64,000 nucleotides of DNA from Aquimarina brevivitae. Lineage in GTDB: Bacteria > Bacteroidota > Bacteroidia > Flavobacteriales > Flavobacteriaceae. The first letter of the stretch is position 1; every line of letters starts with the position of its first letter. Shown piece after piece: positions 1-64,000 of this stretch. The stretch is taken from NCBI RefSeq assembly GCF_004216895.1, contig NZ_SGXE01000001.1, positions 124,001-188,000 on the forward strand, read 5' to 3'. The notes beneath the pieces were generated by a model. It saw nothing but the letters and a program-made list of their open reading frames with translations, did no database searches and was not told where the DNA came from. The translations under genes and the position numbers were made by a program.

Positions 1-399
1 TGCTCTAAACTTTTTATCAGGATTCAGTGGCAATTGAATGGTAGGTAATTCATTGATAAAAGTCTCTTTATTATAATTAGAAATGTAATCCTGTAATGTT
101 ACTTCCGTAATACAAGGTATGTAAGGAAAACGTTCTCTCTTTATTTCATCTACGTTGGTAGTAAGATCCCCTTTAAACTTCAATAATTGATTTACGGTTA
201 ATTCACTAGTAAGTAGATCATCTATTTTAATGCTAAAATAATTAGCTATTTTAATTATGGTTTCAATTTTCGGCTCACTCCTTCCTTCCTCATAGGCCCC
301 TAGAGTTCCGCGTTTCAAGTCAAAAAGTTCAGCAAATGCCTGTTGACTTAAACTCTTTATACTTCTTATTTTTTTAATATTCTTTCCAAAAAATGACAT
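1..399 (-). CDS. XRE-family / S24 (LexA-like) repressor, 3' end cut by window edge
   Basis: The reading frame is open from the left edge to an ATG whose first base is 399, giving 133 codons with no stop inside the window. Residues 1-65 form a helix-turn-helix of the XRE type (SQQAFAELFDLKRGTLGAYE, then EGRSEPKIETIIKIANYF). The part after residue 85 (IPCITEVTLQDYISNY, ELPTIQLPL) resembles the linker that leads into the S24 peptidase-like domain of phage-type repressors. The catalytic Ser/Lys part is outside the window, so self-cleavage cannot be judged. It is divergent from the stress operon that starts at 704, and palindromes lie in the shared upstream region, so autoregulation and control of that operon are plausible inferences. 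Confidence 0.8.
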   Translation of the reverse strand, partial: MSFFGKNIKKIRSIKSLSQQAFAELFDLKRGTLGAYEEGRSEPKIETIIKIANYFSIKIDDLLTSELTVNQLLKFKGDLTTNVDEIKRERFPYIPCITEVTLQDYISNYNKETFINELPTIQLPLNPDKKFRA

Positions 400-402
400 A
401 TT

Positions 403-421
403 TTGCTAATTTAATTTGCAA
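403..421. promoter_or_regulatory. Imperfect palindrome, putative operator
   Basis: TTGCTAATT-T-AATTTGCAA: 8 of 9 positions pair around a central T. It begins 3 bases upstream of the repressor ATG and covers the -33 element of the plus-strand promoter at 415-445, a position that suits a repressor site. Confidence 0.4.
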
Positions 422-445
422 TAATCTAAAATTATTGTATATTTG
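415..445 (+). promoter_or_regulatory. Bacteroidetes-type promoter toward the stress operon
   Basis: TTTG at 415-418 and TATATTTG at 438-445 match the Bacteroidetes TTTG/TAnnTTTG consensus, with 19 bases between them. The predicted start near 452 lies beside the 454-467 palindrome. It would give a leader of about 250 bases before the gene at 704, or about 120 bases before the mini-ORF at 571. Confidence 0.5.
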
Positions 446-453
446 CTCTAACA

Positions 454-467
454 ATATTAGCTAATAT
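454..467. promoter_or_regulatory. Perfect 14-bp palindrome, putative operator at +1
   Basis: ATATTAGCTAATAT is a perfect inverted repeat placed at the predicted transcription start of the plus promoter. It also overlaps the upstream end of a possible minus-strand promoter for the repressor (TTG then TAATTTTA on the complement, about 456-428). AT-rich palindromes arise by chance, but this one is one of three within 140 bases. Confidence 0.4.
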
Positions 468-527
468 CTTTTAAAGCTGCTAATTTTAATAGAAAAAAAT
501 TAATATTTCACACAATTCTAATTTTTA

Positions 528-540
528 CTAAAAATTTTAG
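528..540. promoter_or_regulatory. AT-rich palindrome CTAAAA-A-TTTTAG
   Basis: Perfect 6-bp arms around one base in the 304-base gap between the divergent genes. It shares the CTAA/TTAG ends with the other two palindromes. It is the weakest of the three. Confidence 0.25.
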
Positions 541-570
541 CACAATGTTTAACTTTTAAAAACTAAACTC

Positions 571-642
571 ATGATAATCGCCATTTACTATATCGCTAAT
601 TTAACTGTTGAGATCGTAGAAAAATTAGTAGAGTTTTTGTAA
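571..642 (+). CDS. Possible 23-residue hydrophobic leader peptide
   Basis: An ATG-to-TAA frame of 23 codons lies in the otherwise gene-free 304-base stretch (400-703). It starts MIIAIYYIANLTVEIVEKL and is amphipathic or hydrophobic. It lies downstream of the 415-445 promoter and 61 bases upstream of the operon's first clear gene. A leader peptide or small membrane peptide is possible. I see no strong ribosome-binding site and no family match, so this is a candidate only. Confidence 0.25.
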   Translation: MIIAIYYIANLTVEIVEKLVEFL

Positions 643-703
643 TATTGACTTCTCTCCAAAACCGCTAGAAATCAATTTATAAAACCAATCAAAACAACCA
701 AAG

Positions 704-1099
704 ATGCAGGATCATTTCAAACAGGTTAAAACATACCTTTTGGAACTTAATTACAACATCACCCACGAAAATAAAAACGAGGGAATCTTAGTAATAAGTA
801 AGGAAAGTGAAGGTATAAACAATATGATATTAGGAGTAGCGCCTCCCATCTTAATTATGGAACAACACATTTTCAATATTAAAAGCAATACTGAATTTGT
901 ATACAAAAGCTTACTTCAAAAAAATAGAGATATCGTTCACGGAGCTTTTGTACTGGATGAATCAGGAACTAAAGTAATTTTTAGAGATACACTACAAGTA
1001 GAAAATCTGGATCTCAACGAAATAGAAGGCTCATTAAATTCATTAGGACTATTACTTAGCGAATATTCTGAGCAAATCATAAACTTTTCAAAACACTAA
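704..1099 (+). CDS. YbjN / Tir-chaperone-like small protein
   Basis: A 131-residue soluble acidic protein without signal peptide or membrane segment. Its alternating pattern (ITHENKNEGILVISKE, then DIVHGAFVLDESGTKVIFRD and LEVENLDLNEIE-like helices) fits the YbjN/type III chaperone-like fold that is often named molecular chaperone Tir. Proteins of this kind commonly stand directly upstream of PspA-like genes, as here, where the PspA gene begins 5 bases after this stop. In that setting it is likely a binding partner of PspA or of the membrane complex. The exact role is unknown. The ATG at 704 is the first in frame after a non-coding AT-rich leader. Confidence 0.6.
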   Translation: MQDHFKQVKTYLLELNYNITHENKNEGILVISKESEGINNMILGVAPPILIMEQHIFNIKSNTEFVYKSLLQKNRDIVHGAFVLDESGTKVIFRDTLQVENLDLNEIEGSLNSLGLLLSEYSEQIINFSKH

Positions 1100-1104
1100 A
1101 CACT

Positions 1105-1821
1105 ATGAACTTTTTTAGAAGACTATTTAAGATAGGTGAAGCAGAAGCACACTCTGCGATTGACAAAATTGAAGATCCTATCAAAATGACGGAACAAGGA
1201 ATACGAGATATGAAACAAGATCTTGATAAAAGCTTAGAGGCATTGGCTCAGGTAAAAGCCCTGGCAATTAGAGCCCGTAACGATAAAGAAGAATACGAAG
1301 CTAAAGCACAAGACTATGAGCAAAAGGCAATGTTAATTCTTAAAAAAGCCCAATCTGGCAATATGGATACTGCAGAAGCGGATCGTTTAGCCAAAGAAGC
1401 TTTGATTAAAAAAGAGGAAGCCCAACAGCACGTTACTCGTACGGTTGAAGAGTCTGAAAAATTTGACAAGTCAGTAGCTCAATTAGAAAAGAATGTACAA
1501 GAAATAAAGCAAAATATTTCTAAATGGGAAAACGAACTCAAAACTTTAAAAGCGAGAGTAAAAGTTTCTAACGCAACTAAAAATCTAAACAAGCAAATGG
1601 CAGAAATTGATAGCTCCAGTACCGTTTCTATGTTAGAACGCATGAAGGACAAAGTCAATCAAGAGGAAGCGCTTGCCGAAGCTTATGGTGACATTGCTAA
1701 CGCCTCTAAATCTATTGATGAAGAATTGGACAAAGCAATTGATGTTACCGAAGCAAGTGCAGATGATGATTTGGCTAAACTTAAAGCGAAATTAGGAATG
1801 GACAACAAAGATAATAACTAG
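1105..1821 (+). CDS. pspA: PspA/IM30-family phage-shock protein
   Basis: A 238-residue protein with the typical PspA start (MNFFRRLFKIGEAEAHSAID, the amphipathic membrane-binding helix) followed by long heptad-rich helices to about residue 190 and an acidic tail. The length is close to the usual 220-235. PspA/IM30 proteins are ESCRT-III relatives that bind stressed inner membranes and assemble into rods or rings. No PspF-type sigma-54 regulator is nearby, so this is the non-enterobacterial type of Psp cassette, with flotillin and a large ATPase in the same operon. A perfect hairpin begins at the last base of its stop codon. Confidence 0.88.
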   Translation: MNFFRRLFKIGEAEAHSAIDKIEDPIKMTEQGIRDMKQDLDKSLEALAQVKALAIRARNDKEEYEAKAQDYEQKAMLILKKAQSGNMDTAEADRLAKEALIKKEEAQQHVTRTVEESEKFDKSVAQLEKNVQEIKQNISKWENELKTLKARVKVSNATKNLNKQMAEIDSSSTVSMLERMKDKVNQEEALAEAYGDIANASKSIDEELDKAIDVTEASADDDLAKLKAKLGMDNKDNN

Positions 1822-1844
1822 GTTTCCTGATTTTTCAGGAAACC
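1821..1844 (+). terminator. Perfect hairpin at the pspA stop codon (attenuator or mRNA end stabiliser)
   Basis: The arms GGTTTCCTGA and TCAGGAAACC are perfectly complementary over 10 bp around a TTTT loop, starting at the last base of the TAG stop. Only TTATC follows, not a T-run, so full termination is unlikely. Partial termination or 3'-end protection that gives pspA more mRNA than the downstream genes fits better. Confidence 0.55.
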
Positions 1845-1867
1845 TTATCAAAGGCCTAACCCTTATA

Positions 1868-2266
1868 ATGGATAAGACAGCGCTTATAGTAGACTCCATA
1901 CCTCTATTTAAAGAAAAGCTAGATCCTATTTGTAGCAAATATCAAGTTGGTCATCAAGAGCTGATTAAAGAACTAGTTCGCTTTCTAGACTTAATTCATA
2001 TTTCAAAGTCTAAACTTAGCCCATCCCTAATTGTGGATTTAGCTTGGCACGAACTAATCCTTTTTACACGATTTTATACCAAGTTTTGTACCGAACACTA
2101 CGGCCGATATATACATCACACCCCTAGTAAGAACACAAAACCAGGAATTTTTAACAAAACAATTCAATTTTATATCCAGCAATTTGGGCAACCAAACCCT
2201 TTAATTTGGGGAAAACAAGCTAAAGAAGAATGGGAGCTTTCCAATTGTGGATCATGCCTAAACTAG
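1868..2266 (+). CDS. Glycine-rich-domain-protein-like (DUF1399-like) small protein
   Basis: A 132-residue soluble protein. The central block LIVDLAWHELILFTRFYTKF followed by CTEHYGRYIHHTP matches the conserved Trp-His core of the family annotated as glycine-rich domain-containing protein-like. Here the domain stands alone, without a glycine-rich tail. The C-terminus carries CGSC. It sits between pspA and the Cys-tailed gene at 2276, with 9 bases to the next start. Biochemical role unknown; metal binding through the conserved His and Cys residues is a guess. Confidence 0.55.
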   Translation: MDKTALIVDSIPLFKEKLDPICSKYQVGHQELIKELVRFLDLIHISKSKLSPSLIVDLAWHELILFTRFYTKFCTEHYGRYIHHTPSKNTKPGIFNKTIQFYIQQFGQPNPLIWGKQAKEEWELSNCGSCLN

Positions 2267-2275
2267 CCAATCAAT

Positions 2276-3319
2276 ATGTATTTTGAAGGAATTATAACAA
2301 TTGATCCTGCTGAATTAACCAAAATAGTACCCGTAAAACCTACTAAAGCCTTCAGAAAGTTTTTACATAGTATGACCTTTGGAGCCGTTAGTGACAAACA
2401 AGAACGGGAAACATTTACAGCTGTTTCAATTTTACAACAAATCAACGCAAGCTTCAAACAACTGGGAGTTAATAATATTATTAAAATTTCTCATGATGAC
2501 ATTGACTTCTACCACGATAAAGAAGGTAAAAAAAATGACCTCAAGCTAGCGCTTGATAAATATGAGATCGAAGTAAATGATGCGATGTCTGTTCACTTTT
2601 CACAATTACACCTTGTATTAGAACACCAGGATGAAAGCTTTAAGTACCTGATTGATGTTTCCATTAATAGAGAACATAAAGTGGGTATTTATCCCATAGA
2701 GATTCATGTATCCGGATTTCTAAAGGATTTTTCAACAGAAAATCCAAAGGAACAAATAGAAGCAATAATAGCTGATCAAGAAACATTTCTCAGCTATAAA
2801 AACTTAAAAAAAGAACTATTCAGAAGCTATCTCTATAAAATCAAATACGAGCTCCAAAAACAAATTAAGATAGATGACATCGAAGTGTTTTTGAAAACGA
2901 AACAAATTATCACTTCTAAAAAAGTCGTGGATAAAAAAGAATACAAGTCTCAGTATAGTGGAGGTGGTGCTTATGGAAGGTATTATGGATTTGATGATTA
3001 TGTATTTTATACACTCATATGGTCTGATATAATGCACGAGCACCATTGCACTATTCAGGAAACACATTTTGAGAATGAGCTAAATGAGCCTTTAGGATAT
3101 GCAGATCAAATCTCATCTGATGATGGTATTTTTAAAACTGATGCAAATCAAGAAACCATAAAAAACACACTTGCTGAAGACCCTTTGAGCGTAAATGAAC
3201 CTGCACAAGAAGAATCTTCAAGCTGGTTTGATTTTGGAGATTGGGGATCTGATGACAGCTGGTCAAGCTGCTCTTCTTGTTCCTCTTGCTCTAGCTGCTC
3301 ATCCTGCGGAGGAGATTAA
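2276..3319 (+). CDS. Unknown cytosolic protein with (Ser-Ser-Cys)n tail
   Basis: 347 residues, with no signal peptide and no membrane helix. Residues 1-290 are a mixed alpha/beta region with no family I recognise, including a short Gly/Tyr run (YSGGGAYGRYYGFDDY, about 226-241). The end is striking: an acidic Trp-rich segment (SSWFDFGDWGSDDSW) and then five tandem Ser-Ser-Cys triplets and GGD. Serine/cysteine tails of this sort could bind metal, be lipidated or form disulfides; none of this is shown. It belongs to the pspA-flotillin operon by direction and spacing (26 bases to the next gene). Confidence 0.6.
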   Translation: MYFEGIITIDPAELTKIVPVKPTKAFRKFLHSMTFGAVSDKQERETFTAVSILQQINASFKQLGVNNIIKISHDDIDFYHDKEGKKNDLKLALDKYEIEVNDAMSVHFSQLHLVLEHQDESFKYLIDVSINREHKVGIYPIEIHVSGFLKDFSTENPKEQIEAIIADQETFLSYKNLKKELFRSYLYKIKYELQKQIKIDDIEVFLKTKQIITSKKVVDKKEYKSQYSGGGAYGRYYGFDDYVFYTLIWSDIMHEHHCTIQETHFENELNEPLGYADQISSDDGIFKTDANQETIKNTLAEDPLSVNEPAQEESSSWFDFGDWGSDDSWSSCSSCSSCSSCSSCGGD

Positions 3320-3345
3320 AATAGTAAAACTAAAAAACTAAAACC

Positions 3346-4050
3346 TTGGAAGAACTTATAGACATAGCGTTTTCACCGGTAAATGCATTTTTTTCAATCG
3401 TATGCTTGTTTCTACTGCTATATTGGGTTTTAACCATCTTTACTGGTTTTGATCTAGATTTTTTCGATGTTGACTTTGATGCTTCAGCGGATTTTGATTT
3501 AGACGTAGACGTAGATGGTGATATCGATAATTATAATCCGGACGTTGACTTACCTAGAAAAGATATTCAAACAGAAGGCGCAACTGAAGGTGTTGGAGTT
3601 CAAATACTAAGGTATTTTAATTTTGACGAATTACCACTGATGTTTATGATCACCATTATATTCTTCTCTATGTGGTTTATTTCGGTAAATATTACACATT
3701 ATCTTGGTTTGGCTGAAAACTGGATTGGTTTTGTGCTCTTGATTCCTAACCTTATAGTAAGTCTTTTTATTGCCAAAATTGTGACCAAGCCATTAGCACG
3801 AATATATCGACATATAAATCATAAAGGGGAAGAAGAAATTGACTTTTTAGGAAGAAGATGTCTTGTAAAATCACCTGTATCTGGTTCCAAAATTGGACAA
3901 GTCGAAGTTACTGTAAAGGGAGATCCTATTTTAGTGTACGCTAAAGGATTCAAAGGTGCAGAAATCCAATCTGGTGAGGAAGCCATAATTGTCAATGAAT
4001 CAAAGGATAAAAAATATTACCTAATAGAAAAGTTTAATACCATTTCATAA
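3346..4050 (+). CDS. NfeD/YqiJ-like membrane protein with OB-fold, flotillin partner
   Basis: 234 residues. A first transmembrane helix (about 10-32) is followed by an extremely Asp-rich loop (FFDVDFDASADFDLDVDVDG and on to about 70), two more helices (about 95-117 and 126-150), and a C-terminal soluble part with the feature of an NfeD/DUF1449 OB-fold (FLGRRCLVKSPVSGSKIGQV ... GEEAIIVNE). In E. coli YqiJ of this class is encoded next to the flotillin YqiK, and here too the next gene is a flotillin. The start is TTG at 3346; an in-frame stop lies 15 bases upstream and no ATG precedes the first helix. The Asp-rich loop may bind divalent cations. Confidence 0.7.
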   Translation: MEELIDIAFSPVNAFFSIVCLFLLLYWVLTIFTGFDLDFFDVDFDASADFDLDVDVDGDIDNYNPDVDLPRKDIQTEGATEGVGVQILRYFNFDELPLMFMITIIFFSMWFISVNITHYLGLAENWIGFVLLIPNLIVSLFIAKIVTKPLARIYRHINHKGEEEIDFLGRRCLVKSPVSGSKIGQVEVTVKGDPILVYAKGFKGAEIQSGEEAIIVNESKDKKYYLIEKFNTIS

Positions 4051-4077
4051 CATAATAACTAAATACATCATAATACA

Positions 4078-6135
4078 ATGCTAGAAAAATCATCAATAAT
4101 ACTCATAGCTGCTATAGTAATTGTAGGCTTTGGGTTACTAGTCTGGATAATTTCAATGTATAAGAAAATTATTCAGGGTAAAGTTTTAGTAAGAACAGGT
4201 ATGGGAGGAACAAAAGTTTTTTTCAATGCCGGATTAGTGGTCCCTGTACTTCACAAAATGGAAATAATGGATATTTCTGTAAAGAAGTTAGAAATAGAGA
4301 GAACAGGAATTAATGGTTTGATTTGTAAAGACAATATTCGTGCTGATATTAAAGTTGCCTTCTTTGTAAGGGTAAATAAATCTACGGCCGATATTATCAA
4401 TGTTGCACAAACCATAGGATGCGAAAGAGCCTCTGAAATTGATGTCTTAAGAAATTTATTTGATGCCAAATTTTCTGAAGCGCTTAAAACAGTAGGTAAA
4501 AAATTCGAATTCGTAGAATTATACGAAGCTCGGAGGGAATTTAGAGAAGAAATTATCGACATCATAGGTACAGATTTAAATGGTTATGTTCTAGATGATT
4601 GCGCCATTGATGATCTAGAGCAAACTTCACTAAGTGTATTGAAACCAGATAACATTCTGGATTCCGAAGGTATCAAAAAAATTACCGAGTTAACTGCGGC
4701 TCAGAACGTAAAGTCTAACTTTATAAAAAGGGATGAAGAAAAGACCATCCGTAAACAAGATGTTGAAGCTAGAGAAGCCATATTAGAACTGGATAAGCAA
4801 TTAGCGGAAAAAGAAGAACAACAAAAACGTGAGATTGCAAACATCAAATCACGTGAGGAGGCTGAAACGCTTAAAGTATCTGAAGAGGAACGTCTTAAAT
4901 CCGAAACCGCACGTATTGCTACAGAAGAAAAAGTAAAGGTTGCTGAAGAAAATATGCAACGCCAGATTATTGTCGCCTTAAAGAATAAACAAAGAACCGA
5001 AGCCGTAGAGACCGAAAGAGTAGAAAAAGACAGAATGCTAGAGGCTACGGAGCGCGAAAGAATTGTAACCCTGGCACAGATCGAAAAGGAGAAAGTCGTT
5101 GAAGTAGAGAAGAAAAACATTCAAGATGTAATCCGCGATCGTGTGATGCTAGAGAAAGGTGTGGTTCAGGAGCAAGAAAATATGAAAGACATCGAAGCTT
5201 TTAAAACAGCGGATCGTGAAAAGCAGGTTAAGATTACCATTGCAGAAGCTGATGCTCAAGAAGCTTTAATCAAAACCACGAAAGCTGCTGAAGCACAGAA
5301 AGAAGCCGCGAAGCAGAAAGCAGAAGAAATTAATATTGAAGCGCAGGCACGTAAAGAAGCCAGTGAAAAAGAGGCCGAAGCCCGCAAAACGCTGGCAGAA
5401 GCACAAGCGAAAGAAGAGGCAACACTGGGTATGTCCGAGGCACAAGTGATGCACGCTAAAGCAGACGCCAGAGAACGCGAGGGACTAGTGGAAGCTAACG
5501 TTATCGAGAAAAAAGCCAAAGCCGAAGCTGCAGGTATTGAAGCAAAAGCAGAAGCAAAACGTCAGGATGGTATGGCAGAAGCACAAGTGATCAAAGAAAA
5601 GGCCCTTGCGGATGCTGCTGGTATCGAAGAAAAGGCTGAAGCGATGAAGAAACTTGATGGTGTTGGTAAAGAACACGAAGAGTTCAAGTTAAAGCTTGAT
5701 AAGGAATTACAAGTTGATCTTGCACATATCAATGTCCAAAAAGAAATCGCTGATGCACAGGCTGCCGTAATTGGTGAAGCACTTAAAGCGGCTAATATTG
5801 ATATTGTTGGTGGTGAAACTATGTTCTTCGAACAGATTATGGGGCAAATTACAAGAGCTAAAGGCTTCGATAGATTGGTACAACATTCAGAGAATATTCA
5901 GGATGTAAAGGATGCTATCCTAGGTAGTGAAGACGTACAAGGCAACCTATTACAAAAAGTAAAAGAGTTTGCTACAAAGTACGGCATATCATCAGAAGAT
6001 ATTAAAAATCTAACCATCGCTAATCTTTTAGTTGAGCTTAAGCAAAAAACAAGCGACCCGGAGGAGAATAACTTGTTTACCAATCTCTTCAATCTGGCGA
6101 AAGGATTAGGATTATCTGATAAAAAGTTGAAATAA
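4078..6135 (+). CDS. Flotillin (YqiK-type SPFH/band-7 protein)
   Basis: 685 residues. An N-terminal membrane helix (about 7-28) is followed by the SPFH/band-7 domain (GMGGTKVFFNAGLVVPVLHK, then DNIRADIKVAFFVRVNK, to about 200). A very long coiled-coil arm (about 205-560) is rich in EAxAxKEAEA repeats, and a C-terminal helical region follows. Flotillins form membrane microdomain scaffolds. Length and architecture fit the YqiK class rather than the short HflK/C or stomatin types. It follows its probable partner, the NfeD/YqiJ-like gene, by 27 bases. Recruitment of PspA or the ATPase at 6955 to the membrane is an inference from context. Confidence 0.88.
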   Translation: MLEKSSIILIAAIVIVGFGLLVWIISMYKKIIQGKVLVRTGMGGTKVFFNAGLVVPVLHKMEIMDISVKKLEIERTGINGLICKDNIRADIKVAFFVRVNKSTADIINVAQTIGCERASEIDVLRNLFDAKFSEALKTVGKKFEFVELYEARREFREEIIDIIGTDLNGYVLDDCAIDDLEQTSLSVLKPDNILDSEGIKKITELTAAQNVKSNFIKRDEEKTIRKQDVEAREAILELDKQLAEKEEQQKREIANIKSREEAETLKVSEEERLKSETARIATEEKVKVAEENMQRQIIVALKNKQRTEAVETERVEKDRMLEATERERIVTLAQIEKEKVVEVEKKNIQDVIRDRVMLEKGVVQEQENMKDIEAFKTADREKQVKITIAEADAQEALIKTTKAAEAQKEAAKQKAEEINIEAQARKEASEKEAEARKTLAEAQAKEEATLGMSEAQVMHAKADAREREGLVEANVIEKKAKAEAAGIEAKAEAKRQDGMAEAQVIKEKALADAAGIEEKAEAMKKLDGVGKEHEEFKLKLDKELQVDLAHINVQKEIADAQAAVIGEALKAANIDIVGGETMFFEQIMGQITRAKGFDRLVQHSENIQDVKDAILGSEDVQGNLLQKVKEFATKYGISSEDIKNLTIANLLVELKQKTSDPEENNLFTNLFNLAKGLGLSDKKLK

Positions 6136-6204
6136 CGCAACGTCTGATATGCCGTTTTGATATAAATCATATGAATATCACAACAACATTTTTAAACCCA
6201 TAAG

Positions 6205-6237
6205 AGTCTTCCCATCCGGGGAGACTCAGGATGGGAA
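6205..6237 (+). other. Two mutually exclusive hairpins in the flotillin 3' intergenic region
   Basis: Arm 6205-6213 (AGTCTTCCC) pairs with 6218-6226 (GGGGAGACT), one G-U included, around ATCC. Alternatively 6209-6217 (TTCCCATCC) pairs with 6229-6237 (GGATGGGAA) around 11 bases. The two stems share bases and cannot coexist. No T-run follows. Confidence 0.4.
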
Positions 6238-6263
6238 TTGTTTAACTTTAAATAGGTTTAATT

Positions 6264-6524
6264 ATGAGTATTGCAGCAATGATTGCTTCAATCAAGTTTA
6301 ATGATAGAAGAAACAAAAGGGAAGCTTTCAGCCATATAAGTGGAAGCTTAGACAATGAAAGTCCGGGAATAAAAGTTGAACCGGTTACTGATGAAGTTTT
6401 ACAAGAAATAAGAGAAAAATTAAAAAAGCAAAACCGAATTTTAAGCATTAAAATGACAATAGCGATTGCTATAAGTCTTGCTTTAACCATTGCTTTACTC
6501 TTTTATTTTACTTCTAAATTTTAA
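6264..6524 (+). CDS. Small C-terminally anchored membrane protein, copy 1
   Basis: 86 residues: a charged N-terminal half, then the block GIKVEPVTDEVLQEIREKLK and a C-terminal transmembrane helix (about 63-83). It is clearly paralogous to the next gene at 6529: both carry R-x-KREA, an ES-x-GIK-x-EPV-x-DE-x-LQEIR-x-KL-x-KQ block and the same final helix. The predicted topology is a cytosolic head with a tail anchor. No known family is recognised. Its position between flotillin and the giant ATPase suggests it belongs to the same membrane complex, perhaps as an adaptor; this is inference. Confidence 0.65.
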   Translation: MSIAAMIASIKFNDRRNKREAFSHISGSLDNESPGIKVEPVTDEVLQEIREKLKKQNRILSIKMTIAIAISLALTIALLFYFTSKF

Positions 6525-6528
6525 TGCG

Positions 6529-6795
6529 ATGAGCGCAGGAGGAGGATCGGGACATAATTTGAGCAATCTTTTACGAAACAGTAGAAGGCAAAAAAGAGAA
6601 GCCTATGATGGATGGAGAGCGAGTGATAAAGAGAGTCAGGGCATTAAAAAAGAACCTGTTTCTGATGAGCTATTACAAGAAATACGACATAAACTAAGAA
6701 AGCAGCGAAGTACTCTATTTTTAAAAAGACTTGTTGCTTGCATTATTATTTTTTGTGCTTTTATAACATTTATAGGGTATATAAGTATGAGTTAA
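6529..6795 (+). CDS. Small C-terminally anchored membrane protein, copy 2
   Basis: 88 residues from the ATG at 6529 (MSAGGGSGHNLSNLLRN). A longer in-frame reading upstream would overlap the preceding gene and lacks an ATG, so I prefer 6529, 4 bases after the previous stop. The shared block GIKKEPVSDELLQEIRHKLR and the C-terminal helix (about 65-86) show tandem duplication with the 6264 gene. The Gly-rich start is absent from copy 1. Function unknown, as for copy 1. Confidence 0.65.
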   Translation: MSAGGGSGHNLSNLLRNSRRQKREAYDGWRASDKESQGIKKEPVSDELLQEIRHKLRKQRSTLFLKRLVACIIIFCAFITFIGYISMS

Positions 6796-6852
6796 AAAAT
6801 TCTTTTAAGCGCTCTAAAATTGTAAAAATAGACAAGAAATTGATAATAGTTG

Positions 6853-6879
6853 GTTGTCACACTGAGCTTGTCGAAGTGT
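6853..6879 (+). repeat. Short intergenic repeat of the CACTGAGCTTGTCGAAGTG type
   Basis: The sequence CACTGAGCTTGTCGAAGTG has CACT/AGTG ends and an internal CTTGTCGAAG, a form familiar from dispersed intergenic repeats of Bacteroidetes genomes (established knowledge, recalled, not searched). Only one copy is seen here. Its presence argues that the 105 bases before 6955 are not coding. Confidence 0.35.
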
Positions 6880-6954
6880 AATAACTCAATAAAAAGTAAA
6901 GTTTTTGTTTGTGCTTCAACAAGCGCAACCAAACAACAAAATAGCATTAATAGT

Positions 6955-9900
6955 ATGCAAGAAGATAAAACGACCCAACATACACAACAACTAGACGGTG
7001 GTACCTACGAGATCATTCAAAACCGTTTGGATAAACAAAAAAATGAACTTTTAGAGCGGCTTGCGCAGCTCAATGCAGCTCGTCAAGAAGTTTTTGGTAG
7101 TGTAGAAACCAAACTAATCGCTAATAATCGTATCAACACCGAGAATAATTGTATTGCGCGCGATATTGTAACGATTGGTCAGTATTGTATTTTTGGGTAT
7201 AATGTTCATTTTGGTTTACGCACTGAGATTACACTTGCAGATGTATTTAGTATTTACACCTACAAAGAAGATCATTTTTCTACCGAGCCTTTAGAATTAA
7301 TTCAGGATAACGTATTTATAAATGATTTTACCAATCTCTATAAGTACTACCGAAATACCATTTTTTCTAAATTTGCGATTGTGGGTAACTACCTGCATAT
7401 GGTTTTTCAGCTTAGCGATAGTGTTTCTGACATTAAAACCTTTAAGTGGTTAATTAATGAGGGAAAACTGACCTATGTAGATAACAGAAGTGAACACGAG
7501 TTTAAATTTCCTAAACAACACGAGTTTAACTGGACAGAAGTTGGCAGAGACATGCATCGATATGGAACGCACCCTCATATATCCATTAAAGACAAGGTAT
7601 TTGTAGAGACTGTTGGTGGAGATCTCACTATTAAAATTGAAGACAATACTGAAGATGGTAAGGGAATATATAACGAGGCCGTAGAACACGTCGATCAAAC
7701 CCTAGATGATGGTCAGTATCGTTTTGCTGACCTGGGTAACCTTATCGCTTTAGAGATTAAACCCTTTCAAGAAAAACCACAATATTTTATCTATAATCAC
7801 AAGATACAAGAGGTAAAAAAGATTCCTGCGATCAAAGATGCCTGTGTATTATTACCCGACGAACAGGGAGTCATTTATCCTAATGGATACTATTTACAGT
7901 CTGGAGAATTCAAGTTATTTGAAAATAGTGTTACTAATGTAAAATTTCAGGATAAAATAAGTTCACCCAACGGCGAAGATTTTCTTTACGTCTTTTATCA
8001 AAATGAAAAAGGGCTGTATGTGTTGATGTCTTATAATGTAATTGAACAAGAGGTAAAAACGCCCATTATCTGCAATGGATTTACCATTTTAGAGCAGGGT
8101 GAGCTATGTTATTTTAAAACTGAAGACGAGCAAACCAAACACCATGTCATTCAGATATGGCAAACGCCTTTTATGAAAGGAAATGTAATGCCCTCTGAGC
8201 ATACGGACACTTTACTATACAAAATAGGCAATAAAGATATTGTAAAAGCCATGGCAGAATGCCAGGCTTTAATTACCCTGCTTAACAAAGAGGACAGTTA
8301 CGATGGGCTGTATGATGATATTGCCAAATCCTCTAATGATATTATTGATAGTTACTATTGGATTAGAGAAGAAGCCACCTTTCGCCTGAATGTACCTTTA
8401 TCCGAAATCAATAATGCAGCTAATGCAGCCATAGACGAGTTCGAAAAGGTTGTGCAATTACGGCGAACTGCGACTGCAATAACCAAAGAAACTCAAGATA
8501 AGGCCGATGCAATCTTTGGGAAAATTAAAAGTAGTTCGTTTCGCTCTATCGATGATTTTGTAAACGTACTTGCTCAATTAAGAACATTGAGAGGCGAAGT
8601 CATAGCGCTAAACGATATCCGATATGTAGAAAAGATATTTATTGAAAAGCTAGAAAATGAAATAGCAGAACAAACTGAAAAAATTTCACAACGCTGTGTA
8701 CAATTTCTACTAGATGACAAAGCCCTTCTGCCCTATCACGATCGAATCAAAGAAAAAGAAGACGCTTTAGCGAAAATCAATAAGGTTATAGACGCCAAGA
8801 AATTAGAAGCGGAGGTAAACCAAATTGCTACTGATCTGGAAATGTTGATCGATATCGTTTCTAATCTTCAAATTGAAGACACCTCTCATTCCACCAAGAT
8901 TATTGATAATATATCGCTAATTTTTGCTACCATCAATCAGCTTAAGGCGGGGATTAAAAACAAAATAAAATCACTTGGTAGTAAAGAAGCCACTGCCGAA
9001 TTCGCTGCCCAGCTCAAATTGGTAGACCAAAGTATTATCAACTACTTAGATATTGCCAATACTCCTGAAAAAACAGATGAGTTATTAAATAAAGTTTCCG
9101 TTCAGCTCGAAGATTTGGAAGGACGCTTTGCAGATTTTGAAGAGTTTATTACTCAGATCATCGAAAAGCGCGAAGAAGTATACAATGCCTTCGAAGCACG
9201 AAAAAATAGCCTGATTGAGGAGCGCAATAAAAAAGCGGTTGCCCTAGAGAATGCTGCCAAGCGAATTGTAAAAGGAGTAGCAAAAAAAGCAATGGGACTA
9301 GATTCTGTCGTTGAAATTAATGGTTATTTTGCTTCAGATTTAATGATCAATAAACTTCGGGATATCATCAACCAACTGCAAAATCTTGATGATGCCGGTA
9401 AAGCTGAAGCGATTGAGACCGCTTTGAAAGTTGCTAAAGAAGATGCTACCCGTAAGCTTAAAGACAAACAAGACCTCTATGAAGATGGAGAAAACATCAT
9501 CAAGCTAGGCAATCACAAATTTGGAGTTAACAAACAACCTCTTGATTTAACTATTGTTTATAAAGATGAAGGCTTAGCGTATCATCTTACAGGAACAGAT
9601 TTTTATCAGCAAATCGAAAATGAAATTCTGTTACAATCTAAAAAGTATTGGAACCAGGAACTCGTTTCTGAAAATCAAGACGTGTATCGTTCTGCCTATC
9701 TGGCCTATAAGATATTTCTGCTTCATCTCACGGATGCTGTCAAAGCGCAATCAAATAAAAAGAACACTAAAGAATTCGACAGGCTCAGTCTGACAAGTAT
9801 GAACGATGAGGAGCTTTTGGAATTAGTAAGATCCGAAAGCAGTAAAAACTATGCAGAAGGATATATCAAAGGGGTTCACGATATAGACGCTGCAAAAATC

Positions 9901-11910
9901 CTCAAGGTACTGGTTACTAAACATAACGATCTCGGCCTGTTGCAATATGATCCAAACATCAGAGCCTTTGCACAGTATTATTGGTTCAGTCTTTCAGCAG
10001 AAAAACAAGAATACTGGAACACCAAAATCAAAGAATCAGGTGATGTTTTAGCCATGTTTCCAAAGAGTAAGGCCTATTTGTCATTGCTTTCTGGTTTAAC
10101 AAAAAGCATCCATCAATCCGTATCAGAGGTGCTAAACGAAGTGGATGATTTCAATGTCGAAAATGGAGATGCCATAGCGTATTATTTATTTAAGGAATTA
10201 CAATCTGATGCTACCTTCAGTCATAGCCAAACCGCTCATGAAATTTATGAAGCTTTACTTTCGGCATTAAAAAAGAAAAATATACTTGCTAAACTTAAAA
10301 CCTCTTTAGGTTTAGATCAAAAGAAACGAACCAATGGAGCCGTAAACTGGAATGATAAAATAAATCTTGCTAAACAGTGGGTTAGCTCTTTTATTAACTC
10401 TAATTATGCTAGTTACGAAACCTATATCAACGAGGTAGTTTGCCTTTTACTGTTCAGCGACACCTCTGCCATAGATATCATTCACGTAAATCCTTCAGAA
10501 ACCATTACAGGATTAAAAGGAAGCCATTACACCATCGAAGAAGGAACGTTTCAGTTTAATTATCATAATTTTGTAACTACGGTTTCCGAATTTACTAAAA
10601 AAGAAGTGCCTGCTTATGAAGCGTATAGAGAAGCGAAGCACCAGGTTACTGAAGAATTAAAAGAACAACTAAAGCTCGAAGAGTTTAAACCCAAAGTACT
10701 TTCCTCTTTTGTGAGAAACAAATTAATTGATCAGGTATATTTACCCTTGATTGGTGATAATATGGCTAAACAATTAGGTAGTGTAGGTGATAATAAACGT
10801 ACTGATCGTATGGGTATGTTATTGCTAATTTCACCTCCAGGGTATGGTAAAACGACCTTGATGGAATATATGGCCAATCGCTTAGGGTTAGTGTTTATGA
10901 AGATCAATGGCCCTGCCATTGGGCACCAGGTAACTTCGGTAGATCCTATGGCAGCAAACAATGCCGCATCCAGAGAAGAGCTTAAAAAGCTGAATCTTGC
11001 TTTAGAAATGGGTAACAATGTAATGCTCTACCTGGATGACATCCAACATTGTAATCCAGAGTTTTTACAAAAGTTCATTTCACTAGCTGATGGTACCAGA
11101 AAAATAGAAGGAGTATACAATGGTAAACCAAAAACTTATGACCTGCGCAGTAAGCGATTCTGTGTGATTATGGCGGGTAACCCCTATACCGAAAGCGGTG
11201 ATAAATTTCAGATCCCTGATATGTTAGCTAACCGGGCAGATATCTATAACCTTGGAGATATCATTGGGGATACCGCAGATTTATTTAAGCTCAGCCTTAT
11301 TGAAAATGCGATGACTTCTAATCCTGTTTTACATCAATTAAGTAGTAAATATTTTGAAGATGTATATAAACTCATCAAAATTGCAGAATCTGGCACGCAG
11401 GATGGTATCGAACTAAAAGGAAATCATACCAAGCAAGAAATTCAGGATTATGTAGCTGTATTAGAAAAGGTATTGACCATAAGAAACACCGTACTAAAGG
11501 TTAACGAAACCTATATACAATCTGCGGCAATGGAAGACGCCTATCGTGTAGAACCTTCATTTAAATTACAAGGATCGTATAGAGATATGAGTAAGTTGGT
11601 AGCAAAGGTAGTGCCTATTATGAACGAAAAAGAATTACAAACACTACTCCTATCCCATTATGAAAACGAATCGCAAACGCTTACCAGTTCCGCAGAGGCG
11701 AATTTGTTAAAGTACAAAGAACTTGCAGGCACCATTTCTGCCGAAGAAAAAGAACGATGGGCCGCTATTAAAGAAACCTTTGTGAAAAATAATAAGCTAA
11801 AAGGCTTTGGGGACAAAAACGAAATGGCACAGGTACTCGCACAAATGATGCAATTTAGCGAACATCTTGCTGGTATTCAATCGGTGTTGAAGAAGGGGTT
11901 GGAGAAATGA
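6955..11910 (+). CDS. Giant AAA ATPase of the so-called DNA-repair ATPase (DUF3686-like) family
   Basis: 1,651 residues from the ATG at 6955 (MQEDKTTQHTQQLDGG). Residues about 20-420 are beta-rich and propeller-like. Residues about 440-850 are helical coiled coil. A helical region follows, and then an AAA domain with Walker A PPGYGKTT (Gly1296-Thr1301) and Walker B MLYLDDIQ (Asp1361/Asp1362), sensor-like VIMAGNPYTESGD and an arginine-bearing NRADIYNLGD. The DNA-repair name used for the family in databases is not supported by context: the gene closes a pspA/flotillin operon. A membrane-associated AAA remodeller working on PspA, comparable in role to Vps4 with ESCRT-III, is an attractive but untested inference. 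A longer reading from a TTG at 6850 would run through the repeat at 6853 and is rejected. Confidence 0.78.
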   Translation: MQEDKTTQHTQQLDGGTYEIIQNRLDKQKNELLERLAQLNAARQEVFGSVETKLIANNRINTENNCIARDIVTIGQYCIFGYNVHFGLRTEITLADVFSIYTYKEDHFSTEPLELIQDNVFINDFTNLYKYYRNTIFSKFAIVGNYLHMVFQLSDSVSDIKTFKWLINEGKLTYVDNRSEHEFKFPKQHEFNWTEVGRDMHRYGTHPHISIKDKVFVETVGGDLTIKIEDNTEDGKGIYNEAVEHVDQTLDDGQYRFADLGNLIALEIKPFQEKPQYFIYNHKIQEVKKIPAIKDACVLLPDEQGVIYPNGYYLQSGEFKLFENSVTNVKFQDKISSPNGEDFLYVFYQNEKGLYVLMSYNVIEQEVKTPIICNGFTILEQGELCYFKTEDEQTKHHVIQIWQTPFMKGNVMPSEHTDTLLYKIGNKDIVKAMAECQALITLLNKEDSYDGLYDDIAKSSNDIIDSYYWIREEATFRLNVPLSEINNAANAAIDEFEKVVQLRRTATAITKETQDKADAIFGKIKSSSFRSIDDFVNVLAQLRTLRGEVIALNDIRYVEKIFIEKLENEIAEQTEKISQRCVQFLLDDKALLPYHDRIKEKEDALAKINKVIDAKKLEAEVNQIATDLEMLIDIVSNLQIEDTSHSTKIIDNISLIFATINQLKAGIKNKIKSLGSKEATAEFAAQLKLVDQSIINYLDIANTPEKTDELLNKVSVQLEDLEGRFADFEEFITQIIEKREEVYNAFEARKNSLIEERNKKAVALENAAKRIVKGVAKKAMGLDSVVEINGYFASDLMINKLRDIINQLQNLDDAGKAEAIETALKVAKEDATRKLKDKQDLYEDGENIIKLGNHKFGVNKQPLDLTIVYKDEGLAYHLTGTDFYQQIENEILLQSKKYWNQELVSENQDVYRSAYLAYKIFLLHLTDAVKAQSNKKNTKEFDRLSLTSMNDEELLELVRSESSKNYAEGYIKGVHDIDAAKILKVLVTKHNDLGLLQYDPNIRAFAQYYWFSLSAEKQEYWNTKIKESGDVLAMFPKSKAYLSLLSGLTKSIHQSVSEVLNEVDDFNVENGDAIAYYLFKELQSDATFSHSQTAHEIYEALLSALKKKNILAKLKTSLGLDQKKRTNGAVNWNDKINLAKQWVSSFINSNYASYETYINEVVCLLLFSDTSAIDIIHVNPSETITGLKGSHYTIEEGTFQFNYHNFVTTVSEFTKKEVPAYEAYREAKHQVTEELKEQLKLEEFKPKVLSSFVRNKLIDQVYLPLIGDNMAKQLGSVGDNKRTDRMGMLLLISPPGYGKTTLMEYMANRLGLVFMKINGPAIGHQVTSVDPMAANNAASREELKKLNLALEMGNNVMLYLDDIQHCNPEFLQKFISLADGTRKIEGVYNGKPKTYDLRSKRFCVIMAGNPYTESGDKFQIPDMLANRADIYNLGDIIGDTADLFKLSLIENAMTSNPVLHQLSSKYFEDVYKLIKIAESGTQDGIELKGNHTKQEIQDYVAVLEKVLTIRNTVLKVNETYIQSAAMEDAYRVEPSFKLQGSYRDMSKLVAKVVPIMNEKELQTLLLSHYENESQTLTSSAEANLLKYKELAGTISAEEKERWAAIKETFVKNNKLKGFGDKNEMAQVLAQMMQFSEHLAGIQSVLKKGLEK

Positions 11911-12113
11911 TAGTCTTACATTTTTAGTGTTTGTAAACATAAATAATAAAAAATAATAGACCCTAACGTACCTTGGGATAATAAATCAGGCAATTCAATC
12001 GGCACTTGTCATTCTCGGAAAGGCAGGAATTGAAATAACGAATAATTACAAAATTAATCAACGTTAAAAAACTCAGTTCAATTTTTAAAATCTAAGGGTT
12101 TTTGATATATTTA

Positions 12114-12139
12114 CATAAGCACTTATATAAATACTTATG
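12114..12139. promoter_or_regulatory. 26-bp palindrome over the marR start codon, probable MarR operator
   Basis: CATAAGCACTTAT / ATAAATACTTATG: 11 of 13 positions pair, and the right arm ends in the ATG of the MarR gene. Length and position fit autorepression by a MarR dimer. A TATATTTA element just upstream could be the -7 box. Confidence 0.5.
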
Positions 12140-12643
12140 CAAGATGCCTTACTAACCTATGGAGAATTAGGTCTGGGATCTCGGTTAAAAAGACTGAGTG
12201 ATCTTATGATGCGCGAAATACATGTCGTATATGACACTTGCAATATTGAGTTTGACCCTTACCTCTTTCCGGTGTTTAATATAATTATAGAGCATCAACA
12301 GGTAACTACTACTACCATACAAGAAGCTTTACAATACACGCAACCCGCAATTACACAAGCCATTAAAAAACTTTCAAGTAAAAAATTGATTAGCCATAAA
12401 GTTGATAAGCAAGATAAACGCAAAAAGCTATTTCAGCTCACCAAAAAGGGCATTGCACTACACCATGAGCTCATACCGTTATGGCAAATTATTGATCAGC
12501 AAGTGAAGTGGCTAACTGAGGGTTCCGCGAATAGCCTAACGAGTCACCTAAACTTTTTTGAAAATCAACTTCAAAAAAAGTCACTAAGCAATCGGATTTT
12601 AGAGGAGTATAGTAAACTAAAAAAGCAAAATGAAAACAATTGA
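12137..12643 (+). CDS. MarR-family transcriptional regulator
   Basis: 168 residues. The winged helix-turn-helix at about 50-115 shows the MarR pattern: VTTTTIQEALQYTQPAITQA for the recognition helix, then KKLSSKKLISHKVDKQDKRK for the wing with its conserved D-x-R-like motif, flanked by dimerisation helices. It overlaps the GNAT gene by 14 bases, so the two are translated as a pair. The 26-bp palindrome on its own start codon points to autoregulation. The ligand is unknown. Confidence 0.82.
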   Translation: MQDALLTYGELGLGSRLKRLSDLMMREIHVVYDTCNIEFDPYLFPVFNIIIEHQQVTTTTIQEALQYTQPAITQAIKKLSSKKLISHKVDKQDKRKKLFQLTKKGIALHHELIPLWQIIDQQVKWLTEGSANSLTSHLNFFENQLQKKSLSNRILEEYSKLKKQNENN

Positions 12644-13097
12644 AATCATCCCTTTTACATCCCATTATGCAAAAGATTTTGCGCGTTTAAATGTGGAGTG
12701 GTTAGAAAAATATTTTGTGGTAGAGCCGCATGATGAAGATCTTCTGCAACGATGTGAGGAAACTATTATCAACAAAGGAGGCTATATTTTCTTTGCAAAA
12801 GTCGATAATACGATTGCAGGTACATTCTCCCTCATCAAAAGCAGTGATGGTATTTATGAATTGGGTAAAATGGCAGTATCTCCGGAGTTTCAAGGTCAAA
12901 ATATTGGGCAGCAACTGTTAGTATATTGTATTGAGCTGGCTAAAAAAAACCGCTGGAAAAAAATTATACTTTACTCCAATAGAAAGCTCGAAAATGCCAT
13001 TTACATATATAAAAAATACGGTTTTGTAGAAATCCCCCTCGAAGCCAACCCTCCCTATCAACGTGGTAATATTAAAATGGAATTGGCAATAGATTAA
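12630..13097 (+). CDS. GNAT-family N-acetyltransferase
   Basis: 155 residues covering a complete GNAT fold: IAGTFSLIKSSDGIYELGKM (strands 3-4), MAVSPEFQGQNIGQQLL (acetyl-CoA pyrophosphate loop, Q-x-x-x-IG form) and ENAIYIYKKYGFVEI (motif B with the conserved Tyr). Overlap with the MarR gene suggests co-regulation; MarR-GNAT pairs are common and usually modify a small molecule or peptide. The substrate cannot be inferred. Confidence 0.82.
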   Translation: MKTIEIIPFTSHYAKDFARLNVEWLEKYFVVEPHDEDLLQRCEETIINKGGYIFFAKVDNTIAGTFSLIKSSDGIYELGKMAVSPEFQGQNIGQQLLVYCIELAKKNRWKKIILYSNRKLENAIYIYKKYGFVEIPLEANPPYQRGNIKMELAID

Positions 13098-13140
13098 AGC
13101 ACCTTTTATATTTTAGTTCGAGTTTTACAACCAACAAAAA

Positions 13141-13209
13141 ACCTCTTTATATCTCACCTCCAGGGGAGACTTGATTCCTTTCCCTTGAGGGAAGGGTTAG
13201 AAATGGGTG
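13141..13209 (+). repeat. 70-bp cloverleaf-like palindromic repeat, copy 1 (divergent)
   Basis: It contains the two inner hairpins of the family: a CTCACCT/AGGGGAG stem and a CCTTTCCCT-TG-AGGGAAGGG stem (one G-T pair). The 5' outer arm is degraded while the 3' arm GGGTG is kept. It is the left half of a compound unit with copy 2. Confidence 0.75.
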
Positions 13210-13276
13210 TCAACATTGCTTATCTAACTCCTAATAAACCAAACTACGAGAACCATTATAAAACAAGTCGTAAAAA
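13210..13276 (+). repeat. 67-bp conserved spacer between repeat copies 1 and 2
   Basis: This spacer matches 15154-15220 at 61 of 67 positions with no gaps (both begin TCAACATTGCTTATCTAACT and end CAAGTCGTAAAAA). The whole repeat-spacer-repeat block, not just the hairpins, was therefore duplicated. Confidence 0.8.
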
Positions 13277-13346
13277 CACCCCTCTAAATCTCCCCTCCAG
13301 GGGAGACTTGATTCCCTTCCCTTGAGGGAAGGGCCAGGGATGGGTG
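13277..13346 (+). repeat. 70-bp cloverleaf-like palindromic repeat, copy 2
   Basis: Outer arms CACCC...GGGTG enclose hairpin A (CTCCCCT-CC-AGGGGAG, 7 bp perfect) and hairpin B (CCCTTCCCT-TG-AGGGAAGGG, 9 bp perfect). This is the reference copy of the family. Confidence 0.85.
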
Positions 13347-13443
13347 CTTTCAAAACCCTACAAAACTTCTTACAAATGTTAAAGTCAAAAAAATAGGGTA
13401 ACAAAACCACGATTTAAGACACATGCTATAAAGTATACAAGCA

Positions 13444-13451
13444 TAACTTTG
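13444..13451 (+). promoter_or_regulatory. TAACTTTG, -7 box for the lipoprotein gene at 13493
   Basis: Matches the Bacteroidetes TAnnTTTG -7 element 41 bases upstream of the ATG. No clear TTG lies at the usual -33 distance. An AGGGTAACAA at 13395-13404 lies further upstream. Confidence 0.35.
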
Positions 13452-13492
13452 CTTTACTTTAATAACACAATTAAATCTTAAACTTTCAGTAC

Positions 13493-14436
13493 ATGAAAAA
13501 AAACACATTTTTAAAACTCGGATTTGGGGTTTTACTTTCTGCTTCAATAGTAAGTTGCGAAAACGAAACCTCCAATGAACAAGAACTAAACAGCCAGTTA
13601 ATACCTGAAAAAATTATTTCTTTAGACAAGGCTATAGCAGAGTATAATAATTTTTATCATACTCGTATTGCCCCTTTTGAAGGCAAAGCCAATACAAACC
13701 AAACAAGAGCAGTTTGGTTTGATATGAAGTCTCTAGAAAGTCACTTAAATAAAATAAATGTTGTAGCTAACCAAAACAATATAGCTGTTACAGGTATTAG
13801 TATATCCTTACTGTAGATGAAAATAACAAAAGAGATATAGTGTTAGCTCCGTTAGCTAAACATCCTGAAACAAATGCTAATATGCCTTTTTCTATTGATA
13901 ATAACACAGTAGTTTTTATAGATAATAACGCATTTGATGCATATAGCAACTTAAGAAAATACAGTACATTAACTGATAAAACACAGAGCTTATTATTAGG
14001 AAAAAATGGTACTGTTTCTCTTGCCAGTATAATCAAAAACTACAATAATTATTACGATACATACGTACAACCGTTAAATAACAAAGTTAAAAACGATACT
14101 CGCTTTTGCTTTTATGAAGGCGATACCTTTAAAAAATATCTTAATTACATACAGAAACAGGCAAAAGAAAACAAAGCGGATCTTAATGGGGTAAATATTG
14201 TTTTTGGTGTTTATGACAATGATCCTGCACTGGGAGAGTATGCTAATCATCAAACGTTATTCTTTAGTCCTTCTGTGATTAATGGTAAATCTGTTTTTTC
14301 ATTATCACAGCAAGATAATTTCTCATTTAATTTTGAAACAGATATCATTGAATTTTTACCTACAAAGTCTGATAATTTAGTGTCAAGTTCATTGTCCAAT
14401 GAACTTTCAGGAACTCCTCCATTTGGAATTGAATAA
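13493..14436 (+). pseudogene. Frameshifted two-domain lipoprotein gene
   Basis: The first frame (13493-13816) gives a lipoprotein signal (LKLGFGVLLSASIVSCEN, Cys at about 22) and breaks off at TAG after VTGISISLL. The next frame, entered around 13801-13806, continues the same protein as TVDENNKRDIVLAPLAKHPE and runs to 14436. One missing base near 13805 explains the break: restoring it gives GISIYLTVDENNKRD, which matches the G-V-R-F-Y-F-G-x-Y segment of the intact paralogue at 15528. The joined protein of about 315 residues has two copies of a domain with the pattern YNxYYxT...TR...L..HL..., and ends in TPPFGIE, like SSPPIGK in the paralogue. It is either a real pseudogene or a sequencing error. 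Confidence 0.7.
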
Positions 14437-14456
14437 TAACTAAAAATTAGCTTATC

Positions 14457-14487
14457 AAAGTTCGACTTAAACAGTCGGACTTTTTTT
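14457..14487 (+). terminator. Intrinsic terminator after the frameshifted lipoprotein gene
   Basis: AAAGTTCGAC / GTCGGACTTT stem (one G-T pair) around TTAAACA, followed by seven T. Confidence 0.75.
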
Positions 14488-14494
14488 ATTGAAA

Positions 14495-14564
14495 CATCCC
14501 TCTATATCTCCCCTCAAGGGGAGACTTTTTTCCCTTCCCTTGAGGGAAGGGCCAGGGATGGATG
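14495..14564 (+). repeat. 70-bp cloverleaf-like palindromic repeat, copy 3 (covarying outer stem)
   Basis: Same two hairpins as copy 2 (loop CA in hairpin A), but the outer arms are CATCC...GGATG instead of CACCC...GGGTG. Both sides changed together, so pairing is kept. It stands alone between the terminator and the DUF559 gene. Confidence 0.85.
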
Positions 14565-14649
14565 TTTTTCTGTCCTAAACTTTTTACATGAAAAGAGGTT
14601 TATGTAAGCAAAATTTCTTTTTCCTATCTTTCAAATTCAATATATAAGC

Positions 14650-15015
14650 GTGGCATTACAAAACATACTTCCATATACAACTGAAGCAAGGGAAAGAGCT
14701 AAAACTTTAAGAAAAAACATGACCCAATCTGAAAAATTATTTTGGGACAACGTAAGAAAGAATCAACTCGGCACTAAGTTTTATAGACAATTCCCTATTC
14801 TGGATTATGTAGTTGACTTTTACGTAAAGGAGATTGGACTTGCCATTGAAATCGATGGAGAGTATCACAACAGTCAGTTTTTAGAGGATAGTAAACGTCA
14901 GGAGAGGATAGAAAAACTAGGAGTTCAATTTCTTAGATTTAGTAACAATCAAATAAATAATGATCTGCCCAATGTAATCCAGGAGATTACAGAAACTATA
15001 AGCGAACTTCAATGA
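14650..15015 (+). CDS. DUF559 endonuclease-domain protein (Vsr-like, PD-(D/E)XK fold)
   Basis: 121 residues, the usual size of the family. The N-terminus has the family block ARERAKTLRKNMTQSEKLFW. The nuclease core shows FRQ-like FYRQFPILDYVVDFYVKE and IGLAIEIDGEYHNSQ (active-site D...E-x-D), and then GVQFLRFSNNQI. No signal peptide. The start is GTG at 14650; no ATG lies upstream in frame. It is flanked at 86 and 69 bases by copies 3 and 4 of the 70-bp repeat. A role in repeat spread or in cleavage of the cruciform the repeats can form is inference. Confidence 0.85.
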   Translation: MALQNILPYTTEARERAKTLRKNMTQSEKLFWDNVRKNQLGTKFYRQFPILDYVVDFYVKEIGLAIEIDGEYHNSQFLEDSKRQERIEKLGVQFLRFSNNQINNDLPNVIQEITETISELQ

Positions 15016-15083
15016 ATTTTATTAGATGATATACCTAAAAGAGAAGGTTTTCTGTAGATTACAAATGAAGCACTATAGATAAA

Positions 15084-15153
15084 CACCCCTCTAAATCTCA
15101 CCTCAAGAGGAGACTTGATTCCCTTCCCTTGAGCGAAGGGCTAGGGATGGGTG
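15084..15153 (+). repeat. 70-bp cloverleaf-like palindromic repeat, copy 4
   Basis: Outer arms CACCC...GGGTG kept. Hairpin B has one mismatch (AGCGAAGGG) and hairpin A two. It opens the second compound unit. Confidence 0.8.
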
Positions 15154-15220
15154 TCAACATTGCTTATCTAACTCCTTATAAACCAAACTTAAAGAAACAT
15201 TACAAAACAAGTCGTAAAAA
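15154..15220 (+). repeat. 67-bp conserved spacer between repeat copies 4 and 5
   Basis: Same length as the spacer at 13210-13276 and differs from it at six positions. It links copies 4 and 5 into a second compound unit of about 207 bases (15084-15290). Confidence 0.8.
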
Positions 15221-15290
15221 CACCTCTCTAAATCTCCCCTCCAAGGGAGAATTGACTCCCTTCCCTTGAGGGAAGGGCCAGGGATGGGTG
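15221..15290 (+). repeat. 70-bp cloverleaf-like palindromic repeat, copy 5
   Basis: Outer arms CACCT...GGGTG (one mismatch), hairpin A CTCCCT...AGGGAG, hairpin B perfect. The 512-base gap 15016-15527 is made almost wholly of copies 4 and 5 and two further hairpins. Confidence 0.8.
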
Positions 15291-15321
15291 TCATTTAAAC
15301 ACATAAATCCAGAGTTATTTC

Positions 15322-15341
15322 CCCCTTTTCTTAAAAAGGGG
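15322..15341. repeat. CCCCTTTT/AAAAGGGG hairpin, second intergenic palindrome type
   Basis: 8-bp perfect arms around CTTA, directly downstream of repeat copy 5. Not followed by a clean T-run on either strand (GTTTTCCCCCC follows). Probably another dispersed repeat rather than a terminator. Confidence 0.4.
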
Positions 15342-15394
15342 TTTTCCCCCCTTGAATTCCTTCTCCAACAATCGTTATTTTACACTAATCTTAC

Positions 15395-15424
15395 AGGTAG
15401 CCTTGTTATCACAAGGTGTTACCT
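15395..15424. other. Interrupted hairpin upstream of the 15528 lipoprotein gene
   Basis: AGGTA-G-CCTTGT / ACAAGG-TGT-TACCT around TATC: 6 + 5 paired bases with an internal bulge. It lies about 100 bases upstream of the ATG and could be an operator or an mRNA structure. Confidence 0.3.
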
Positions 15425-15527
15425 ATGTATAAGATAACAAAACTGAGTCAATTTTTTTTAATACTGCGGAATAACACTATTTTTAGAGGTATAAATCATC
15501 TAAACTAACAAACACTTAAAACAAAAA

Positions 15528-16238
15528 ATGAAAAAACTAACTAACCTATTCACATTAATCGTCTTTATTTTTGGAGCTACCCTTTTAGGTTCGTGTGACA
15601 ATTTACAAACCGGTGACCAAAGCGCCCAACTAGCAGACTACAAGAAAAAAATTGAGGAATATGAAAAAACCATTGCTAGTTTAAAAGAACGACTTGAATC
15701 CGAGCAAGGCAGTAAACCGGATAATATTATAACCTCTCGTTTTGCCAAAAACCTTTATGATAATTACACCACAAGAGCGGAGTGGATAAGCGAAACCGTT
15801 GGTGCCGATGGAGATGGTGAACGTTTTATGGCTACTAGATCGTTATACTATGACCTTAATGAATTATATAACTACTTAGCCTATGTTCGCAAACAATCTA
15901 GCGAAGCTAAGGTAAGACCATCGGGCGTACGCTTTTACTTTGGGATCTATCCTGAGGATTATGTTAGAGACCGATCGAAAAATTACGCTAAGCGCACTAC
16001 CTTTTTTATAGCTCCAACCGTAGCACGAAAGATGAATGATAAAGTCGTGCACTTAGGGTATACTCTAGATAATGATTTTAACGTACAACTGTTATCAGAA
16101 ACTATAGGAGTAGATCAATTCGGTAAAGCAAGAATGCAAAAAGGAAGCTTGTTTAATTTCAACCTGTTTCAGGAGTTGGATGAAAAAAACAGTTTAATTG
16201 CTAATGAAATGGGAAGTTCACCTCCGATAGGAAAATAA
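15528..16238 (+). CDS. Lipoprotein, intact paralogue of the 13493 pseudogene
   Basis: 236 residues. Lipoprotein signal FIFGATLLGSCDN (Cys about 24), a short coiled coil (YKKKIEEYEKTIASLKERLE, about 38-60), then the family domain with YDNYTTRAEW, LYNYLAYVRKQ, SGVRFYFGIYPED and RTTFFIAPT, ending in SSPPIGK. The 13493 protein has this domain twice. The protein is predicted to sit on the periplasmic or outer-membrane face. It is followed 13 bases later by a membrane protein, a histidine kinase and a response regulator, so it may be their sensor lipoprotein; this is inference from order only. Confidence 0.7.
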   Translation: MKKLTNLFTLIVFIFGATLLGSCDNLQTGDQSAQLADYKKKIEEYEKTIASLKERLESEQGSKPDNIITSRFAKNLYDNYTTRAEWISETVGADGDGERFMATRSLYYDLNELYNYLAYVRKQSSEAKVRPSGVRFYFGIYPEDYVRDRSKNYAKRTTFFIAPTVARKMNDKVVHLGYTLDNDFNVQLLSETIGVDQFGKARMQKGSLFNFNLFQELDEKNSLIANEMGSSPPIGK

Positions 16239-16251
16239 CTCTGAATAGCTT

Positions 16252-16893
16252 TTGGGAATTTTACGATATATCGGATTATTATTTGAGCTTCTAGCTCTAA
16301 TCACAGCGGTAATTTATTTCTATAAATATAAGAACACTGCATTAAGGTACTTTTTGCTCTTATTAGCTTATATATTCTTAAACGACTCGCTAGGTATGTT
16401 TGTAAGAGAATATATAACTGATTACAATGCAGTACTATATAATAGCTATTATGTAATTAATTTCTCTTTCTGGTTTTTACTTTATAGATATTACCTGAAA
16501 ATTACATTCAACAAAAAAATTGTTTTGAGCTTTTTTTTGATTTACATAATTTCTTTTATTATAAATGGCTTCTTCGAAAACTATCTTATCGATTATCAAA
16601 GACTACCATATATTATTGCTGCATTATTTTTAATAATTACAATTGTTATTTACTTCATAGAAGTATTAAATTCTCAAAAAGTATTACATACAAAAAACAA
16701 TCTTTTATTTTGGATAAGTGTGGGTTTACTAATCTATTATGTTGGTAATCTCCCTTTCAGAATACTCAGAAATTATTATATACAGTTAGCAGATGCTACA
16801 ATATTATTCTTGGTAAATTTTGTGTTAACAGTAGTACTTAATTCTTGTTTTATAATTGGATTTATATGGAGCAACAAGAAACAGCAATTTTAA
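16252..16893 (+). CDS. Polytopic membrane protein upstream of a histidine kinase
   Basis: 213 residues with about six to seven hydrophobic helices (5-23, 28-47, 58-80, 86-106, 115-135, 148-168, 180-205) and little soluble sequence. The start is TTG at 16252, 13 bases after the previous stop; no ATG precedes the first helix. It overlaps the kinase gene by 28 bases, which indicates translational coupling and a likely role as sensor or partner of that kinase. No family recognised. Confidence 0.6.
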   Translation: MGILRYIGLLFELLALITAVIYFYKYKNTALRYFLLLLAYIFLNDSLGMFVREYITDYNAVLYNSYYVINFSFWFLLYRYYLKITFNKKIVLSFFLIYIISFIINGFFENYLIDYQRLPYIIAALFLIITIVIYFIEVLNSQKVLHTKNNLLFWISVGLLIYYVGNLPFRILRNYYIQLADATILFLVNFVLTVVLNSCFIIGFIWSNKKQQF

Positions 16894-17666
16894 TCGCAAG
16901 TATTGTACTTGTGGTAATTATAATTTTATTGATTTTTTTGTTTTTGATTTTTCAAAAACGAAAGAACAGCTTGTTGCTTCAACAGCGCGAAGCAAAACGA
17001 GAATTTGAGCGAGCCATTGCGCAAACACAAATAGAAATACGAGAGGAAACCCTGCGCAACATCAGCTGGGAGTTGCACGATAATATCGGTCAACTCCTAA
17101 CACTGGCAAAAATACAGATTGGTATTGCGCAGGGTCAACCCGAAAAACTACAAGAAGTTACAGACACCATAACCAAGAGCTTAACGGAATTGCGATCGTT
17201 ATCAAAACTGATCAATCCTGATGCGATTAAAAGCCTATCGCTTAGCGAAGCCATCCGACTCGAGATTGAACGCTTTAATCGACTGCAATTCATTGAAGCG
17301 TCTATGACCGGTAATAGTGAGGTGCGTAAGCTAGATAGCCAGGAAGAAATCGTATTGTTTAGGATTTTACAAGAATTTTTTACCAACACTATCAAGCATT
17401 CTAAAGCAACCAAATTAACCGTACATACTACTTTTACCAAAGATAAAATAGAAATCAAAGCAGAAGATAATGGCGTTGGCTTTGATATTACCAATACCAA
17501 AACCAAACAAGGTATTGGACTGTGTAATATTCAAAACAGAGGCAAACTGATAGGTGCAGAAATTGGCTTACATTCTGAAATTGGTAAAGGAACCTCTATC
17601 AAATTGGTATATTTTTACAAACAAAAACCAGAAACAAGCCCTAAGCTTAGCATTATTGAAACTTAG
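16866..17666 (+). CDS. Sensor histidine kinase (HisKA_3 / LytS-NarX type)
   Basis: 266 residues from the ATG at 16866 (MEQQETAILIASIVL). One membrane helix (about 8-30), then the HisKA_3 dimerisation helix with ISWELHDNIGQLLTLAKIQI (phospho-acceptor His71), and a HATPase_c domain with N-box EFFTNTIKHSKA, G1 EDNGVGFD and G2 QGIGLCNIQNRGKLIG. No extracellular sensor loop is present, so input probably comes from the overlapping membrane protein upstream or the lipoprotein at 15528. The response regulator gene follows after 149 bases. An upstream TTG at 16845 would only add seven residues. Confidence 0.85.
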   Translation: MEQQETAILIASIVLVVIIILLIFLFLIFQKRKNSLLLQQREAKREFERAIAQTQIEIREETLRNISWELHDNIGQLLTLAKIQIGIAQGQPEKLQEVTDTITKSLTELRSLSKLINPDAIKSLSLSEAIRLEIERFNRLQFIEASMTGNSEVRKLDSQEEIVLFRILQEFFTNTIKHSKATKLTVHTTFTKDKIEIKAEDNGVGFDITNTKTKQGIGLCNIQNRGKLIGAEIGLHSEIGKGTSIKLVYFYKQKPETSPKLSIIET

Positions 17667-17815
17667 CATTTTTTATAAACGTTGAACTGTTTTACTTGAT
17701 ATTAATAAGGAAAGCGATACACTAAAGCACTAAACCAATAACTCAGCGATGTGTTATGATCCAATAGACTAACTATAAAAACCGATCATAATCATCTTCA
17801 TCAAAACACACAATC

Positions 17816-18454
17816 ATGAATTACTCCGTAGTCATAGTAGAAGATCACATCTTATTATCCCAGGCATTATCTGGGTTAGTAGATGGTTTCGAAAAGTTTA
17901 AAGTTCTTTACATCTGTAAAAATGGAAAAGAATTGCTAACGCGATTTAAAGATCCTAAAAATATACCAGACATCGTACTTATGGATATCAATATGCCCAT
18001 TATGAATGGCTTAGAAACCACGGCAGTACTCAAAGAAGAGTATCCTGATGTAAAGGTGCTGGCTCTATCTGTAGAAGAAGATGAAAAAACAATACTCAAA
18101 ATGCTCAGAGCCGGTGCTAAAGGCTATCTACTAAAAGACACCGAAAAAAGTATCCTTGAAAATGCCCTTGTTGAAGTACAGGAAACCGGATTCTATCATA
18201 CAAAAAACGTAACCAACCTTTTACTGGGATCTCTTAATCCTAAAGAAGAAAATAAAGTTGCGCTGAAGGAACGCGAATTGGAATTCATCAAACACGCGTG
18301 TACAGAAAAAACCTATAAAGAAATTGCTAGTGATATGTGCCTAAGTCCAAAAACCATTGAAGGTTATCGAGATTCTATTTTTGAAAAGCTAAATCTCAAA
18401 AACAGAACAGGCTTGGTGATATATGCGATTAAAAATAAAATTTTTGTGCCCTAG
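17816..18454 (+). CDS. Response regulator, NarL/LuxR family
   Basis: 212 residues. Receiver domain with acidic pair VVIVEDH, phospho-acceptor Asp57 (VLMDINMPIMNG) and Lys in GYLLKD. C-terminal LuxR-type helix-turn-helix (LKERELEFIKHACTEKTYKE, then IASDMCLSPKTIEGYRDSIF). It forms a two-component pair with the histidine kinase at 16866. No target promoter is identifiable from this window. Confidence 0.88.
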   Translation: MNYSVVIVEDHILLSQALSGLVDGFEKFKVLYICKNGKELLTRFKDPKNIPDIVLMDINMPIMNGLETTAVLKEEYPDVKVLALSVEEDEKTILKMLRAGAKGYLLKDTEKSILENALVEVQETGFYHTKNVTNLLLGSLNPKEENKVALKERELEFIKHACTEKTYKEIASDMCLSPKTIEGYRDSIFEKLNLKNRTGLVIYAIKNKIFVP

Positions 18455-18643
18455 ATAAATGATATAAATGACAATGAAAAGTAAGTTTGGCGCGTTTATT
18501 GCTTTAGGCAGGTTTATTAGCTGTAACTTTTAAGAAAAAGTTAAGACTAATAAATAACCAATTGTCAATAAACTAACCATCTATGCGCTTATAAGTACTT
18601 TGTTTTTACTTATTTTTGTAGATGTAGGAATATCATCACATTT

Positions 18644-20107
18644 ATGTTAAAGCAACAACTTAATTTTAAACTTTCTCAAAAATTATCCCCTCAGCAGATT
18701 CAGTTAATGAAACTGATTCAGTTACCTACACAGGCTTTTGAACAAAAACTGAAGCAAGAGTTAGAGGAAAATCCAGCATTAGACAGCGGTAAAGATCAAA
18801 CAGACGAATACGACTATGAGGATCCCTATGCCAATGACCAAAATGATGATGACTATGGGTCGGAAACGATAGAAACTGAAATTAATGTAGACGAATACCT
18901 TAGCGACGACGAGATACCAAGTTATCGCCTAAGTACAAACAACTATAGCGCTGACGATGATGAAAAAAGTGTACCTTATGCTTCTGGTACCACCTTTCAT
19001 CAGCATTTGGTGGAGCAGTTAAATACGTATAGACTAGATGAAGAGCGAAGAGCAATTGCTGAATTCTTAGTGGGTAGTATTGACGAGAGTGGCTATATAA
19101 GGCGAAATGTTGCCGATATCTTAGATGATTTGGCATTTACACAAAATGTATACACTACCGAAGACAAGATCGAAGAGGTTTTCAAAATAGTCCATCAATT
19201 AGACCCTGCTGGCGTAGGCGCCAGAGATTTAAAAGAGTGCTTGTTAATTCAGCTAGAGCGCAAGGATAAAACGATTGCTATCAAATTGGCCACTGATATG
19301 ATCAGAAACGCCTTTGATCACTTTAGTAAAAAACATTACGACAAACTGTTGTCCAAATTTGATATTGAAGAAGAACAACTCAAAGAAGCGATTGAAGAAA
19401 TAGAGCATCTTAATCCCAAACCTGGTGGGTCTTATTCGGGTAATACACGTATAGTAGAACACGTAGTTCCAGATTTTACGATTCGAATCGTTGACGGAGA
19501 ATTAGAATTATCACTCAATGGTAGAAACGCTCCAGAATTACACGTATCTAAAGAGTATAATAATATGCTCCAGGCGTATAAAGCAAGCAAAGAAAAATCT
19601 AAATCTCAAAAAGATGCAGTACTTTTCATCAAGCAAAAATTAGATGCCGCAAAATGGTTTATTGAAGCAGTAAGGCAACGACAACAGACTTTATTTGTTA
19701 CCATGAGCGCTATTATGCACTATCAAAAGGAATATTTCTTAACGGGAGATGAAAGAAACCTAAAACCAATGATCCTTAAGGATATTGCTGATGAGATTGA
19801 GATGGATGTTAGTACGGTATCAAGAGTAGCCAATAGTAAATATGTAGACACTCCCTATGGGACAAAGCTCATAAAAGATTTCTTTTCAGAATCGATGACT
19901 AACACCGAAGGCGAAGAGGTATCCACCCGAGAAATCAAAAAAATTCTTGAAATCACTATCGGCGAAGAGGATAAGAAAAAACCGCTAACGGATGAAAAGT
20001 TAGCCAAAATTTTAAAAGAAAAAGGATACCCAATAGCGAGGAGAACCGTAGCCAAATACAGGGAGCAATTGGACCTACCCGTAGCACGATTAAGAAAAAA
20101 GATTTAA
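18644..20107 (+). CDS. rpoN: RNA polymerase sigma-54 factor
   Basis: 487 residues, normal for RpoN. Region I is present (LSPQQIQLMKLIQLPTQAFE, with ELEENPAL), the acidic region II (about 50-110) follows, then the core-binding region (LDPAGVGARDLKECLLIQLE), the helix-turn-helix (LKDIADEIEMDVSTVSRVAN) and the RpoN box variant ARRTVAKYREQLDLPVARLR near the C-terminus. It directs transcription with enhancer-dependent activators; none is encoded in this window. The stop codon overlaps the ATG of the next gene by one base. A TATTTTTG at 18611 could serve as -7 element. Confidence 0.95.
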   Translation: MLKQQLNFKLSQKLSPQQIQLMKLIQLPTQAFEQKLKQELEENPALDSGKDQTDEYDYEDPYANDQNDDDYGSETIETEINVDEYLSDDEIPSYRLSTNNYSADDDEKSVPYASGTTFHQHLVEQLNTYRLDEERRAIAEFLVGSIDESGYIRRNVADILDDLAFTQNVYTTEDKIEEVFKIVHQLDPAGVGARDLKECLLIQLERKDKTIAIKLATDMIRNAFDHFSKKHYDKLLSKFDIEEEQLKEAIEEIEHLNPKPGGSYSGNTRIVEHVVPDFTIRIVDGELELSLNGRNAPELHVSKEYNNMLQAYKASKEKSKSQKDAVLFIKQKLDAAKWFIEAVRQRQQTLFVTMSAIMHYQKEYFLTGDERNLKPMILKDIADEIEMDVSTVSRVANSKYVDTPYGTKLIKDFFSESMTNTEGEEVSTREIKKILEITIGEEDKKKPLTDEKLAKILKEKGYPIARRTVAKYREQLDLPVARLRKKI

Positions 20108-20712
20108 TGAATTTCTTTCTAAAAAGCTTTTCATACCTATTACACCCTATTTTAATGCCTTTATTAGGTGCTATTATCTATTTTGCAGCTGCACCTAGGT
20201 TTATTCCTGATGAGATCATTAGCGCTAAAATATTTGGCCTAGTAGTGATTACCATCTTTACCCCAATTGTATTATATTTTTTTCTAAAAAGTTCAGGTGC
20301 CATTTCATCTCCGCATTTAGAAGAAGTAAAACAACGTAAAATTCCATTATTACTACAATCCATACTGCTCATTGTAGTTATTAAATTAATTATTGATATC
20401 TATCATTATCCTGAATTATATTACTTCTTTCTAGGAGCCTTATTTTCTTCTTTAAGTGCCATTTTTGTAATCTTTTTTAACATCAAAGCCAGTCTACACA
20501 TGGTTGGAATTTCTGCAGTTACCATGTTTACGGTTGCCTTGAGTATTCATTTCAGTATTAACCTTACTGCACTCATCGCCATACTTATGGTGGCTAATGG
20601 TCTTGTCGCTACATCTAGGCTACATATGAAAGCACATACCAATCTCGAGTTAATCTTAGGAATTCTTATTGGTATCTTACCCCAATTAACCCTAATAAAC
20701 TTATGGTTATAA
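20107..20712 (+). CDS. PAP2-like integral membrane protein
   Basis: 201 residues with about six membrane helices. The last part, SRLHMKAHTNLELILGI, resembles the third PAP2 phosphatase motif (SR-x5-H) but has Glu in place of the usual Asp. KASLHMVG resembles the second motif and VKQRKIP the first, only loosely. It is therefore a divergent PAP2-type protein whose phosphatase activity is uncertain. It is translationally coupled to rpoN (one-base overlap), a linkage often seen in Flavobacteriia. It ends converging with the beta-barrel gene, overlapping it by 6 bases. Confidence 0.6.
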   Translation: MNFFLKSFSYLLHPILMPLLGAIIYFAAAPRFIPDEIISAKIFGLVVITIFTPIVLYFFLKSSGAISSPHLEEVKQRKIPLLLQSILLIVVIKLIIDIYHYPELYYFFLGALFSSLSAIFVIFFNIKASLHMVGISAVTMFTVALSIHFSINLTALIAILMVANGLVATSRLHMKAHTNLELILGILIGILPQLTLINLWL

Positions 20713-21423
20713 AATATAAAATAAGAGACCTATCTTAAATGCATTGAGCCCAACAGCTTCACCACTTTCTAAGGTAGCATTATCATTAAATAAAGGATTG
20801 ATCCCATAATGAAAATAGAAATTTACAGTATTCCATCCCAATGATAAGGTAAGGGACATACGGAGTCGCTCTAATTCATCCAGCTGCGTTTGCTTAATGG
20901 TATTAGAGCCATCTACAAATACTGAATTAAAATAATAGATATAACCTAGCTTAAACCCAGTATAAATTCGATAAAAGCGATGATCCTGAGGCGTTGATGT
21001 TCTCCATCGTAACTCTAAAGGAGCTTCAATAATATGCGTATAAAAACGATTACGATCATATGCTACACCTCTTAAATTACTAAATATACTTTCCTCAGTT
21101 CCTTCGCGCTCGCCGATAAATAGATTTTGTCCATAGGAATTAAAAGAATATCCTATTCCTAAACCAATAGCAACATTGCGTCTTTTGTTAATCGGCATAT
21201 CTCTTATAAAACCGATATGTAAACCACCACTTAGTCCAGACTGGTCAATACCAGAAGGCTTATTAAGCAATAAATTAAAAGTGAAACCGAAATAAAACTG
21301 ATCCTCTCTATATAAGGAATCGGCACTTTTAATAAACAAAGAATCAGAGACTCTTCTTTCTTGTCCACAAAGTGAACTTAATGAAAGTATACAAAGTAGT
21401 ATGCATATAAATCTAAGCATCAT
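20707..21423 (-). CDS. PorT-like outer-membrane beta-barrel protein
   Basis: 238 residues. Signal peptide MMLRFICILLCILSLSSLCG, then alternating amphipathic strands with many Tyr/Phe/Gly (YFGFTFNLLLNKPSG, VAIGLGIGYSFNSYGQN, YRIYTGFKLGYIYYFN) and a final strand ending in aromatic-rich FKIGLLFYIL, all typical of a small outer-membrane barrel of the PorT/OmpW-like kind. It lies downstream of two exbD genes. It is not clearly the T9SS PorT, which is normally linked to ubiE. Confidence 0.65.
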   Translation of the reverse strand: MMLRFICILLCILSLSSLCGQERRVSDSLFIKSADSLYREDQFYFGFTFNLLLNKPSGIDQSGLSGGLHIGFIRDMPINKRRNVAIGLGIGYSFNSYGQNLFIGEREGTEESIFSNLRGVAYDRNRFYTHIIEAPLELRWRTSTPQDHRFYRIYTGFKLGYIYYFNSVFVDGSNTIKQTQLDELERLRMSLTLSLGWNTVNFYFHYGINPLFNDNATLESGEAVGLNAFKIGLLFYIL

Positions 21424-21534
21424 ATCTAAGGGTAAAGAATTTGCCCAAGCACAAATAATGTATGTTTATTCTTTTAATAAAAGTAAGTATTAAAATATAA
21501 TTATAAGTTAGTAACTTTTTATTCATAGGCACAT

Positions 21535-21574
21535 AAAAAAAGTCATTCACAAGATCTATGAATGACTTTTTTTT
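21535..21574 (-). terminator. Terminator of the exbB-exbD cluster (works on both strands)
   Basis: A-run plus GTCATTCA / TGAATGAC plus eight T around a 9-base loop. It lies 20 bases after the stop of the last exbD gene, with the T-run on either strand. Confidence 0.8.
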
Positions 21575-21593
21575 ATAGATTAAAGAAAAGAAC

Positions 21594-22076
21594 TTACTTT
21601 AAATTATCGGCTGCATCACCAATTCTGGTGGTATAGTTAATTTTTAAAGCCTGTACTTCTCTTAATTCTTTCTTGATATCTCCTACGAGTCCCATGTTTG
21701 TTTCACCGTCTACTTTAAGCGCAGTAATCAAAAATGGAATTTCCTCTTCTCTTTTAGATGCACGCTCAGCAAGAACGAATGGAGCAATCTCCTCAATCTC
21801 AGCAAATTTATCATTCAACTGAATTCTTGCTTGTGTACCTGCACTACTTTTATATCGAGAACTTGGTTTACCAGCATAGATATACATTACTAGATTCTTT
21901 TTATCTAGTTTTTCTACTTGATTTGCTACCGGTAATTTATTTTCGATCATCAGCGTATTTTCTCGCATTACCGTAGCCACCATAAAGAAAAATAACAACA
22001 TAAAAACGATATCTGGTAAAGAAGCGGTAGATATAGCTGGTAAATCCCCACTTTTTTTCTTTTTAAACTTTGACAT
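21594..22076 (-). CDS. exbD: ExbD/TolR-family biopolymer transport protein (second copy)
   Basis: 160 residues. A Lys-rich cytosolic start, one membrane helix containing the conserved Asp (LPDIVFMLLFFFMVAT, Asp about 22), and a periplasmic domain with the family's strand pattern. It works with ExbB as a proton-driven motor that energises TonB or Tol-type outer-membrane processes. It is the last gene of a four-gene operon, 23 bases after the other exbD copy. Two different ExbD proteins with one ExbB is the usual Bacteroidetes arrangement. Confidence 0.85.
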   Translation of the reverse strand: MSKFKKKKSGDLPAISTASLPDIVFMLLFFFMVATVMRENTLMIENKLPVANQVEKLDKKNLVMYIYAGKPSSRYKSSAGTQARIQLNDKFAEIEEIAPFVLAERASKREEEIPFLITALKVDGETNMGLVGDIKKELREVQALKINYTTRIGDAADNLK

Positions 22077-22099
22077 AATCTTACTTTTTATGTTATAAA

Positions 22100-22708
22100 T
22101 TATTTCTTAGGTTCTGCTTCAGACAGCTTTTCAGGATATAATTCCTGAATTCTTTTAATCTGATCCTTTAATTTCTCCTTATTACCAGGATAGTTAACGT
22201 CATTAAGATCTTTCTCCATCTGAATGAAGGTCTTATTATATAACTGCATTGCTACTCGATTACGCAATTCATTATATGCCGCAACTAATTCATTTTGTAC
22301 GGCAATATACGTAGCATATGAAGTCTCTCTATTATTTCTTAGAGAAATAACTGCCTTAGTTGGATTATCGGAAGAAGCTGGATCTTTAGCTCCTTGACAA
22401 TAGTTGCAAGCGTCATCTCCTTTACCTCCACCGTTATCCAGAAAGGCAACTGCCGCAGCTCTAAGTTCACTTAATTCCATTGGCGCTTCTTCTACCAATA
22501 AATCATTGTTTTTATTCACTTCGACAACGAATATATTTTTCTCTTTAAGAATCGGTGGTTTCTCCTGTTCATCTACAGGAGGCGGAAGTTTACGGCTAAT
22601 ACCGCTATCCGTCTCAATTGTAGTTGTAACCAGGAAAAATATTAGAAGAAGAAACGCAATATCTGCCATAGATCCCGCATTAACTTCTGGTGCTGCTCTT
22701 CTTGCCAT
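22100..22708 (-). CDS. exbD: ExbD/TolR-family biopolymer transport protein (first copy)
   Basis: 202 residues, longer than the other copy. N-terminus MARRAAPEVNAGSMADIAFL with the membrane-embedded Asp (about 16), helix LLLIFFLVTTTI, then a periplasmic domain that carries an insert with CNYC (CxxC) at about 97-100 and an extra helical C-terminus (about 140-202). The CxxC insert may form a disulfide in the periplasm. It starts 1 base after the preceding gene's stop. Confidence 0.85.
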   Translation of the reverse strand: MARRAAPEVNAGSMADIAFLLLIFFLVTTTIETDSGISRKLPPPVDEQEKPPILKEKNIFVVEVNKNNDLLVEEAPMELSELRAAAVAFLDNGGGKGDDACNYCQGAKDPASSDNPTKAVISLRNNRETSYATYIAVQNELVAAYNELRNRVAMQLYNKTFIQMEKDLNDVNYPGNKEKLKDQIKRIQELYPEKLSEAEPKK

Positions 22709-22709
22709 A

Positions 22710-23183
22710 TTATTTACCTATTAATTTTCTTATTCCGGATAAAAACATCATTCCTACTGCTATCGCAGCTAAGAAATAAAACGCGTATAATCCTGCACCG
22801 ACCATTTTAGATCCACCTGCAGACAATACTTCTCCGTCTTTCATTGGTGTTTCAACACCATCCGCTAGGACATATCCTATACCTACTACGATTAAAAAAG
22901 CAACAATTCCAATTAGGGTATTCTTTAACCCTCCAGGATTTTTTGCTAACGTAGAAAATACAGATACTAAAGTTGCTATAATTACTAAAATAAATATAGC
23001 CCAAGTTAGGAAGTAAAGAGGGCTAACAGCCGGCTCTACTAACTCTAAAGGTAAGTCTCTCGCGTCAGTTACGCCATTCTCAGCTTCAAGATTACCTATA
23101 GTGTTGCTCATTACAAACCAAAGAACACCACCTAGTATACCAACAGCAAGAACTACGTATGTTAATATTTTTGAGATTTTCAT
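22710..23183 (-). CDS. Membrane protein of the exbB-exbD cluster
   Basis: 157 residues with four predicted membrane helices (about 7-26, 55-78, 90-112, 130-150). Short loops, and a small extracytoplasmic stretch after helix 1 (ENGVTDARDLPLELVEPAVS). No enzymatic motif. A gene of this kind regularly lies between exbB and exbD in Flavobacteriia, so it is probably an accessory subunit or assembly factor of the motor complex. Function unproven. Confidence 0.6.
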   Translation of the reverse strand: MKISKILTYVVLAVGILGGVLWFVMSNTIGNLEAENGVTDARDLPLELVEPAVSPLYFLTWAIFILVIIATLVSVFSTLAKNPGGLKNTLIGIVAFLIVVGIGYVLADGVETPMKDGEVLSAGGSKMVGAGLYAFYFLAAIAVGMMFLSGIRKLIGK

Positions 23184-23286
23184 GTATGTTTAATTTAAAA
23201 TCGAAACTTAAGTTTCCAGTTAATAATTATCAATTTGTAAACTAACTATACCTATTTAATCATAAGATATAGAGAACAAAGTATAA

Positions 23287-24090
23287 TTATTTTCTGTTTT
23301 TGTATGCTACTAACATATCGATTAATGTTATAGAAGCATCCTCCATATCATTAACGATTCTATCAATCTTCGCTACGATGTAGTTGTAAAAGATTTGTAA
23401 GATAATAGCAACGATAAGTCCAAATACCGTTGTAAGAAGTGCTACTTTAATACCTCCTGCAACTAGTGATGGCTGCATATCTCCTGCTGCTTCAATTTTA
23501 TCAAATGCTTGAATCATACCTATTACCGTACCCATAAACCCAAGCATCGGAGCAAGAGCAATAAATAAAGATACCCAAGATACATTCTTCTCTAATTGAC
23601 CCATTTGAACACCTCCGTAAGCAACAACAGCTTTTTCGGCAGCGTCAATGCTTTCATCAGCACGGTCAAGACCTTGATAATAAATAGATGCCACAGGTCC
23701 TTTTGTATTTCTACAAACTTCCTTAGCTGCTTCAACTCCTCCACTATTCAAAGCATCCTCAACATTTTGCTGAAGTTTCTTTGTGTTTGTAGTAGAAAGG
23801 TTCAAAAAGATAATTCTTTCGATTGCTATCGCAAGTCCTAGAATTAAACATAAAAGTACAATCCCCATGAACCCAGGTCCACCTTCAATAAAACGCTTTT
23901 TTAATTCTTGATGAAATGATAAATCATCAGTTGCGTCTTCTGCTGCAGCATCTTGCACTGCGGTTGTAGTTAAGGGAGCAATTGCTAATTGCACATTAGT
24001 CGATAATACCTGAGCAGGTGCAGTAGCTGCTTGTACGTTTCCAAAAGCCATTACTGCTGCGATTGCCAGAATAGAAAATAGTCTTTTCAT
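23287..24090 (-). CDS. exbB: MotA/TolQ/ExbB proton-channel protein
   Basis: 267 residues. It begins with an apparent cleavable signal peptide (FSILAIAAVMAFGNVQA) and a 40-residue Ala/Thr-rich linker, and then the three membrane helices of ExbB/TolQ. The signature region is ISWVSLFIALAPMLGFMGTV-like (NVSWVSLFIALAP, LGFMGTVIGMIQAF) with the conserved TVFGLIVAIILQIF helix. The signal peptide plus linker before helix 1 is a feature of many Bacteroidetes ExbB proteins. It is the first gene of the operon, 103 bases before the next gene. Confidence 0.88.
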   Translation of the reverse strand: MKRLFSILAIAAVMAFGNVQAATAPAQVLSTNVQLAIAPLTTTAVQDAAAEDATDDLSFHQELKKRFIEGGPGFMGIVLLCLILGLAIAIERIIFLNLSTTNTKKLQQNVEDALNSGGVEAAKEVCRNTKGPVASIYYQGLDRADESIDAAEKAVVAYGGVQMGQLEKNVSWVSLFIALAPMLGFMGTVIGMIQAFDKIEAAGDMQPSLVAGGIKVALLTTVFGLIVAIILQIFYNYIVAKIDRIVNDMEDASITLIDMLVAYKNRK

Positions 24091-24290
24091 TGCGCTGATT
24101 CTTAATTTTAATTAGTTAAAGTGTTAAAGATAAAAAAATATTATAAAATCCATAAAAATTTAATAATAATGCAGAAAGAAAGAGTAACACTTCCACTCCT
24201 TTCCACATGTAAAAACAGAAAGCAAAATGTTTTAGCGTTTAAAGTTTTTTTCCAAAAACACTACTAAATTGAAACACTTTCTTTACTCGC

Positions 24291-24377
24291 AGAGAGGAAG
24301 GGATTCGAACCCTCGATACGCTTTTGACGTATACACACTTTCCAGGCGTGCGCCTTCGACCACTCGGCCACCTCTCT
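24291..24377 (-). tRNA. tRNA-Ser (anticodon GGA)
   Basis: 87 bases on the minus strand. Acceptor stem AGAGAGG/CCTCTCT (7 bp), D-arm GGCCGAGTGGTC, anticodon loop CTGGAAA with GGA, a long variable arm (GTATACGTCAAAAGCGTAT region) typical of serine tRNA, and T-arm GAGGGTTCGAATCCCTT. CCA is not encoded. It occupies the 349-base gap between exbB and ansA; the rest of that gap shows no gene. Confidence 0.95.
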
Positions 24378-24439
24378 AGTTTCCCTAAAAATGGTTGGGC
24401 AAATAACAAAAAAAATATAAGCTACTAAAATTTGAGGCG

Positions 24440-25477
24440 TTAATTTTCTGACATTTCACCCCTAATTGGGGACTCAAAGATCGTTTTAAACACTTTTATG
24501 GGTAATTTTTCCCCTAACAAGTACATTAATTTGGTGACTGCAGCCTCAGTGGTAATATCCTTTCCGGAAATCACTCCTGCTCTTTTTAACGCTACGCTAG
24601 TGCTATATTTACCCATTTCTACACTCCCAGCGGCGCACTGTGTTACATTCACGACTGGTATTTTTTTAGCTTGTAGTTCTTTTAGAATATCCAAAAACCA
24701 TTTTTTAGTCGAAGTATTACCTGCTCCATAGGTTTCTAAGATTACGCCTTGTAATTCCGTCGCTGATACCATGGCCTTCACTATTGCTTCATTAATACCT
24801 GGAAAAAGTTTAATTACAATAATATTATTATCAAAATGGGTATGGTATACCATCCTCTTTCTTCGGTTCACATTGCGCAACGCCATCTTGTTTACCTTTA
24901 AATGAACCCCAGATTCCACTAATGGTGGATAATTAAAGGATTTAAATGCCTGAAAATGCTCTGCATTTATCTTGGTAGTTCGGTTGGCTCTTAATAGCTT
25001 ATATTCAAAATACAAACCTACTTCCGTGATGACAGCCTTTCCTTTTTCTTGAAGCGCAGCTATCTGTACTGCAGTGATTAAATTTTCTTTGGCGTCTGTC
25101 CTTAAATCTCCAATAGGGAGTTGAGAACCGGTAAATATGATGGGCTTGTTTAAATTTTCAAACATAAAACTAATCGCAGAAGCGGTATAAGACATCGTAT
25201 CGCTACCATGCAAGACCACAAATCCATCATAATCCTCATAATGATCATTAATGATATCCCCTAACTCTACCCATCTGTCGACATCCATATCCGAAGAATC
25301 AATGGGCTGCTTAAAACTTTTGGTATCAATAGTACAGTCTAGCTGTTTTAACTCAGGAATATTTTGTAATAATTCTTTAAAATTAAAAGCAACTAAAGCC
25401 CCTGTTTCAAAATCTTTAATCATACCGATAGTACCACCGGTATAAATCAATAATATAGAAGGAGAAGAAGTATTCAT
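24440..25477 (-). CDS. ansA: Type I L-asparaginase
   Basis: 345 residues with no signal peptide, so cytoplasmic. First catalytic motif ILLIYTGGTIGM (Thr about 14-16), second motif VVLHGSDTMSYTASAISF (Thr-Asp dyad of HGTDT, here HGSDT), and Lys in the downstream GSQLPI region. Size and motifs match the cytoplasmic type I enzymes that hydrolyse L-asparagine to aspartate and ammonia. It is followed by tatD in the same direction at 50 bases, a common flavobacterial pair. Confidence 0.9.
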   Translation of the reverse strand: MNTSSPSILLIYTGGTIGMIKDFETGALVAFNFKELLQNIPELKQLDCTIDTKSFKQPIDSSDMDVDRWVELGDIINDHYEDYDGFVVLHGSDTMSYTASAISFMFENLNKPIIFTGSQLPIGDLRTDAKENLITAVQIAALQEKGKAVITEVGLYFEYKLLRANRTTKINAEHFQAFKSFNYPPLVESGVHLKVNKMALRNVNRRKRMVYHTHFDNNIIVIKLFPGINEAIVKAMVSATELQGVILETYGAGNTSTKKWFLDILKELQAKKIPVVNVTQCAAGSVEMGKYSTSVALKRAGVISGKDITTEAAVTKLMYLLGEKLPIKVFKTIFESPIRGEMSEN

Positions 25478-25527
25478 ATGATTAGTTGTTATGAATCACT
25501 TTATTAGTACTCGTTACACTGAAATAA

Positions 25528-26316
25528 TTACCTACCAAAGACATCAATAGAGTTCTGCGTTGTTATTGCCGCGATTTCTTCCTGTTGAAGCCCATAGATT
25601 TCAGCTAGCTTTTTAACCACATTAGTAAGGTATAGGCTTTCATTTCGCTTTCCTCGATAAGGTACAGGAGCTAAATACGGTGCATCCGTTTCTAAAACAA
25701 TATTCTTCAGATCAATCTGATCTAAAAATTGATTTATCTTACCATTCTTAAAGGTGGCCACTCCACCAATACCTAATTTCATATTGAAATCAATAGCTTT
25801 ATGAGCTTGTTCTAAATTACCGGTAAAACAGTGGAATATCCCAAATAATTTCTCGTCATTTTCCTGTTCTAAAATCTCAAAGATTTCGTCAAAAGCCTCC
25901 CGACAATGGATTGCTATAGGCAATTCATATTGCTTCGCCATTTGTATTTGTCGTACAAAGGCATCTTGCTGTTGTTTTAAGAAGGACTTATCCCAATACA
26001 AATCTATGCCGATTTCTCCTACTGCGTAAAACTTCTTAGAAGTAGAGATTTGTTGTCGTTTTTCCAATTCTTCAGCTACGTGGGCGAGCTCCTCTTCATA
26101 GTTTTCTTTCACATGAGTTGGATGCAATCCCATCATTAAAAAAACATGGGCTGGATATTGCTCCTCAATAGCATACATGGCATTGGTATAACTAGAGTCA
26201 ATAGCAGGGACAAAAAAACGTTGAACTCCAGCATCCAAAGCTCTTTTCATCATTTCATCACGATCCTCATCAAATGCTTCGCTATATAAATGTGTATGGG
26301 TATCCGTTAAATTCAT
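25528..26316 (-). CDS. tatD: TatD-family metal-dependent DNase
   Basis: 262 residues, full length. Metal ligands of the TatD barrel are present: DTHTHLYSEAF, VGEIGIDLYW (Glu), IHCREAFDE (His), FHCFTGN (His) and LETDAPYLAP (Asp). TatD proteins act as 3'-5' exonucleases on DNA or RNA ends or as deoxyribonuclease in repair. Transcribed toward ansA. Confidence 0.9.
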   Translation of the reverse strand: MNLTDTHTHLYSEAFDEDRDEMMKRALDAGVQRFFVPAIDSSYTNAMYAIEEQYPAHVFLMMGLHPTHVKENYEEELAHVAEELEKRQQISTSKKFYAVGEIGIDLYWDKSFLKQQQDAFVRQIQMAKQYELPIAIHCREAFDEIFEILEQENDEKLFGIFHCFTGNLEQAHKAIDFNMKLGIGGVATFKNGKINQFLDQIDLKNIVLETDAPYLAPVPYRGKRNESLYLTNVVKKLAEIYGLQQEEIAAITTQNSIDVFGR

Positions 26317-26400
26317 CAGGCAAAAGTACTAAAGAATTTTTACCAAACCCACTCTTATCGGTTTCGAAACAGATCCTATCTTATAATAAAGTAAAACCCA

Positions 26401-27138
26401 TTACAATTCATCTAACAATTGTTGCGCCTGTTCATAATCTTCTGCTTCTTTTGGAATAGCTTGTAATACAGCTTTACACGCTTCAAACTTCTTTTGTTTC
26501 AAAAGATTTAAGGCTTCAAACCACATTGCACGGTATTTAAAGATAGAACTGCCGTTTTTTAATTCCATGAAAATGTCTGAAGCTTCATTATACTTGTTTT
26601 GCTCTAACAAACTTAGTCCATAATAGAATTGCAACTCTGAATTAGCTTTGTCTGTGTGTAACAACGTACTCAATAGGATTTCTGCTGCTTTATAATTTTG
26701 TTGATTGAAAGCCTGTTCTGCTTCTTTTATTGTTCCTTGTTCGGCACTTCTTTGCGTAAGACTTAACTGAGGTATTGCAGCAAAATCTGCATAGGACGGA
26801 TTGGTTGGGTAAAAGAAATAAGTTCCTAGTAATATTGCCACACAAGCCGCTGCAGCATAAGCCCAATTAGGCAATTTAATAACTTTAGTTTTGTGCTCTT
26901 GCTTGTTGGTTTTAAAATAGGTATCACTTACCCGATCTAAGGTGTTTTTTAATTCCTGTTCTTCTGTTGAGGTATTAAATGTGGCATCAAGGTAATCGTG
27001 CAATGCCGTGTATGTATCAAACTCTTCTTTAAGTTCGGCATCAGACATCAATAAGTCTGAAAACTTTTGACGCTCCTCTTGCGATAAGATGTCATTGCAA
27101 TACGAATCAAACAGTAAATATTTCTCTTCCGGGGTCAT
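26401..27138 (-). CDS. Putative membrane anti-sigma factor with periplasmic TPR domain
   Basis: 245 residues. Residues 1-85 form a small acidic helical domain (LFDSYCNDILSQEERQKFSD, then DAELKEEFDTYTALHDYL) of the type found at the N-termini of Bacteroidetes anti-sigma proteins. One membrane helix follows (NWAYAAAACVAILLGTYFF, about 91-110), and then a C-terminal TPR domain (about 130-245: EAEQAFNQQNYKAAEILLST, SELQFYYGLSLLEQNKYNEA, RAMWFEALNLLKQKKFEACK). The start codon overlaps the sigma-factor stop (ATGA), so the two are made together. By topology the head faces the cytoplasm and the TPR the periplasm. Anti-sigma function is inferred from order, overlap and architecture. Confidence 0.7.
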   Translation of the reverse strand: MTPEEKYLLFDSYCNDILSQEERQKFSDLLMSDAELKEEFDTYTALHDYLDATFNTSTEEQELKNTLDRVSDTYFKTNKQEHKTKVIKLPNWAYAAAACVAILLGTYFFYPTNPSYADFAAIPQLSLTQRSAEQGTIKEAEQAFNQQNYKAAEILLSTLLHTDKANSELQFYYGLSLLEQNKYNEASDIFMELKNGSSIFKYRAMWFEALNLLKQKKFEACKAVLQAIPKEAEDYEQAQQLLDEL

Positions 27139-27722
27139 AGCATTTTCTTTATGTATTCAAATCTAGGAGAGCTTCTAACCAATTCTGTTAGTTTGCCTAT
27201 GCATAAGGATTTCTTTTTACGAACATATCCATAAGATTGTCCTAATTGCTTGGCTACTTCTTCCATAGATTTAACAGTAAACGTTAATTTTAATAGTTCT
27301 TTACAGGCGTTCCCTAATTGATCAAACATGGCTTTAAAAAGATCATTTTTAGCTTCAAAAAGTGCTGTTTCTTCCATCAGGTCTAAACTTCCATCATCTT
27401 TAGATACAACCTCTTCATTAATTGTTACCCCTTTATTGGAGGTTTTGTGGATTTGATTTATCCACTTGCGTTTACATAAAAGAAAAAAATAAGCATCAAA
27501 AGGACACGTTAACCCAAAACCTTTTTCCTTTGCCTGTTTATAGATTACAACTAACACTTCTTGAATAATGTCCTGAGCTCGGGCTTCATCCCCACTATTC
27601 TTTTTAATATACCCTATCACCTTTGGCGCAAACTTTTCGTAAATCTCAGTAATGAGTCGAGTGTCATTGTGTACGAGCGCGTCAATATATTTTTGATCTG
27701 AATGAAGATCCTTTTGTTTCAT
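27135..27722 (-). CDS. ECF-type RNA polymerase sigma factor
   Basis: 195 residues. Region 2 is seen in LITEIYEKFAPKVIGYIKKN and DEARAQDIIQEVLVVIYKQA (-10 recognition and core binding). Region 4 is seen in LGNACKELLKLTFTVKSMEE followed by VAKQLGQSYGYVRKKKSLCI (helix-turn-helix for the -35). Region 3 is missing, as in group 4 (ECF) factors. It is overlapped by the putative anti-sigma gene. Two divergent or nearby genes (27826, 29007) share a promoter-like motif unlike the housekeeping consensus, the probable targets of this factor. Confidence 0.85.
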   Translation of the reverse strand: MKQKDLHSDQKYIDALVHNDTRLITEIYEKFAPKVIGYIKKNSGDEARAQDIIQEVLVVIYKQAKEKGFGLTCPFDAYFFLLCKRKWINQIHKTSNKGVTINEEVVSKDDGSLDLMEETALFEAKNDLFKAMFDQLGNACKELLKLTFTVKSMEEVAKQLGQSYGYVRKKKSLCIGKLTELVRSSPRFEYIKKML

Positions 27723-27767
27723 AAATACGGCATTATTGCATCTAATTTAAAAAAAGTTTGAGAGCAA

Positions 27768-27806
27768 AGGGTAACAAAAAAGCAATTGGTCTGATATAAG
27801 GGTGTA
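27768..27806 (+). promoter_or_regulatory. Putative ECF sigma promoter, site A
   Basis: AGGGTAACAA at 27768-27777, 15 bases, then GATATAAG-G-GTGTA ending at 27806. Site B (28941-28979) has the same two blocks at the same spacing. The GTAAC block resembles the AAC-containing -35 elements of ECF promoters. It lies just upstream of the 27826 gene. Confidence 0.65.
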
Positions 27807-27825
27807 AATGAAAAATTTAAACACA

Positions 27826-28863
27826 ATGAAAACAAAAATTGAAACACATGTAATTTTGAATAAAAGTAGAATTACTACCGCTAAAATCTTAAGTAACATT
27901 TTTATGACCCTGTTAATCGTCTTACTAGTAAGCTGTAAATCCGATGATGATACGCAGCCATTTGAAGAGTCATTTGACGGAGAAGCGTTACAACAAGCTA
28001 TACAAGAGGCTAGAGCTGAAAACGTGCAAAGTTTTGCGATCACAGCAGAAACAGGTGGTGAAGTTCAAGGAGAAGAAGGTACCATATTAAGTTTTGGCCC
28101 GAATGCTTTTGAAGATCAAAATGGTAACCCTGTCACCGGATCGGTAACTATAGAACTCCTAGAAGTATATGACAAATCAAAAATGGTACTTGCTAAATTG
28201 CCTACTAACGGTAAAAGACCTGATGGTACCGTAGAAACCTTAAAATCCGGAGGAGAATTTTTCATCAATGCTACACAAGCTGGTGAAAATTTGACCCTTG
28301 CAACCAATTTTATGCTCTTTGCGCCTGCAGCTGAATTTGATGAAGGTATGCAATTATTTAATGGAGTAGCAAATGACTGCCCAGAACCTGATGTAGCCTG
28401 TGATGTTGTTTGGGAAGAAGAAGAACAAGGCGGGCTAGAACCTATGCAGCGCGAGGGTCCTGACGGTCAGGGCGTATCTGGTTATGGTGGATTTCTAAGT
28501 AATTTTGGTTGGACAAACATCGATAGATGGTTTAGTGATCCAAGACCTAAAACTACACTTTATGTTAATGTGCCAGAAGGTTTTGATGACACCAATTGTA
28601 ATGTATACGTATCTTATGACGGAGAACCAACTGCATTAGCTTTATTAGATATCTACAACACCGAAACCGAATTATTCTCGGAACATTATGGTCAAATACC
28701 GATTGGGTTAGAGGTGCACATCATTTTTGTTTCTATTCAGGATGATCAATATGTATATGCAATTCAACCCACTACTATCGAGGAAGATCATACTGAAGTT
28801 ATCACAGAAACTTCTACAGCAACCGAAGCCGAGTTGGTCGCATTAATTAATGACCTTCCTTAA
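27826..28863 (+). CDS. Lipoprotein of the putative sigma regulon
   Basis: 345 residues from the ATG at 27826. A first ATG at 27808 lies only 2 bases after promoter site A, so it would have practically no leader; the second ATG fits better. Lipobox LLIVLLVSCKSDDD. The region after about residue 75 (TILSFGPNAFEDQNGNPVTG SV split here, then ELLEVYDKSKMVLAKLPTNG) resembles a small beta-sandwich anchor domain. Cys pairs (DCPEPDVACDVV) lie mid-protein. The protein is predicted to be surface- or outer-membrane-attached. No enzymatic motif seen. Confidence 0.7.
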   Translation: MKTKIETHVILNKSRITTAKILSNIFMTLLIVLLVSCKSDDDTQPFEESFDGEALQQAIQEARAENVQSFAITAETGGEVQGEEGTILSFGPNAFEDQNGNPVTGSVTIELLEVYDKSKMVLAKLPTNGKRPDGTVETLKSGGEFFINATQAGENLTLATNFMLFAPAAEFDEGMQLFNGVANDCPEPDVACDVVWEEEEQGGLEPMQREGPDGQGVSGYGGFLSNFGWTNIDRWFSDPRPKTTLYVNVPEGFDDTNCNVYVSYDGEPTALALLDIYNTETELFSEHYGQIPIGLEVHIIFVSIQDDQYVYAIQPTTIEEDHTEVITETSTATEAELVALINDLP

Positions 28864-28903
28864 TCTAAGTTATTACCAAAGCCGTTCACAGCTACTAATT
28901 TTT

Positions 28904-28933
28904 AAATCCGGAAAATTTTTTCCGGATTTTTTT
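28904..28933 (+). terminator. Terminator after the 27826 lipoprotein gene
   Basis: AAATCCGGAAAA / TTTTCCGGATTT (12 bp) followed by T4G. It separates this gene from promoter site B eight bases downstream. Confidence 0.8.
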
Positions 28934-28940
28934 GTCTTCT

Positions 28941-28979
28941 AGGGTAACAACTTATGATGTGTTATGATATAAGAGTGTA
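28941..28979 (+). promoter_or_regulatory. Putative ECF sigma promoter, site B
   Basis: AGGGTAACAA at 28941-28950, 15 bases, then GATATAAG-A-GTGTA ending at 28979, 27 bases before the ATG at 29007. Apart from the R position the two blocks are identical to site A, while the 15-base spacers differ, as expected for a promoter rather than a copied repeat. Confidence 0.65.
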
Positions 28980-29006
28980 TTACAAAAACTTAATTCATTT
29001 TCAAAC

Positions 29007-30236
29007 ATGTCAACAAAAGCAAAAAATAGTACATCACCGAACAATAGTAGGTCTGTACAACATCTAATTTCTAGAATTTTAGTAAGCGGTATAATCGTTT
29101 TAAGTATCCTAGGTTGTGAACAAGACAATGCTATAACCGATTTACAAACGAACACTCCGATTTTTGACCTTGATCTTTTTGAACAAAACATCATTGACTA
29201 TATCAATGCTGGAGGGGACACACCCGTTGGTTGGGCATACACCATTAGTAAAGACGGTAACTTATCGAGATCAAATGCGTTTGGTAAAGCAAGAACAGCA
29301 GCAGATGGAACTTTAAATTTTACACCACAAAAGGAAATCAATGTTGCCAGCGTATCTAAATTTTATACCGCTATTGCAGCTATGCAATTACTTGAAGCCA
29401 ACAATTTGACTATAGAGGATAAAATTAATACCTGGCTGCCTGATACATGGGTCAAGGGTCCTGGTGTGTCTGAGTTAACTTTTAAAGACCTACTGAAACA
29501 CGAATCGGGTTTGCAAAGCACTAATACCAATTTTGATACCACACTGGGGTATGAAGGCTTGCAAAATTGTATACAAACCGGAGTTGTCAACTCAACTACC
29601 AGAAATTACCTCAACGTTAATTTTGCATTGTTTAGGGTATTGATCCCATCCTTGTGGAGTAATCTCGAAGGAAGTCCTGCTATTGATATTGAAAATGATG
29701 CCAACACTCAGTTTATGTATTTGCTTTATATGCAGCAACATGTCTTTGATCCACTATCGTTACCATTAGTCGGGTGTGTCCCAGAAGATAGAGAAACCGC
29801 TACACTATATTATAATGTTAATAACCCAAACAATGGGGGTAATGGTCAATATTATGGCAGCTGGAATAACAAATCTGGTGGTGGAGGCTATTTTATGACA
29901 ACAATGGAGATGGCCAAAGTGAATGCTTATTTTGAACACACCGAAGTATTAGTTTCTAATGAACAAAAAGCTATTATGAAACTACATCGGTTGGGTATGG
30001 ATACTGCAGATCCTATTGATGAAATCCACGGTAATTATTATAGTAAAGCGGGCAGTATTGGAACTTCAAATGACCCTACAACCTCGCAAGGTGTACAAAC
30101 ACAAATCGTTATGTTTCCTTTCAACGGAATTGATTGCGTAGTAGTTATGAATTCACAAGGGGTTACCTTGCAAGGTACCATCAGTCTTCGGCAAATGATT
30201 TACAATGCCTACAATAATGCTTGGGTACAACCCTAA
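29007..30236 (+). CDS. Serine hydrolase lipoprotein (beta-lactamase / penicillin-binding fold)
   Basis: 409 residues. Lipobox region VLSILGCEQ (Cys about 37) after a somewhat long charged N-terminus. The class C beta-lactamase-like fold is recognised by the S-x-x-K motif (NVASVSKFYTAIAAMQLLEA), the following KDLLKHESGL (typical of this family: LLTHTSGL) and a Y-x-N motif (RNYLNVNFAL). The HxG triad is not clear. Probably a cell-envelope D-aminopeptidase/carboxypeptidase-like enzyme or esterase exposed outside the inner membrane. Promoter site B lies directly upstream. Confidence 0.78.
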   Translation: MSTKAKNSTSPNNSRSVQHLISRILVSGIIVLSILGCEQDNAITDLQTNTPIFDLDLFEQNIIDYINAGGDTPVGWAYTISKDGNLSRSNAFGKARTAADGTLNFTPQKEINVASVSKFYTAIAAMQLLEANNLTIEDKINTWLPDTWVKGPGVSELTFKDLLKHESGLQSTNTNFDTTLGYEGLQNCIQTGVVNSTTRNYLNVNFALFRVLIPSLWSNLEGSPAIDIENDANTQFMYLLYMQQHVFDPLSLPLVGCVPEDRETATLYYNVNNPNNGGNGQYYGSWNNKSGGGGYFMTTMEMAKVNAYFEHTEVLVSNEQKAIMKLHRLGMDTADPIDEIHGNYYSKAGSIGTSNDPTTSQGVQTQIVMFPFNGIDCVVVMNSQGVTLQGTISLRQMIYNAYNNAWVQP

Positions 30237-30251
30237 TGACCTACTAATAGG

Positions 30252-30294
30252 ATAAAGCTTTCCGAAGGAAATTGCTGCGGAAAGCTTTATTTGT
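30252..30294 (+). terminator. Terminator-like hairpin after the serine hydrolase gene
   Basis: ATAAAGCTTTCCG / CGGAAAGCTTTAT, 13 bp perfect, loop of 13, followed by TTTG. Confidence 0.7.
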
Positions 30295-30332
30295 AAACAA
30301 ATATTTATATTTAAAGTATTCAAACACAATTC

Positions 30333-32315
30333 ATGAGGGGCAGATTCATTTACATAGCGCTAGTAATTTTTTTTACAAAATCTATTTTTGGTCAGGATAT
30401 GGAAAGGGATTCCATCCCCAGAATTGCACCGATAAGCTATGATATTGAAGGCAATCGAGTCCGATTTAACGCTACCATGCCTGCACTTCATCAAATCGCA
30501 GGTGCACCAAAAGCTTTTTACACCTATTATTGGGAATTTGGAGATGGTGATTACAGCCAAAAAGAAAAACCAGAACATCAATATACACAGCCTGGGAATT
30601 ATACGGCTCAACTTTGGGCCACCAATAATTATGACAACGGACCTCCACCAGCTAGCAGACCCGTTTCAGTAAAGGTGTCAAGTACCATAGATGAAGCCTC
30701 GCTAGACACCTCATCATTATTTGAAGAAGATGAACATTTAATGATTAAAACGAATAGGGACCCAGTGCCTAATCAAGAATTAGTGTTAATTACCGCTTAC
30801 AAGAATACCCAAAATTATGTAAGTAACGGTAAACTATATTTATTTTATAATGATACTAAGTTTAAAGATAACAACTTTACACTTGAAGATACTAGAATGT
30901 ATCATGGAGAGAAAATAGTTCCCTTAGAAAATTTAGCAATTCAATTAGAGCCAAACCATACAAATAGTTATTTAGCCAGCACTACGGAAACGTCGAATAC
31001 TATACGAAATCTTATTCTTCAGGATAGTACCAAAAGAACAAATCTACCCTTGACCTTAGAAGATTCGAAGGCACAATATCGAAATTATCAGGTGGTTGAA
31101 TTTTATGATATGCAACCGGGAGAAGAACGGAATATCTTTAGAACTTTAAAAACGACCCCTGAAATGCTTAAAGATACCAGTGCGATCGTTACCCTGAGGA
31201 GTATTTATGTGCCCGATGATAATTATGATAATCATACCGTAAAAGAAACGGAGATGGAGATTGTAACCTCTCACGATCCCAATAAAATGTCATCCAACGG
31301 ATGGCTTATGAATTATAGGCTTGTACGGTTTAAACGTTTAAAATTTAAAATTCGGTTTCAGAACAACGGAGAAGGACCCGCAAATACGATACGATTAGAA
31401 ACGGATGTCCCTGAAATGTTTGATAAATCTACCTTAAATATTGAAGGTATCTATCCAGATTGCCCCATTTGCCCAAAAAACAAAGAAGTAAATTATAGCT
31501 GTTTGGATACTGTACTTCAAAAAGATAAAATAATTTTTAAGTTTAACAGGATTTACCTACCCGGAAGCCAACAAAAAAATGTAGCAGAAATCGACTCTAC
31601 AAAAGGGTTTGTAAAGTACTCCCTAAAGTTTGGTGAGAATTTTCACAAAAAGAAAACCAAAAGCAGAACAGCCATCTATTTTGATAAAAACGAACCGATT
31701 ATCACCAATTATGCAGTGACTCGCTTTATGCCAGGTATCTCTATTGGAGCTAAAGCCGGGTATAGTTGGTCCCCTGATCTTGATAATTCGCGCGAATATT
31801 TTGTGGGCACTACCCTATCCCCTTTTAAATCCTATCGAGCCTATTATCAGGCAGAACTTATGGCATCATTAGCTAATTACGACCAAACCCGTAGGTACGA
31901 AGAGCGTACCATTAATGCAGATGGTTCAGAAAATATAGTGCGATTTACGGAATCCAATAGTTATACTACCACTACATTATATGCTGTTCCTGGATCTATA
32001 CGGTATAACGTTTCGAATTATTTTGCCATAGGTAGCGGCATACAGGCAAAAATTGATTTGACCAGCAAAAATGAACAACAAACCATTGGAGAAGGGTTCT
32101 TTCTGGATGTTGATGGGCAGCTGAATCCTAATCCAGACCTCAACCAATCCAGCAGTGCCACGATAGAAGAAAGTTTTATTAATTTTCAAACCGGGGTTTT
32201 TGTTGGTTTCAATGTGGGTACAATAAGAATTGGACCAAGTTTTGGAGCCCGATACATTCACTATTTTGATTCGCCGCATTCACAAATTCAACTGTATGGG
32301 ATTTGGAAATTTTAA
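30333..32315 (+). CDS. Exported PKD-domain protein with C-terminal barrel-like region
   Basis: 660 residues. Signal peptide (FIYIALVIFFTKSIFGQ), PKD domain at about 40-115 (YYWEFGDGDYSQKE, YTQPGNYTAQLWATNN), a middle region with the SHDPNKM motif common in Bacteroidetes surface proteins (about 312-318; IRFQNNGEGPANTIRLETDV follows), and a C-terminal part (about 470-660) of amphipathic strands ending in IQLYGIWKF, which suggests an outer-membrane barrel. No T9SS sorting signal. The stop overlaps the TPR-CHAT gene start by 20 bases, so the two are co-translated. It could be the outer-membrane sensor or partner of the protease. Confidence 0.65.
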   Translation: MRGRFIYIALVIFFTKSIFGQDMERDSIPRIAPISYDIEGNRVRFNATMPALHQIAGAPKAFYTYYWEFGDGDYSQKEKPEHQYTQPGNYTAQLWATNNYDNGPPPASRPVSVKVSSTIDEASLDTSSLFEEDEHLMIKTNRDPVPNQELVLITAYKNTQNYVSNGKLYLFYNDTKFKDNNFTLEDTRMYHGEKIVPLENLAIQLEPNHTNSYLASTTETSNTIRNLILQDSTKRTNLPLTLEDSKAQYRNYQVVEFYDMQPGEERNIFRTLKTTPEMLKDTSAIVTLRSIYVPDDNYDNHTVKETEMEIVTSHDPNKMSSNGWLMNYRLVRFKRLKFKIRFQNNGEGPANTIRLETDVPEMFDKSTLNIEGIYPDCPICPKNKEVNYSCLDTVLQKDKIIFKFNRIYLPGSQQKNVAEIDSTKGFVKYSLKFGENFHKKKTKSRTAIYFDKNEPIITNYAVTRFMPGISIGAKAGYSWSPDLDNSREYFVGTTLSPFKSYRAYYQAELMASLANYDQTRRYEERTINADGSENIVRFTESNSYTTTTLYAVPGSIRYNVSNYFAIGSGIQAKIDLTSKNEQQTIGEGFFLDVDGQLNPNPDLNQSSSATIEESFINFQTGVFVGFNVGTIRIGPSFGARYIHYFDSPHSQIQLYGIWKF

Positions 32316-34902
32316 GGTATCGCTGTGGGCGTTACTTATTATGATTTGCGTCCACTATGGAAGTAGTAAAGCCGCTCAAATTGAAAAAAAATCTGCAACT
32401 CTCCTCTATCAATCCCTTGATAAATTTTTGGCAAACCCCAATCCTGATGCACTATCAAATTTAACCAGCTTTACTTATGATCTCCAAAAGCAGTTAAACA
32501 CCAAAGATGATCACTTGGCCTGGGTAATAACACTGTGTAATCTCGCCTATTACCATAATCAATATCAGCATAAAAACACAGCAATTTCACTATATGAAAC
32601 CGCCTGGGCAGCCTTTAACTCGCATCAACTTACGAATTACGACCTTATTGCTAACTGCCTACAACCCTTGGGAAATCTGTACATACAAACTGGGGACTTG
32701 CCCAAAGCGGAAACCACAATACTATCGTATTTACATTCAGCTCAAGAAAAACAAAATAATAGCGCTATCATCGCGGGTATCACCAACTTATCGATAGTTT
32801 ATCATCAAAAAAAGCAATATGAAAAGGCTATTCGTATTATACAAGAAGGGCTGAAGATAGCACCAAATAACACTTCGCTACTTATCAATTTAGCCTCTAA
32901 TGAACTAAGCTTGAAAAATTATTCAAATGCAAAAAATATAGCAGAAAAGGTGATTGAATTAGACGCTTCAAAAGTTAAAGCCTACACCATAATGGCTGCG
33001 GTATATTTATCGCAGGATGTCCATGATAAAGCTATTGAATATTTAAAAAAGGCCAAAGCCAAGATGCTTAATACTACGTTTCTTCCTAGGGAACTTGCAA
33101 TGATTGAACTAGAATTTGTGGATATTTTACTTCAAAAGAACGACTATGCGTTAGCAAACTCCAGACTAAAAGAAGTTTATTCGATTTTACTAGGCACCTA
33201 TGACTATAACCAGAATTTACCAGATGACGATGTATTACTTGCCGACAGAGTCCTATTAAATGCATTGGATGCTCAGGGAGCAATTTATACAGCACTCCGA
33301 CAAAATAACGCTGCACTACTTGCATACGAAAAGGCTTTTAAGGTGCACGATTTAATCAACCAACACTATTTGCTTCAGGATAGTCAGCTTTTGTCACATG
33401 GGCAGAATAGAATTCGCACAGAAAACTACATAGCAATTGCCTATGAACTATACCAATCCACTTCCGACAAAAAATATATCGACAAGGCTTTTTGGGCAGT
33501 GGAGCGTACGAAGTCGCCAATAGTTACCAAATCGCTATATGATAAAAAACGCTTACTACAAATAGAAAATGACTCCTTAGTGATTAGGTACAAGACATTA
33601 CAAAACTCGCTTGCCGTACTTTCTGTAAAACTTTTTAAAGAGAAATCTAAAGGAAATGCGGCTCGTGTAGCTATAATTCAAAACCTATTAGATGAGCGTC
33701 AAAAAACAAGTATAGCGCTCAAAAAAACTTATGCATTACTAGAACAAAAGTATCCCGAACTAAATGCAAAACAACCAATTGCTACAGTTGAAGAAATACA
33801 ACAAGAAGTACAGAAGTTACAAACAACCTTGCTGGAATATTTTTATGGAACCAGCCACATCTATTTGTTTACCATATCTTCAAACAATATTATTTTTGAA
33901 AAAGTTGCCGAAGTGACGGCAGCGGAACTAATCATCAAAAGCTATATTTCATTCTTTAATACAACCGATAGGATAAACAATGACATCAGCGCTTTTACAA
34001 AAGCCGCCTATGAATTATATACCGTGCTTAACCTTCCTAAGCAAACAGAAAAATTGTTAATTATCCCCGATGATATTTTATATTTTGTTCCATTTGAAGC
34101 CTTACTGACTCAAAAAACAAATACACTTCAATATTCAAAAATGCCTTTTTTACTACGGTCAACAATGCTCAGCTATGAAATCTCGGCAAGTAAATATGTT
34201 GATCAAAGAAAGGGTGTTCTTCAAAAACCATCAGTTTTAGGTGTCTTTCCAGTTTTTAAAGGCAGTAGTAATGAACTGTCGTATTCTGAGTTAGAGCAAA
34301 AAGCAATTCAGCAACAATTAGATGGAATGTTTTTAAACCAAAAGGAAGCTACATTTTCTACTTTTAAAGAGCACGCCAATACTTATACTATTTTACATCT
34401 TTCCACCCATGCCACTGCAGGTTCATATCAAGAGCCAGCAAATATCTCTTTTTTTGATCAAGATATTCCCATTGATAGATTATATGGTATGAACCTAAGG
34501 GCAAATCTAGTAGTTTTAAGTGCTTGCGAAACCGGAATTGGCAAAAGAGTTAAAGGAGAAGGACCGCTTAGTGTAGGACGCGCTTTTCAATATGCTGGTA
34601 TTGAAAACGTATTGTTTTCTTTATGGAAAGTAAATGATGAATCTACCTACACTCTGATGGATTACTTTTATGAGCATTTTACCGACCACGGAAAACCAGA
34701 CCTGGCATTACATCAAGCCAAGCTTGACTATATTAACGATTCAACTATCTTAAACCAAAAGAAATCACCCTATCATTGGGCTTCCTTTGTATATTATGGA
34801 AAGCAGCAGAAAATAATTGAAACAACTAATTTTCTCCATTATATCTTTATAACTTTACTATTACTAATTATCTTGGGCATTATTAGTAAACTTCGTACCT
34901 AA
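32296..34902 (+). CDS. Exported, membrane-anchored TPR-CHAT protease
   Basis: 868 residues from the ATG at 32296, chosen because it starts a proper signal peptide (FKVSLWALLIMICVHYGSSK); an earlier ATG lacks one. Residues about 40-400 are TPR repeats (for example EKAIRIIQEGLKIAPNNTSL, KAYTIMAAVYLSQDVHDKAI). A helical linker follows, then a CHAT domain (about 530-830) with catalytic His705 (LHLSTHATA) and Cys744 (LVVLSACETGIG) both intact. A C-terminal membrane helix (FLHYIFITLLLLIILGIIS, about 845-863) anchors it. The catalytic part should therefore lie outside the cytoplasm. CHAT proteases are caspase/gingipain relatives. The aspartic protease gene follows with no gap. Confidence 0.85.
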   Translation: MGFGNFKVSLWALLIMICVHYGSSKAAQIEKKSATLLYQSLDKFLANPNPDALSNLTSFTYDLQKQLNTKDDHLAWVITLCNLAYYHNQYQHKNTAISLYETAWAAFNSHQLTNYDLIANCLQPLGNLYIQTGDLPKAETTILSYLHSAQEKQNNSAIIAGITNLSIVYHQKKQYEKAIRIIQEGLKIAPNNTSLLINLASNELSLKNYSNAKNIAEKVIELDASKVKAYTIMAAVYLSQDVHDKAIEYLKKAKAKMLNTTFLPRELAMIELEFVDILLQKNDYALANSRLKEVYSILLGTYDYNQNLPDDDVLLADRVLLNALDAQGAIYTALRQNNAALLAYEKAFKVHDLINQHYLLQDSQLLSHGQNRIRTENYIAIAYELYQSTSDKKYIDKAFWAVERTKSPIVTKSLYDKKRLLQIENDSLVIRYKTLQNSLAVLSVKLFKEKSKGNAARVAIIQNLLDERQKTSIALKKTYALLEQKYPELNAKQPIATVEEIQQEVQKLQTTLLEYFYGTSHIYLFTISSNNIIFEKVAEVTAAELIIKSYISFFNTTDRINNDISAFTKAAYELYTVLNLPKQTEKLLIIPDDILYFVPFEALLTQKTNTLQYSKMPFLLRSTMLSYEISASKYVDQRKGVLQKPSVLGVFPVFKGSSNELSYSELEQKAIQQQLDGMFLNQKEATFSTFKEHANTYTILHLSTHATAGSYQEPANISFFDQDIPIDRLYGMNLRANLVVLSACETGIGKRVKGEGPLSVGRAFQYAGIENVLFSLWKVNDESTYTLMDYFYEHFTDHGKPDLALHQAKLDYINDSTILNQKKSPYHWASFVYYGKQQKIIETTNFLHYIFITLLLLIILGIISKLRT

Positions 34903-35340
34903 ATGATTTCACTACGCCAGTATTTATCCAAAAAAGGATACGCTCCAATCAAATTAAACTATACGATTACCAATCATTTTGAGATAGAAGCTTCTATCAA
35001 TGGAGTAACCGGAAGATTTATTGTAGATACCGGAGCCTCTAACTCTTGCTTAGATTTTGAAGCGATTTCGAAATTTAAACTAATAGCAGAAGATAGTGAA
35101 GTAAAAGCCGCTGGTGCTGGATCCAATGACATGCTTACGCAATTATCCCAAAAGAACAGCATTACCATAGGAAAATGGTCCAAAAAAAATATTCCTCTAA
35201 TTCTTTTTGATTTAACCCATGTTAATAGTGCCTTAATACAACATAACGCTACCCCAGTTGATGGTATCATAGGTGCAGATGTCTTACAAACAGGAAAAGC
35301 TGTTATTGATTACGAATACAGTAATCTTTACTTAAAATAA
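34903..35340 (+). CDS. Retropepsin-like aspartic protease
   Basis: 145 residues, one pepsin-like lobe, so it must dimerise to be active. Active-site motif FIVDTGASNSCLDF with Asp42, flap region around AGAGSNDML, and the conserved C-terminal IIGADVLQTGKAVIDYE. No signal peptide is visible, so it is presumably cytosolic, or exported only if it rides with a partner. Its ATG directly follows the TAA of the TPR-CHAT gene, so the two proteases form one translational unit. Confidence 0.82.
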   Translation: MISLRQYLSKKGYAPIKLNYTITNHFEIEASINGVTGRFIVDTGASNSCLDFEAISKFKLIAEDSEVKAAGAGSNDMLTQLSQKNSITIGKWSKKNIPLILFDLTHVNSALIQHNATPVDGIIGADVLQTGKAVIDYEYSNLYLK

Positions 35341-35464
35341 CTTCCAATTGAACGTTCTAATTTGATTACTGGTTGAATTATTAATATTTTTTTAACTATC
35401 TTTAAGAAGTCCTAGTGATAAGGACAACAGTGGAAATCAATTACTAAAATAACTCAACCTAATC

Positions 35465-36037
35465 ATGAACAGAAGAATTTTTATTCATTCTGGCGCGTTA
35501 ACTATGTTTGGATGCGCTATTAGTCCAACTTTTGCTTTTAGCAAGAACAGTACTATAAATTTTGCACCAAATTTAGAAGACAGTTTGCCACTATTAAGTT
35601 ACTGTAGCAAAAATGATTTATTACAACTACCAGAGAATTATCAAAAAGAACTACAAGTTTTTATAAAACAAACTAATCGAAAGCTGATTACAGACCAAGT
35701 ATATAAATTAAATCAATATTATCATTTTATACCAACTAAAAATACAGGAATAGATTTTAAAGGTAAAATTGAGCTAATTCTTGCGACTTCAGAACAAGGC
35801 CAACATCAATTTATACTTTTACAAAGTGAAATTACCAATACGTTTGGAGAATTTATCACTAACCTAAAAGAGAACAAAAAATCGAATAGGGTTAATATCA
35901 ATATCAAAAATATTATTACCCCAAAAAAACTAATCAAAACAAAGCAACAAAAGGACTCCTTTTCATTTCTTAATAAAGAATCTAAACAGGTTACCTTTAA
36001 GATTAAGAACGGGAAAGGGTATACAATACTTTCATAA
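35465..36037 (+). CDS. Tat-type exported protein, unknown function
   Basis: 190 residues. The N-terminus MNRRIFIHSGALTMFGCAIS carries a twin-arginine pair and a hydrophobic stretch, consistent with a Tat signal. The mature part (PNLEDSLPLLSYCSKNDLLQ onward) is basic and beta-rich, ending in VTFKIKNGKGYTILS. No family recognised. It has its own 124-base upstream gap and precedes the formyltransferase gene by 90 bases. It may be a small envelope protein of the collar/adhesin cluster. Confidence 0.55.
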   Translation: MNRRIFIHSGALTMFGCAISPTFAFSKNSTINFAPNLEDSLPLLSYCSKNDLLQLPENYQKELQVFIKQTNRKLITDQVYKLNQYYHFIPTKNTGIDFKGKIELILATSEQGQHQFILLQSEITNTFGEFITNLKENKKSNRVNINIKNIITPKKLIKTKQQKDSFSFLNKESKQVTFKIKNGKGYTILS

Positions 36038-36127
36038 ACAGGTACTAATACCTATTTAGCATTGGGGGCTAGATTACTAGTATTGTATAGTCTTTTACTT
36101 TTAAAAACACACAAAAATAATCACACT

Positions 36128-37087
36128 ATGAAAATCATCTTAATAGGAAGCGACCCTAGCAGTCTATTAGTTTTCAACCATCTTTCTGAAAAAGGATATC
36201 TTGTAGGTGTTTGCACTGAAAGTGAAGAGTTTAAAAACAACTATTTCAGCACTATTGAAACTGTTGACTCCTTTGCCCTAAACCGATCTAATATTCAAAG
36301 TGATTTTCCAAATTGGCTTCAAACAAAAAACCCTGATCTTATATTAGTATGTGGTTTAGGATTAAAACTTACAAAGGATATACTCTCCATTCCTAAATTG
36401 GGATGCTTTAATATTCATTTTGGCAAACTTCCAGAAAACAGGGGTCCTGATCCACTATTTTGGTCAATTAAAAATGGCGATCCCGAAACCGCAATAAGTA
36501 TTCATCAGATGGATGCTGGTTGGGATACTGGTAAAATAGTAATCTCACAGACCATACCAATCATACTTGGAGAAACTGCGGGAATGTTAAACTCTAAAAT
36601 GAGTTATCAACTTCCTGACTTAATGGATAAGATGTTGAGTAAAGTAAAAAATGAATTAACGTCAGTAGAACAATCCACAAAAGGAAAAATTCAGTACAAC
36701 AAACGCCCTATTGAACAGGATATCACTATCGATTGGGAAAATCAAAATGCTGATGACATTGAGCGCTTAATTAATGCGTGTAATCCTAAATATGGTGGAG
36801 CAACTACCTACTATCAAGGTGCTAAAATTAAAATTTTAGAAGTCTCGCCTGTTGAGAATCAAACTCCCTTATTCGGAAGAACTCCGGGAGAAATCGTACA
36901 CGCTCATCCACAAGAAGGGTTGTTCATTTGCTGCAGATATGGCCAATTATTGCGGCTCAATGTAATAAGTACAGATGCAGGAATACTATCCGGAACGAAA
37001 TATGTAAACCTAGGCCTTAAGCCTGGTCAATTATTTACAACTACTAATTCAGTACAACAAAAATCAACAATTGATAACAATTATTAA
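36128..37087 (+). CDS. Formyltransferase-family protein (Fmt/sugar formyltransferase type)
   Basis: 319 residues from the ATG at 36128; a TTG at 36062 would add 22 residues of unlikely hydrophobic sequence. The Formyl_trans_N domain holds the complete catalytic set: GCFNIHFGKLPENRGPDPLF (Asn/His) and MDAGWDTGKIV (Asp). The C-terminal part contains DIERLINACNPKYGGATTYY, of the Formyl_trans_C type. Since housekeeping Fmt would normally lie with def or other translation genes, and this gene sits among exported-protein genes, a role in N-formylation of a sugar or of another small molecule is more likely. Confidence 0.8.
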   Translation: MKIILIGSDPSSLLVFNHLSEKGYLVGVCTESEEFKNNYFSTIETVDSFALNRSNIQSDFPNWLQTKNPDLILVCGLGLKLTKDILSIPKLGCFNIHFGKLPENRGPDPLFWSIKNGDPETAISIHQMDAGWDTGKIVISQTIPIILGETAGMLNSKMSYQLPDLMDKMLSKVKNELTSVEQSTKGKIQYNKRPIEQDITIDWENQNADDIERLINACNPKYGGATTYYQGAKIKILEVSPVENQTPLFGRTPGEIVHAHPQEGLFICCRYGQLLRLNVISTDAGILSGTKYVNLGLKPGQLFTTTNSVQQKSTIDNNY

Positions 37088-37104
37088 CACTTAAATATTA
37101 TAAT

Positions 37105-37659
37105 ATGGAAGGATACATTGGAGAAGTCCGCATGTTTGGCGGAAATTTTGCCCCAAGAGCTTGGGCATTTTGTGAAGGGCAATTGCTGCCAATTTCAAAT
37201 AATACTGCACTTTTTTCCATCATAGGCACCGTCTATGGAGGAGATGGTAGAACTACATTTGCACTTCCGGACTTAAGAGGTTGTGTGCCAATTGGTCCAG
37301 GAAGAGGACCAGGATTAAGCGATAGAATAATAGGCCAACGTGGTGGAAGCGAAGAAAACACCCTTAACGTAACCCAAATCCCATCTCACAATCATGCAGC
37401 TGTTACTAATGTGAGTTCTGCCGAAGCCTCTCAAAGTGCGGCAACACAAGGGTCCTCTATTGGTACGCCAGGAGCCCTGGATGGTCGATCTTTCTCACCA
37501 ACATTAGGATTTAACACATCAACTCCTGATGTTTCTTTGAATGCACAATCGATCACGGTAGGAAACACAGGGGGAAATTTACCTGTGGAAAATATGCAAC
37601 CGTGGTTATCTTGTTACTACATCATATGTCTACAAGGAATTTTCCCATCTAGAAATTAA
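37105..37659 (+). CDS. Phage tail collar-domain protein (MdpB-like), copy 1
   Basis: 184 residues, almost entirely the Collar domain: MFGGNFAPRAWAFCEGQLLP, ALFSIIGTVYGGDGRTTFAL, PDLRGCVPIGPGRGPGL, then a His-containing IPSHNHAAVT segment and an Asn/Ser-rich C-terminus with NMQPWLSCYYIICLQGIFPS. No signal peptide. These domains are short relatives of tail-fibre collars. Many bacteria carry them outside prophages as tandem pairs, as here, and no phage genes surround it. It lies 17 bases after the formyltransferase stop. Confidence 0.85.
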   Translation: MEGYIGEVRMFGGNFAPRAWAFCEGQLLPISNNTALFSIIGTVYGGDGRTTFALPDLRGCVPIGPGRGPGLSDRIIGQRGGSEENTLNVTQIPSHNHAAVTNVSSAEASQSAATQGSSIGTPGALDGRSFSPTLGFNTSTPDVSLNAQSITVGNTGGNLPVENMQPWLSCYYIICLQGIFPSRN

Positions 37660-37677
37660 CAATAAAAAAACACTAAT

Positions 37678-38232
37678 ATGGAAGGAACCATAGCAGAAAT
37701 CAGAATGTTTGCAGGCAACTTTGCACCCAGAAATTGGGCGTTTTGTAACGGAAGTCTAATTGCCATTTCGCAAAATCAAGCTTTATTTTCAATCTTAGGA
37801 ACTACCTATGGTGGAGATGGAAGAACGACATTTGCACTCCCTGATCTTAGAGGACGAGTTCCTATAGGGCCAGGTCGAGGACCAGGCTTAACGGAAAGGC
37901 GATTAGGAGAACGGTCGGGTACTGAAACCAATATCTTAAACATTACTCAATTACCCTCGCACACACATAGCGTAACGATGAATGTAAGCTCTGGAGATGC
38001 AACACAAAGTGCAGCAACTAATGGAGCTTCAATAGCAACTCCAGGAGCATTAGACGGCAGGTCTTTTTCACCTACCTTAGGATATAATACCAGTACACCA
38101 GATATTGGATTAAATCAACAATCGGCTACTATTGGAAATACTGGTGGAAACCAGTCCGTAAACAACATGCAGCCCTGGCTTGGTATACATTTTATCATTT
38201 GCCAGTTTGGGACTTTTCCCTCAAGAAACTAA
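37678..38232 (+). CDS. Phage tail collar-domain protein (MdpB-like), copy 2
   Basis: 184 residues, the same length as copy 1 and clearly a tandem duplicate (shared AxNFAPRxWAFC, LFSILGTTYGGDGRTTFALP, PDLRGRVPIGPGRGPGL, QPWLGIHFIICQFGTFPSRN). The Cys of LRGC in copy 1 is Arg here. It is 18 bases downstream of copy 1. A hairpin follows the stop and probably limits transcription into the methyltransferase gene. Confidence 0.85.
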   Translation: MEGTIAEIRMFAGNFAPRNWAFCNGSLIAISQNQALFSILGTTYGGDGRTTFALPDLRGRVPIGPGRGPGLTERRLGERSGTETNILNITQLPSHTHSVTMNVSSGDATQSAATNGASIATPGALDGRSFSPTLGYNTSTPDIGLNQQSATIGNTGGNQSVNNMQPWLGIHFIICQFGTFPSRN

Positions 38233-38241
38233 ATTTTTTAT

Positions 38242-38275
38242 AAATGAAGAGATGAATACATCATCTCTTCATTTT
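38242..38275 (+). terminator. Weak terminator or attenuator between collar genes and methyltransferase
   Basis: AAATGAAGAGATGA / TCATCTCTTCATTT, 14 bp perfect, loop ATACA, followed by only four T then AG. It ends 10 bases before the next ATG. Confidence 0.6.
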
Positions 38276-38285
38276 AGTTTAAACT

Positions 38286-39344
38286 ATGAATCATACTGTT
38301 CAGGAATTAAAAAACATTACCAGGAAACTACTTGATACTCCAATGGAATCAGGTCAGGAAACTGTGCGCGATTTAAGTCACTTTTTTCAATTATTTCTGA
38401 CTCAAGAAAACAGCTATGAAGAAATTATAGTCGATCACGGAAAAGCACTTTCAACAGCTCAAGCTGCAAGTTGCGTCTTGGATTATAAGAGAACTATTCA
38501 ATTCATCAAAGGGATTTATCTCGCTATTTTAGATAAAAAAGAGAAATTACCAGAAGAAACTATTTCGATCCTTTATGCAGGATCAGGACCATTCGGAACT
38601 TTGCTAGTACCATTATTGCCTTTATTTGATCCTGAAGAACTCTCCGTTACATTTATAGATATAAATCAAGGCTCGGTTAATACGTTAAAGCAAGTCATCC
38701 AAAAATTGGATTTAGAAAACTACGTTAATAATATATTACTTGAAGATGCGATAAACTACCAACCACCTAAAGATGAATTGCCAGATATCATTATATCTGA
38801 GACTATGGCTTATGCACTGACTACAGAGCCTCAGGTTGCTATAATGAATAGTTTAGCACCGCTATTAAAAACAGAAGGGGTTCTTATCCCTGAAGCAATC
38901 GAACTAGCATTAGATTATACGTCTTACGCAAAGGAACCCATTCTTAGCGTTTGTAATAATGAGTACACTATAAAAAATACCGGATCCAGGTATTTCCTTA
39001 AAAATAAGTCAAAAATCATTTATAAAATAGATAAGAATACTCCAAAGGATATAGAAAAATCATTGCGTTTTGAGACCGATTGGTTTAAAAGACCCGACTC
39101 AATTGAAGAAGCACCAGATATTTGTATTTACACCTTTGTACAAATCTATAAAAACATCTGTTTGAACCAGGCAGATTCCTTGATTACTAACCCCTATTGT
39201 GTTGGATCCCTATACAATATTGAAAAAGGTGCTAAATTCAAATTAAAGTACTGCACCCAACCGGTACCTAAATGGAATTTGGCTACACTCAAATATGAAG
39301 AACACTTCACAAAAAATCAAAATCATGAAACAGCCAACCTATAA
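38286..39344 (+). CDS. Class I SAM-dependent methyltransferase
   Basis: 352 residues. Motif I AGSGPFGTLLVPLLPLF, then FIDINQGSVNTL (acidic motif II) and DIIISETMAYALTTEP (post-motif; the SETM region recalls the double-E loop of PRMT-type enzymes). N-terminal helical extension of about 90 residues (STAQAASCVLDYKRTIQFIK). It overlaps the giant repeat-protein gene by 20 bases, so the two are translated together. The substrate may be the co-encoded exported protein or the collar proteins; unproven. Confidence 0.72.
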   Translation: MNHTVQELKNITRKLLDTPMESGQETVRDLSHFFQLFLTQENSYEEIIVDHGKALSTAQAASCVLDYKRTIQFIKGIYLAILDKKEKLPEETISILYAGSGPFGTLLVPLLPLFDPEELSVTFIDINQGSVNTLKQVIQKLDLENYVNNILLEDAINYQPPKDELPDIIISETMAYALTTEPQVAIMNSLAPLLKTEGVLIPEAIELALDYTSYAKEPILSVCNNEYTIKNTGSRYFLKNKSKIIYKIDKNTPKDIEKSLRFETDWFKRPDSIEEAPDICIYTFVQIYKNICLNQADSLITNPYCVGSLYNIEKGAKFKLKYCTQPVPKWNLATLKYEEHFTKNQNHETANL

Positions 39345-42300
39345 ATTATTAATCCTAAGCATTTCCTTGATTTTAGGATTATACACTGCTCAGGCACAAT
39401 TCACAGAAACCTTTGAGTCGTTAGGAAACAACATTACTAGTTTTACAAGTAATGGTCAACCTTTTGAAACTACTGGAGGTTTCAGAACCCAAACTAGTTT
39501 TTCAGGCACTGGTGCCAGTGGCTCTGACGTGTACTTAGATAATGATTCCAATACAGGTACAGGTACCATATATTCCATAAAAACTTCTGATGCAGCGAAC
39601 TTTACTATCAAAGATGTTGACATTTTTTTATCCGAGGATAATGCCAATACAGTAGGAGGCAATGGCGGAATTATAATAAGAGGAAAGCAAGGTGGTGGAA
39701 CAATATTTACAATTACAAAAACTACTGGTATTCCAACTGACTTTAGCACTGATAATGGCTTTTTTAATGTAGACTTTACTATAGAAGGTGGTTCCGATAA
39801 CAGCTTAACAAACATAGATGAAGTAGAATTTGAACTCACCGGAAACTTTAATTATATCGCTGTAGATGAGTTTACCTTTGGCCCAGAAGAAACTGTTACA
39901 GATACGAGCCCACCTTCTGTGCTAACCATTGTGAGAAATGGTACTCCTCCAACCACCGCAGATGCTGTAGATTTTATAGTAACCTTTAATGAAAATGCCA
40001 ATAATGTTACGACTGATGATTTTTCCATTGATCTTACAGGATCAGCTTCGGGCTCAATAACAGGAATTACTGGAACAGGTACAACGTATACGATAAGCAC
40101 TTCTGGTATTAGTGGAGAAGGTACACTAAGTATTGATCTTAATGCTGGGACAGATATCGAAGATGATTTAGGCAATTCAGGTCCTGCTGCGTTTACTAAC
40201 GGTGAAAACCACGTGGTCTCTGCGTGCTTTTTAGAATCATTCGAAGATTTTAACACAAACGACAATACTTTTGGTAGTAATGGTATTCCTTTTACAACTT
40301 CAGGAGGTTTAGCTATTGAAACTGTTGCAGGCGCTGGTGCCAGTAATTCTGATAAATATTTGGACAATGACGGAACAGGTGCCGGAACTTATGCTATAGC
40401 CTCAACGGGAGGCGAACTATTTACCATGAAAACGCTGGATATATATTTATCCTCAATTGCCGCAGGAACAACACCTACAAACGACGGTACATTAACCATC
40501 AATGGAAAGGTTACAGGTAGTACAGTATACACAATTAGCAAAAACACAGACTTCCCTAGTTCGATAGCCAACGGGGACAATGGGTTTTTCAATATCAATT
40601 TTGCTACGGATGGTGCGGCAGATTACACCACAACCAATGTAGATGAAATTGAGATCATTATTGGCGGTTCTTTTGTATATGTAGCAATAGATCATTTTGA
40701 ATTTTGTGAAGAAGGCACGGCAGATACATTTCCACCAGAAGTTCTTAGTATTGAAGTGATAGGAAATCCTTCCTCGATAGCAGATGCAGTAGATTTTTTA
40801 GTAACCTTTAATGAAAATGTGAATAATGTTACTACTGATGATTTTAGTTTAGATACTTCAGGCACTACGGGTAATATCACAAGCCTCACAGGAACAGGAA
40901 ACTCATATACTATTTCTGTTGAAAACATATCCGGTCAAGGAACAATTAGTATAGACCTTAATGCTTCCACTGATATAACTGACGGTTTAGGCAATGGTGG
41001 GCCTGCTGCTTTTACAGCGGGTGAAAATCATATTGTATCCGAATGCTTTATCGAAAATTATGAGTCTTTTTCGCCAGGAGCAACTACCTTTACAAGTAAT
41101 GGTGTTCCTTTCACCTTAACCAACGGTCTCGATGTATTCAGTCAAAGCGGTGCTGGGACTAATGGGTCTGATATCTTTTTAGACAATGAAGGTGCAGGCA
41201 CGGGAACATATGCTATTGCCACGACAGACAATTCTGTTTTCAACCCTAATACAATGTATATATATGTCTCCTCCATAGCTGCAGGTGGTTCTCCTACTGA
41301 TGATGGTACTTTGACCATAAGAGGAAAGTTTAATGGTAGTGTAGTATATTCCATCGATCTAAACTCTGGGAACACCTCATTCCCTACTTCAGTTGGAGAA
41401 GGAAATAACGGGTTTTTCTTAATAGATTTTGCCACCTCAGGAGCATCTGATTATACCGATATAAATATTGATGAAATTGAAATTGAAATTTTTTCAAGTT
41501 TTGTATATGTAGCTGTAGATAGTTTTGAATTTTGTCAGGATGATACGGCTCCTACAGGGTATACAGTTGCTATCGATCAAAGCCCAATAAATAGTTCCAA
41601 TGTGGGTACCGCAAGTTTTACCTTTACCAGTGCTGAAGTTGGAGCAACCTTTGACTATACCTTTAGTAGTAGTGGTGGTGGATCTAATGTTACCGGTTCT
41701 GGAACTATAGCCACAGCAACAGATCAGATCACCGGTATTGACCTTAGTGGTTTAGGCGATGGAATTATTACACTAAGTGTTACCTTAACCGATACGGCTA
41801 GCAATACCGGAAGCCCAGCTACAGATACGACAACTAAAGATACCACAGCTCCAGCTGGATATACCGTAAGCATAGATCAAAGCCCAATAAATAGTTCCAA
41901 TGTTGGTGCCGCAAGTTTTACCTTTACCAGTGCTGAAGTTGGAGCAACCTTTGACTATACATTTAGTAGTAGTGGTGGTGGATCTAATGTTACCGGTTCC
42001 GGAACTATAGCCACAGCAACAGATCAGATCACCGGTATTGACCTTAGTGGTTTAGGCGATGGAATTATTACGCTAAGTGTTACCTTAACCGATACGGCTA
42101 GCAATACCGGAAGCCCAGCTACGGATACGGCAACTAAAGATACCACAGCTCCAGCTGGATATACCGTAAGCATAGATCAAAGCCCAATAAATAGTTCCAA
42201 TGTGGGTGTCGCAAGTTTTACCTTTGCCAGTGCAGAAGTAGGTGCAACGTATGATTATACCTTTAGTAGTAGTGGTGGTGGATCTAATGTTACCGGTTCC

Positions 42301-43002
42301 GGAACTATAGCCACAGCAACAGATCAGATCACCGGTATTGACCTTAATGGTTTGGGCGACGGAACCATTACACTTAGCGTTACCTTAACCGATACAGTAG
42401 GAAATGAAGGAAATGCGGCTACGGACACTGAAACTAAAGACACCACACTGCCCTCAGTTACCATAAATTCTACTGAACCCTCACCAACGGACAATACAGC
42501 GATTGAAGTAACTGTAGTTTTTTCAGAAATCGTAACAGGTTTCGAATTATCAGATTTAGTGATAACCAATGGAGGTGCTACTAATTTAACAGGCAGTGGA
42601 AGCTCTTATTCCTTTACATTAATTCCAAGTTCAGTGGGTACAGTAAGCGTAGCTATAAATGCTGATGTCGCTACAGATACCGCTGGTAATGGAAATACAT
42701 CCGCTGCTCAATTCAGTATAGAGTTTGATCCGGATTTAGGAATTGAAGACGAATTACTGGCAGAAGGGTTACGGATATACCCAAATCCTACCTCAGGGGT
42801 TTTAAATATTACTGTAGCTAATAATATAAATCTGCAGTTATTTGAAATATTTGACCTAACCGGTAAAAAGGTGTTTGAAATGAAAACTACAACGATTAAT
42901 GAAGTTTATGAACTTGAAATTTCTAACTTGACAAGCGGTATTTATCTGCTAAAAGTAAATGCTACGAATGCTACAGCGGTTCAACAGATAGTAATTCGTT
43001 AA
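39325..43002 (+). CDS. Giant exported repeat protein with T9SS sorting domain (1,225 residues)
   Basis: Start at the ATG at 39325, followed by a clean signal peptide (LLILSISLILGLYTAQAQ). Three repeats of about 270 residues each combine a lectin-like or choice-of-anchor-type domain (ETFESLGNNITSFTSNGQPF) and, in the first two, an Ig-like domain (VDFIVTFNENANNVTTDDFS). Three copies of a 100-residue Ig-like repeat at 41557-42456 follow, then a further Ig-like domain (INSTEPSPTDNTAIEVTVVF) and a T9SS type A C-terminus (EGLRIYPNPTSGVLNI ... SGIYLLKV). Surface adhesin or matrix-type protein. It overlaps the methyltransferase end by 20 bases. Confidence 0.85.
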   Translation: MKQPTYKLLILSISLILGLYTAQAQFTETFESLGNNITSFTSNGQPFETTGGFRTQTSFSGTGASGSDVYLDNDSNTGTGTIYSIKTSDAANFTIKDVDIFLSEDNANTVGGNGGIIIRGKQGGGTIFTITKTTGIPTDFSTDNGFFNVDFTIEGGSDNSLTNIDEVEFELTGNFNYIAVDEFTFGPEETVTDTSPPSVLTIVRNGTPPTTADAVDFIVTFNENANNVTTDDFSIDLTGSASGSITGITGTGTTYTISTSGISGEGTLSIDLNAGTDIEDDLGNSGPAAFTNGENHVVSACFLESFEDFNTNDNTFGSNGIPFTTSGGLAIETVAGAGASNSDKYLDNDGTGAGTYAIASTGGELFTMKTLDIYLSSIAAGTTPTNDGTLTINGKVTGSTVYTISKNTDFPSSIANGDNGFFNINFATDGAADYTTTNVDEIEIIIGGSFVYVAIDHFEFCEEGTADTFPPEVLSIEVIGNPSSIADAVDFLVTFNENVNNVTTDDFSLDTSGTTGNITSLTGTGNSYTISVENISGQGTISIDLNASTDITDGLGNGGPAAFTAGENHIVSECFIENYESFSPGATTFTSNGVPFTLTNGLDVFSQSGAGTNGSDIFLDNEGAGTGTYAIATTDNSVFNPNTMYIYVSSIAAGGSPTDDGTLTIRGKFNGSVVYSIDLNSGNTSFPTSVGEGNNGFFLIDFATSGASDYTDINIDEIEIEIFSSFVYVAVDSFEFCQDDTAPTGYTVAIDQSPINSSNVGTASFTFTSAEVGATFDYTFSSSGGGSNVTGSGTIATATDQITGIDLSGLGDGIITLSVTLTDTASNTGSPATDTTTKDTTAPAGYTVSIDQSPINSSNVGAASFTFTSAEVGATFDYTFSSSGGGSNVTGSGTIATATDQITGIDLSGLGDGIITLSVTLTDTASNTGSPATDTATKDTTAPAGYTVSIDQSPINSSNVGVASFTFASAEVGATYDYTFSSSGGGSNVTGSGTIATATDQITGIDLNGLGDGTITLSVTLTDTVGNEGNAATDTETKDTTLPSVTINSTEPSPTDNTAIEVTVVFSEIVTGFELSDLVITNGGATNLTGSGSSYSFTLIPSSVGTVSVAINADVATDTAGNGNTSAAQFSIEFDPDLGIEDELLAEGLRIYPNPTSGVLNITVANNINLQLFEIFDLTGKKVFEMKTTTINEVYELEISNLTSGIYLLKVNATNATAVQQIVIR
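41557..42456 (+). repeat. Three 300-bp in-frame repeats (100 residues each)
   Basis: Units start at 41557, 41857 and 42157, spaced exactly 300 bases. Each begins GYTV-x-IDQSPINSSNVG and ends TKDTTAP. The first two are nearly identical in DNA. Related units occur in the next gene. Confidence 0.9.
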
Positions 43003-43028
43003 CAACTCAAAAAACCATAATCCTTTTA

Positions 43029-43066
43029 AAAGCCGAAGTTTAAGGAATAGACTTCGGCTTTATTTG
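43029..43066 (+). terminator. Terminator after the first giant repeat-protein gene
   Basis: AAAGCCGAAGT / ACTTCGGCTTT, 11 bp perfect, loop of 11, followed by ATTTG. Confidence 0.8.
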
Positions 43067-43223
43067 TGTATCAAATTTAGGTAATTCTACGTATTGTTGT
43101 GATTCACAAACATAACTAATTTGCAACGCTTTGGTTATGTCTTTTTAGAAAAGAGTTAACAACTTAATCTATTAAAATTCATAAAATTAAAATATCTTAG
43201 AAGAGATTTAAACCCAATAACTT

Positions 43224-46200
43224 ATGAAAAAACACTACGTAGTAAACCTTTCAATGCTCATTTTAATCTGCTATTTGAGCAGTTGGCAACCCTTATTAGC
43301 TCAAACTACCGAGGTTTTTGAAGATGAAACTCCTGGAACGACTAGTTTTACAGACAACGGTCAGAGTTTTAGTATAATTTCAACAGATGGTTATGATATA
43401 GAAGAATTTACCAATGGTGGTTATAATGGAACCAATACTGATAACAGGTTTATAGATAATTCTGATGCTCCGGGAAACGTTAATGACAACGACGGAACAT
43501 CGTTTTCTATTACTTCGGCTTCTGGTTTTACTGTTAAAGATTTATATTTATTTGTTGCGGATCCAACCGGTACCGGCTTCAACAATCCAAGTACAGGCTC
43601 TCTAACAGTGACTGGAAATTTAAGTGGTAGTCAGGTATATACCTTCACATTAAATTCAGGTTTTTCGGATGTTACCATTTTTGATCCTGATAATGGATTC
43701 ACGTTTATCGATTTTTCTAGCCAAGGATCTGACTACTCAAACACCACAATTGATGAGCTTATATTTACGGGGACTAATGAAATAGAATATCTGGCTTTAG
43801 ATGCGTTTAGATGGGATGTTGCTGCCACCAACAATGCCCCTGTAATTGGCGGTACAGTTGCCGGTCAAATTGTGAATGATAATGCGACGATTGCACCTTT
43901 CTCCGCTGTCACCATTACCGATGCTGACGGAGATAACGTATCTGCGACCATCACCTTAGATGATAATGCCAAGGGTGCTCTATCCGGAACAGGACTTTCA
44001 GGAACAGGACCTTACACGATTGCCAGCACTACACCAAGCAACTTACAAAGTTTACTCCGTGCTTTATCTTATAACCCTACAGATAATAGAGCTGCGACAT
44101 CAGAAACAACTACTTTTACTGTAGTAGTTAATGATGGTACGGTTGACACCACTGATAACACCACAACAGTAATTTCAAATGCGGTGGCACCCGTAATATC
44201 CAATGTAATCGTACCGGCTAACGCAACCTATGCAACGGGACAAACGCTGGCTTTTACGGTAAATTTTAACGAGAATATTATTACCACAACAACGGGTGGC
44301 ACGCCACAACTGGCGATCACTATTGGAGGAACTACTAGACAAGCTACGTATACAAGCGGCATTAATAATTCCGCTGTTTTTCAATATGTAGTGCAAGCTG
44401 GGGATCTTGATACGGATGGAATTGTTGTAGGTAGCTTAAGTGCTAATGGAGGTACTATTCAGGACTCAGGAGGTGCTAATGCAAATTTAACCTTAAATAA
44501 TGTAGGGAGCACTTCAGCCGTATTAGTGGATGGAGTTGCCCCGACAGTAACTAGCATTTCTAGACAAAATCCTACCACCACACCTACCAATGCTGATGCG
44601 CTAACCTGGGGTGTTACTTTTAGTGAAGCTGTAGTTAATGTAGATACTAATGACTTTTCCGTTTCAGGTACAACCGCATCGATTACTAACGTTACCAACC
44701 TAGGTGGTAATATCTATGCCGTTACCGCATCAGGAGGAGATCTAGCTGCGGTCAATGGAACCGTTACCTTAAGCTTTGCCGGTGGACAAAATATAACGGA
44801 TAGTCCAGGGAATGCCTTAACAAATACCACTCCAATAGGAACTAATAATAATTCGTATACACTTGACAATGCTGCTCCATCAGGTTATACGGTAACAATA
44901 GATCAATCACCAATTAACACTAGTAATGAAACTGCAACTAGTTTTACGTTTGCTGGTGCAGAAGTAGGGGTAACCTATAACTATACGTTTAGTAGTTCTG
45001 GCGGGGGAACCAATGTTACCGGATCAGGAACTGTTGCTACAGCTACCGATCAAATCACGGGCATCGACCTAAGTGGTTTAGGTGATGGAACCATTACACT
45101 TAACGTAACCCTAACAGATTCAGTAGGAAATACAGGAAGTGCAGCTACAGATACGGAAACAAAAGACACCACTGCTCCATCAGGATATACGGTAACTATT
45201 GATCAATCTCCAATTAACACGAGTAATGAAACTGCAACTAGTTTTACGTTTGCTGGTGCAGAAGTAGGGGCAACCTATAACTATACGTTTAGTAGTTCCG
45301 GAGGTGGAACCAATGTTACCGGATCAGGAACTGTTGCTACAGCTACCGATCAAATCACGGGCATCGACCTAAGTGGTTTAGGTGATGGAACCATTACACT
45401 TAGTGTAACCCTAACAGATTCAGTAGGAAATACAGGAAGTGCAGCTACAGATACGGAAACAAAAGACACCACTGCTCCATCAGGATATACGGTAACTATT
45501 GATCAATCTCCAATTAACACGAGTAATGAAACTGCAACTAGTTTTACGTTTGCTGGTGCAGAAGTAGGGGCAACTTATAACTATACTTTAAGTAGTTCTG
45601 GTGGAGGAACCAATGTAACCGGATCAGGTACTATTGCTACAGCTACAGATCAAATCACGGGCATTGACTTAAGCGGTTTAGCCGACGGAACAATTACACT
45701 TAGTGTTTCCCTAACCGATACAGCAGGAAACGAAGGAAACCCAGCAACAGACACTGAAACTAAAGATACTACTGCTCCATCAGGATATACGGTAGCCATT
45801 GATCAATCGCCAATTAACACGAGTAATGAAACTGCAACTAGTTTTACGTTTGCTGGTGCAGAAGTAGGGGCAACCTATAACTATACTTTAAGTAGTTCTG
45901 GAGGTGGAACCAATGTAACCGGATCAGGTACTATTGCTACAGCTACAGATCAAATTACAGGTATCGACCTTAGCGGTTTAGCCGACGGAACAATTACACT
46001 TAGTGTTTCCCTAACCGATACAGCAGGAAACGAAGGAAACCCAGCAACAGACACTGAAACTAAAGATACTACTGCTCCATCAGGATATACGGTAGCTATT
46101 GATCAATCGCCAATTAACACGAGTAATGAAACTGCAACTAGTTTTACGTTTGCTGGTGCAGAAGTAGGGGCAACCTATAACTATACTTTAAGTAGTTCCG

Positions 46201-48185
46201 GAGGTGGAACCAATGTAACCGGATCAGGTACTATTGCTGCAGCTACAGATCATATTACAGGTATCGACCTTAGTGGTTTAGCCGACGGAACGATTACACT
46301 TAGTGTAACTCTAACCGATACAGCAGGAAACGAAGGAAACCCAGCAACAGACACTGAAACTAAAGATACTACTGCTCCATCAGGATATACGGTAGCTATT
46401 GATCAATCACCAATTAACACGAGTAATGAAACTGCAACCAGTTTTACGTTTGCTGGTGCAGAAGTAGGGGCAACCTATAACTATACTTTAAGTAGTTCCG
46501 GAGGTGGAACCAATGTTACCGGATCAGGTACTGTTGCCACCGCTACCGACCAAATTACAGGTATCGACCTGAGTGGTTTAGCCGACGGAACAATTACACT
46601 TAATGTGATCCTAACGGATACCGCCAACAACACAGGTAGTGCTGCGACCGATACAGAAACTAAGGAAACAGTAGCACCAAGAATATCCAGTATAACACGC
46701 AGCAATCCTACAAGCTCCTTAACCAATAGTGATGCGCTACAATGGACCATAACATTTAACGAAGCCGTAACTGATATCGATCAGTTTGATTTTTTATCGT
46801 TAGAGTTAGGATCCTATACGGTTACTGCTACTCAGGTGAATTCAACGACCTATAATGTTACCTTTAGTGGTGGTGATGTAGTCAATTTTAACGGAACGGT
46901 ATCTTTAGCTTTTGCTTCAGATATGGGTGGTAATATTGATATTTTTGATACTTCCGGTAATAGATTAGTAAACACAACTCCAACTGGAACTAATGAGGAT
47001 AGTTTTGAGCTTGATAACACTGCTCCTTCTGGGTATACCGTAACCATAGATCAATCCGCTATTGTCTCTAGTAATGAAAGTGCTATTAGTTTTACGTTTG
47101 CTAGTGCAGAAGTAGGTGCAACCTATAACTATACCTTTAGTAGTGATGGCGGGGGAACCAATGTAACCGGATCAGGTACTATTGCCACCGCTACCGATCA
47201 AATTACAGGTATCGACCTTAGTGGTTTAGCCGACGGAACGATTACACTGAGCGCAACCTTAACAGACCCTGCCAATAATACTGGTAGTGCTGCGACCGAT
47301 AGCATTACAAAAGATACAACAGCCCCATCTGGCTATACTGTGGCTTGGGATGATAACTTAATTAATTCAACCGAGGCTACTTCCACTAGTTTTACGGTTG
47401 CTAATGCAGAGATTGGAGCAGATCTTACCTATGTAGTTAGTAGTTCTGGTGATGGCAATACGGCAACCATAAACAACAACCTAAGTATCTCTTCAACAAC
47501 CGAAGTAGTTACTTTAGACATAAGTGCTTTAGTTGATGGAATATTAACAGTAGAAGTTTTTATAACTGATTCTGCTGGAAATAACGGATCTACAGTGACA
47601 GATAACGCTGCAACCTTAGATCAAACGGCTCCTACGGTATCCATAAACTCCACAGAACCTTCACCCACAGATAACACAGCTATAGCTGTAACTGTTACTT
47701 TTTCTGAAGATGTAACTGGATTTGAATTGGCTGATTTGACTATATCCAATGGAACTGCTTCCAATTTAGCAGGAACAGGTTTAAACTATACCTTTACGCT
47801 AAATCCAACAGCTGCTGGTACGGTAAGCGTAGATATTAACGCAGACAGTGCTACAGATGATGCCGGAAACGGAAACACCGCTGCTAGTCAGTTTACGATC
47901 GAATTTGATCCAGCTCTTAGTGTTGAAGACGAATTACTAGCAGAAGGATTAAAGTTATATCCAAACCCGAATAACACTGGATTGCTATTCGTATCTGCAG
48001 ATAGTTCTTTGGAGCTAACCCGTGTAGCCATATTTGATCTTACTGGTAAGCTTGTTTTAGAGCAACCTTTAGATAGTACCAATAGCTTAGAAGAAGTTCA
48101 AATATCAAATCTAGAAGCCGGAGTATATATGATTGAAATAAAATCACTAAAAGGTTCAACAGTAAAAAGAATTGTAATACAGTAA
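43224..48185 (+). CDS. Giant exported repeat protein with T9SS sorting domain (1,653 residues)
   Basis: Signal peptide (LSMLILICYLSSWQPLLAQ), an N-terminal anchor-like domain (FEDETPGTTSFTDNGQSF), a cadherin-like segment (VTITDADGDNVSATITLDDN), Ig-like domains, six 100-residue repeats at 44883-46682, an Ig-like domain (ITRSNPTSSLTNSDALQWTI), two divergent repeats (47031-47330 and 47331-47630), a last Ig-like domain (INSTEPSPTDNTAIAVTVTF) and a T9SS type A C-terminus (EGLKLYPNPNNTG ... AGVYMIEI). It is a paralogue of the preceding gene in its C-terminal half. Surface adhesin or gliding/matrix protein by analogy; exact role unknown. Confidence 0.88.
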   Translation: MKKHYVVNLSMLILICYLSSWQPLLAQTTEVFEDETPGTTSFTDNGQSFSIISTDGYDIEEFTNGGYNGTNTDNRFIDNSDAPGNVNDNDGTSFSITSASGFTVKDLYLFVADPTGTGFNNPSTGSLTVTGNLSGSQVYTFTLNSGFSDVTIFDPDNGFTFIDFSSQGSDYSNTTIDELIFTGTNEIEYLALDAFRWDVAATNNAPVIGGTVAGQIVNDNATIAPFSAVTITDADGDNVSATITLDDNAKGALSGTGLSGTGPYTIASTTPSNLQSLLRALSYNPTDNRAATSETTTFTVVVNDGTVDTTDNTTTVISNAVAPVISNVIVPANATYATGQTLAFTVNFNENIITTTTGGTPQLAITIGGTTRQATYTSGINNSAVFQYVVQAGDLDTDGIVVGSLSANGGTIQDSGGANANLTLNNVGSTSAVLVDGVAPTVTSISRQNPTTTPTNADALTWGVTFSEAVVNVDTNDFSVSGTTASITNVTNLGGNIYAVTASGGDLAAVNGTVTLSFAGGQNITDSPGNALTNTTPIGTNNNSYTLDNAAPSGYTVTIDQSPINTSNETATSFTFAGAEVGVTYNYTFSSSGGGTNVTGSGTVATATDQITGIDLSGLGDGTITLNVTLTDSVGNTGSAATDTETKDTTAPSGYTVTIDQSPINTSNETATSFTFAGAEVGATYNYTFSSSGGGTNVTGSGTVATATDQITGIDLSGLGDGTITLSVTLTDSVGNTGSAATDTETKDTTAPSGYTVTIDQSPINTSNETATSFTFAGAEVGATYNYTLSSSGGGTNVTGSGTIATATDQITGIDLSGLADGTITLSVSLTDTAGNEGNPATDTETKDTTAPSGYTVAIDQSPINTSNETATSFTFAGAEVGATYNYTLSSSGGGTNVTGSGTIATATDQITGIDLSGLADGTITLSVSLTDTAGNEGNPATDTETKDTTAPSGYTVAIDQSPINTSNETATSFTFAGAEVGATYNYTLSSSGGGTNVTGSGTIAAATDHITGIDLSGLADGTITLSVTLTDTAGNEGNPATDTETKDTTAPSGYTVAIDQSPINTSNETATSFTFAGAEVGATYNYTLSSSGGGTNVTGSGTVATATDQITGIDLSGLADGTITLNVILTDTANNTGSAATDTETKETVAPRISSITRSNPTSSLTNSDALQWTITFNEAVTDIDQFDFLSLELGSYTVTATQVNSTTYNVTFSGGDVVNFNGTVSLAFASDMGGNIDIFDTSGNRLVNTTPTGTNEDSFELDNTAPSGYTVTIDQSAIVSSNESAISFTFASAEVGATYNYTFSSDGGGTNVTGSGTIATATDQITGIDLSGLADGTITLSATLTDPANNTGSAATDSITKDTTAPSGYTVAWDDNLINSTEATSTSFTVANAEIGADLTYVVSSSGDGNTATINNNLSISSTTEVVTLDISALVDGILTVEVFITDSAGNNGSTVTDNAATLDQTAPTVSINSTEPSPTDNTAIAVTVTFSEDVTGFELADLTISNGTASNLAGTGLNYTFTLNPTAAGTVSVDINADSATDDAGNGNTAASQFTIEFDPALSVEDELLAEGLKLYPNPNNTGLLFVSADSSLELTRVAIFDLTGKLVLEQPLDSTNSLEEVQISNLEAGVYMIEIKSLKGSTVKRIVIQ
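44883..46682 (+). repeat. Six 300-bp in-frame repeats, highly alike in DNA
   Basis: GYTV-starting units at 44883, 45183, 45483, 45783, 46083 and 46383, spaced exactly 300 bases and related at DNA level. Blocks such as AATGAAACTGCAACTAGTTT recur in most units. The units fall into two sub-types (SVGNTGSAATD and TAGNEGNPATD ends), suggesting amplification by recombination. Confidence 0.92.
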
Positions 48186-48207
48186 CTAAGTACAATTCAA
48201 GTATAAC

Positions 48208-48239
48208 AAAAGGACGAGATAAAATCTCGTCCTTTTTTA
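48208..48239 (+). terminator. Strong terminator after the second giant repeat-protein gene
   Basis: AAAAGGACGAGAT / ATCTCGTCCTTTT, 13 bp perfect, loop AAA, T-run of six. It could serve the minus strand too. Confidence 0.9.
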
Positions 48240-48324
48240 TGGAATCAAATTCCAGTATTTGTACGTATTTCATTTATAACAGCTTAGGTGTACATTTAAA
48301 AAACTAAACTAATACCTGTTGCCA

Positions 48325-48444
48325 ATGTGCCCTAAAAAGATTAATAGAATAAAATGTTTTATCAATACCGTCCCTTATGCAGTGGGATGCATTATCATTA
48401 TCCTCTTAGCAATGAATATATACCTACTCTGCAAGTTAATTTAA
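48325..48444 (+). CDS. Possible 39-residue single-pass membrane protein
   Basis: ATG at 48325 to TAA at 48444. A basic N-terminus (MCPKKINRIKCF) is followed by a hydrophobic helix (VGCIIIILLAMNIYLLC). This positive-inside pattern is what a small membrane protein would show. It lies in the 270-base gap between the terminator and the convergent permease gene, with an AAACTAAACTAA leader. No family and weak ribosome-binding signal, so low confidence. Confidence 0.3.
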   Translation: MCPKKINRIKCFINTVPYAVGCIIIILLAMNIYLLCKLI

Positions 48445-48455
48445 AAGATATAAGC

Positions 48456-49709
48456 TTACATACCTGTACGTATCGCTTCTACTGGATCTAATTTTGATGC
48501 CATCCAAGCAGGAATTATACCCGCAATTAAACCAATTATTGTAGAGAAAAACATACCCCAAAACATATTCGAAGAAGATAATATGAATTCAAAATCACCG
48601 GTTAATTGAGAAGCTCCTTTAGATATTAACCAAACGAATAATAAGCCTATAAGCCCTCCTATTACAGCAAGAATAATTGCTTCAAATAAAAACTGTAATA
48701 AAATAAACTTTTTCTTAGCTCCTAAGGCTTTTTGAATTCCGATTAAATTGGTTCGCTCTTTTACACTAACAAACATAATATTTGCAATACCAAATCCACC
48801 AACCAATAATGAAAATGCTCCAATAGCAGCACCTATAGCAGACATTGTACTAGCTATACTGTCGATAGCATCCGTAAATCCTTGAAGCTGATTGACAAAA
48901 AAGTTATCAACTTCATCAGGTTTAAGACCGCGTAGTGTTCTGAATTTCTGTTTCAGTTCAGCAATAAACTTAGCATTATCAACATCATCTACTGGCTTAA
49001 TGATTATTCCAGGCAGCGAAGCTTTATTATTATCCCCAAAAATTCTTCTTGCCATATTCACAGGGATAAAAACCGCGGTGTCTTTTGAATCACCAAACAA
49101 ACCAGAGCCTTCCTTTTTCAAAACGCCTATCACAGTAAATTTTTGACCATATAATCGCAATCGTTGTCCAATAGGATCTTGTTGTCCATAAAGACTATTT
49201 GCAATTTCATCTCCAATAACAATAACCGGGGTACCCGCTACAGACTCTTGTTCATTAAAGAAACGACCTTTTACTACTTGCAACTCTTCTACATCATAGT
49301 AATCATCTGTTACAGGATTAACATTAACATTGCTTACCGTATTTTCACCTCCCTTTACACTTTCGGGACCTACAAATAGAATAAAACTCATAGCTTCTAC
49401 CCCATTTAAGGACTTGTTGATATTCTGAAATTCATCATAGGTCACGTCAGGAAACTGCTCACGTTTCCATCTTGGTACCTGGGTAGGGCCAAAGGAACGT
49501 CTTGTTAAATAAATTGTACTATTGTCCAAAGAGCTTAAACTTCCTTTAATCTCTTTTTCTAAAGAATCAACCGCAGCCAAAACTCCTATTATTGAAAAAA
49601 TCCCAATGGTTACCCCAAGTAATGAAAGAAAAGTCCTTAACTTATTGTTCCTTAAGGCATTAACCGCAAATGCAAAACTTTCTTTGAGGACTCTTAAATA
49701 GATGAGCAT
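48456..49709 (-). CDS. MacB/FtsX-type ABC transporter permease
   Basis: 417 residues. N-terminal helix with LRNNKLRTFLSLLGVTIGIF (the family's conserved start), a large periplasmic MacB-PCD domain (about 45-280; DVTYDEFQNINKSLNGVEAM, VIGDEIANSLYGQQDPIGQ), then the FtsX domain with three helices (GAFSLLVGGFGIANIMFVSV, KERTNLIGIQKALGA, WMASKLDPVEAIRTG). These permeases work with a separate ATPase in export or mechanotransmission of lipids or peptides. No ATPase gene adjoins it here. Confidence 0.88.
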   Translation of the reverse strand: MLIYLRVLKESFAFAVNALRNNKLRTFLSLLGVTIGIFSIIGVLAAVDSLEKEIKGSLSSLDNSTIYLTRRSFGPTQVPRWKREQFPDVTYDEFQNINKSLNGVEAMSFILFVGPESVKGGENTVSNVNVNPVTDDYYDVEELQVVKGRFFNEQESVAGTPVIVIGDEIANSLYGQQDPIGQRLRLYGQKFTVIGVLKKEGSGLFGDSKDTAVFIPVNMARRIFGDNNKASLPGIIIKPVDDVDNAKFIAELKQKFRTLRGLKPDEVDNFFVNQLQGFTDAIDSIASTMSAIGAAIGAFSLLVGGFGIANIMFVSVKERTNLIGIQKALGAKKKFILLQFLFEAIILAVIGGLIGLLFVWLISKGASQLTGDFEFILSSSNMFWGMFFSTIIGLIAGIIPAWMASKLDPVEAIRTGM

Positions 49710-49793
49710 AGCTATATTTTTGAATCATTTAAAGATAGGACGTTTCCCTTTGATTTTTGTTACAAAATATCTAAAACAATTCATTATAATTCG

Positions 49794-49825
49794 TTGTCTA
49801 ATTGCATACTAAATTGCTACTTTTG
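49794..49825 (+). promoter_or_regulatory. Bacteroidetes-type promoter of purH
   Basis: TTG at 49794-49796 and TACTTTTG at 49818-49825 (TAnnTTTG match) with 21 bases between. The predicted start near 49832 is 17 bases before the ATG at 49849. Confidence 0.55.
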
Positions 49826-49848
49826 CGTTTTATCAACTAAATTTTCTC

Positions 49849-51381
49849 ATGAGCAACACAAAAACCGCATCTTCAGCGTTAATTTCTGTTTTTAACAAGG
49901 AAGGGTTAGCCCCAATCGTCAAAAAATTAGATGAATTAGGAATTACCATTTACTCCACAGGTGGAACTGAAAAATTCATTAAAGATTTAGGAATCGATGT
50001 TATCCCCGTAGAGGACATTACCTCTTACCCGTCCATCCTGGGTGGAAGAGTAAAAACCCTGCACCCTAAAGTATTTGGAGGTATTCTTAATCGGCAGGAG
50101 AACGAAAGTGATGTTGCAGAATTAGCAAAGTATGAAATTCCGCAGATTGATATCGTTATCGTCGATCTTTATCCATTTGAAAAAACCGTGGCCTCTGGAG
50201 CTTCTGAGCAGGATATAATTGAAAAAATTGACATTGGTGGTATTTCTTTGATTAGAGCTGCTGCTAAGAACTTCGCTGATGTTACCTGTGTAGCTTCCGT
50301 AAATGATTACTCCGAGTTCTTAGACGTAATTACTAAAGGCAAAGGAAGCATTTCATTAGCCGACCGCAAAAGATTTGCAGCAAAAGCTTTTAATGTGTCT
50401 TCTCATTATGATACTGCTATTTTCAATTATTTTAACAGCGATCAAGAGATTCCCGCTTTAAAAATAAGTGAAACCGAAGGCAAAGTATTACGCTATGGAG
50501 AAAACCCTCATCAAAAAGGCTTCTTCTTTGGTGATTTTGATGCCATGTTCGATAAATTACACGGTAAGGAATTATCTTACAACAATCTCCTTGATGTGGA
50601 TGCTGCCGTAAACCTGATGAATGAATTCAAGGCAGAAGCACCAACCTTTGCTATTTTAAAACATAATAATGCCTGCGGACTAGCGCAACGAGACACTATA
50701 CTACAAGCCTACATTGATGCCTTGGCTGGGGATCCCGTTTCTGCTTTTGGAGGAATCTTAATAAGTAATACTGAAATTGATGAGGCTACCGCAGAAGAAA
50801 TTCACAAATTATTTTGCGAAGTCGTAATTGCTCCTTCATTTAGCACTAGTGCGTTAGAAATCTTGAAAGGAAAGAAAAATAGAATTTTATTAATTCAAAA
50901 AGATATCGCGCTTCCAAAAACCCAAGTGCGAACGTGTCTAAACGGTAGCTTAGTGCAAGACAAAGACTTGAAAACAGATAGCGCGGCAGACCTTACAATA
51001 GTAACCAAAGTTGCTCCAACGGATGCTCAAATTGAAGATCTATTATTTGCTTCTAAAATCTGTAAGCATACCAAATCTAACACCATTGTATTTACCAAAA
51101 ATAAACAACTATTAGCCAGTGGAACGGGTCAAACATCTAGGGTAGATGCATTGAAACAATCTGTTGATAAAGCGAAGGCTTTTAAGTTTGACTTGCAAGG
51201 TGCTGTAATGGCCAGTGATGCGTTTTTCCCATTTCCAGATTGCGTAGAACTCGCTGACAAAGCGGGTATCAAAGCCGTGATTCAACCGGGAGGTTCTATT
51301 AAAGATCAGTTGAGCATTGATTATTGCGATGAAAATGGTTTATCCATGGTTATGACAGGAACACGTCATTTTAAACATTAA
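49849..51381 (+). CDS. purH: Bifunctional AICAR transformylase / IMP cyclohydrolase
   Basis: 510 residues, full length. The N-terminal MGS-like cyclohydrolase domain (ASSALISVFNKEGLAPIVKK, YSTGGTEKFIKDLG, GGRVKTLHPKVFGGIL) and the C-terminal AICAR transformylase domain (RYGENPHQKGFFFG, ILKHNNACGLAQRD with the Lys-His pair, MVMTGTRHFKH at the end) are intact. It performs the last two steps of de novo IMP synthesis. It is followed 41 bases later by mreB, a linkage common in Flavobacteriia, possibly cotranscribed. Confidence 0.96.
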   Translation: MSNTKTASSALISVFNKEGLAPIVKKLDELGITIYSTGGTEKFIKDLGIDVIPVEDITSYPSILGGRVKTLHPKVFGGILNRQENESDVAELAKYEIPQIDIVIVDLYPFEKTVASGASEQDIIEKIDIGGISLIRAAAKNFADVTCVASVNDYSEFLDVITKGKGSISLADRKRFAAKAFNVSSHYDTAIFNYFNSDQEIPALKISETEGKVLRYGENPHQKGFFFGDFDAMFDKLHGKELSYNNLLDVDAAVNLMNEFKAEAPTFAILKHNNACGLAQRDTILQAYIDALAGDPVSAFGGILISNTEIDEATAEEIHKLFCEVVIAPSFSTSALEILKGKKNRILLIQKDIALPKTQVRTCLNGSLVQDKDLKTDSAADLTIVTKVAPTDAQIEDLLFASKICKHTKSNTIVFTKNKQLLASGTGQTSRVDALKQSVDKAKAFKFDLQGAVMASDAFFPFPDCVELADKAGIKAVIQPGGSIKDQLSIDYCDENGLSMVMTGTRHFKH

Positions 51382-51422
51382 TTTTATTACATTTACCAAA
51401 CTGTAACTTTTTAACATCTTTT

Positions 51423-52451
51423 ATGGGATTTTTTGACTTCTTTACCGAAGAAATTGCAATTGATTTGGGTACAGCAAATACCCTAATTATCCATCAAGAC
51501 AAAGTGGTGGTAGATAGCCCTTCTATTGTAGCCAGGGATATTTTGACCAATAAAATTATTGCTGCAGGAAAAGAAGCTGCGATGATGCAGGGAAAAACCC
51601 ACGAAAATATCAAAACCATTAGGCCCTTAAAAGATGGTGTAATTGCAGACTTTGATGCGAGTGAAAAAATGATAAGTATGTTTATCAAAGACATACCTGC
51701 ATTGAAGAAAAAACTTTTTACGCCTGCCCTGCGCATGGTAATTTGTATCCCCTCTGGTATCACTGAAGTTGAAATGCGTGCTGTAAGAGAAAGTGCAGAA
51801 AGAGTAAATGGAAAAGAAGTATACTTAATCCACGAACCGATGGCAGCGGCCATCGGTATCGGGGTAGATATAATGCAACCCAAAGGAAATATGATTGTTG
51901 ACATAGGTGGAGGTACTACCGAGATTGCTGTTATTGCCCTTGGTGGTATCGTATGTGATAAGTCCGTAAAAATTGCGGGAGATGTATTTACTAACGATAT
52001 TATTTATTATATGAGAACCCAGCATAACCTATATGTTGGGGAACGAACTGCTGAAAAAATCAAAATTCAAATTGGATCAGCTACAGAAGACTTAGAAATT
52101 CCTCCAGAGGAGATGAATGTTCAAGGTCGTGATTTGCTCACCGGTAAACCAAAGCAAGTACAGATCTCCTATAGAGAGATGGCGAAAGCATTAGACAAAT
52201 CTATTTTGAGAATTGAAGATGCTGTTATGGAAACTTTATCGCAAACTCCGCCTGAGCTTGCCGCTGATATCTATAACACAGGTATATATCTTGCTGGTGG
52301 AGGCTCTATGCTTAGAGGACTAGATAAAAGATTATCACAAAAAACAGATCTTCCTGTATATATTGCAGAGGATCCTCTTAGAGCAGTAGTTAGAGGTACC
52401 GGAATAACTTTAAAAAATATTCCACGCTATAGAAGTGTACTGATTAAGTAA
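51423..52451 (+). CDS. mreB: Rod-shape actin homologue MreB
   Basis: 342 residues. Actin-fold nucleotide motifs: phosphate 1 IDLGTANTLIIHQD, phosphate 2 MIVDIGGGTTEIAVIALGG, adenosine motif IYLAGGGSMLRGLDKRLS, and the connecting LIHEPMAAAIGIGV. The N-terminal MGFFDFFTEEIAI includes the amphipathic membrane-binding stretch. It forms filaments under the membrane that guide PBP2/RodA. First gene of the mreBCD-mrdA-rodA operon. Confidence 0.97.
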   Translation: MGFFDFFTEEIAIDLGTANTLIIHQDKVVVDSPSIVARDILTNKIIAAGKEAAMMQGKTHENIKTIRPLKDGVIADFDASEKMISMFIKDIPALKKKLFTPALRMVICIPSGITEVEMRAVRESAERVNGKEVYLIHEPMAAAIGIGVDIMQPKGNMIVDIGGGTTEIAVIALGGIVCDKSVKIAGDVFTNDIIYYMRTQHNLYVGERTAEKIKIQIGSATEDLEIPPEEMNVQGRDLLTGKPKQVQISYREMAKALDKSILRIEDAVMETLSQTPPELAADIYNTGIYLAGGGSMLRGLDKRLSQKTDLPVYIAEDPLRAVVRGTGITLKNIPRYRSVLIK

Positions 52452-52544
52452 ATTTCTCAGACTTTTAAATACCTTAAACTGCATATTATCGTTAAACTAT
52501 TTTTAAAACTTAGTGTAGAGAATTTCAAAAAATAATAAAAAAGA

Positions 52545-53372
52545 ATGCAGCAGATCATTAACTTTTTAATTAGGAATAAAAATTCCCTATTATATCTGCT
52601 ACTCCTATTTTTATCTCTATTCTTCACCGTTCAATCGCATACCTATCATAAAAGTAAGTTTATTACTTCTACCAATTTTTTTATTGGTGGACTATACAAT
52701 TGGCAACAAGGAGTTACCCAATATTTTGATCTAAAATCCGAAAACGAAAAACTTCTAGAAGAAAATAAAAAATTAAGAAATAGAATTTCATCATTACAAG
52801 TCCAAGATTCTTTAACTTCGTACATTGATTCTACTTCATTTGCCACGCCTTATCTGTATATCAAAGCTAATGTATACCGAAATGACTACAGTAAATTGGA
52901 TAATTATATCTTACTTAACAAAGGAAGTAAGGATAGTATTCAGCCAGATATGGGTGTCATCACTGATAAAGGGATTGTAGGTATCGTTGAATCCGTTTCT
53001 AATAATTACAGCAGCGTCATTTCTATCCTTAACAGCAATTCGAGCATCAATGCTGGACTCAAAAAATCCAATCAGTATGGCTCATTAGTGTGGAATGGAA
53101 AAAATCCCAATGTAGTACAATTAGAAACCGTACCACGACAGGCATTATTGAAAATAGGCGATACAATTATTACCAATGGAAGGTCTACCATTTTTCCGAA
53201 AGGAATTGGTATTGGAACCATTTTAGATTATAAATTAGATCGAAGTCAAAACTACTATACCATTGATGTAAAGTTATTTAATGATATGACTGACCTTGGT
53301 TATGTATATACGATTCAAAGTAATCGCAAGGAAGAAATACAAGAATTAGTAAAAACACAAAATGAACAATAG
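52545..53372 (+). CDS. mreC: Rod-shape determining protein MreC
   Basis: 275 residues. Short cytosolic start, one membrane helix (LLYLLLLFLSLFFTVQSHTY, about 14-33), a coiled coil (LKSENEKLLEENKKLRNRIS) and the two beta-barrels of MreC (GIVGIVESVSNNYSSVISIL, SNQYGSLVWNGKNPNVVQLE). It links MreB filaments to PBP2 in the periplasm. It overlaps mreD by 11 bases. Confidence 0.93.
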   Translation: MQQIINFLIRNKNSLLYLLLLFLSLFFTVQSHTYHKSKFITSTNFFIGGLYNWQQGVTQYFDLKSENEKLLEENKKLRNRISSLQVQDSLTSYIDSTSFATPYLYIKANVYRNDYSKLDNYILLNKGSKDSIQPDMGVITDKGIVGIVESVSNNYSSVISILNSNSSINAGLKKSNQYGSLVWNGKNPNVVQLETVPRQALLKIGDTIITNGRSTIFPKGIGIGTILDYKLDRSQNYYTIDVKLFNDMTDLGYVYTIQSNRKEEIQELVKTQNEQ

Positions 53373-53868
53373 TACCACGTTACATATTGCCCGTTTTTTG
53401 CTTTTAGTAGTGGTTCAAATCACAGTATTGAATCAAATTAATTTTTTGGGATTTTTAAATCCTTACCTCTATATCATCTTTATTTTATTAGCCCCTATTA
53501 ATATCAATAGAAGTCTTTTTTTGGTAGTAAGTTTTCTTTTAGGACTAATCATTGATATGTCTGGTGATTCAGGAGGAATCCATGCTGCAGCCTGTGTGAC
53601 CATAGCGTATATACGTCCCGTCATTTTAAGGTCTTCATTTGGTTTGAGTTACGAATTCCAAACAGTTAAATTAGGTAATGTAAGTTTTGGTGAGCGTTTG
53701 GTGTACGTAACATTAATGGTTTTAATACATCACTTAATACTTTTTTCATTAGAAATTTTTAACTTCTCTCATATACTTTTAATTGCGAAAAAAACGTTAT
53801 TTTCTAGTGTGTTTACATTAGTAGTAACCATGCTTGTATTGGTATTATTTAGAAGGAGAGATTCATGA
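53362..53868 (+). CDS. mreD: Rod-shape determining protein MreD
   Basis: 168 residues, polytopic with about five helices. The family features are the ILNQINFLGFLNPYLYIIF start, the conserved FLLGLIIDMSGDSGGIHAAA segment and ACVTIAYIRPVIL. It is a membrane component of the elongasome. The stop overlaps the mrdA start by 4 bases (ATGA). Confidence 0.9.
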   Translation: MNNSTTLHIARFLLLVVVQITVLNQINFLGFLNPYLYIIFILLAPININRSLFLVVSFLLGLIIDMSGDSGGIHAAACVTIAYIRPVILRSSFGLSYEFQTVKLGNVSFGERLVYVTLMVLIHHLILFSLEIFNFSHILLIAKKTLFSSVFTLVVTMLVLVLFRRRDS

Positions 53869-55736
53869 GAAAGTTACTTTTATACCTTATCATATTATCA
53901 ACTGGATTTATTTTTGTTTTTAGACTTTTTTATCTTCAGGTGTATGATACGTCTTATGCGACCTTATCTGAAGATAATGCGATCAAAGTGATTTATGATT
54001 ATCCGCAACGTGGAGATATTTACGATCGTAACGGCAAGTTAATGGTCACCAATCAACCGTCTTATGATGTAATGGTGATCCCCAGGGAATTGAAACCCTT
54101 TGACACCATAGAGTTTTGTAAGCTATTAAATATTGAAAAACAAAAGCTCGTCAAAAACCTTAAAAAAGCTTGGGCGTATTCTCCAAGAGTTCCTTCGGTT
54201 ATAATTCCACAACTTACCAAAAATGAATACGCCTATTTACAAGAAAAAATGAGAAAGTTTAATGGTTTCTTTATTCAAAAGCGATCATTGAGAAACTATC
54301 ATACGGACAATGCTGCCAACGTACTTGGTTATATAGGCGAAGTGAATAATGCCCAAATAAAAAAAGACCCTTACTATTTATCCGGCGATTTAATAGGTAT
54401 AGATGGTGTAGAGAAACAATACGAAAACATCCTTAGAGGTGAAAAAGGAGTAAAAAGAATTCAAAAAGACCGATTCAATAGAGACATTGGTCCTTATAAA
54501 GGGGGACGCTATGATACTTTACCAGTCAACGGAAAAGACTTAACAATTACCTTAGATGCTGAGCTGCAAGCCTATGGTCAAAAACTTATGGCGAATAAAA
54601 GAGGAGGTATTGTAGCAATTGAACCATCTACCGGTGAGATCTTAGCTTTAGTTACCGCTCCGACTTATAAGCCAGAGTTGCTTGTTGGTCGAAAACGTTC
54701 TCCAAATTTTACCAAACTGTATTATGATACTATTGCAAAACCTCTTTTTGATCGTGGATTACAAGGAGAATACCCTCCTGGATCTCCTTTTAAAACAATA
54801 AATGCATTAATCGGGTTGCAAGAAAATGTAGTTAATACCGAAGAACGAATTTATTGTCGATTAGGATATTATTACGGAAGCAAAGGTCAAAAACTAGGCT
54901 GCCACTCCCACCCTACTCCGCTAAATATGATTCCTGGCATTGCACATTCGTGTAACGCTTATTTTGCAACGGTTTATCGCAGAGCGATAGAAAAGTATGA
55001 CACTCCGCAAGAAGGTATTGATAATTGGCGAAGACATGTTACCAGTTTTGGTCTTGGCAATTATCTCGGTAATGATTTACCGGTTGGTAAAAAAGGAAAT
55101 ATACCAGATGCCGAAGATTATAACAGAGCCTATGAATATCCAACCTATAAGTGGTATGCAACAGCAACTATTTCTAATGCCATCGGTCAAGGAGAAGTAT
55201 TAGCAACTCCCATCCAATTAGCCAATATGACAGCGGCAATTGCTAATAAAGGGTTTTATTTTACTCCTCATATATTGAAAGCTATTGATGGACAACCAAT
55301 AAAAGAAGAGCAGTTTACAATACCCAAGCAGACCACTATAGATCGAGAACATTTTGACCCTGTCATTGAGGGAATGCATCAGGTTTATGTAATGGGTACC
55401 GCCTCGCATCTTAAATCTCCGGGTATCAATATTTGTGGAAAAACCGGAACTGCAGAAAACTTCACCAAAATAGATGGAAAGAAAGTACAACTTACGGATC
55501 ACTCTGTTTTTATTGCCTTTGCTCCCAAAGAAAACCCACAAATAGCGCTTTGCGTATTTGTTGAAAACGGTTATTATGGAGCACGTTATGCTGGTAGAAT
55601 GGCAACTTTAATGATTGAAAAACATATCAAAGGAGAAATCACCAGAAAAGATTTAGAAAATTGGGTATTATCGCATAGTTTAGAAGAGGAGTATGCAAAG
55701 CCCCTTAGTGGAAAACCATTTAAAATAAATCAATAA
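53865..55736 (+). CDS. mrdA: Penicillin-binding protein 2 (elongasome transpeptidase)
   Basis: 623 residues. N-terminal membrane anchor (LLLYLIILSTGFIFVFRLF), PBP dimer domain (DYPQRGDIYDRNGKLMVTNQ), and transpeptidase domain with S-x-x-K at Ser307-Lys310 (PPGSPFKTINA), S-x-N (HSCNAYFATVYR) and K-T-G (ICGKTGTAENF). All active-site motifs are intact. It crosslinks peptidoglycan during lateral growth together with RodA, whose gene begins at the very next base. Confidence 0.95.
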   Translation: MRKLLLYLIILSTGFIFVFRLFYLQVYDTSYATLSEDNAIKVIYDYPQRGDIYDRNGKLMVTNQPSYDVMVIPRELKPFDTIEFCKLLNIEKQKLVKNLKKAWAYSPRVPSVIIPQLTKNEYAYLQEKMRKFNGFFIQKRSLRNYHTDNAANVLGYIGEVNNAQIKKDPYYLSGDLIGIDGVEKQYENILRGEKGVKRIQKDRFNRDIGPYKGGRYDTLPVNGKDLTITLDAELQAYGQKLMANKRGGIVAIEPSTGEILALVTAPTYKPELLVGRKRSPNFTKLYYDTIAKPLFDRGLQGEYPPGSPFKTINALIGLQENVVNTEERIYCRLGYYYGSKGQKLGCHSHPTPLNMIPGIAHSCNAYFATVYRRAIEKYDTPQEGIDNWRRHVTSFGLGNYLGNDLPVGKKGNIPDAEDYNRAYEYPTYKWYATATISNAIGQGEVLATPIQLANMTAAIANKGFYFTPHILKAIDGQPIKEEQFTIPKQTTIDREHFDPVIEGMHQVYVMGTASHLKSPGINICGKTGTAENFTKIDGKKVQLTDHSVFIAFAPKENPQIALCVFVENGYYGARYAGRMATLMIEKHIKGEITRKDLENWVLSHSLEEEYAKPLSGKPFKINQ

Positions 55737-56993
55737 ATGCCAAAATCTACGCTAGCGTCCATAGACTGGTTAACTGTTTTACTTTTTTTGCTTCTCGTAG
55801 GTTTTGGATGGATGAATATCTACTCTGCATCTCTAGAGGAAAGTAATTCATTTTCGATTTTCGACTTTACACAGGTGTACTCTCGCCAGGCTTTATTTAT
55901 CTTACTAAGCGTGGCATTAATTGTTATTACACAGGCTATAGAGGCAAAATTTTATGAACGATTTGCCGGGTTGATCTATATCATTTCTCTATTATCACTT
56001 TTAGGTTTATTTGTTTTTGGAAAAACTATATCCGGAGCAACATCCTGGTATAGTTTCGGTTCTTTCAGCCTTCAGCCCTCTGAGTTTGCTAAAGTCGCAA
56101 CGTCTTTAGCTTTAGCGAAGTTTTTAAGCGAAATGCAGACTAATATCGGCCTATTAAAAGATCAGGCCAAAGCATTTTTAATTATTGCTTTACCTGCGCT
56201 ATTCATCATACCTCAACCAGATCCAGGTAGTGCGTTGGTATATGCGGCATTTTTCTTTCCCTTATATAGAGAAGGACTAGCCGCCATTTACCTGATCATT
56301 CTTTTTGCAGCTGCATTCTTATTTATCGCTACCTTAATTTTCAACCCCATAATTGTTATAACCACCATAGCTATTGTTATGATAGTTATCTTATTCAAAA
56401 AAAGAAAGCAAAAGCCCAAAATTAGATATTATTTACTCTCTCTAATTTTTGTAGCTGGATTTTGTTATTCTGTGAATTATATCTTTAATAATGTCTTTGA
56501 ACAACGACATCGTGATCGTTTTAATATAGTACTGGGCAAAGAAGTAGATACCAAAGGAATTGGATACAATACCAATCAGAGCGAAATAGCTATCGGTAGT
56601 GGCGGCTGGACAGGCAAAGGCTGGAAAGAAGGTACGCAGACTAAAGGTGGTTTTGTGCCTGAACAACATACTGATTACATTTTTAGTACGGTTGGAGAAG
56701 AATGGGGATTTCTGGGAGCTTCTTTAATTGTAATTCTCTTTATTCTTCTATTGCTGCGCATTTTACAACTAGCAGAACGACAAAAAACCATTTTTAGTCG
56801 CGTCTACGGGTATAGTGTTGCAGGTATATTATTCACGCATTTTGCCATAAATATAGGAATGGTAACAGGGCTTTTACCTACTATTGGAATACCATTACCT
56901 TTTTTTAGTTACGGAGGTTCTGGGTTATGGGGCTTTACCCTCTTATTATTTATTTTTATTAAACTTGATGCCAATCGTGTTAATGAATGGTAA
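55737..56993 (+). CDS. rodA: Peptidoglycan glycosyltransferase RodA
   Basis: 418 residues, about ten membrane helices (SEDS family). Signature stretches: FSLQPSEFAKVATSLALAKF, PQPDPGSALVYAAFFFPLYR (Asp-containing catalytic loop), the long periplasmic loop KGGFVPEQHTDYIFSTVGEE and IPLPFFSYGGSGLWGF. It polymerises lipid II with PBP2. The spacing to mrdA is zero. It ends 2 bases before the convergent nuclease gene. Confidence 0.95.
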   Translation: MPKSTLASIDWLTVLLFLLLVGFGWMNIYSASLEESNSFSIFDFTQVYSRQALFILLSVALIVITQAIEAKFYERFAGLIYIISLLSLLGLFVFGKTISGATSWYSFGSFSLQPSEFAKVATSLALAKFLSEMQTNIGLLKDQAKAFLIIALPALFIIPQPDPGSALVYAAFFFPLYREGLAAIYLIILFAAAFLFIATLIFNPIIVITTIAIVMIVILFKKRKQKPKIRYYLLSLIFVAGFCYSVNYIFNNVFEQRHRDRFNIVLGKEVDTKGIGYNTNQSEIAIGSGGWTGKGWKEGTQTKGGFVPEQHTDYIFSTVGEEWGFLGASLIVILFILLLLRILQLAERQKTIFSRVYGYSVAGILFTHFAINIGMVTGLLPTIGIPLPFFSYGGSGLWGFTLLLFIFIKLDANRVNEW

Positions 56994-56995
56994 GG

Positions 56996-57790
56996 TTATA
57001 AATTCCAAAAATCTAACGTAATCGTAGATTCTAATTTCTCCTGTTTTTTACTGTCTAACTGTTTAAAAAAATCAATCCCCGTATGTGCTTCTATTGCATC
57101 AATATTTGTGATGTATTGATTTAAATCGTTTCCAAAATTTTCTTGTGGAATTAAAAATGCTATCGCTTTGTAATCTTGCTTTGGGTAAAAGATAATTTTA
57201 AAAAAATAGTGTGGCACCGAAACCCTTTCATACCCAATGCGATCTAAATCTGGCGAGAGTACCCCACCTGTGATAATAAGCAACGAATCTTTCTGCATGG
57301 CTAACTTTCGTACCTGATGTTCTAGCTGATTCCATATACCGCCATTAAATTGTGCAGATTGTGGAGTAATATTAGAGGTGTAAAATGTATCCTCATAAGC
57401 CTCTTTATCAAATTTCATATCCCCTGCCGGGCACAGATGCCCTCTTTGATAACCTGAATTCTTATAATTTCGCCAATCGGCAGAACCTGACATCACAAAA
57501 GGATCCCTTTCAAAATAAGGTCTTTTTCTAGAGGAATCAGTAAGCTTATTTTTTGCTAAATAATACATAACCCACTCCGCTTGTTCGTGTTCTTCTCTGT
57601 AAGAAAATGAAAAATGACGCCGATGTATGACTACATCACGAGTGGAACTCGGTAAATACGTCATAAAATTTTCTTTTAATACTGCAGTATCGGTTTGTGT
57701 ATAATTGTAAAAATCAATTGCCTTTTCTGCATAGTAAAATATAATGACCGACAAGATCATAAGTACAGTATAGATAACTTTTTGTTTCAT
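56996..57790 (-). CDS. Exported DNA/RNA non-specific endonuclease (NUC1 type)
   Basis: 264 residues. N-terminal hydrophobic segment (VIYTVLMILSVIIFYYAEKA) as signal or anchor, then the beta-beta-alpha-metal nuclease domain with the D/E-R-G-H-type motif GYQRGHLCPAGDMKFD (catalytic His) and the metal-binding Asn motif FYTSNITPQSAQFNGGIWNQ. The catalytic set looks complete. A periplasmic or secreted nuclease for nutrient acquisition or defence is probable. Convergent with rodA. Confidence 0.88.
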   Translation of the reverse strand: MKQKVIYTVLMILSVIIFYYAEKAIDFYNYTQTDTAVLKENFMTYLPSSTRDVVIHRRHFSFSYREEHEQAEWVMYYLAKNKLTDSSRKRPYFERDPFVMSGSADWRNYKNSGYQRGHLCPAGDMKFDKEAYEDTFYTSNITPQSAQFNGGIWNQLEHQVRKLAMQKDSLLIITGGVLSPDLDRIGYERVSVPHYFFKIIFYPKQDYKAIAFLIPQENFGNDLNQYITNIDAIEAHTGIDFFKQLDSKKQEKLESTITLDFWNL

Positions 57791-57848
57791 TGCTACAATT
57801 ACAAATTATGGTTTACCCCTTTTAATTTGAAGCCAATACCTTATTGGT

Positions 57849-57864
57849 TATTTTAGCTAAAATA
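57849..57864. promoter_or_regulatory. 16-bp perfect palindrome TATTTTAGCTAAAATA
   Basis: Perfect inverted repeat in the 197-base gap between divergent genes (nuclease and VKOR fusion). It shares the TTAGCTAA core with the operator-like site at 454-467. Possibly an operator for either gene. Confidence 0.35.
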
Positions 57865-57987
57865 GTATTTTTAGCCTGCTAACATTGAGGCAGTGATAGT
57901 CAAATACTAAACGATCCTTAAGGATAAAAGTATGCATTTGCTTCAATACACACACAAATTAAATAATTACTTTAAAAGGCGCTTTAC

Positions 57988-59586
57988 ATGAAGGACAATA
58001 TTGAAAAAATCATTCACTCCACTTTATTAAAAAATAACATAAAAGAGTATCCCAAAAAAGATTTAGGGCTTCAATTAGAAATACACCCTAACTTTCCAAG
58101 TTTTCAATCCATAACAGATACCTTAGATTATTTTAATATTGACAATATCGCTGTAGAGGTGCCAAAAGAGGCATTAGCGCAGCTACCTGAGCACTTTATA
58201 TCTCTAGTAAGAAACGGGGACTATGAAGAAATTGCCGCTATAACGAAGAAAAATGGCGTTATTGAAGTAGCTCATTCTGATCTAAAGCAAAAAAAATTCA
58301 GTTTTGAAGAATTTACTGCTATTTGGGAACCAAAGGTGATCGCAGTAGAAAAAAATGAAAACGCTACGCAGTTGAAATTTTCTAAAGCACCCTTGCAATT
58401 GGTATTTGCTATTGTTACAGTCCTAGGCATTGGATACTTATTACTACAAAAGAGTTGGTCCATAGAAAATTTACTTTTCTTTCTAATTGCTGCTGGTGGA
58501 ACTATACTAAGTGTTTTTGCAGTACGAGAAAGCTTAGGATTTCAATCTCAGAAGCTACATCAATTTTGTACCTCAGTTGGCAAATCGGATTGTAGCGAGG
58601 TGATCAATAGTGACAGAGGTAAGATTTTTAAAGACGTATCCCTTGCTGATAGTGGTATTTTGTTTTTTGGGTCATTAGTTGCCTTTATCACACTGTATTC
58701 TTTTACAGATAGTATTATAGTACCTGTATTGGCAGGCGTTCCTATCGTACTATATTCTTTGTATTCTCAAGCTTTTGTTCTAAAAAAGTGGTGTGCTGTA
58801 TGTATCGGTATGGCAACGCTATTTATTGCATTGGCAGGTTTATCTTATACATATTTTCCATTAAACATCAAGATAAATGAATTAATAACCTTTGCTTTCT
58901 TATTCTCAGTGCTTGCTATCACCTATTTTTTTATAAAAAATAAAATAGTAGCTACGAAAGAACTTAAGTCAAATAATGTAAAACTCAACCAATTTAAAAG
59001 AGACGAACAACTATTTAACCACTTACTAAGTCTATCAGAGACTATAAAAGATACGCAAACTTTTGAGCACGAAATCATATTGGGTAACCCTAATGCTGGG
59101 TTTAAGTTAATAAGTTCTACCAATCCAATGTGTGGGTTTTGTAAAGATGCTTTTGAGGCGTATAGACGTGTATATCGCACTTTATCTGATAACTTGCAAA
59201 TTGTAATACGTTTAAAAGTTAATGCTGATGATTTGGAGAACAATGCTACGATAATAAGCCTTATCTTATTAGAAATATATAATAGTCAAGGACAGGAAGC
59301 CTTTATCGAAGCCTATACAGCTTGGTTTGAAGATCGAACTTTTGCAAACTGGATTAAAAAATACGATACTGTTGCTTATAAAAACTCTCCATATATTGAA
59401 GTGTTAAAAAAACAATCCAAATGGGCTGAAGATAACCATTTAATGTACACCCCTGCAACGGTAATTAATGGTTCTTTATATCCAAAGAAGTATAGTTATG
59501 ATGAATTTTTCCATTTTGTAAATATTATGGTAGAAGATTATCAGGAAAAATTCAACCAGGCACCTATGGTTGCAGAAGCGCAATAG
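57988..59586 (+). CDS. C39-peptidase-like / VKOR / DsbA-like fusion protein
   Basis: 532 residues. Residues 1-115 resemble a C39 bacteriocin-leader peptidase domain (HPNFPSFQSITDTLDYFNID, PEHFISLVRNGDYEEI with the His, KFSFEEFTAIWEPKVIAVEK), but the usual N-terminal catalytic Cys is missing. Residues about 130-320 are a VKOR domain with the loop cysteines FCTSVGKSDCSEV and the C-x-x-C KWCAVCIG (Cys269/Cys272). Residues about 355-515 are a thioredoxin/DsbA-like domain with C-x-x-C PMCGFCKDAF (Cys382/Cys385). It should oxidise thiols outside the cytoplasm, using quinone, perhaps for peptides recognised by the C39-like part. Confidence 0.8.
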   Translation: MKDNIEKIIHSTLLKNNIKEYPKKDLGLQLEIHPNFPSFQSITDTLDYFNIDNIAVEVPKEALAQLPEHFISLVRNGDYEEIAAITKKNGVIEVAHSDLKQKKFSFEEFTAIWEPKVIAVEKNENATQLKFSKAPLQLVFAIVTVLGIGYLLLQKSWSIENLLFFLIAAGGTILSVFAVRESLGFQSQKLHQFCTSVGKSDCSEVINSDRGKIFKDVSLADSGILFFGSLVAFITLYSFTDSIIVPVLAGVPIVLYSLYSQAFVLKKWCAVCIGMATLFIALAGLSYTYFPLNIKINELITFAFLFSVLAITYFFIKNKIVATKELKSNNVKLNQFKRDEQLFNHLLSLSETIKDTQTFEHEIILGNPNAGFKLISSTNPMCGFCKDAFEAYRRVYRTLSDNLQIVIRLKVNADDLENNATIISLILLEIYNSQGQEAFIEAYTAWFEDRTFANWIKKYDTVAYKNSPYIEVLKKQSKWAEDNHLMYTPATVINGSLYPKKYSYDEFFHFVNIMVEDYQEKFNQAPMVAEAQ

Positions 59587-59623
59587 AAAATTATAAGACT
59601 TCATTTCGTATATGCTAAAAACT

Positions 59624-59661
59624 AAAAAGGCTGTCTAAATTGAACTTAGACAGCCTTTTTT
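59624..59661. terminator. Bidirectional terminator
   Basis: AAAAAGGCTGTCTAA / TTAGACAGCCTTTTT, 15 bp perfect, loop of 7, with A-run and T-run. It serves both the VKOR fusion (+) and the plug protein (-) genes, which converge here. Confidence 0.92.
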
Positions 59662-59677
59662 ATTTACTAATAGGTAA

Positions 59678-62125
59678 TTACAATGTCATACTTGCCACTG
59701 ATGTATATTCATTTATGGCATTAAGATCTAAAATTTTAATTTCCTTAGTTTCATTCGGCATACCATAATTAGTATAAATAGTACACTTTATTAAACTTGG
59801 TATTGAAGAGCCTGTATTCGTTTCGCGCACCGCGTTTAAATTTTTTAGATTAATTAACCAACTTCCCTTTTTGGCATTTTCAATGTAGAACTCCTTAGTC
59901 TGATAACCTTCTTTTTCAGAATTAATAGAGGTCTCAGGATTAGAAGTTGAAGAATAAGCCCATTTAAAGTATTTGTCTTCTGGATTCACAAATTGCACTT
60001 CAAATTGATTTAAAGGATTATTCCATTCTATCAATATTCTACTATCGAGATCCATGGCTTTACTATAGTAAGAAAGATGCAGATCCCTATAATCAACATT
60101 AACTTTTTGTACAGTAACCAAATGTTTCATCTCGGTAACTGCAATCTCGTGCACATCTTTACTAAAAACAACTCCAGGAATTTTATTATCCAAGATCAAC
60201 TTATACAATGAAAAAGCCTTTTTATAATGTTTATTAGCAAAATAACTCTGCGCCAAATCAACATACGTCTGTGCTCTTGTTGGTTCTAATTGCCCTATAC
60301 GGTTATATAGTTTAAGTGATTTATCATTTAATTGGTCCCTTTCATAGATAAAAGCTAATGCTCTAAGTCCTTTAGGATTATTCCACATAACGCTTTCTGC
60401 TGTATGTAAAACTTGAACAGCGTAGTCCTTATCTCTGGCATCAAAAAAATCATAGGCACTCAAGAAAAAATTAAGGTTATCATAATTCTTATCTATATTC
60501 ATCGCATAAATTGCTCTTGCTTCTTCCAGGGTTTGATCCGCCTTAAATGGATAACTTTTGAATGTAAAGTCATAATCATATTGCTGAGCGGTGTCCTCAT
60601 AAACGTTTCCTTTTACAATAAGGTTATTTTTTACCTTATTTCGTTTGGCAAATTCCCAATTACGTTTTGCATTTATCGTTGTTACATATATGATTCCATT
60701 TCGTCCATAACTACCATACATCACATTACCAGCAGCACTTGGCACAACAGTAATACTCTCAATGATATCAGGATTAATAAAATTCGTATCTCCTGTAAAG
60801 ACTACTCCATCAAGCACTACCGTTCTAAAATTAGATAACGTAATGCTTGAAGACCCTCGAACTGTAGGAAACCTTCCTCTAATTAATTGACCAAGTGTAA
60901 CTGCAAATTTATTCAGTTCATTTCTTCTTCTATGAATTGCTCTAAACCCTAATGTTTCTGGATGCCGAGGACCAAATAAAGTCATCACCATTCTTTCATC
61001 ACTTGGATCTTTTGTTTCGTCAGCTTGGAGAATTACTTCCTCTAAAATATCATACTTTGGCTCAAGCTTCACCTTTAGGTCTTCTGATTTTACTATAACG
61101 GTTTTAGTATGGTTTACTATGGAATTAAATTCGATTATATCTCCTAGTTCCGCTTGTACCACAAAAGAGCCATCTGCTCTGGTGTGGGTGTATCCCTTTT
61201 TACCTTTGACGTGTACTTCAACTCCTTGTACCGGTTTACCCAAAGAACTGACTTCACCTCTTACCATTGGTTCGCTGGTTTTTACTTCAGCATCCATGCT
61301 TTCCGCTGATCTTAATACATCAAGCTGTATTGCTAACGGTTGAAATGGTACTTCACTCCAGTCGTCTTGACTTGCATATTTTATAAAAGAAGTTCCGATT
61401 TGATCTGAAACAGCCAACACCACTTGTTTATTCCCATCAATAAATTCAATACCTACCACAAAATCCTGAGCAAAACTAATATCATTCGATGCTAAATCAA
61501 TTACTTGTTCTTCTCTTGAAGGATCTGTTGTATACATAATTGACTCCGCTATTTTATCTTCAGGTAATCCCATGGAATTAATTCCATAAAAATTAAGTCT
61601 AAGCTTAACCTTCTCTTTTGATTTACTCAGCTCAAAAAATCGAAGTTTGTTCACTTTTATTTCTCCTTCATTGATCTTAACCAACGAAGCAACTTCGTAT
61701 CCCTTTTTTACTTCTACATTAATGGTAGTAGCAAATTTGCCTCTTTGGTGACCTAAGGTATGTGCTTGAAAATTATCCGCTGTACTTAGTTCTTTTCCTT
61801 CAGCATTTCTCGGTGTTAAATACAATACTTTGGTTTTTTCAAAAACCTTTTCCAAATCCTTTCTTGGAAGTCTTAATGGGTAATATCCATCTGCTGTGAT
61901 CTGTAATATATCTGAATCCTCAATTCTTTTTTCAAAAAAACTGAGTTCAAAAAATCCGGTTTCATTAGTTACCGTTCCTAATCCTCTATTTTCAAATCCT
62001 ACATTAGCATAGCTAATTGGCTGCCTGGTTATTCGATCCACTGCGATCGAACTTAAATTAACTATTGTCTGGGCTGGTAAACTAACAACCCATAGTAATA
62101 AAATTATTATAATTGATTTTTTCAT
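59678..62125 (-). CDS. Barrel-less TonB-plug protein with carboxypeptidase-like and TPR-like regions
   Basis: 815 residues. Signal peptide (IIIILLLWVVSLPAQT), a CarboxypepD_reg-like domain (about 20-110; DRITRQPISYANVGFENRGL), a middle beta region, a second CarboxypepD_reg-like domain (about 285-345; EVSSLGKPVQGVEVHVKGKK), a TonB receptor Plug domain (about 405-485; GQLIRGRFPTVRGSSSITLS, VMYGSYGRNGIIYVTT), then TPR-like helices (about 525-640) and a beta C-terminus. The usual 22-strand barrel is absent. It is a plug-containing surface or periplasmic protein rather than a transporter. Confidence 0.75.
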   Translation of the reverse strand: MKKSIIIILLLWVVSLPAQTIVNLSSIAVDRITRQPISYANVGFENRGLGTVTNETGFFELSFFEKRIEDSDILQITADGYYPLRLPRKDLEKVFEKTKVLYLTPRNAEGKELSTADNFQAHTLGHQRGKFATTINVEVKKGYEVASLVKINEGEIKVNKLRFFELSKSKEKVKLRLNFYGINSMGLPEDKIAESIMYTTDPSREEQVIDLASNDISFAQDFVVGIEFIDGNKQVVLAVSDQIGTSFIKYASQDDWSEVPFQPLAIQLDVLRSAESMDAEVKTSEPMVRGEVSSLGKPVQGVEVHVKGKKGYTHTRADGSFVVQAELGDIIEFNSIVNHTKTVIVKSEDLKVKLEPKYDILEEVILQADETKDPSDERMVMTLFGPRHPETLGFRAIHRRRNELNKFAVTLGQLIRGRFPTVRGSSSITLSNFRTVVLDGVVFTGDTNFINPDIIESITVVPSAAGNVMYGSYGRNGIIYVTTINAKRNWEFAKRNKVKNNLIVKGNVYEDTAQQYDYDFTFKSYPFKADQTLEEARAIYAMNIDKNYDNLNFFLSAYDFFDARDKDYAVQVLHTAESVMWNNPKGLRALAFIYERDQLNDKSLKLYNRIGQLEPTRAQTYVDLAQSYFANKHYKKAFSLYKLILDNKIPGVVFSKDVHEIAVTEMKHLVTVQKVNVDYRDLHLSYYSKAMDLDSRILIEWNNPLNQFEVQFVNPEDKYFKWAYSSTSNPETSINSEKEGYQTKEFYIENAKKGSWLINLKNLNAVRETNTGSSIPSLIKCTIYTNYGMPNETKEIKILDLNAINEYTSVASMTL

Positions 62126-62216
62126 CTTCTAAATTTATAAGTTAGTATAATCGATTGAGCAATAATAGCCTTGGGTTTTAAGGCTATAATTATTTTCGCT
62201 TCTATTAAAATGACTA

Positions 62217-62696
62217 CTAACCTATCCTAGGGACCTTATCTGTTGGTTTAATATAAATTTTATTAAAATTTGCTAAATCCCAATGTTTATGAAGTTTATT
62301 TTGTGGTGCAATATCTAAGCTTATATAAAATTGATAGGGTTCCTTTTCAGGCTCTTCTTCATCCTTTTCTATGGAATGTAAGAAAATAGGGGATTCATTC
62401 GAAAATCCAGTAAATAGATTACTGCTAGTTTGCTTGTCATTAACGTGATTTAGAAATGAAAAAAAATGTTGACAAGATCCGTTACGCTTTTTTATTCTAT
62501 TCTTCAGAAAAATGAAAACGGTATTAGTTCTGGATTCTGGTAACAATACCATTCCCCAATGAACAGAAACAAAAGATAGATACAATACATCCTGGTGAAA
62601 TCCCTCTTCCTTAGTACTTAATGTCGATGCGTTATCTGTATGTGCAATAGCACTACATGAAAATAAAAACATTATTGCTAAAAGTAAGTTTTTCAT
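62217..62696 (-). CDS. Small exported protein, unknown function
   Basis: 159 residues. Signal peptide (LLLAIMFLFSCSAIAH, possibly with a lipobox-like FSCS). The remainder is without recognisable domain; it has a basic middle (FLKNRIKKRNGSC) and an acidic segment (EKDEEEPEKEPYQFY). It shares direction with the plug-protein gene 91 bases downstream and may be expressed with it. Nothing more can be said. Confidence 0.5.
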   Translation of the reverse strand: MKNLLLAIMFLFSCSAIAHTDNASTLSTKEEGFHQDVLYLSFVSVHWGMVLLPESRTNTVFIFLKNRIKKRNGSCQHFFSFLNHVNDKQTSSNLFTGFSNESPIFLHSIEKDEEEPEKEPYQFYISLDIAPQNKLHKHWDLANFNKIYIKPTDKVPRIG

Positions 62697-62914
62697 ATCC
62701 CCAGGTTAATCTTTCTAGAACCAGGAATCACCAAAAGTATTTGCATTCAATAGGTGTATTAACTTTGGTGATCTCCTAAATGATCTATAAAATAAGCAAC
62801 AATAATAATACCAAAAAAATTAGCACTTCATAGAACCATTCTTAAAGATAAGACTTAACTTTTTTATTTTAAGAGGATTAGGTTGTTAATTTAATCAAAA
62901 AAATGCCTATTTGA

Positions 62915-64000
62915 TTAGCTTTTTACATCAAGGGCATCTCTTAATGCATTACCAATAAGCATAAAAGCAAGAACTAAACTCATTATAGCCAGGCCTGGAA
63001 TTATAGCCAGATAGGCTTTGCCTAAAACAATATATGCATAATGATCCTTTATCATGGCGCCCCAACTGGGTGTTGGAGGCTGAGCACCGATACCTAGAAA
63101 GCTCAATCCACTTTCTATTAATATTGCAGCCGCAAAATTAGCCGCGGAGATAACAATTACAGGAGCTAAACTGTTGGGTAATACGTGCCTGGTAAGAATT
63201 CTAAAATGGGAATATCCTAAAGCCTTAGCTGCTGTAACATATTGTTGCTCCTTTATCCCCAGTACCTGGCCTCTAACAACTCTAGCAACCTCTACCCACA
63301 TGGTTAATCCTACTGCAACAAAAACTTGCCAAAACCCTTTATTTAGCGCTACCGTAATTGCGATAACCATCAACAAGGTAGGTATAGACCAAGTTACATT
63401 TATCAGCCACATGATGATTTTATCAGCTAAGCCCCCAAAATAACCTGCAATAGCTCCAAGGGAAATTCCTAAAAGTAAAGATATCAAAACAGCAATAAAA
63501 CCGATAGAAATTGAGACTCGAATACCAACTAGCATTCTACTTAATAAATCCCTACCGTATTTATCGGTACCTAACATAAAATGGCGATCATCGATATAGT
63601 TGTTTTCAATCTCCTTTTTAGATATATCACCATAAACAGCCAAATTAATTTTTCGAGATAGTTCTGGCAATTCACCTTCTGTATAGGGAGTAATAACAAT
63701 GTCAGAATCCGTAAATTGATAAGTTGCAATGGGTATTTCTGTAGCAGTATTTTTAACACCAAAGAATAACTGCTGCCACCAAGATTGCTCTTGAACAATC
63801 GTAGTGGAAGGAACGGTTAGCATTTTAACCTCAAAACCAGGAGCTTTAGAATGAATAGAAATATGCATCTGATTTGCATTCTGAGAGTTATCTGGAGCTA
63901 TCAGATAAGCAAAAATCCCTACTAAACAACTTATACTAATAAACCAAAAACTTAAAACGCCCCAGAGATTTTTTTTAAATCTCCGGAGCGCTTGATTTGT
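62915..64000 (-). CDS. OppC/DppC-type peptide ABC transporter permease, 5' end beyond window
   Basis: The frame stays open from the stop at 62915 to the right edge. The residues from the edge (ALRRFKKNLWGVLSFWFISI) are the classical cytosolic start and first helix of OppC-type permeases, so the ATG at 63868 is internal and the true start lies beyond 64000. Permease features: GTDKYGRDLLSRMLVGIRVS, the EAA-type loop EQQYVTAAKALGYSHFRILT, AILIESGLSFLGIGAQPPTP and five more helices. A periplasmic insert of about 80 residues after helix 1 is longer than in E. coli OppC. It imports oligopeptides together with OppB/D/F homologues not seen here. Confidence 0.88.
   Translation of the reverse strand, partial: TNQALRRFKKNLWGVLSFWFISISCLVGIFAYLIAPDNSQNANQMHISIHSKAPGFEVKMLTVPSTTIVQEQSWWQQLFFGVKNTATEIPIATYQFTDSDIVITPYTEGELPELSRKINLAVYGDISKKEIENNYIDDRHFMLGTDKYGRDLLSRMLVGIRVSISIGFIAVLISLLLGISLGAIAGYFGGLADKIIMWLINVTWSIPTLLMVIAITVALNKGFWQVFVAVGLTMWVEVARVVRGQVLGIKEQQYVTAAKALGYSHFRILTRHVLPNSLAPVIVISAANFAAAILIESGLSFLGIGAQPPTPSWGAMIKDHYAYIVLGKAYLAIIPGLAIMSLVLAFMLIGNALRDALDVKS

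Follow-up and report, generated by a model that had tools for sequence, protein, structure and literature searches.

The locus analyzed here raises the question of whether a TPR-CHAT protease that is predicted to be exported acts on the anti-sigma factor encoded beside it, and how it would recognize it. The window, that is, the whole stretch of 64,000 nucleotides from Aquimarina brevivitae, carries on its minus strand the genes of an ECF sigma factor and of a one-helix anti-sigma protein with a TPR domain, and on its plus strand a presumed operon that contains the protease gene (Table 1). As claimed by the original prediction, the sigma and anti-sigma genes overlap in an ATGA. The predicted gene order on the plus strand was also found, with one correction: the second exported protein, formerly taken for a lipoprotein, is a serine hydrolase (PF00144). 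Taking the ATG at 32296 as the start of the CHAT gene gives a protein of 868 residues, and the residue numbering used here follows from this choice; in this numbering the His705 and Cys744 named by the prediction are correct.

Table 1. Features of the sigma/anti-sigma/CHAT locus, with positions in the window.
Feature	Position	Strand	Basis
TPR anti-sigma, one membrane helix, 245 aa	26401..27138	-	four-helix head, neck and TPR (model)
Codon of Arg130 in the anti-sigma neck (SLTQ-R-SAEQ), predicted P1	26749..26751	-	conservation and covariation
ECF sigma factor	27135..27722	-	PF04542 E 7.1e-6; TIGR02937 E 5.1e-16
Promoter-like GGGTAAC-N17-GATAT, upstream of the lipoprotein/CHAT operon	27769..27797	+	alignment, motif search
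Lipoprotein, first gene of the presumed CHAT operon	27808..28863	+	
Second GGGTAAC-N17-GATAT site, upstream of the serine hydrolase gene	28942..28970	+	
Exported serine hydrolase, beta-lactamase family	29007..30236	+	PF00144 E 1.7e-17
Exported PKD + DUF7619 + DUF7849 protein	30333..32315	+	domain matches
TPR-CHAT protease, predicted periplasmic, C-terminal membrane anchor	32296..34902	+	PF12770 E 6.8e-49
CHAT Glu667, first predicted S1-pocket acid	34294..34296	+	
CHAT catalytic His705	34408..34410	+	
CHAT catalytic Cys744	34525..34527	+	
CHAT Asp781, second predicted S1-pocket acid, helix start	34636..34638	+	
Retropepsin-like aspartic protease, directly 3' of CHAT	34903..35340	+	PF13650 E 1.7e-13; PDC-M08B E 5.2e-9

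Recurrent linkage of the sigma/TPR-anti-sigma pair with CHAT genes had been set beforehand as a test, and the pair was linked in 25 of 26 same-genus cases and in 73 of 99 further loci. In the window genome, all three CHAT genes have as neighbours a gene for a sigma factor and one for a one-helix TPR anti-sigma, a linkage far above chance; the window CHAT and anti-sigma share 24-27% identity with those of the two paralogous sets, and the identities for the paralogous proteins overall are 23-29%. In six genomes of the same genus, with 36 CHAT matches and 26 strong anti-sigma matches (E < 1e-15), 25 of the 26 TPR anti-sigma genes lay within 8 kb of a CHAT gene, compared with 0.6 expected (binomial p 1e-39). 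The single unlinked case, L073, keeps its sigma and anti-sigma genes and has lost the CHAT, and its neighbourhood corresponds to those of L004 and L071 (the sigma at 67% versus L071, most of the other genes at 71-93%), which indicates that the sigma factor can outlive the protease. One further pair, L086, was detected with an improved anti-sigma profile. Seen from the CHAT side, 27 of the 36 same-genus CHATs share a stretch with the pair, including two CHATs that face one anti-sigma in L072, and nine do not (L074, L076, L077, L081, L082, L083, L087, L088 and L102).

Among loci picked by the anti-sigma alone, 73 of 99 had a CHAT in the fetched stretch and 26 of 99 did not. In the phylum sample, drawn from matches listed for 198 genomes, a CHAT was present in 46 of 60 fetched regions; in the class sample, drawn from matches listed for 395 genomes, it was present beside 27 of 39 anti-sigma rows (60 regions chosen, 40 fetched, 39 with an anti-sigma row). 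A scan of named genomes by CHAT gave 33 loci, 16 of which match TPR stretches of the query only; the remaining 17 (L037-L053) were used. Ten of these had a clear TPR anti-sigma, L049 had a weak match and six had none. The ten come from Flavobacteriaceae (Aquimarina, Croceitalea, Maribacter and one other), Bacteroidales, Chitinophagaceae and an unplaced Bacteroidetes record, and L040-L042 hold the same kind of module as the same-genus genomes. Dropping short alignments and extra anti-sigmas per CHAT from 111 linked rows left 108 pairs, and six pairs added later brought the set to 114. The anti-sigma and CHAT genes of the 108 pairs are divergent in 49 cases, convergent in 37 and codirectional in 22. 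Of the 69 CHAT-strand genes that intervene in the divergent loci, 61 have a signal-peptide-like start as judged by simple hydropathy.

In searches of ORFs at E 1e-5 or better, we found homologues of the lipoprotein in 11 other pair-bearing loci and of the PKD protein in 13 (leaving aside two weaker matches, L176 and L190, and counting two ORFs of L099 as one), and no homologue of the serine hydrolase in the other fetched loci. An aspartic protease gene, absent from the earlier description of the locus, follows the CHAT gene, and homologues lie behind the CHAT in eight other pair-bearing loci (E 1e-5 or better). Membership in a known defence system was also considered and discarded: of seven locus proteins run through PADLOC, this aspartic protease alone had a clear match (PDC-M08B), the anti-sigma (E 0.0025) and the PKD protein (E 0.0028) had weak ones and the other four had none.

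Regarding the protease, His705 and Cys744 were kept in 84 of 84 linked CHATs and, in a larger set, in 110 of 111 linked CHAT rows, the remaining row being a contig-end fragment. A CHAT fold with catalytic His and Cys places the protein in the CHAT peptidases (PF12770) of clan CD. An AlphaFold model (mean pLDDT 88) of the window protease gave Csx29 (8eey_B, E 5.9e-14) as its best PDB fold match, with human separase next after other Craspase chains. The signal peptide and C-terminal anchor proposed earlier agree with the N-terminal hydrophobic stretch and C-terminal membrane helix that we found. Across the 114 pairs, the N-terminal stretch exceeded the cut-off in 90 CHATs and the C-terminal helix was present in 104; by hydropathy and charge, the tail would be inside in 93 of these and outside in two, with nine ties. 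The same approach gave one membrane helix in 114 of 114 anti-sigmas, with the head inside in 107, outside in three and tied in four. Hence, both ectodomains are predicted to be periplasmic and would share that compartment.

The anti-sigma protein shows the features of a class I membrane anti-sigma, namely a cytosolic helical head, one membrane helix and a gene overlap with an ECF sigma factor, while its family matches are weak (NCBIfam anti-sigma scores far below cut-off). Among the 60 listed of its 152 profile matches to solved structures, nearly all are TPR proteins; two are weak matches to mevalonate kinase, and none of the 60 is named as an anti-sigma or Csx30. Its AlphaFold model (mean pLDDT 84) shows the helices and a coil at residues 120-133; no PDB structure matched its fold at or below E 0.001, and the top matches were TPR proteins. 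Four residues upstream of the first TPR helix of this model stands Arg130, in a column that is the seventh most conserved of the whole anti-sigma. This neck Arg is present in 93 of 114 pairs, 19-30 residues past the membrane helix (median 26), and is followed by Gly (47), Ser (28), Asn (8), Asp (4), Ala (3), Thr (2) or Gln (1). It was found in 90 of 111 linked anti-sigmas, compared with 14 of 28 that have no CHAT in the fetched stretch (p 0.0014).

We then ran a blind mutual-information scan on the 108 pairs (234 anti-sigma columns by 249 CHAT columns). Among 58,266 column pairs, Arg130 and CHAT position 667 ranked first (9.2 sd) and Arg130 and position 781 ranked second (6.7 sd), followed by positions 742 and 703, near the catalytic residues. 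The counts, which exclude rows with a gap in a given column, were 86, 3, 1 and 16 for R130/E667 (p 4e-15) and 88, 1, 5 and 12 for R130/D781 (p 3.5e-11). In a separate full-length MAFFT alignment of the 114 pairs, the same two combinations were again first and second, now of 191,178. As a control, the best sigma partner of anti-sigma position 130 reached 2.9 sd and rank 175 of 39,546 (97 triples). Of the 114 pairs, 88 have the Arg and both acids, 14 have neither the Arg nor the acids, and 12 have other combinations. Where the CHAT has lost both acids, the residue of its anti-sigma at this place is Lys, Gln, Met, Leu, Thr, Ser, Ile, Val or Ala. The exceptions include three pairs that keep both acids without the Arg (L188, and L159 and L163 with a gap at the column), three with the Arg and no E667 (L137, L145 and L045) and one with the Arg and a Glu at 781 (L202); L219, scored as having the Arg without either acid, is probably a misalignment. 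A search with a CHAT of the Glu781 type gave, at E 1e-60, six matches spread over 5 of 295 genomes.

This covariation also held within single genomes. When we re-paired anti-sigmas and CHATs inside nine genomes with mixed states, the true pairing was concordant in 23 of 27 cases and the shuffled ones in 15.0 on average (p 0.00075). We also built a quick tree from the 106 rows that have both traits, on which Arg130 changed at least eight times, E667 nine times and D781 six times. Supported branches offered five independent pairs, in which E667 changed the same way as the Arg about 4.5 times and the opposite way 0 times (p 0.06-0.25), and D781 about 3.0 times and 0.1 times, respectively (p 0.06-1); with only five such pairs, the tree test is underpowered and cannot reach significance.

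The original prediction had placed specificity in a contact between the two TPR domains. This idea found no support, the leading signal of the full-length scan being the neck Arg against the CHAT S1 pocket. CHAT columns below 500 hold 66 of the top 100 pairs and make up 60% of the columns, and the anti-sigma TPR columns hold 35 of the top 100 and make up 47%, so there is no clear TPR enrichment.

By position, the two covarying acids have counterparts in a model of separase. According to passages of PMC4626109, the C. elegans separase model has a P1-Arg held by Glu917 and by Asp1082, the latter at the start of helix alpha-4, and Glu917 lies in the region of gingipain Asp163 and MALT1 Asp365. 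In the model of the window CHAT, E667 falls in the first helix after the strand at 647-651 and D781 opens the helix after the strand at 771-775. Judging by this order of secondary structure elements, rather than by superposition, we predict that E667 and D781 are the S1 acids for a P1-Arg. In a profile alignment, the Craspase TPR-CHAT chains 8d9f-8d9h, which we take to be those of S. brodae, carry Ser at the place of D781. Passages of PMC11106740 report that S. brodae Craspase cleaves at L|D, not after Arg.

We also found a promoter-like motif upstream of the CHAT operons. GGGTAAC, which was chosen after an alignment of seven intergenic stretches, precedes 15 of 108 CHAT operons versus 20 of the 1008 remaining genes in these loci (p 1.5e-7), and is the most enriched 7-mer upstream of these operons; the sigma genes have a forward GGGTAAC upstream in 3 of 139 cases only. 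In the window, it occurs 39 bases before the lipoprotein start and 65 bases before that of the serine hydrolase, both sites with N17-GATAT and a common continuation. The full GGGTAAC-N17-GATAT pattern, which we take to resemble ECF promoters, has seven matches in the genome, two of them in this operon, compared with three for the reversed control. Of the five sites outside the operon, two are upstream of lipoprotein-like genes (L243 and L244) and three are inside ORFs (L242, L245 and L246). The sigma factor of the locus may read this pattern. The text of a flavobacterial promoter and transcriptome paper contains neither GTAAC nor GTTAC.

Finally, the window genome has one M50 protease match, located elsewhere (E 4.6e-49). 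Such matches are not specific, since all 14 control genomes have an M50 protease too. Two features of regulated intramembrane proteolysis are found together: a candidate site-1 protease that, by hydropathy and charge, would be in the compartment of the anti-sigma ectodomain, and an M50 site-2 protease in the genome.

According to these results, we consider it likely that the CHAT is a separase-like site-1 protease which works in the periplasm without CRISPR, cleaves the anti-sigma behind R130, frees the sigma factor and is itself part of the sigma regulon. The original prediction, in which an extracytoplasmic TPR-CHAT protease acts on the TPR anti-sigma by cleavage, is strengthened by the linkage and the P1/S1 covariation, with the TPR-TPR contact dropped from it. 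The cleavage, the order of steps, the site-2 step and the signal that we infer would be as follows. The ECF sigma would be held by the one-helix anti-sigma, whose periplasmic part would be a short extended neck and the TPR domain. The TPR-CHAT protein, of the separase/Csx29 type, would be exported, with its C-terminal helix as the inner-membrane anchor, so that its active site would face the neck. It would become activated, perhaps by way of two exported products of its operon, the lipoprotein and the PKD protein, the latter being a possible outer-membrane sensor. Activated CHAT would cut after Arg130, with the S1-pocket acids Glu667 and Asp781 gripping this Arg. With the TPR domain lost, the membrane stub would be a substrate of the M50 site-2 protease, whose action would free the sigma factor. 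Free sigma would then transcribe the lipoprotein/CHAT operon from the GGGTAAC-N17-GATAT promoters, giving a positive loop.

One could argue that the CHAT is a mere output of the sigma factor, that is, a stress effector protease that does not act on the anti-sigma. This would suit the promoter-like motif upstream of its operon, the L073 locus with sigma and anti-sigma and no CHAT, and the 26 of 99 loci without a CHAT in the stretch. However, the S1 acids and the neck Arg change together, even locus by locus within single genomes, and anti-sigma position 130 has no such signal with the sigma factor; we hence regard an output-only protease as unlikely. Conservation of Arg130 for TPR folding, with a covariation that only mirrors shared ancestry, seems highly improbable to us, because the top two partners among the 58,266 pairs are precisely the S1-acid positions and re-pairing within genomes disrupts the concordance, even though the Arg lies next to the first TPR helix of the model, is kept in half (14 of 28) of the anti-sigmas whose fetched stretch lacks a CHAT, and has changed independently few times.

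The same Arg130/S1 covariation would also arise if the neck Arg docked in the S1 pocket and stayed uncut, either as a securin-like pseudosubstrate inhibitor or in a stable complex that the signal breaks. In favour of this option, securin restrains separase by means of a pseudosubstrate. Yet G, S, N, D, A or T follows the Arg in 92 of 93 cases and the distance from the Arg to the membrane is narrow, both of which fit a cut site, and the catalytic dyad is kept, so we judge docking without cleavage quite unlikely. A cut could, on the other hand, have the opposite outcome, removing a sensor domain and locking the sigma off, since the stub would still bind the sigma in the absence of further processing; the cytosolic head is indeed untouched by a cut at R130. 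Such negative regulation appears decidedly improbable, as an M50 site-2 protease is present, near universal as it is, and cuts at about this membrane distance start RseA-type cascades.

If cleavage of the neck by the CHAT is indeed the mechanism, many secreted TPR-CHAT proteins of Bacteroidota would gain a function, with both the substrate and the site of the cut specified, bacterial anti-sigma factors would have a caspase-like site-1 protease, and the sigma circuit of Craspase would have a plausible non-CRISPR background. It can be put to a very direct test, which involves one arginine, two acids and one cysteine. We lean, with little more than even confidence, towards a wider reading in which these modules form a class across Bacteroidota, each sigma/anti-sigma pair being served by a dedicated site-1 protease, a periplasmic TPR-CHAT protein. 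Several modules would work in parallel in a cell, with cross-talk limited by a matched code between the cut residue (Arg, or Lys/Met/Gln) and the S1 acids. This sigma-releasing design would be the older one, with Craspase as its RNA-guided relative in the cytosol.

Among known systems, type III-E Craspase (Csx29, Csx30 and CASP-sigma) resembles the module in having a TPR-CHAT protease and, as proposed here, an inhibitor of a sigma factor as substrate; its sigma logic is treated in passages of PMC10028731. It differs in its CRISPR components: we found no CRISPR-like direct repeats (at least 22 bases, within 90 bases) at positions 20000-45000 of the window, and neither Cas7-11 nor any other Cas protein among the seven locus proteins run through PADLOC, save for Csx28, which weakly matches the TPR portion of the anti-sigma (E 0.0025). 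Unlike in Craspase, the CHAT is predicted to be exported and membrane-anchored, the proposed substrate is a membrane anti-sigma, and the putative P1-Arg is conserved, whereas the cut site in Csx30 is described as nonconserved in passages of PMC11106740. DdvS/DdvA of Myxococcus xanthus (8rot, 8rw5) likewise combines an ECF sigma, a transmembrane anti-sigma and a CHAT domain, and the DdvA CHAT matches ours by profile (E 1.8e-8, with His and Cys aligned) and by fold. In DdvA, however, the CHAT is fused to the anti-sigma, while here it is a separate protein and the 245-aa window anti-sigma has no CHAT match; two DdvA passages of PMC4374960 make no mention of protease activity. Lacking both the CRISPR feature of Craspase and the fusion of DdvA, the module is therefore set apart as a new variant rather than a member of either. 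Among open-licence papers, judged by titles and the opening of abstracts, we found no description of such a module; the ECF classification of Casas-Pastor and colleagues may still mention a CHAT in one of its ECF groups.

In the RseA/DegS/RseP cascade, a one-helix anti-sigma is cut in the periplasm near the membrane and is then processed by an M50 protease. The order proposed here is alike, with a periplasmic cut near the membrane followed by M50, and differs in that the proposed site-1 protease is a caspase/separase-like cysteine protease of clan CD; its gene lies next to that of its substrate, and a cell has several copies of such a protease. Separase (family C50) shares the CHAT fold match and, by position, the two S1 acids for a P1-Arg; compared with it, the protease described here is bacterial, predicted to be periplasmic, and has an anti-sigma factor as its proposed substrate.

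Variation in the module was seen at the predicted cut site, in the architecture of the protease and in its presence. In the pairs from loci L206, L219-L221, L127 and L189, CHAT position 781, the place of the second predicted S1-pocket acid, is Glu, and the anti-sigma necks carry Met-Ser near the usual place, reading P-G-L-P-V-x-M-S in several of them. According to these sequences, Met-Ser may replace Arg as the cut site in these pairs.

At L131, two genes come after that of the anti-sigma: one for a CHAT-only protein of 250 aa that has a membrane helix, and one, in the opposite orientation, for a CHAT relative of 855 aa that is gapped in the alignment at the catalytic His and Cys columns. Judging from the sequence, the protease here is apparently split or duplicated. 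In a further alignment, no C-terminal anchor was seen at the CHAT ends of L144, L148, L150 and L155, modules from other families within the phylum. The sigma gene of L070 and the PKD gene of L099 each consist of two ORFs, the result of a frameshift or a sequencing error.

Locations of the features described
Feature	Location	Description
Serine hydrolase gene	29007-30236	within the operon, with its own GGGTAAC-N17-GATAT site
Retropepsin-like aspartic protease	34903-35340	immediately 3' of CHAT
Neighbouring near-duplicate proteins	37105-38232	184 aa each
Secreted repeat protein	39295-43002	1235 aa
L131	6848-10896	anti-sigma, CHAT-only protein, opposite-strand CHAT relative
L070 sigma gene	8689-9232	two ORFs
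L099 PKD gene	6838-8818	two ORFs
L073	G003:C1:1618000-1637000	sigma and TPR anti-sigma retained, CHAT missing

The aspartic protease, with no evident signal peptide, has homologues at fetched loci L097, L099, L100, L104-L106, L109 and L111. Regarding the serine hydrolase, none was found among the other fetched loci (E 1e-5). GGGTAAC is in excess across the whole window, with 13 matches (e.g. 7383, 11010, 13396, 44968 and 59082) against 4.6 expected, a number reached in 0 of 100 shuffles.

Beyond the module, the two near-duplicate proteins presumably resemble the phage tail-collar/microcystin-dependent protein family. The translated sequence of the secreted protein contains tandem repeats that are nearly identical to one another, and a sorting-like domain at the C-terminus.

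Finally, L073 shares 67% identity with L071, a locus with matching neighbourhood genes, in the sigma factor, but only 38% in the anti-sigma. L073 offers a natural test of how the sigma factor behaves in the absence of the protease.
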